Part shown: in pieces, positions 1-21,022 of the stretch
How positions within the stretch are numbered: the first letter of the stretch is position 1
Layout: each line of letters begins with the position of its first letter
Assembly: GCA_006227015.1 (NCBI GenBank)
Contig: SBGI01000165.1
Location: 1-21,022 of the forward strand
Direction of reading: 5' to 3'
DNA: 21,022 nucleotides
DNA from: Gammaproteobacteria bacterium
Lineage (GTDB): Bacteria; Pseudomonadota; Gammaproteobacteria; Pseudomonadales; Porticoccaceae
The notes under the pieces: generated by a model
Databases searched by the model: none
The model's input: only the letters and a program-made list of their open reading frames with translations
Told to the model about the DNA's origin: nothing
Made by a program: the position numbers and the translations under genes

Positions 1-171
1 GACAATAAGTTGAGTATAGGTTGGATCACTTTTTAACGCCGTCACGCCACTTACTGCCTCCTTCTCCATCCGCAGACGCTCGTGTCGCCTCAATTCCATG
101 GGGCCATCAACGCAGAAATACCACCTGCGGAGAAGGCGTGATTCACGAGGCAGGCTTTGCACCCAAGCCAT
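1..171 (-). CDS. Unrecognised ORF, 3' end beyond the window
   Basis: An open frame on the minus strand runs without a stop from an ATG at 169-171 to the left edge, 57 codons. The frame stays open upstream of the ATG for about 20 more codons until a TGA, so the true start could be earlier, and I see no clear Shine-Dalgarno sequence. The visible peptide is basic and arginine-rich, with WYFCVDGPMELRRHERLRME in its middle and TALKSDPTYTQ near the edge. The mix of residues looks like a real soluble protein and not an accidental frame. I do not recognise the family. It lies downstream of the Fic gene on the same strand, about 125 bases away, and could be the end gene of a neighbouring module. It could also be a fragment, because no normal start signal is visible. 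Confidence 0.45.
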   Translation of the reverse strand, partial: MAWVQSLPRESRLLRRWYFCVDGPMELRRHERLRMEKEAVSGVTALKSDPTYTQLIV

Positions 172-297
172 TGGTCTGGCGATGAAGGTAGTTTTGAACT
201 GCAAAGATTTTGACGGTGCTTTCGGGAGTCACTCCAAACGTTCTTCAATCACCCGTCACCGTTCGATCTCGAAAAAGCTCAGACTGTGCTGCCTGTA

Positions 298-1281
298 CTA
301 TTCCTTGTTACAGCTCAGCATATTCATAATCAACCGAATCAATGTCTCTTTCTGCTTGGGGTCGGATTCCGCCACCAGCAGTGTCAACGCAGCCAGACCG
401 GTGTCGTTAATGATCGGGTAACCATCGCTGTTTAGCAGGCGACCATTGCGGTGTAGGAAATCCACAAACAGAAAGGCGCCGCTGCGCTTGTTGCCATCGG
501 CAAAGGGATGGTTTTTCACCACAAAATACAGCAGATGAGCGGCCTTGCTCTCCACAGTCGGGTAGGCCGGTTCGCCAAACACGGATTGATCGAGGTTACC
601 GAATATGCCTGCCAAGCCGTGCTCACGCACTTGGGCAAACAGCGCCGTCGCCTCGCCGCGTTCAATCAATTGCTGCTTGAGCTGCCCCAGCGCCGCCATG
701 GCTTCGTCAGCTGAAGGCAACTTGCCGCCGGTTTCACCGGGGGGCTCTTCCAGCAAGCCTTCGTCGTAGCGCTGCAACCACAGGAAGGTCTGGGTATAGC
801 GGGAGACGATATCAACCAGGCCTCTACCCGCGCCCCCGGAAAGCTCGGGGCTTAGCGCGGCTTTTTGAATCAGGGCCAGTGCCTGCTCCAGCTCGGCGGC
901 ATTTTTCTCGAAGCGGCTGCGGTTGAGGGTATAGCCCTGTACCAGATACTCTTTCAGGCGTTGGGTGGCCCAGCGGCGGAATTGAACGCCTTGGGTGGAT
1001 TTGATGCGGTAACCGACCGAGATCACCACATCCAAGTCGTAACATGTGACGGGGCGGTCGGAATTTGCAATTTGCATTTTTTGCAAATTGCTTTTTTCAG
1101 TCACTTCCCCCTCTTTAAGAGCATTGCGAATATGACGAGAGATAACTGAGACATCACGGCCAAACAGGGCGACCATCTGGGCCTGGGTCAACCAAACGGT
1201 GTCCGTCTCCAGACGCACCTCAATTTCGGTCTGGCCATCGGCAGTTTGGTAGATTTCGATCTGGTTGTTTTCACTGTTCAT
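298..1281 (-). CDS. RhuM-Fic/Doc fusion protein
   Basis: A 327-residue protein in two parts. Residues about 1-150 match the RhuM family (virulence protein RhuM), a winged-helix-like DNA-binding module, with VWLTQAQMVALFGRDVSVIS, DLDVVISVGYRIKS and RRWATQRLKEYLVQGY. The C-terminal part is a Fic/Doc domain with the core HPFADGNKR at residues 258-266; His258 would be the catalytic base and the Asn/Lys/Arg residues bind the nucleotide phosphates. Fic enzymes transfer AMP or phosphate to target proteins. The G-N-K-R form is common in Fic/Doc proteins whose exact chemistry is unproven. The start was moved from an earlier in-frame ATG at 1359 to 1281 because a full-length Shine-Dalgarno match directly precedes it and family similarity begins there. 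No inhibitory-helix motif is obvious and no antitoxin gene adjoins it. It is transcribed divergently from hsdR. Proteins of this type are often found beside type I restriction genes. Confidence 0.88.
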   Translation of the reverse strand: MNSENNQIEIYQTADGQTEIEVRLETDTVWLTQAQMVALFGRDVSVISRHIRNALKEGEVTEKSNLQKMQIANSDRPVTCYDLDVVISVGYRIKSTQGVQFRRWATQRLKEYLVQGYTLNRSRFEKNAAELEQALALIQKAALSPELSGGAGRGLVDIVSRYTQTFLWLQRYDEGLLEEPPGETGGKLPSADEAMAALGQLKQQLIERGEATALFAQVREHGLAGIFGNLDQSVFGEPAYPTVESKAAHLLYFVVKNHPFADGNKRSGAFLFVDFLHRNGRLLNSDGYPIINDTGLAALTLLVAESDPKQKETLIRLIMNMLSCNKE

Positions 1282-1292
1282 ATCACCTCCTT
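1282..1292 (-). promoter_or_regulatory. Very strong ribosome binding site of the RhuM-Fic gene
   Basis: On the minus strand AAGGAGGTGAT directly precedes the ATG at 1281. All eleven bases pair with the usual 3' end of bacterial 16S rRNA. The GGAGG core is only four bases from the ATG, closer than the usual five to nine. It decides the start codon, since the longer frame beginning at 1359 has nothing comparable. Confidence 0.8.
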
Positions 1293-1402
1293 GCGATAAG
1301 GATATGGTATTGCCGATGCTATCGCAGCCTTTGCGAGGCCCCACCCATATCTCAAACATAACAAATTGATAAACATTAGTTAGTCAAAACGCCCAACAGT
1401 AA

Positions 1403-1423
1403 ATACCCCCATATATACCCCCA
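1403..1423. repeat. Tandem ATACCCCCA repeat, integrase-arm-like
   Basis: ATACCCCCA occurs twice with a 12-base period (starting at 1403 and 1415), and a third CCCCC run follows at 1438-1442. The pair has the same layout as the ATAGCACCA pairs at 13363-13384 and 18693-18714: nine-base units, 12-base period, 16 of 21 positions identical to the first of these by hand count. Those two lie beside tRNA-end remnants, so this may be a divergent arm site marking the left border of the restriction/RT module. No tRNA-like core is visible at the expected place about 60 bases to the left. It could also be an operator in the fic/hsdR divergent promoter region (1282-1579), where I see no other gene. Confidence 0.4.
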
Positions 1424-1579
1424 AACCATACACGCTACCCCCGCCTACCAGACATCTTCAGTTATAGTGCCCTCTTCGCTTTTAGATTGATGAAGCACAG
1501 TCGTTTAAGTACCTTTAGCACAAGCTATCACCGACAACGACCGGCCTGAGCCAACAACCCATCAGGACCTGCACTTTCT

Positions 1580-3922
1580 ATGGATGGTAAAGAAAAGAAA
1601 GACCTTAGCGAGATGGACATCTGCGACCTGTTCATCACTCCGGCGATAAAAGACGCCGGCTGGGACCCTATGACGCAAATTCGCCGGGAAGTCACCCTGA
1701 CACCCGGGCCAGTCATCGTTCGCGGCAACCTGTCTTCACGCAACAAGAAAAAGAAGAAGTTCGCCGATTACGTCCTGCAATGGGAAAAGGGTGTCCCGGT
1801 TGCCGTGGTAGAAGCCAAGGACAACAATCACACGGTCAGCCACGGCATGCAACAGGCCCTCGGTTATGCCGAAATCCTTGAGGTTCCCAGTGCCTTCAGT
1901 TCCAACGGAGACGCATTCGCCTCCCACAACAAGGTGGCCATACCCAGTGCAGAGATTGAAACCGAGTTTCCTTTGGATTCATTCCCATCGCCACAACAGC
2001 TGTGGGAGCGTTACAAAATATTCCGAGGTATTACCGACCAGGAAGAACAACTGGTCGTAGAACCCTACTATGACGACGGATCAGGCAAGGAACCCCGCTA
2101 TTACCAAACTGAAGCCATCAACCGCGTTGTCGAAGCCGTCGCCAAGGGCGATAAGCGACTTTTGCTGGTCATGGCCACCGGCACGGGCAAAACCTACACC
2201 ACCTTCCAGATCATATGGCGGCTGTGGAAGGCGAAAAAGGCCAAACGCATACTATTCCTGGTCGATCGCAATATTCTGGCGGACCAGACCCTGGTCAACG
2301 ACTTCAAGCCCTTCGGCTCGGTGATGACCAAAATCAAGAACCGCAAAATCGACACCAGCTACGAAATCTACCTCGGACTCTATCAGGCGCTGACCGGTCC
2401 CGATGAGGAAGACAAAATCTTCAAGTCTGTCTCCCGCGACTTCTTTGACCTAATCGTTATCGACGAATGCCACCGTGGCAGCGCCAACGACGACTCCGCC
2501 TGGCGGGAGATACTGGAATACTTCGACGGCGCCATCCAGCTGGGCCTCACTGCCACCCCCAAGGAAACGGAATACGCCTCCAACATCACCTACTTTGGCG
2601 AGCCGGTGTACACCTACACCCTCAAGCAGGGCATTCAGGACGGCTTCCTCGCCCCGTACAAGGTAGTGCGTATCGACATCGACAAAGATGTCCTCGGCTG
2701 GACGCCACCGCCCGGGATGAAAGACGACCTCGGCAACGAGATTGAACAGCGTGAATACAATCAGTTGGACATGGACCGCATCCTGGTCCTCAACCGCCGC
2801 ACCAAGCTGGTGGCAGAACGGGTCATGAAGTTTCTCAATGCTACCGACCCCTTCCAGAAAACCATTATCTTCTGTGAAGACATCGACCACGCTGAACGCA
2901 TGCGCAAGGCGATCGTCAACGCCGCCGGCAAGCTGGCCGTCGACAACTCCAAATACGTGATGCGCATTACCGGCGACAGCGTGGAGGGCAAGGCGGAACT
3001 GGATAACTTTATCGACCCGGAGAGCAAATCCCCGGTCATCGCCACCACCTCAGAATTGCTCACCACCGGGGTCGATGCCAAAACCTGCAAGTTGATCGTG
3101 CTGGATAAAACCATTAACTCCATGACCATCTTCAAGCAAATTGTCGGTCGTGGCACCCGCATTCACGAGGAACAAAACAAGTACTTCTTCACCATCATGG
3201 ACTTCAAGCGGGCCACCCAACTGTTTCAGGACCCGGACTTCGACGGCGAACCCGTGGTCATATATGAACCCGGTGAAAACGATGATCCGGTGCCCCCCGA
3301 TCCGCCTCCCGGTGACGATGAGGACGACGGCGGAGTGAAAGAGCCCGAAGGTATCTACAAAGTCCGTGTCAGCGGCATCGATGTGCGCATTCTCTCCGAG
3401 CGCGTCGAATACCTGGGGGAAGACGGCAAGATGGTCACCGAAAGCTATCGGGACTACAGCCGCAAGAACATCCGCAAGGAATACGCCTCCCTGGATGACT
3501 TCCTCCGCAAGTGGAACGGCAGTAAAAAGAAAGAGGCCATTATTCAGGCGCTGGAAGAGTACGGCATCGAACTGCCCAAGCTGGCCCAGGAGGTGGGCAA
3601 AGACTACGGCGACTTCGACCTGATCTGCCACATCGCCTTCGACCAGCCACCGCTCACTCGCCAGGAGCGCGCCAACAACGTCAAAAAGCGCCACTACTTC
3701 GCCAAATACGGCGAGCAGGCCCGCGCTGTGCTGGAGGCCCTGCTGGAAAAATACGCGGACGAAGGAATTACCAGCATCGAAAACCCCAAAGTCTTAAAAT
3801 TGCGCCCCTTCGACCAAATGGGCACTCCGGTGGAAATCATCAACAGTGTCTTTGGCGGCAAGGCCAACTACGAAGAAGCCCTTTACGAACTAGAGCAGGA
3901 ACTGTTTAAACCTGCCTCATAA
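1580..3922 (+). CDS. hsdR: Type I restriction enzyme, R subunit (HsdR)
   Basis: A 780-residue motor and nuclease subunit of a type I restriction-modification complex; with two R, two M and one S subunits it translocates unmethylated DNA and cuts it at a distance. The N-terminal PD-(D/E)XK nuclease shows Asp63 and Glu78-Ala-Lys80 (in VAVVEAKD) followed by QALGYA. SF2 helicase motifs follow: Walker A TGTGKT at 200-205, DECH at 295-298, LTATP soon after, and QIVGRGTRI as motif VI. An acidic, proline-rich linker near residues 563-586 (DDPVPPDPPPGDDEDDGG) separates the motor from the C-terminal helical domain that contacts the methylase. Length is slightly below that of EcoKI-type HsdR. The start has only a weak, distant AGGA, so an alternative start is possible. 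hsdM begins 16 bases after its stop, indicating one transcript. No inactivating change is visible. Confidence 0.96.
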   Translation: MDGKEKKDLSEMDICDLFITPAIKDAGWDPMTQIRREVTLTPGPVIVRGNLSSRNKKKKKFADYVLQWEKGVPVAVVEAKDNNHTVSHGMQQALGYAEILEVPSAFSSNGDAFASHNKVAIPSAEIETEFPLDSFPSPQQLWERYKIFRGITDQEEQLVVEPYYDDGSGKEPRYYQTEAINRVVEAVAKGDKRLLLVMATGTGKTYTTFQIIWRLWKAKKAKRILFLVDRNILADQTLVNDFKPFGSVMTKIKNRKIDTSYEIYLGLYQALTGPDEEDKIFKSVSRDFFDLIVIDECHRGSANDDSAWREILEYFDGAIQLGLTATPKETEYASNITYFGEPVYTYTLKQGIQDGFLAPYKVVRIDIDKDVLGWTPPPGMKDDLGNEIEQREYNQLDMDRILVLNRRTKLVAERVMKFLNATDPFQKTIIFCEDIDHAERMRKAIVNAAGKLAVDNSKYVMRITGDSVEGKAELDNFIDPESKSPVIATTSELLTTGVDAKTCKLIVLDKTINSMTIFKQIVGRGTRIHEEQNKYFFTIMDFKRATQLFQDPDFDGEPVVIYEPGENDDPVPPDPPPGDDEDDGGVKEPEGIYKVRVSGIDVRILSERVEYLGEDGKMVTESYRDYSRKNIRKEYASLDDFLRKWNGSKKKEAIIQALEEYGIELPKLAQEVGKDYGDFDLICHIAFDQPPLTRQERANNVKKRHYFAKYGEQARAVLEALLEKYADEGITSIENPKVLKLRPFDQMGTPVEIINSVFGGKANYEEALYELEQELFKPAS

Positions 3923-3938
3923 CGAGTCACAACACAAT

Positions 3939-5441
3939 ATGAGTAACGTCAGCGGTATCATCAAATCCATTCAGGACATCATGCGCAAGGATGTCGGCGT
4001 CGACGGCGATGCCCAGCGTATCAGTCAATTGGTGTGGATGTTCTTCCTGAAAATCTATGACGACCGCGAAGCGGAAATTGAACTGCTTGAGGATGACTAC
4101 AAGTCACCTTTGCCCGAGCATCTGCGCTGGCGCAACTGGGCCGCCGACCCCGAGGGCATGACCGGCGACGAGTTGAGCGACTTCATCAACCTGCAACTTT
4201 TCCCCACCCTGAAAGACAAACTGGTTCTCAGCAGCACACAGGGCCAGCGCGCTCTGGTTATTCGCAACGTGTTTGAAGATGCCTACAACTACATGAAGTC
4301 CGGCACCCTGATTCGCCAGGTCATCAACAAAATCTGTGAGATCGACTTCAACAACACCCAGGATCGCCACACCTTTGGCAGCATCTACGAACAGATCCTC
4401 AAAGACTTGCAGAGCGCTGGCAATGCCGGAGAGTTCTACACCCCTCGCGCCGTGACCCAATTTATCGTCAACCGGGTCGACCCCAAGCTGGAAGAAAGCG
4501 TGCTCGACCCCGCCTGTGGCACCGGCGGCTTTCTCGCCTGCACCATCGACCACAAGGACTCGCGGTATGCCAAAACCGCCAAGGACAGAGACATCCTGGC
4601 TGACAGCATTCACGGAGTGGAAAAAAAAGCCCTGCCGCATATGCTCTGCACTACCAATATGATCCTGCACGGCATCGACACCCCCACCCGAATCGAGCAC
4701 GACAACATGCTCAGCCGGCGCGCCTATACCGATTACGGCGAGAAAGACCGGGTCGATGTGATTATCACCAACCCGCCCTTTGGCGGCATGGAGGAGGACG
4801 GTGTGGAAAACCAGTTCCCCGCCACCTTCCGCACCCGGGAGACCGCCGACCTGTTTATGGCACTGGTGATTAAACTGCTGAAAACCAATGGCCGCGCCGC
4901 CGTGGTACTGCCCGACGGCTTTCTGTTTGGCGAGGGCATGAAAACCCGCCTCAAGGAAAAACTGCTCAACGAGTGCCACCTGCACACCATCGTACGCCTA
5001 CCCAACGGCGTGTTTAATCCCTATACCGGTATCAAGACCAATATCCTGTTCTTTACCAAGAAACCGGAGAGCGAGTGGCCCGCCACCCAGGAAGTCTGGT
5101 TTTGTGAACACCCCTACCCCGAGGGGGTCACCAGCTACAACAAAACCAAACCCATGCGGTTTGAAGAGTTCCAGACAGAAATCGACTGGTGGGGCAGCGA
5201 AGCGGACGGGTTCGAGTCCCGTCAGGAAACCGAACAGGCCTGGAAGGTCAGCCTGGAGCAAATTATCGAGCGCAACTACAACCTTGATATCAAAAATCCC
5301 CATGTGGGCGAACAGATCAGCCACGATCCGCAAGAACTGCTGGCCGACTACGCCCAGCAGCAGGCAGAGATTCAAAGCCTGCGCGATCAGCTGAAAAACA
5401 TTCTGTCAGAGGCCTTGAGCGAAAAAGAGGTCAACGGCTGA
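3939..5441 (+). CDS. hsdM: Type I restriction-modification DNA methyltransferase (HsdM)
   Basis: A 500-residue N6-adenine methyltransferase subunit that protects host sites using S-adenosylmethionine. It has the HsdM N-terminal helical domain (first ~150 residues, opening with SIQDIMRKD), the SAM-binding motif DPACGTGGF starting at residue 190, and the catalytic NPPF at 278-281 followed by Gly-Gly. FYTPRAVTQFIV just before the SAM motif is typical of the family. A C-terminal coiled-coil-like segment (QQQAEIQSLRDQLKNILSEA) probably contacts the specificity subunit. Its TGA shares one base with the ATG of hsdS (TGATG at 5439-5443), so the two are translationally coupled, as expected for subunits needed in fixed ratio. 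Length and motifs are complete and I see no defect. Confidence 0.96.
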   Translation: MSNVSGIIKSIQDIMRKDVGVDGDAQRISQLVWMFFLKIYDDREAEIELLEDDYKSPLPEHLRWRNWAADPEGMTGDELSDFINLQLFPTLKDKLVLSSTQGQRALVIRNVFEDAYNYMKSGTLIRQVINKICEIDFNNTQDRHTFGSIYEQILKDLQSAGNAGEFYTPRAVTQFIVNRVDPKLEESVLDPACGTGGFLACTIDHKDSRYAKTAKDRDILADSIHGVEKKALPHMLCTTNMILHGIDTPTRIEHDNMLSRRAYTDYGEKDRVDVIITNPPFGGMEEDGVENQFPATFRTRETADLFMALVIKLLKTNGRAAVVLPDGFLFGEGMKTRLKEKLLNECHLHTIVRLPNGVFNPYTGIKTNILFFTKKPESEWPATQEVWFCEHPYPEGVTSYNKTKPMRFEEFQTEIDWWGSEADGFESRQETEQAWKVSLEQIIERNYNLDIKNPHVGEQISHDPQELLADYAQQQAEIQSLRDQLKNILSEALSEKEVNG

Positions 5442-7219
5442 TGGGTGCTATAGAAGATCACAGAATGACCACCAAGGTTGCCGGGCATGAAACCGATGCG
5501 ACCAGTGTCATCGTCGACAATCTGGATATCTGGACATCGGCCATCAAAAACAAATCCAGTGCGGGCCGGGCTGGTGGCAGTAAACGCGAGCTGTACGGCA
5601 TCAAAAAGCTACGGGAGTTAATTCTTGACCTGGCAGTGAGAGGACTTTTGGTTCCTCAAGATCCAAATGATGAACCCGCCAGCGAACTGCTAACGAGAAT
5701 CGCCGCTGAAAAAACCACGCTAATCAAAAAAGGCAGGGTTCGAAAACAAAAGTCTTTGGGTGCTGTATCGCAGGCAGAACACCCTTTTGTACTTCCAGCG
5801 GGATGGGAGTGGGTGCGCTTGCAGGATGTAGCATATTCGCAAGCAGGATTTGCTTTCAAATCGAAAGAATTTAATGAGGCAGGAGAAGGCCTTCCTTTGA
5901 TCCGAATAAGGGATGTGGGACAACCTTTTTCAGGAACTTATTACAATGGTGAATATAGAGAAGAGTTTCTAGTTAAAGAGGGAGACTTCTTAATAAGTAT
6001 GGATGGGAATTTTAGAGTTTCCCCTTGGCAAGGAGACCCTGCGCTTTTAAACCAGCGAGTTAGTCGGTTGATATTTTTTGGAGTTGAAATAGCACCAGCT
6101 TTTATCGCCGATTCTTTGCAAATAAAATTATCTGAATTACAGGGTGTTAAAGCGTATACAACTGTAGACCATCTATCTGGCAAACAGATTTCTGAGTCAG
6201 TTATTGGTTTGCCCCCAGCTTCAGAGCAATACCGCATCGTCGCCAAAGTCGACGAGCTGATGGCCCTCTGCGACCAACTGGAACAACAAACCGAAGCCAG
6301 CCTGACTGCCCACGAAACCCTGGTGGAAGCACTGCTGGGCGCACTCACCAACGCTGCCGACCACACCAGCTTCCAGCAAGCCTGGCAACGCATCGCCCAA
6401 CACTTCGACACCCTGTTCACCACCGAACACAGCATCGACCAACTCAAACAAACCATTCTGCAACTGGCCGTCATGGGGAAACTCGTCCCCCAAGCCCCCA
6501 ACGACGAACCGGCCAGTGAATTGCTAAAGCGGATTGCGGCTGAAAAAGCCAAGTTGGCTAAAGAAGGGAAGATTAAAAAACAGAAGCCATTGTCAGATAC
6601 TTCAACTGAAGAACACTCGATTAAACTTCCGAAGAATTGGTGTTTTGCTCACTGTTTGGACATTTGCTCAAAAATTACTGACGGAGAGCACTCCACGCCA
6701 GAGAGATCTCAAGCTGGTCACTACTTGCTATCAGCCAGAAACGTGACAAACGAAGGGATTATTTTGGGTGATGTTGATTATGTTCCGGATCATGAATTTG
6801 AGCGAATTCGAAAGCGATGCGATCCCAACATAGGAGATTTACTAATATCCTGCTCAGGAAGTGTTGGGCGGGTTTCCAAAGTTGACAGAGACAATGCTTA
6901 CTCAATGGTTCGAAGTGCAGCCATGATTCGGCCTTTTGGAAGTCACCTGTCAATTGATTACTTGGCCTATGCCTTAAGAAGCCCCTTTTTACAATCACAG
7001 ATGGTGAAAAAGTCCAAGAAAACGGCCCAAGCTAATTTATTTTTGGGGGCCATTTCATCACTGACTATATCCATACCACCGCTACCTGAACAGACTCGAA
7101 TTGTCAGCAAAATTGAGGAAATGATGGGAATCTGCGATCGACTAAAAGCCCACCTAAACCATGCCCAAACCACCCAACTGCAGCTGGCCGATGCCCTAAC
7201 CGAACAGGTCATCGCCTGA
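5441..7219 (+). CDS. hsdS: Type I restriction-modification specificity subunit (HsdS)
   Basis: A 592-residue protein, longer than the common 400-460, that chooses the bipartite recognition sequence of the complex. It is built as a pseudo-repeat. A conserved block around residues 57-110 (NDEPASELLTRIAAEKTTL) recurs near 330-385 (NDEPASELLKRIAAEKAKL), and each target recognition domain ends with a similar helix (SEQYRIVAKVDELMALCDQL; PEQTRIVSKIEEMMGICDRL). The two recognition domains occupy roughly residues 115-260 and 390-545. Their DNA is clearly AT-richer than the conserved blocks, the usual sign of domain exchange. The start overlaps the hsdM stop, with GAGG about ten bases upstream; a second in-frame ATG at 5465 is an alternative. 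The exact target sequence cannot be predicted from this reading. Confidence 0.94.
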   Translation: MGAIEDHRMTTKVAGHETDATSVIVDNLDIWTSAIKNKSSAGRAGGSKRELYGIKKLRELILDLAVRGLLVPQDPNDEPASELLTRIAAEKTTLIKKGRVRKQKSLGAVSQAEHPFVLPAGWEWVRLQDVAYSQAGFAFKSKEFNEAGEGLPLIRIRDVGQPFSGTYYNGEYREEFLVKEGDFLISMDGNFRVSPWQGDPALLNQRVSRLIFFGVEIAPAFIADSLQIKLSELQGVKAYTTVDHLSGKQISESVIGLPPASEQYRIVAKVDELMALCDQLEQQTEASLTAHETLVEALLGALTNAADHTSFQQAWQRIAQHFDTLFTTEHSIDQLKQTILQLAVMGKLVPQAPNDEPASELLKRIAAEKAKLAKEGKIKKQKPLSDTSTEEHSIKLPKNWCFAHCLDICSKITDGEHSTPERSQAGHYLLSARNVTNEGIILGDVDYVPDHEFERIRKRCDPNIGDLLISCSGSVGRVSKVDRDNAYSMVRSAAMIRPFGSHLSIDYLAYALRSPFLQSQMVKKSKKTAQANLFLGAISSLTISIPPLPEQTRIVSKIEEMMGICDRLKAHLNHAQTTQLQLADALTEQVIA

Positions 7220-7231
7220 TGGCAGACGCTG

Positions 7232-7393
7232 ATGAGCGATAGAGACGCTTTAAAACCCTTGGCGGAGTTGTGCACCGCCGATGTTAGCAACACCTGTTAC
7301 GTGCGCATCGACCGCCAGACCGGCGAACAGCGGCCAGCTACACTGGGGAATAATTACGCCACGCAAGCTATTAACCGTAGGCTCTCCAAATAA
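7232..7393 (+). pseudogene. Broken copy of the start of the HEPN-like gene
   Basis: A 53-codon frame whose first 43 codons align without gaps to the start of the intact gene at 11307; about 30 of 43 residues are identical (for example LKPLAELC and TGEQRP). The DNA match begins at the hsdS stop (7219) and runs about 142 bases with roughly 31 mismatches by hand count, then ends near 7360. The last ten codons are unrelated, up to TAA at 7391. It lies directly between hsdS and the reverse transcriptase. The likely history is that the HEPN gene once followed hsdS directly and the RT gene entered by recombination at this gene, leaving its beginning on both sides. The small peptide is probably not functional. 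Confidence 0.75.
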
Positions 7394-7425
7394 AACTTTA
7401 ACCAGACCCAACAAGAAATCCTCCC

Positions 7426-10400
7426 ATGCCAGTAATTGACAAGAAATATGAAACACTTTCGCTGACCGATGATTATCTCTCAGACCCATTATTAATGGCA
7501 CTGGCATGGAAAAAATCACACGAATACATACGCACTACCAATTGGTATGCGGATCACTTCGACCTCGACCAGACAGCATTGGACCTTGCATCGATCTGTG
7601 ATAAATGGTCCAAGGATATAAAGAACAACCTTACTTTCAAAGATCTTGAGCTGGTACCTGCCCCCAAGGCCTGCTCATGGAAATTTTCAAAACCTGAGAA
7701 GAAAGAATTCTCCTCTAAGAATAAGCAATGTTTAGAATGGATGCCCGAGCACCCAGACAAGGTGAAGCTTAGGCCACTGGCACATATTGACATTAAAGAC
7801 CAAACAATTATGACATTGGTAATGATGTGCCTGGCCAATGAAGTAGAGACCAAACAAGGCGACCCGAGCACACCATACCCAAACGTTCACAAAAAGCGCA
7901 CAGCAAGTTACGGCAACCGATTGTACTGTCGATACACAGATGACAGCGCAGAGTACAGCTATGGCGCCACAACAACCTACAGCAAGTACTTTGGCGACTA
8001 CCGCCGCTTTCTCCAAAGACCTTACCATTTTGCAGGACAGGCTATTCAGGAAAGAACACCGGAAACGGAAGTCTATTTAGTAGACCTGGATCTGGAGAAA
8101 TTCTTTGATCGAATCGACAAACAAAAGCTTATAAGAAAGATCGAAAGACTTGCCAGAACAGACGCCCGAGTAAATAAGGGCATTGCTCGGCAGTCAATTT
8201 GGGATGCCTTCAAAAACTGGAAATGGTCAGAGCAAGCTAGCTTAGACTACGGGACATGCAGCAAAGATAGTACCGAACCGCCACCAAATGGATTACCACA
8301 AGGTCTGGTCGCTTCCGGGTTCCTATCCAATATTTACATGCTTGATTTCGATGACCACATGCAGGATCGCATTGGTACAGATCTAAACTCGGACAAAAGA
8401 TATAACTTTCAAATCAACCTGATTGATTATTGTCGCTATGTGGATGACCTTCGTCTTGTTGTAACCGGTCCGAGTCGACAAGTATTTGGAAGCAGCCCTA
8501 TCTCGATCATCAAAGACCAAATCCTTGCAACACTAGAGCCTAAGCTCAACGAGCTCGAACTATCAATCAATACAGAAAAGACCAAAATCGAGATATACCG
8601 AGGTAAATCAGTAGGTATTTCTAAAAGTCTTGAAGACATCCAGTCTCGGGTAAGCGGCCCCTTGTCTCATGAAGATTCCATTGAGCAACTAAACCAACTT
8701 GAGTCCCTGATGGCGTTAGCATCCACCACCACAGAAGATCAGCCCTCCGAGGGTTGTCGCGTCAACCGACTGGCACAGATAGAGAAAGATATCTTTGATG
8801 TTCGCGAAGACACTTTGAAGCGATTTGCGGCAAACAAGATATCCAGCCTTCTTAGCAGCGTACGCCACTTCACTTCAAGAGATGTAGACGAGGTTGGCTC
8901 CGCCATTCCCGGAGACTGGGATTATCTTCAAGAGCGCCTCGCGAGGCGATTTATTGCTTGCTGGAGTAGAGATCCATCATTGGTCCTGCTTCTGAAAAAA
9001 GGACTTGAATTATTTCCCAGCCCAAGTGTGCTGGAACCGGTTCTTGAACAATTGCATGAGGTGATAGAAACAACTTCCGACGATCGCACAAGGCCGCAAG
9101 CAGTTGCCAGATACTGTCTGGCAGAGATATTCAGGCACTCATCAACAGTTATTCACCGTAAGGACCTCCACGCGATACCAGCTCATGCTGATGTAGATGC
9201 CTATTTCGAAATTCTGCAACATAATGCTATCTCTTTAGTCAAGAAACTGTCGGGTACTGACGACGGCCTAGCGACATTTGACTTTCTTTCTGATCAGGCA
9301 CGATTTCTATTACTCGTGAGGCTAGACACCACCCTTGAACAAAGCAGTGGGCACCCGCATTACGACTTAATTTTCAAATTGGCCGCAGGCTTCAGAAAAA
9401 TATCAGCGCCAAAAAGCTTTGATAGCAGAGACCTGGCAACCTGCATCTTGCTCGCTGGTCAGATTTCAGGCGAAACTAAAGCTTTGATTCGTGCTACCGC
9501 CGAACTACTCGAACAACAGAATGATGTCGAAGTTATCCTCGAAAGACTTGCGGAGCAAAATACTGGATTCCTGCGCAGTCTCGTACTACATGCCCGCCCA
9601 CTCCGCTACGAGTGGGTAAAATCAGAATTCACCAAGAACTTAATCGCCAGGCTCTATTTTGACATTAGGCCATCAGGAAAGTCGCTTTCAGAAATTACAG
9701 AGAAGATCCCTCTTTATAAATTAACATCCAGAAAGGACAACCCATTCAGCAACGAGATCATGGCGCTAAAACTAATGCTCGCGCTGCTCGATAAAGCTGA
9801 TGACATTGCAAGCAAGGCATCCGACCAGGTAATTGACCTTTCAAAAACATCTGTGAAGATTAAGTCAGGAAGCTATTTGCTTGAGTTTTCCACAGTTACA
9901 GATGAGTTGAGTGTGGAAAACATAGCTTTTCACGCCCCTCTTTCCACCATTGCCGCCCATTTAAAAATAGACCACAAAGACACCCTCGTGCTGCAGCGCA
10001 TAGCCTTGTGCATTCGTGCGGCGCTATCCGGTGGAATCGACCCCACTGGTTTTGGTTCATCCATCGAACCAAGAGCTGGATACCGTGGAATTAAATCTAC
10101 TCAATACAAAAGACAAATCGGTTTAATTACCTCGCCAGAAACCCTGATTGGGGAGACCGCTCAGTTTTCCGGCTGGCTATCCACCCTACTCAGTAAGCTT
10201 TTACGGTGGCCAGGAATCAGAGTTAATGATCAGAGCTACGACTGGCCCGTAGAACTCACAATAAAGGCCGTAACCCAACTCGCCCAAAAAAGACTATCTG
10301 TACTTGAGGAACAATATTGCCAGCAAACTGGTATTCCGGGCTTGCTAGAGCGTGTAAAGCTAAATTGGCCAATAGACAAGAAAGAGCTGTCTGTCGCAAT

Positions 10401-11265
10401 GATTCAGTCAAAAATGCCTTCGAAGAATGACTTTTCATTGCATGGGCCATTTTTGAATGACAACCACTATCGCTCAAAGCATCGACGTCATGTGGCCAGA
10501 GTCTCCAAGCTCATTCTGGCGCACATTGAAGCACAACAGCTGGAGACAGGGGATCGTGACGAAGGCAAACAGCACATAGATCTGATTGTTTGGCCTGAAC
10601 TGGCAGTTCACGAAGATGATCTGGGAATATTGGTACAACTTTCCCGAAAGACTCACGCAATCGTATTGGCCGGACTGACCTTCACCCAAATACCTGGTGT
10701 GAAAGGCCCGAATAACTGTGCCGTTTGGATTGTCCCCAGGAAACACAACACCAATCAACAAGAGATTCTCCGTTTACAAGGTAAACACCACATGATGGAG
10801 GGAGAAAAGAAAATCAATATTCAGCCATGGCGGCCATACCAATTAATGCTGGAACTTACACATCCCCAGTATCCTACCCAGAAGGGCTTTGTTCTGACGG
10901 GAGCTATTTGCTACGACGCAACGGATATTGCCCTGAACTCAGATCTGAGAGATAAATCCAACGCCCTTCTGGTTCCCGCACTGAACCGAGACGTGAACAC
11001 TTTTGACTCAATGGTAGAAGCACTTCACTACCATATGTATCAGCATGTTGTGATGGTTAATTCTGGAGAATTTGGTGGTTCTTGCGCAATGGCTCCATAC
11101 AACGAAAGACATAAGCGCTTGATAGCTCATATACATGGCAATGACCAAGTCGGCATAAGCACTTTCAAAATGAATATGTTTGATTTCCGGCGGGATCAAG
11201 TTGGTAAAAGCCTTCAGTCTGGAATGGCGCAAAAGATGCCTCCTGCTGGAGTACCAAAGCCATAA
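7426..11265 (+). CDS. Reverse transcriptase-nitrilase fusion, DRT type 1 (UG1)-like defence protein
   Basis: A 1279-residue protein. The N-terminal third is a reverse transcriptase of the 'unknown group' (UG) type: RPLAHIDIKDQT near residue 118, motif A LVDLDLEKFFD with probable catalytic Asp222, motif B NGLPQGLVASGF at 288-299, and motif C YVDD at 338-341 with both metal-binding aspartates. Residues about 430-1000 are helix-rich with no motif I recognise. The C-terminus is a carbon-nitrogen hydrolase (nitrilase) domain with the catalytic triad visible: Glu1058 in WPELAVH, Lys1120 in GKHH, Cys1162 in GAICYD. This RT-plus-nitrilase arrangement is known for defence-associated RT type 1; the family link is established knowledge, the assignment here is from motifs only. 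It is AT-richer than hsdRM. No clear ribosome binding site precedes the ATG. It sits between a broken and an intact copy of the HEPN gene. I see no msr/msd-type RNA gene beside it. Confidence 0.9.
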   Translation: MPVIDKKYETLSLTDDYLSDPLLMALAWKKSHEYIRTTNWYADHFDLDQTALDLASICDKWSKDIKNNLTFKDLELVPAPKACSWKFSKPEKKEFSSKNKQCLEWMPEHPDKVKLRPLAHIDIKDQTIMTLVMMCLANEVETKQGDPSTPYPNVHKKRTASYGNRLYCRYTDDSAEYSYGATTTYSKYFGDYRRFLQRPYHFAGQAIQERTPETEVYLVDLDLEKFFDRIDKQKLIRKIERLARTDARVNKGIARQSIWDAFKNWKWSEQASLDYGTCSKDSTEPPPNGLPQGLVASGFLSNIYMLDFDDHMQDRIGTDLNSDKRYNFQINLIDYCRYVDDLRLVVTGPSRQVFGSSPISIIKDQILATLEPKLNELELSINTEKTKIEIYRGKSVGISKSLEDIQSRVSGPLSHEDSIEQLNQLESLMALASTTTEDQPSEGCRVNRLAQIEKDIFDVREDTLKRFAANKISSLLSSVRHFTSRDVDEVGSAIPGDWDYLQERLARRFIACWSRDPSLVLLLKKGLELFPSPSVLEPVLEQLHEVIETTSDDRTRPQAVARYCLAEIFRHSSTVIHRKDLHAIPAHADVDAYFEILQHNAISLVKKLSGTDDGLATFDFLSDQARFLLLVRLDTTLEQSSGHPHYDLIFKLAAGFRKISAPKSFDSRDLATCILLAGQISGETKALIRATAELLEQQNDVEVILERLAEQNTGFLRSLVLHARPLRYEWVKSEFTKNLIARLYFDIRPSGKSLSEITEKIPLYKLTSRKDNPFSNEIMALKLMLALLDKADDIASKASDQVIDLSKTSVKIKSGSYLLEFSTVTDELSVENIAFHAPLSTIAAHLKIDHKDTLVLQRIALCIRAALSGGIDPTGFGSSIEPRAGYRGIKSTQYKRQIGLITSPETLIGETAQFSGWLSTLLSKLLRWPGIRVNDQSYDWPVELTIKAVTQLAQKRLSVLEEQYCQQTGIPGLLERVKLNWPIDKKELSVAMIQSKMPSKNDFSLHGPFLNDNHYRSKHRRHVARVSKLILAHIEAQQLETGDRDEGKQHIDLIVWPELAVHEDDLGILVQLSRKTHAIVLAGLTFTQIPGVKGPNNCAVWIVPRKHNTNQQEILRLQGKHHMMEGEKKINIQPWRPYQLMLELTHPQYPTQKGFVLTGAICYDATDIALNSDLRDKSNALLVPALNRDVNTFDSMVEALHYHMYQHVVMVNSGEFGGSCAMAPYNERHKRLIAHIHGNDQVGISTFKMNMFDFRRDQVGKSLQSGMAQKMPPAGVPKP

Positions 11266-11306
11266 TCTCTCAATCCAAGGGGCATGAAATTACATGGCAG
11301 ACGCTT

Positions 11307-12065
11307 ATGTGTGATAGAGACGGCTTAAAACCCCTGGCCGAGTTGTGCGCCGCTGATGTTCGCAATACGTGGTATGTGCGCATCAACCGTGAGACAGGCG
11401 AACAGAGACCGGTCACAGTGGAAGACCACTACACCGAAATAGAACGCTACCCCCTGCACGACAAAGTACCCGATAAAATTGCCACCCAGTACGATGTCGC
11501 CCGCAACCTCTACCTCTACGCCTGGTTTGAATACCGCTTTTTTAACATCGCTGAAGCTCAGGTGCTGACCGTACTGGAACTGGCCATGAAAAAGCATATT
11601 GGTGAGACAGAGATAAAACGCTATATCAAACAACGCAACGACGAACACAAGGCCAAGACAGGGAAAGGAGGCGGTCTTCGTAATGGCATGAAAACCCTGA
11701 TGGAATACTGCCGCGATCATAAGCTGATCTGTAATGAAGGCTTTTCAGCCTGGCGTCGCAACGCCACTCAAATGGCTTACAACAAGGCCCAAGCCGAACA
11801 GAGGCAATGGGCTATTGAAGAAATGGACCGCACCGGCCAAACCGAACTTGAACTGCCCGAGATTGATGTCGAAATACTGCCACCGGACCCAAACTACGAC
11901 TATGTCCAATTTCTGGTCGATAACGTCAATCAACTGCGCAACCACTACTCCCACGGCAGCACCACGCTCCACAATCAGGTGCTCTGCCAGTTTGAAATGG
12001 TTTCCGAATTTATCAACCAGCTATACTACCGGGCTGGGTCGCAGGCAGACAACGCAGCGAGCTAA
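11307..12065 (+). CDS. HEPN-like protein with R-x4-H motif, possible abortive-infection RNase
   Basis: A 252-residue, mostly helical, soluble protein. Near the C-terminus RNHYSHGS provides an R-x4-H motif (Arg211 to His216), the signature of HEPN domains, many of which are RNases in toxin-antitoxin, CRISPR or abortive-infection systems. The preceding YVQFLVDNVNQL and following QFEMVSEFINQLYY suit the two helices that present this motif. No other domain is recognised; the family is uncharacterised to me. It starts 41 bases after the RT stop, and its first 130 bases recur upstream of the RT (7232). No Shine-Dalgarno lies next to the ATG; a six-codon frame beginning at 11294 overlaps the start and may couple translation. 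Its place after the restriction genes and RT suggests a defence effector or accessory. It could instead be a non-catalytic HEPN partner. Confidence 0.72.
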   Translation: MCDRDGLKPLAELCAADVRNTWYVRINRETGEQRPVTVEDHYTEIERYPLHDKVPDKIATQYDVARNLYLYAWFEYRFFNIAEAQVLTVLELAMKKHIGETEIKRYIKQRNDEHKAKTGKGGGLRNGMKTLMEYCRDHKLICNEGFSAWRRNATQMAYNKAQAEQRQWAIEEMDRTGQTELELPEIDVEILPPDPNYDYVQFLVDNVNQLRNHYSHGSTTLHNQVLCQFEMVSEFINQLYYRAGSQADNAAS

Positions 12066-12089
12066 ATCAATACATAAAGCGAGGGACTG

Positions 12090-13151
12090 ATGGCAGTACA
12101 ACACGGTATATGGAAGATCGGCGCGCAGCCACAGGCACTGAAACCCGTCAAACTCGACACTGAACTTCTGTTAGAAGAGCAAATCTCCAAGGACATCTCT
12201 ATCCTCAATGCCAACTGGCTGTTGATTGGTCGTCAGGTGTACACAGACTTTGGCAAACCGCTGGACCTGCTCGCGGTAGACGCCTCCGGCTCACTGATTG
12301 TGATTGAGCTGAAAAAACACCGCACACCACGGGATGTGGTGGCCCAGACCATTGATTATGCCTCCTGGGTGGAAAGTTTAAGCTCTAACCGCATCGTCAG
12401 TATCTACAAACAATTCGCCGAAAAATACGACCTCGCTGAACGCAATTTTGATAGAGCGTTCCAGGCCAAATTCGGCTATTTGCCCAGTGAGCAGGACATC
12501 AACAGCTCCCACCAGATGGTGGTGGTGGCTGCAGAGTTGGATGCCAGTACCGAGCGGATCATCAACTACCTAAACGACAAGGCCAATGTGGCGGTGAACG
12601 CCGTATTCTTCTCCGTATTCGAAGATGGCGGTAATCAATACCTGAGCCGAGCCTGGATGATCGATCCCGGTGAGACTGAAGAGAAAGCCATCAATGTCGG
12701 CTCGAAAGGGCAATGGAATGGCGAGTACTACGGTTCTTTTGGGCCATCGTACAGCTGGGAAGATGCCCGTAATCACAATTTTATTTGTGCGGGCGGAGGC
12801 AATTGGTACAGCAAGACGTTATTTATGGTCGAGCCCGGAGACCGGGTTTGGGTGAACATTCCCAAAACCGGTTACGTGGGCGTTTGTGAAGTAAAAGATC
12901 GAGCGATTGTGGCCGATGAGTTTATTCAACCGGAAATGATGCTAAAAGGTAGCTACCGCACGGCGGCAGACAATGGCGAAGATAACGCAGATTATTTTGT
13001 GCCGGTGAAATGGATAAAAACGGTGCCTGAAAAGCAGGCCGTCAGCGAAGTCGGCCTATTCGGCAACCAAAACTCCATTGCCCGCCCCAAGGCCGAAAAG
13101 TGGCAACACACGGTTGAGCGCTTGAGCCATATATGGGGATTAACGCTTTAA
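12090..13151 (+). CDS. NucS-like PD-(D/E)XK nuclease with C-terminal EVE/PUA-like domain
   Basis: A 353-residue protein. The N-terminal half has a restriction-endonuclease fold signature of the NucS/DUF91 type: Asp59 in LDLLAVD, then Glu73-Leu-Lys75 in IVIELKKH, followed by QTIDYASWV. The C-terminal half (about 195-320) has GDRVWVNIPKTGYVGVCEV and YFVPVKWIKTVPEKQAV, resembling EVE/PUA-like domains that bind modified bases in DNA or RNA. A nuclease joined to such a reader suggests modification-dependent cleavage, which is inference. It is preceded by GAGGG four bases before the ATG and lies 24 bases after the HEPN gene, so it is the last gene of the operon, followed about 105 bases later by a strong terminator. 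The nuclease assignment is fairly firm; the reader-domain assignment is weaker. Confidence 0.75.
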   Translation: MAVQHGIWKIGAQPQALKPVKLDTELLLEEQISKDISILNANWLLIGRQVYTDFGKPLDLLAVDASGSLIVIELKKHRTPRDVVAQTIDYASWVESLSSNRIVSIYKQFAEKYDLAERNFDRAFQAKFGYLPSEQDINSSHQMVVVAAELDASTERIINYLNDKANVAVNAVFFSVFEDGGNQYLSRAWMIDPGETEEKAINVGSKGQWNGEYYGSFGPSYSWEDARNHNFICAGGGNWYSKTLFMVEPGDRVWVNIPKTGYVGVCEVKDRAIVADEFIQPEMMLKGSYRTAADNGEDNADYFVPVKWIKTVPEKQAVSEVGLFGNQNSIARPKAEKWQHTVERLSHIWGLTL

Positions 13152-13255
13152 CTACTGAATATCTAAAGAATCAACAGTAGCGTAACCAGCTGGGACTAGA
13201 GCTGATACCCTCAAAATTAAAACGCCCACCTAAAAATGATTCAGAAATAAAAAAA

Positions 13256-13284
13256 GGCTCCAACCGAAGTTGGAGCCTTTTTTT
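13256..13284 (+). terminator. Strong intrinsic terminator closing the hsd/RT operon
   Basis: A perfect nine-base-pair stem, GGCTCCAAC and GTTGGAGCC, with the stable tetraloop CGAA, followed by seven T (13278-13284). A long A run on the left side makes it work in the other direction too, where it would follow the tRNA-like 3' end at 13288-13309. Confidence 0.9.
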
Positions 13285-13287
13285 AGA

Positions 13288-13309
13288 TGGTGCCAAGGCC
13301 GGACTTGAA
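13288..13309 (-). other. tRNA-Leu-like 3'-end remnant, probable attachment-site core
   Basis: Read on the minus strand this is a T-loop (TTCAAGT) running through CCTTGGCACCA, as in the 3' end of bacterial tRNA-Leu. The T-stem partner strand on the other side (GCTT... instead of a complement) is absent, one base of the stem is missing, and no anticodon arm follows. So it is a fragment, not a tRNA gene. A tRNA 3' end from the T-loop to CCA is the classic core for tyrosine-integrase insertion, and the terminator at 13256 fits a former tRNA 3' flank. Confidence 0.65.
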
Positions 13310-13384
13310 AGCAATATTCAACCTATTGGTTTATATGAACAAATGTAATTCAATTTAAGATATATAGCACCATTTATAGCACCA
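13288..13384. repeat. Direct repeat copy A: tRNA-end core plus arm-like tandem repeat
   Basis: This stretch aligns with 18621-18714: GGACTTGAA against GGACTCGAA, CTATTGGTTTATAT against TTATTGTTTTATAT, AATTCAATTT against GATTAAATTT, and a final block starting at 13362 (ATATAGCACCATTT) that matches 21 of 23 bases. The spacing from core to final block is 61 and 59 bases. The final block contains ATAGCACCA twice with a 12-base period, as expected of integrase or excisionase arm sites. The remaining sequence from 13385 to 13590 holds no gene I can support. Confidence 0.7.
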
Positions 13385-13594
13385 CTTTCTGGCTCACACC
13401 CATTTCTTCGTTTCTATCCTTCTGCTCTATTCTATCTGCTGGCAGATTCCATAGCATGCAAAAGCTGCTGCTTAGTACCCCCCGGTAGGAGTTATTCCGT
13501 ACCTATCCTTACATACAAAAACCAATGAATTTGAATATTTTGCTATTGGTTAATCAATAATGATGGCTATCAAGTAACGACCACAAATAAAAAA

Positions 13595-13613
13595 CCCCGG
13601 TGGTGAACCGGGG
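13595..13613 (-). terminator. Intrinsic terminator of the mcrBC operon
   Basis: CCCCGGT and ACCGGGG form a seven-base-pair stem with a five-base loop. On the minus strand it is followed by TTTTTTAT, and it lies about 65 bases beyond the mcrC stop. Confidence 0.85.
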
Positions 13614-13679
13614 TCTTAGGCTGCTTTGGGGAGAAGCAATGCTGTTGCTTCTAATTAGTCATCAGGGAAAGCAGGAAGT

Positions 13680-15026
13680 TCACAGTAAGGATGTAATAGC
13701 AGGCATCCCCACCAATTCGGACATAACTGGTATTTTCAATTGGCTAGCTGTCAACTGGTTTAGTGGCAAGGTACTGCCCTCCGGCAGTAACAGTTCGTCA
13801 TTATCAAGATCAAATGGCACTACATTTAGCTGCATATTGTCATCAAATACAAATGGCGCCAACGGGGCCTGAAATTTGCGCCATGCAGGGTAAATGAGCG
13901 TCAGCTCTCCTTGACCGCCAAGGTATCGCTGACCGTAGGCAAACAGCTGGTAAAAATCAGACTGACTCAGACTGTAGTTTTGTTTGCGATCATCCGCGTC
14001 CAATCGCTTCCACTTAGTATCCAACACCCAGCGACGGCCCCCCTGCTCAATCAGCAAATCTGGTCGCAACTGAAATATCGGCTGCGCCTGATGCCGGCAC
14101 AGTGCATGGCGGCTAGCTTGAGTTGTCAACTGGGTCGATGGAGCCAGATGACGCCTCAGCCAGGTAGACACGTAGTCTTCAAACAGCTTTTCCATCGGAA
14201 AAAGCAGACTAATGCCACGATACTCTCCAACAACTGATAGTGGCATCTGACGATACAAAATCAGCTCACACCACGGTTTTACGTGCTGGTAGTGTGCCAT
14301 CAGACGTTCGTTACGCCAGCGGCGGAAGTCTTCCGCTATATCGTGGCTGGTGGGTATGTCATGCAGAATACCCCCCAACTCGTGTGCCAAACGCCAGTTA
14401 TCAGCATCCTGTGTTGTTTGGCAGACCAACATCAGCGCGCTTTTTAGAAGACGGTTTTCAGGCCGATCCGGCAGAAACACATCATGGCGAATATGAAAGC
14501 GATGTCGTCGCCCGGGCGGCTGGCGCATCTGCTTTACCACGTCCAGCTGGCCACGGAGGTAGTACTGTTCCTCCTCTAACCGCTGGTAGTCAAAGCGCAG
14601 ACCACGCTTTACCAGATATTCCAATGCCTGCAAAAACTGGCGTATGACCCATTCAGCCAATGGAGCACGGTAAAGTTGTAACCCGGCAGGCGAAGTCTCG
14701 CGTTTAGATATGTCCAGTGCACCGGCTATTAGCTTGCACAGCAGCTCTCGGGAACGGTGCTCACAATCACCTTCATCGTGGTGCTTCGGCAGGATTTCGA
14801 TCACCTGCCCGCATGGGCTTTCAAGCACTCCTACGAAATTGTCTAACCGCAACCAACGCTGGCCATGCAGTTGCAACAGCTCTGTACCGGAGCGGCGAAA
14901 GCCTTCTGCCAACTCGCACAGCCAGTCAAATGCAGTTTCGCTGATCTGCGCCTCATCCAACGTATTACACGACAAATAACCTGTGGTCAGGCGCGCATAC
15001 TCCCGCACCACGATGGGGGCAAGCAT
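13680..15026 (-). CDS. mcrC: McrC, nuclease subunit of a modification-dependent restriction system
   Basis: A 448-residue protein. McrC supplies the nuclease of the McrBC complex and stimulates the McrB GTPase; the complex cuts DNA carrying modified cytosines in the classic system. The PD-(D/E)XK centre is visible as RPDLLI with Asp323, then VLDTKWKR with Asp336 and Lys338, the normal D-x-K form for McrC. The N-terminal DNA-mimic or interaction region and the conserved YHGISLLFPMEKLFEDYV-type segment (here EYRGISLLFPMEKLFEDYV) are present. Its ATG at 15026 shares one base with the mcrB TGA (TGATG), so the two genes are coupled. Length is above that of E. coli McrC (about 350) but usual for the wider family. 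No defects seen. Confidence 0.92.
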   Translation of the reverse strand: MLAPIVVREYARLTTGYLSCNTLDEAQISETAFDWLCELAEGFRRSGTELLQLHGQRWLRLDNFVGVLESPCGQVIEILPKHHDEGDCEHRSRELLCKLIAGALDISKRETSPAGLQLYRAPLAEWVIRQFLQALEYLVKRGLRFDYQRLEEEQYYLRGQLDVVKQMRQPPGRRHRFHIRHDVFLPDRPENRLLKSALMLVCQTTQDADNWRLAHELGGILHDIPTSHDIAEDFRRWRNERLMAHYQHVKPWCELILYRQMPLSVVGEYRGISLLFPMEKLFEDYVSTWLRRHLAPSTQLTTQASRHALCRHQAQPIFQLRPDLLIEQGGRRWVLDTKWKRLDADDRKQNYSLSQSDFYQLFAYGQRYLGGQGELTLIYPAWRKFQAPLAPFVFDDNMQLNVVPFDLDNDELLLPEGSTLPLNQLTASQLKIPVMSELVGMPAITSLL

Positions 15027-18000
15027 CAGACTTCTGCCTTGTTGTCCGCCAGTTGATCTGCACTGGCCATGGTGATACTGCGATAGGCCACGATATTATC
15101 GAATGCCTTGTCATTGAGCATCCAACCCGAGGAAGGTCGCAGCTTGTCCTGCATGCCGACGAATAGTGTTGGGATATTAAGAGTACGGTCTTCCAAGATG
15201 AAGGCGGCATCGATCGGCTTATTCTGATCGTTTAGCACCCAACGAATGCGCTCCCAGTCTTCAAAAAAATACTCTTGCAATAACGGTATGATGTTTTGAC
15301 GAAAAATATCTGCCAATCGCATCAACGATGGATCTTCGCACAGCGGTAGGAAATAGGCATGACCTAAGCAGTGATCCCTATCCAATAGCACGGTGATGCG
15401 TTGGTTCATCATCTGAAGCATCTGGCCGATATTGACCCCATCAACCACCACTCCATCCAGCAATTCTGGGAGTGGCGGTGTTTCTTTAAAAGTAAAACGG
15501 CGACGTAACGCAATGTCGAGACCCGCCAGCGAGCGGTCGGCCGTATTCATTGTGCCAATTAGGTAAATATTGGCCGGGACACTAAACAAATCTTTCGAAT
15601 AAGGTAGCGTCACAGATAGCGCCTCTGCCCCCCCGGCACGTTTTGACGGCTCAATCAGCGTGATCAACTCCCCGAAAATGCGCGAGATATTGCCACGGTT
15701 GATCTCATCTATAATCAGCACCCGCGCATTTGTAGATGCGACCTGTTGATTATCAACACCGTTGGCATTGAGAAGAAATTCAACTAAAGATGGCAGGATG
15801 TTGTTGTAGCCATTTACTAAATATGGCTCCAAACTGGATGGGGAGAGTTTTTCTATCGCTTCCTTCTGACGAATGTCTTCAAGAGTAATCTTTCCCGCCC
15901 TTATCCCTTCAGCTAAAGTATCGAGCATACTCATTGAGAAACCGATTAAATTTCCATTCGGTTTCTTCAATTCCAAAAGCTCTTTGCTAGCTTTAATGAC
16001 CTGGTAATTGGTACCAAATAGTTGTCCTATATGAAACGGGCTTAGATCAGTAGTCAGGGCTGGAGCACCTAAAAGGGCCAATAACTTGCCCTTATCCAGT
16101 GTGGGACTACGAAGCTCATACAGTGTCATCTGGCTGAACTGGGCGTTAAGTAACTCACTGTGAGGCAACGAAGGAGTGTACTGGCGCAACCATTTCACCG
16201 GCCGCATTTGTGTGTAGTCATCCTCATATTCAGCATGGGGCTTGTACTGGTAGTCTCCTGTAATCTCACCAACTGCACGAAACTTAAAATTACCATCACT
16301 TACCACCACCAAATCACCCACCTTCATTCTGGTAACAAAGGCAGTGACACTAGTCAGGTTATAATCGTTGTTGCCATTGAGCTGGACACCCGCATTCTCA
16401 AAGCGTTGCTGGATGTCTGCACGGCTATGGCAGTTACTAAAGTCGATGTCCCCCCCGTAACCCAGCAACACATAACCGTTTTCTGAGCACTCGTCGTAGA
16501 TGCCTGCATCGCTCCCCAGTGTATTGCCTAACGACATTTTCCATACTGTGCGACCTGTCAGTTCCAGTGGCGCCGCCTCTTGGCGAGTTACTTTGACATC
16601 TGCTAACTCACACAGGCTCTTGAACACGCCATCCACCACCTCGTAGCGGATTTGCCCTGAAGACTCGTCAGTTACGGCGCGCAAACCTTCCACAAAGTCC
16701 TCATAGCTGAAGCTTTGATGAAATGTGACAAACTTGATTCGATTTTCAGCACATAGCTGATCAAAATGTGCTTTGAGAACTTGACGAGCTTCCCGCTGAT
16801 CCTGGTATGTTGTCGCGGCAACCAGTGCTTCGTCGTACTTTTCAACGGCCATAGGGCTGAGTATTTTCAGCGCAGCTCGAACGGTTCCGTATGTTTTTCC
16901 CGTACCCGGTGGACCGAAAAGGATTTGATTCAGCGGTTGTTTATTCATAATCTCTTTTCCATCTAGCTGGGCTGCATATTTATTGTCGGTGAAAGTTTTA
17001 TCCGACCCTTGCCCCTTTATCGACATTGAATAGTGACTATCATTGAGCCTAGACAAGGTCACTTTGTCGCCTTCAACAAGCTGCAGGTGCTTGAAGAGAC
17101 TGTTGAATCGGGCCTTTATTCGCCCTCGATTAGCAAGTAAACAGGTACTGACCTGAGTCCCATCCGGCAAATCGAGAGTAAACAATGTCGCAGCGGCTTG
17201 CTCGTCGTCTGCAATATTCTCGGCTGAAAACAAAACTTGTTGCTTAGGAATGCTGACATAGCCATTTCGGATTGCGCCAGCCGTCAACGTTACGATCAGC
17301 TCGTCTTGTGAGCTACTGTCGTCGTCGCTATCTTCCTTTAGGGGAGCCAAGCCCAGATTCTGCGAATACAACCCACGCATGAAGCCGACCGGGGTCAGTT
17401 CAGGAACTACTTCCTTCGCCAAAAACATGTACTGGCGCAAAATTAGCATGCGAGCTACCGGCTCATTGACAGCAGGCATATCTGCAATGGGGTAACCCAA
17501 CTGCTCCAGAAAATGACCTAGGTGAGAAGACGAGCTTATCGGTAAAGCAGTATCGGGATGATAAACAGAGAGCAATCTGAGCTTTCGACCATTCCCAATG
17601 GTTACACGCGGCTCCACACCAGCTCTGCGGTATAGCTCATTATCATCGTCTAGCCAAATCCAATCCTCACTTTCCTCTGTTGAGGCAACGGCAGCCTGAA
17701 TCGCTAAGGTATAGAGAAGTGCTTCTTCGTCGCTAAGACTCGATAGATAGCGATTCTTGTAAACTGATCCATCTGGCATAAAGTACAGGATATGGCCACG
17801 CGAGGTGCCAGGCATATAACGACCGAGCAAAGGCTGCAAACCTCGCTCCAACCACCAACAAAAAGACTCACCGTCACCTTTGCCTACACAGTATTCGCTT
17901 AACGTCAGCTCGGGCAGCCTCGAAGGCGGAAAACGCTGGATAAATTGCTGATAGAGCGGATCGTCAGAAGGCCTGACCATAACGGCAGGCCCCATGCTTT

Positions 18001-18055
18001 TCAATTCAGTCAACAGCCGCTGAAACTGTGGGCTTGTCGGCAACGTCATATTCAC
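15026..18055 (-). CDS. mcrB: McrB, AAA+ GTPase subunit with an EVE-like insertion
   Basis: A 1009-residue protein, more than twice E. coli McrB. It would bind modified DNA and drive translocation with GTP. The AAA+ motifs of the McrB family are clear: Walker A GPPGTGKT at 381-388, Walker B LIIDEINRGNISR with Asp783-Glu784, and MNTADRS starting at 836 followed by ALRRRF. Walker A and B lie about 400 residues apart, against roughly 75 in E. coli, because of an insertion. Within it residues about 504-625 (GYVLLGYGGDIDF, MKVGDLVVVSDG, FRAVGEITGDY, RPVKWLRQY) resemble an EVE/PUA-like reader domain. The N-terminal 350 residues are unassigned, with an acidic stretch EDSDDDSSSQDE. The start is the GTG at 18055, overlapping the upstream small ORF by four bases (GTGA); an ATG two codons later is an alternative. 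Confidence 0.92.
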   Translation of the reverse strand: MNMTLPTSPQFQRLLTELKSMGPAVMVRPSDDPLYQQFIQRFPPSRLPELTLSEYCVGKGDGESFCWWLERGLQPLLGRYMPGTSRGHILYFMPDGSVYKNRYLSSLSDEEALLYTLAIQAAVASTEESEDWIWLDDDNELYRRAGVEPRVTIGNGRKLRLLSVYHPDTALPISSSSHLGHFLEQLGYPIADMPAVNEPVARMLILRQYMFLAKEVVPELTPVGFMRGLYSQNLGLAPLKEDSDDDSSSQDELIVTLTAGAIRNGYVSIPKQQVLFSAENIADDEQAAATLFTLDLPDGTQVSTCLLANRGRIKARFNSLFKHLQLVEGDKVTLSRLNDSHYSMSIKGQGSDKTFTDNKYAAQLDGKEIMNKQPLNQILFGPPGTGKTYGTVRAALKILSPMAVEKYDEALVAATTYQDQREARQVLKAHFDQLCAENRIKFVTFHQSFSYEDFVEGLRAVTDESSGQIRYEVVDGVFKSLCELADVKVTRQEAAPLELTGRTVWKMSLGNTLGSDAGIYDECSENGYVLLGYGGDIDFSNCHSRADIQQRFENAGVQLNGNNDYNLTSVTAFVTRMKVGDLVVVSDGNFKFRAVGEITGDYQYKPHAEYEDDYTQMRPVKWLRQYTPSLPHSELLNAQFSQMTLYELRSPTLDKGKLLALLGAPALTTDLSPFHIGQLFGTNYQVIKASKELLELKKPNGNLIGFSMSMLDTLAEGIRAGKITLEDIRQKEAIEKLSPSSLEPYLVNGYNNILPSLVEFLLNANGVDNQQVASTNARVLIIDEINRGNISRIFGELITLIEPSKRAGGAEALSVTLPYSKDLFSVPANIYLIGTMNTADRSLAGLDIALRRRFTFKETPPLPELLDGVVVDGVNIGQMLQMMNQRITVLLDRDHCLGHAYFLPLCEDPSLMRLADIFRQNIIPLLQEYFFEDWERIRWVLNDQNKPIDAAFILEDRTLNIPTLFVGMQDKLRPSSGWMLNDKAFDNIVAYRSITMASADQLADNKAEV

Positions 18056-18282
18056 ACCAGCACCACTTGAAATGTTCGTTCAACGTCCAACTGGAATAGC
18101 TGATCTTGGTAACTATCCTCTGCCACTTCATTAACCACTTGGTCAATTAGCGACTGCTGTTTCTGGTAATAGCAACACCACCAGGCCATATAATCCATTA
18201 CCTGTTCCAAGTTAATGTCCATCCACTTCAGCCTTAAACTTATCCATATGCACTTTAGATTTGGAATATTAAATCCGCTCAC
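18052..18282 (-). CDS. Small ORF coupled to mcrB, unknown function
   Basis: A 76-codon frame beginning with GTG at 18282, preceded by AGGGAG with a five-base gap, and ending with TGA overlapping the mcrB GTG start (GTGA). Good ribosome binding and the four-base overlap argue that it is translated and coupled to mcrB. The peptide has an unusual aromatic and cysteine patch, MAWWCCYYQKQQ, then an acidic helix-like tail (VNEVAEDSYQDQLFQLDVER); I recognise no family. In the first third another frame reads MDKFKAEVD from an ATG at 18254 and would join this one at INLEQV if one G were removed, so the true start region may contain a frameshift. It may be a leader needed for mcrB expression or a small partner protein. 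Confidence 0.5.
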   Translation of the reverse strand: MSGFNIPNLKCIWISLRLKWMDINLEQVMDYMAWWCCYYQKQQSLIDQVVNEVAEDSYQDQLFQLDVERTFQVVLV

Positions 18283-18331
18283 AAACACTCCCTAAAATAT
18301 GGCTTTGTGCAACAGTTTTTTTACGTTTATG

Positions 18332-18341
18332 GTTGTACAAC
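18332..18341. promoter_or_regulatory. Palindrome GTTGTACAAC upstream of the mcrBC operon
   Basis: A perfect ten-base palindrome about 45 bases before the first start codon of the operon, in an AT-rich stretch. The position suits an operator or a promoter-proximal site, but no convincing -35/-10 pair was found and chance is possible. Confidence 0.25.
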
Positions 18342-18435
18342 GCAGATATGTATAACAATTGCAGCTTCTATTGTATCGACTCAAGCACTAACGAAATGGA
18401 GCTACGCTAGCTATTGTTATCTTTGGAGCTAGCAC

Positions 18436-18612
18436 TTAACTTCTCCACAAACGAGCTAGGTGTGACAACAGGTAAGCCTCATGCTGCTCTGTAAGCTCGT
18501 CTTGTACCCCAGGATCATAACGAGTGGTTACCTGATTGGAATACAGACTTCGGTTGACTTCAATCATCACAGCCCTGACGCGCGAGTTCCCATCAACAGC
18601 ACCTCTCCCCGT
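18436..18612 (-). pseudogene. C-terminal remnant of a lost gene, perhaps N-formylglutamate amidohydrolase-like
   Basis: A minus-strand frame of about 58 codons with no usable start, ending in TAA at 18436. It reads VDGNSRVRAVMIEVNRSLY and later DELTEQHEAYLLSHLARLWR, which looks like the end of a real enzyme. The pattern 'R-A-V-M-I-E-V-N-R-S-L-Y' resembles the C-terminal region of N-formylglutamate amidohydrolases, but this is from memory of the family only. The frame is closed upstream by a TAG at 18613-18615, within ten bases of the tRNA-end repeat at 18621. So the gene appears to have been cut at the attachment site. It is the only coding trace in the 18289-18835 interval. Confidence 0.45.
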
Positions 18613-18620
18613 CTAACAAT

Positions 18621-18714
18621 CCAGACCAAGTAGGACTCGAAAAAATTATATCTTATTGTTTTATATCGGGTTATACGATTAAATTTATCAAATATAGCAC
18701 CATTTGTAGTACCA
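18621..18714. repeat. Direct repeat copy B: tRNA-end core plus arm-like tandem repeat
   Basis: Second copy of the structure at 13288-13384, in the same orientation. The core reads, on the minus strand, TTCGAGTCCTACTTGGTC, a T-loop and stem end like that of a tRNA but without a CCA at the expected place. The arm block starting at 18692 (ATATAGCACCATTT) contains the pair ATAGCACCA and GTAGTACCA with a 12-base period. Copies A and B enclose the mcrBC genes, 5.3 kb apart. Confidence 0.65.
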
Positions 18715-18835
18715 AATAGATCACATGCCTGAACACTTAGTACTCACTGAACATAAGTTTTAGCTAACCATCCCTTCGTCCAGCGCGCGTCTCATAGATT
18801 GGGATAGAAGGAACAGCATCTCTTAAATTCGCACC

Positions 18836-21022
18836 CTAAGCTCCATCGCTACTAGAGGGGACTGGCGCCTTACCAAACACATAACAGCATACTCCCTTGA
18901 TAATTTTTTCAATCGGTAGGTCTGGCCCCGGCACTTTCCATCCGAGAGAAATCCATCGGTCAAAATACGGCATTTGGCCGTCAGTAAGAATTGCTACGGG
19001 TTGCGATACATCGGGCCAGGCTAACTCCGCCAGAATGTCATCCTCACTGGGCAAACAGTATTTGATCCGCGGCACCGGCACTCCAGCCTCCTCAAGTGCG
19101 GAGACGACCGCCAGTAATCGTGGGCACACATTTACTCGCACAGAATCCCATTCATTCCCGGCCGATACTCTCTTTGCTGACACCTCTTCGGTGAGCATAC
19201 CCAGTCCTTCGATCTTATCTTTTATCCCTGCTGCAAAGTCACCTAATGGCTGTGTCAGACTCGAGCGATCTTCTGCCCCCTCTCCGTACAATTGGTTTTT
19301 TATTTCATCCAGATAAAGCGACTCATTTTGCTTTTCGGTTAATATATGTAGGCGATGTTCCGCACGAGTCATTGCCACATAAAAGAGCCGCCTTTCCTCC
19401 TCCAGTACAGAAGTTAGCGTTGTACCAAACAACCCAAATAAAAGATTGTCCGGATGAATCTTCGGAAATTTTCGTTGCGTGGCATCCAGAATAATGACCC
19501 TATGCGCCTCCTGCCCTTTGGAGCGATGTGCTGTCATTATCATGATATTTTTCTCCAGGATCTCACTCCTAATCTCAAGCAATTTGGACAGAATATTGAT
19601 AAGCCTTGCCCTGAAGCTCTCTAGATCCAAACCATAGACCTTAACGGTCCGAGCCAAAAGTAAAGTCTTCTTTGCCGGATCTTCACGAATGATTTGAGCA
19701 CAGAGTTTTAGTGAACGGGCCTGCCGTAAATTTGCTTCAGAGAGATTAATTTCTTCGGCTATTGATGGAAGGTAAATAACATCTGATTCGCGGTCTTGTT
19801 TAAACCGATCATCATTACGGAATTCGACCCAAACATCATCAATGAATTTTGTTTCTATCCGACCAAGATCCTCTCTACTGATTCTCGCATGACTTCCATA
19901 CCCCTCCATCAAACGGTTTCCTGCCGCCACTATCCAGCGATCACTACGATAGTTAGTCGTAACCTCAACTGTGCCAGCACCGTGAAAATATTTTGAAAAT
20001 TGATTCAAGAAGCGAAGATCTGCACCAGCAAAGGCATTGATGGCCTGCCAATCGTCTCCGACTGCAACAAGGCGTATTTCTGTATTGGCCTGGAGAATTG
20101 CATCTAGCATCTTATAGTACAACTCTGAAAAATCCTGATATTCATCAATCAAAATCCATTTAAGCTGCCCCAGTGGCATCATTAAACCTTGGCCAAGGTG
20201 GATAGAGGCCAACGCCCCTTGAGCCTTAACTTCCTCTGTGGCTTGCACCAACAGGTCATCGAAATCCATAGCCTGCTGCTCTTCCAAACACAATTCATAC
20301 TCACGAAAAGCTCTCAATGCGAGCTTATGGAAAAGCTGAACTTTAGGTTCGCTATTCGGCGCATCGGAAATATGCTTGGCAGCATCATCCGCAGACCAAC
20401 TCCGCTTCTTGGCACGCTGAATGAATTGAAGGAATAGTTCCGCCACACGGGATATGGCAAAGTCGTTTTGAAAAACGCGGGCAACAATTTCTTCTTTTGA
20501 AAGCTTCCGACAACAAATGCCATTGCTCTCCAGAATTTTTTTTAGTCGGATCTCGAATTTTTCTCGACCGTCACATATAAGGCCGACATGCGTTTCAAGC
20601 AGAGGCTTCTCCTTTTCAAGCCAAAACTCTCGCTTATCCAAGATCTGCATCCTGTACTGATCTGCAGATTTTTCCCAGTACTCTGGCAATGTGGCAGACC
20701 AATCTTCTGGATCTAACGCCCAGTGTTCCAGGATATAGTCTTGACCATCTGCGACAATTGAAAAATCTGGCCTGTATGCGATGTCGTCCGATAGGCCGCT
20801 ATTCCAAGCCCATGCACGTTCGTACTGGTATTCAATCCCATGTTCGAAAAGAAAGTCGGCAATAAACTTCTCTCCGTTTGATTTGACTCTTTTACCATCA
20901 AGAGTGATTAGCTCCATGGCCCGCCGAAACTTAAGATATTCATCAGGTGAAAGGTCCCGACCAATGTTTTCTATCTGTTCCAATTCCTTTCGGAAGAACT
21001 CAACCATCGCTTCTTTAAAAGC
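18836..21022 (-). CDS. UvrD/HelD-type superfamily 1 DNA helicase, N-terminus beyond the window
   Basis: The last 728 residues of an SF1 helicase. The frame is open through the right edge, so the ATG at 21007 is probably internal, and the Walker A motif must lie outside. Visible motifs (numbered from that Met): motif II IDEYQDF with Asp288-Glu289, motif III VGDDWQAINAFAGAD, motif IV TTNYRSD, motif V MTAHRSKGQEAHRVII, and motif VI RLFYVAMTRAEHRLHIL. Before motif II the segment VKSNGEKFIADFLFEHGI followed by YRPDFSI and YILEHW is typical of the helicase IV (HelD) branch, where an inserted domain carries a PD-(D/E)XK-like pattern. A C-terminal extension of about 150 residues after motif VI has no recognised domain. 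Such helicases unwind 3'-5' in repair or defence; here the neighbours favour defence, unproven. Confidence 0.88.
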   Translation of the reverse strand, partial: AFKEAMVEFFRKELEQIENIGRDLSPDEYLKFRRAMELITLDGKRVKSNGEKFIADFLFEHGIEYQYERAWAWNSGLSDDIAYRPDFSIVADGQDYILEHWALDPEDWSATLPEYWEKSADQYRMQILDKREFWLEKEKPLLETHVGLICDGREKFEIRLKKILESNGICCRKLSKEEIVARVFQNDFAISRVAELFLQFIQRAKKRSWSADDAAKHISDAPNSEPKVQLFHKLALRAFREYELCLEEQQAMDFDDLLVQATEEVKAQGALASIHLGQGLMMPLGQLKWILIDEYQDFSELYYKMLDAILQANTEIRLVAVGDDWQAINAFAGADLRFLNQFSKYFHGAGTVEVTTNYRSDRWIVAAGNRLMEGYGSHARISREDLGRIETKFIDDVWVEFRNDDRFKQDRESDVIYLPSIAEEINLSEANLRQARSLKLCAQIIREDPAKKTLLLARTVKVYGLDLESFRARLINILSKLLEIRSEILEKNIMIMTAHRSKGQEAHRVIILDATQRKFPKIHPDNLLFGLFGTTLTSVLEEERRLFYVAMTRAEHRLHILTEKQNESLYLDEIKNQLYGEGAEDRSSLTQPLGDFAAGIKDKIEGLGMLTEEVSAKRVSAGNEWDSVRVNVCPRLLAVVSALEEAGVPVPRIKYCLPSEDDILAELAWPDVSQPVAILTDGQMPYFDRWISLGWKVPGPDLPIEKIIKGVCCYVFGKAPVPSSSDGA

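Follow-up and report, generated by a model that had tools for sequence, protein, structure and literature searches.

Why should the start of one gene stand on both sides of another within a single restriction operon? The question is raised by a stretch of 21,022 nucleotides from a gammaproteobacterium of the Porticoccaceae (contig SBGI01000165.1, assembly GCA_006227015.1), here called the window, in which a complete type I restriction-modification (RM) set, hsdR, hsdM and hsdS, adjacent and on one strand, is followed by a reverse transcriptase (RT) gene, a HEPN gene and the nuclease-domain gene PDC-S11 (S11). The features on which the argument turns are given below; L numbers denote the loci compared.

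1580..3922, plus strand: hsdR, type I restriction subunit (PADLOC REase_I, 1106 bits; Pfam EcoEI_R_C)
3939..5441, plus strand: hsdM, type I methyltransferase subunit (Pfam N6_Mtase, 5e-79; 89.3% identical to the HsdM of L015)
5441..7219, plus strand: hsdS, type I specificity subunit, bounding the cargo slot on the left (PADLOC Specificity_I, 1e-190)
7219..7360, plus strand: left copy, a relic formed by the spacer and the first 43 HEPN codons (111/142 to 11294-11435; colinear with the hsdS-HEPN joint of L015)
7232..7393, plus strand: open frame of 53 codons, formed by the relic and bases without a source (R19 and H41 lost)
7361..7425, plus strand: left junction, 65 bases without a known source (at its end similar, by eye only, to the DRT1 leader of L034)
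7426..11265, plus strand: DRT1 reverse transcriptase-nitrilase, cargo (PADLOC Drt1a, E 0; PDB 9yfd)
11294..11306, plus strand: hsdS-HEPN spacer of 13 bases that accompanies the right copy (aligns with L015 and the left copy)
11307..12065, plus strand: intact HEPN gene, cargo, predicted RNase fold (R211-x4-H216; model with pLDDT 93)
12090..13151, plus strand: PDC-S11, NucS-like nuclease-domain gene, bounding the cargo slot on the right (PADLOC PDC-S11, 8.8e-137)

Genes of the window

The gaps between open reading frames from hsdS through S11 (12, 32, 41 and 24 bases) are operon-like. A sequence-only reading had suggested that the RT took over the transcription of the operon; no sigma-70-like plus-strand site was found in either spacer flanking the RT gene. 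The defence genes other than those of the RM set share its strand at this spacing, the arrangement by which embedded defence genes are recognized, and judged from sequence they would be classed as such. The gene between the repeat copies is assigned by its protein sequence to DRT1, an RT-nitrilase with a predicted role in phage defence: it matches PDB 9yfd_A over its full length (E 5.7e-150, query residues 1-1257). Its RT motif CRYVDD (336-341, including Y338-D341) and the nitrilase residues E1058, K1120 and C1162 are invariant in 19 aligned sequences. The YxDD residues Y338-D341 and the set E1058/K1120/C1162 are presumably catalytic.

The HEPN protein carries the motif R211-N-x-Y-x-H216, of which R and H are invariant in 40 homologues, and its full-length AlphaFold model (pLDDT 93) aligns to HEPN structures at residues ~51-252. 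Foldseek returned no match to this model below E 0.001; the fold is assigned from a second-look structural alignment together with the Rx4H motif, and RNase activity is predicted. Fold and motif are shared with the MAE_28990 and RiboL-PSP proteins, and two relatives carry these names in UniRef, whereas the window protein lies beyond the reach of all Pfam and NCBIfam models and its 40 aligned homologues give weak matches alone (Apea-like in 6, RiboL-PSP in 3). The S11 protein matches the PDC-S11 profile of PADLOC across residues 1-351 (8.8e-137) and stays below the NucS cut-offs of Pfam (NucS_C, 21.5 bits vs 24) and NCBIfam (23.6 and 23.8 bits vs 216 and 252); a sequence search of the PDB gave a single match (E 0.68), taken as chance.

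The repeated HEPN start and its uninterrupted relative

A sequence-only reading of this DNA had reported the start of the HEPN gene on both sides of the RT gene, and the repeat is real. Positions 7219-7360 and 11294-11435 align without gaps at 111 of 142 bases (78%), and 300 dinucleotide shuffles scored 63/142 at best; when 7100-7500 was searched against 11200-13300 by blastn, 7219-7346 likewise paired with 11294-11421 (104/128, gapless, E 5e-30). Similarity sets in at the final base of the hsdS stop codon (7219) and fades past 7360, and between the copies lie the RT gene of 1279 codons (7426-11265) and the spacers 7361-7425 and 11266-11293. The left open frame (7232-7393) shares the HEPN reading frame over 43 of its 53 codons. 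What is duplicated is the N-terminal segment preceding the HEPN domain as placed by alignment of the AlphaFold model (residues ~51-252); the left copy contains neither this domain nor the Rx4H motif, and it has lost R19 (kept in 27/28 and 39/40 aligned rows) and H41 (kept in 26/28 and 35/40).

The left copy is explained by L015, a Spongiibacter relative (HsdM 89% and HsdR 86% identical): because hsdR-M-S runs there directly into HEPN without an RT, the left copy can be recognized as a truncated HEPN start. The match between the window and L015 spans hsdR to 7360, and the start of the 53-codon frame, 12 bases past the hsdS stop, is placed as in L015. In the S11 tree (built without the fragment L074), the window S11 is sister to the S11 of an HEPN-S11 pair (98/97) rather than to the S11 genes that L033 and L034 carry with an RT, from which it follows that HEPN and the nuclease exist as a unit free of the RT. 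The ancestral order hsdR-hsdM-hsdS-HEPN-nuclease proposed earlier is thus supported for hsdRMS-HEPN and for an HEPN-S11 unit, but the gene that lay downstream is uncertain (McrBC-like in L015, S11 in L001). Two further expectations failed. Uninterrupted operons were to match the left copy, yet L015 is nearer the right (120/142) than the left (113/142); RT-HEPN pairs were to match the right copy, and no such pair occurs in the 10 RT contexts read. The HsdM tree comprises 10 rows, with L016 and L038 unsurely placed on long branches, and the HEPN alignment excludes L017 and L018 (HEPN about 33% and 30%).

The divergence of the two copies is mainly synonymous. Over 36 codons, 14 of 22 changes are synonymous and dN/dS is about 0.09; on this ground the copies are derived from long-separated working genes, and the codon changes of the left copy show that it was a functioning gene while most of its divergence built up. 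In simulations that let the left copy decay neutrally from the duplication onwards (omega 0.08 and kappa 2, rates of our choosing), the nonsynonymous share averaged 0.64 against the 0.36 observed, and none of 171 draws was as low; over 43 codons the observed share is 0.43 (p 0.005, 198 draws). A recent tandem duplication with decay is rejected on this simulation, and the earlier argument that a 22% divergence speaks against such an event is borne out. Site patterns among the left copy, the right copy and L015 are star-like, with 18 unique changes in the left copy and 11 and 9 in the other two.

At E 0.001 or better the HEPN gene was found in 10/389, 4/369 and 6/293 whole genomes (mostly weak matches in overlapping samples), at 1e-20 in 1/125, and at 1e-40 or better outside the window contig in only four (G251, G001, G222 and G572). 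None was found in phages; viral contigs gave none with a single-sequence query and two distant matches with an alignment query; plasmids gave two weak matches. DRT1 was absent from viral contigs in a first search and present in 4 in a later one. No HEPN gene stands beside the other DRT1 genes among the DRT1 loci read, and no RT-HEPN-S11 arrangement that could have served as donor was found.

Contents of the slot between the last restriction gene and PDC-S11

Among 293 genomes searched for S11, 17 carry it at E 1e-40 or better, and 17 loci were read. Type I-like RM genes lie upstream on the same strand in 11 of them: in three (L067, L068, L072) S11 comes straight after an RM gene, and in the other eight there are eight different contents between the RM gene and S11. 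Among these contents are SIR2, Gabija, a PrrC-like ATPase and DRT1. The window has both DRT1 and HEPN in this slot, one after the other, together with the truncated start of another HEPN allele. Five of the 17 loci are without detected type I genes (L069, L070, L071, L073 and L074; L071 begins close to a contig end and L074 is a C-terminal S11 fragment), and in L036 the type I genes are reduced to a scar. The earlier idea of a docking point for defence genes therefore gains support in a wider form, since the RM-S11 joint holds different genes across operons, but not as an exchange inside the HEPN start.

Close pairs of operons place the edges of the slot. Between the end of hsdS and the start of S11, it is DRT1 that sets L034 and L068 apart; their match is lost 54 and 27 bases ahead of the hsdS stops and is back within ~21 bases of the S11 starts. 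The match between the window and L060 resumes 2 bases upstream of the window S11. L035 and L066, whose HsdM proteins are 96% identical, match until 7 and 10 bases ahead of the hsdS stops and then carry different genes, followed by a common element of 75 bases (93%); in L066 a terminator-like element separates the cargo from S11. Pfam confirms hsdS in L061, L062, L064 and L067, and identifies as hsdR the gene ahead of S11 in L067 and the gene ahead of YgjP in L065. Some operons also carry additional genes at other places. Between hsdS and hsdR, L065 has a TIR-STAND gene together with a RhuM-like gene, and L067 has a YhcG-type nuclease; in L016 a retron pair separates hsdS from hsdM, and in L068 a 280-codon frame separates hsdR from hsdM. 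The RM-S11 joint is therefore one favoured place and not the sole one. The defence role of the YgjP, MoxR-vWA and DUF3800 genes is unproven. On plasmids (87 records matched, 6 regions read), type I genes lie beside S11 in three regions (L079, L080 and L081, the last divergent) and BREX genes in L078, with none obvious in L076 and L077; E. coli gave one short match to S11 DNA.

Defence genes embedded in RM operons are already known, and the reused RM-S11 slot is a new form of this arrangement. PrrC is embedded in the PrrI type Ic locus (PMC3710099), TgvAB lies in a type I operon of V. cholerae VPI-2 (PMC11411939), and PDC candidates were identified by 'guilt by embedding' (Payne 2024, as described in PMC12988326). 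These cases resemble the window in having a second defence gene inside a restriction operon or at its end, which would add a layer. They differ in that here one place, from the last RM gene to S11, is reused with contents that vary among close operons, one cargo is stacked on another, and earlier rearrangements have left truncated genes behind. The window gene is like DRT1 (UG1; PDB 9yfd; PMC13275509) in its full-length match, its conserved RT and nitrilase motifs and the lack of a drt1b gene behind it, a lack shared, according to that source, by most DRT1 operons; it differs in its place downstream of the hsdS of a type I operon and upstream of HEPN and PDC-S11. The accessible part of PMC8934634 holds nothing on UG1 with RM operons. 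None of the matches listed (titles and abstract starts) describes the RM-S11 slot, although the Payne 2024 preprint may.

Origin of the left junction and significance of the slot

The left copy ends at 65 bases (7361-7425) for which no source was accepted among the loci compared, the RT leaders of 9 loci, 11 hsdS ends, HEPN, S11, the RT start and McrC; the lowest uncorrected p values were 0.076 (S11 of L001) and 0.086 (leader of L034), and the hsdS ends gave p 0.15 as the maximum over 11. Related joins are seen elsewhere. In L036 and L041, hsdR-M-S has been reduced by deletion to an in-frame scar, an hsdR start fused to an hsdS end, just ahead of DRT1. Compared with an intact hsdRMS-S11 operon ~22 kb off in the same genome, the L041 scar has retained the start of hsdR and the region upstream of it (87%) as well as the end of hsdS (81%), and the L036 scar is similar; in L033 the gene ahead of DRT1 is hsdR by Pfam.

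On balance it is probable, with appreciable room for doubt, that the region from the hsdS stop to the PDC-S11 start serves as a slot whose genes are exchangeable, in several cases anti-phage, and read within the operon, and that the relic stems from a join of two HEPN-bearing operons. An hsdR-M-S-HEPN operon like that of L015 would have stood beside, or met, a related operon with DRT1 ahead of HEPN-S11, and a deletion or illegitimate join, comparable to the hsdR::hsdS fusions, would then have linked the first HEPN start to the bases directly upstream of DRT1. The cargo may have been retained through its dependence on the upstream promoter and on ribosomes coming from hsdS or the scar. The layers would be additive: restriction of unmodified DNA, then DRT1 with its nitrilase effector, then the RNase-like HEPN and S11. 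Against this account, the left frame still shows largely the constraint expected of coding sequence, for which a small functional gene would account as well.

The sequence-only reading had placed a homologous exchange exactly within the HEPN start, with the RT as passenger. Two diverged alleles in one operon would suit it, and no homology between the two sides was found outside HEPN and its spacer; a crossover, however, predicts a single hybrid HEPN gene and no truncated copy, and the left copy runs into the 65 sourceless bases and not into RT or HEPN homology. Recombination inside the gene start is unsupported because this junction has no known source, and we consider it unlikely. We hold a similarly low opinion of an insertion of DRT1 into one HEPN gene with target duplication (or a tandem HEPN duplication) and later decay of the left copy: an insertion with a long duplication would leave just this combination, a relic start to the left of the RT and a complete gene to its right, and the left copy is richest in unique changes and has lost two well-kept residues, but the simulated shares contradict it (0/171 over 36 codons, p 0.005 over 43) and L015 is not clearly outside the two copies.

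That the 53-codon frame is maintained as a gene in its own right, for instance a peptide like the HEPN N-terminal segment that restrains HEPN, seems quite improbable. Its open frame, its low dN/dS and its L015-like start would agree with it, whereas a word-based search found no homologous small protein, the other RT loci read have no counterpart ahead of DRT1, and R19 and H41 are gone. An assembly chimaera of two strains is very improbable; the left join is known from one record only, yet 78% identity is in our judgement low for collapsed reads, the HEPN and RT proteins occur on 4 and 5 contigs respectively (which does not in itself demonstrate the left join), and joins of a comparable kind are present in other assemblies at the two scar loci.

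Returning to the exchangeable slot, a broader possibility is offered tentatively: the RM-S11 joint may be an expression dock under selection, through which one- or two-gene defences (DRT1, HEPN, SIR2, Gabija, PrrC-like and others) are traded between restriction operons, even of types I and III, with S11 as a common partner serving any cargo and truncated starts and hsdR::hsdS scars as footprints. Defence genes are known to cluster, but the way in which a newcomer comes to be expressed is seldom visible; here closely related cores (HsdM 96%) differ behind hsdS, and broken starts record the joins. It can be asked experimentally whether a gene behind hsdS is expressed immediately through promoter and translational coupling, and whether S11 cooperates with every cargo. 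Inspecting the genes that separate PDC-S11 from the last RM gene would also offer a simple route to new defence genes.

The repeated HEPN start and an uninterrupted relative

The start of the HEPN gene is present twice in the window, on either side of a reverse transcriptase (RT) gene:
7219-7360: left copy of the HEPN start, behind hsdS
7426-11265: DRT1, the RT-nitrilase gene
from 11294: right copy, the start of the intact HEPN gene
12090-13151: PDC-S11 (S11), a gene with a NucS-like nuclease domain

The homology begins with the final base of the hsdS stop codon and tails off at 7360, taking in the spacer and HEPN codons 1-43, a segment that precedes the HEPN domain; among 300 shuffles the best reached 63 identical positions, against 111 observed. 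The left frame continues for 10 codons past the homology, into the stretch 7361-7425, for which no source was found.

The sequence-only reading had proposed that the RT entered by recombination within the HEPN start, and had predicted operons in which hsdS is joined directly to HEPN. Such an operon was found in L015, a locus of a Spongiibacter relative, where hsdR-hsdM-hsdS is followed, without an RT, by HEPN at a distance of 12 bases from the hsdS stop. Two blocks of the window align with this locus, 1582-7360 and 11294-12019. In the HsdM tree the window and L015 form a pair (98/96), with a third locus, L060, next (84/99), and these close hsd cores carry three different tails. Behind HEPN, L015 has McrB- and McrC-like genes. 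Immediately after S11, the minus strand of the window holds McrBC-type genes and a 78-codon frame (13680-18288), and the likeness of these genes to those of L015 is distant. A gene with RhuM and Fic domains lies just upstream of hsdR, on the opposite strand (298-1359).

The left, right and L015 copies are almost equidistant (left-right 111/142, left-L015 113/142, right-L015 120/142; shared-site counts 9, 11 and 18). Over 36 codons, 8 of the changes between left and right are nonsynonymous and 14 synonymous; over 43 codons the numbers are 13 and 17. A history in which the copies were identical when the left one broke, and the left one then drifted neutrally, was simulated and rejected: the mean nonsynonymous share was 0.64, and the observed shares of 0.36 (36 codons) and 0.43 (43 codons) were reached in 0 of 171 and 0.5% of 198 draws, respectively. 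A simulation of two constrained genes is compatible with the data (p 0.17 and 0.08). Because neutral decay misfits and two constrained genes fit, the left start was part of a working HEPN gene during most of the divergence. The left copy has lost R19 and H41, kept in 39 and 35 of 40 aligned rows. That its frame is instead a short gene under selection is very improbable, and a word-based search found no small homologue of it. For the two copies, an origin as alleles brought together is favoured.

The interval between restriction genes and S11

S11 is present in 17 of 293 genomes searched, from the order of the L015 genome, and the contexts of all 17 loci were examined. Type I-like genes lie upstream on the same strand in 11. 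Six of the 11 (L061-L065, L067) resemble the hsd queries distantly, at about 21-32%; Pfam confirms hsdS or hsdR in five of them, and the sixth, L063, is assigned from tblastn matches. Another locus, L036, has a scar (hsdR start fused to hsdS end) instead of a type I operon, and no type I genes were seen in L069, L070, L071, L073 and L074. S11 directly follows hsdR in L067 and hsdS in L068 and L072, and the remaining eight of the 11 loci hold eight different contents, some of which are not proven defences.

Contents of the slot between the last restriction-modification (RM) gene and S11.
L060: SIR2 domain
L061: Gabija GajAB
L062: PrrC/RloC-like AAA_13 and three more frames
L063: PDC-S53 helicase
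L064: MoxR and vWA genes
L065: YgjP
L066: DUF3800/PDC-M04A
L034: DRT1

Besides YgjP, L065 carries TIR-STAND and RhuM-like genes between hsdS and hsdR (9252-11792).

The edges of exchange fall at or near gene ends. Between hsdS and S11, DRT1 is what distinguishes L034 from L068, and the match between the window and L060 resumes 2 bases before S11. L035, a DRT1 locus, and L066 (HsdM 96%, HsdR 92%) diverge 7 and 10 bases before their hsdS stops and rejoin in a terminator-like, stem-loop-like element of 75 bases, 93% identical, that closes the exchanged segment:
L035, oriented 14188-14262: 75-base element
L066, 13228-13302: 75-base element, before S11

This joint is not the sole cargo site, since other genes lie between hsd genes in L065, L067, L068 and L016. 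In L016 (8945-18915) a retron III-A pair (phosphoribosyltransferase-like gene and RT) occupies the space between hsdS and hsdM of a type I operon followed by HEPN and PDC-S02. Besides DRT1, this is another type of RT defence found inside a type I operon with HEPN at its tail. The HEPN-S11 pair also crosses RM types: in L001 (574-11831) it follows a type III RM locus that also contains DrmD-like helicase and AbiU-like genes. In the S11 tree the genes of the window and L001 group as sisters (98/97), and those linked to an RT, in L033 and L034, belong to a different clade (96/95).

DRT1 neighbourhoods and scars

According to the available text of PMC13275509, DRT1 carries out untemplated, protein-primed DNA synthesis and acts via its nitrilase. 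A DRT1-like match (E 1e-100 or better) was present in 10 of 390 genomes searched, one of them (L042) to the nitrilase part alone. RT-HEPN pairs, also predicted by the sequence-only reading, did not occur in these 10 contexts. The genes hsdR-M-S lie directly upstream of DRT1 in three (L034, L035, L038), and in L033 the upstream type I operon has hsdR as its last gene, 448 bases away. L040 has an hsdM-like match farther upstream, and none was seen upstream in the contexts read of L037 and L039. S11 directly follows DRT1 in L034 and L033. In the remaining two contexts a scar precedes DRT1, with the hsdR start in frame with the hsdS end:
L036, oriented 8238-8480: stops 10 bases before the DRT1 start
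L041, oriented about 8616-8905: overlaps the DRT1 start

In L036 a C-terminal remnant of S11 also follows DRT1, with a complete S11 upstream in that locus (7266-7430 and 13632-14729). The L041 scar lies about 22 kb from the intact hsdRMS-S11 operon L072 in one genome, and its identity to that operon is 87% across 265 bases on the hsdR side and 81% across 88 bases on the hsdS side; therefore related operons coexist, and DRT1 can be retained after loss of hsdRMS.

Proposed history and relation to known systems

These loci present a slot of variable content, an uninterrupted operon, divergent alleles and scars. On the evidence of the scars, DRT1 and HEPN-S11 may first have come together in one operon, which would then have been joined to hsdRMS-HEPN by deletion or an illegitimate join. 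The spacers before DRT1 and HEPN contain no plus-strand sigma-70-like site, which would fit read-through from upstream; the whole window has 5 such sites against 11.5 expected. The activities of HEPN and S11 in the window are predicted.

In the parts of the sources available, HEPN genes associated with R-M systems and the case of PrrC are described (PMC3710099), as are anti-phage genes located within a type I operon (PMC11411939); PDC genes are candidates identified via embedding (PMC12988326, citing a preprint). Among the papers listed by literature searches, nothing was seen on the hsdS/PDC-S11 slot or the DRT1 scars. The embedding of defence genes in R-M operons is rated as known, and the hsdS/PDC-S11 slot with its DRT1 scars as a new variant.
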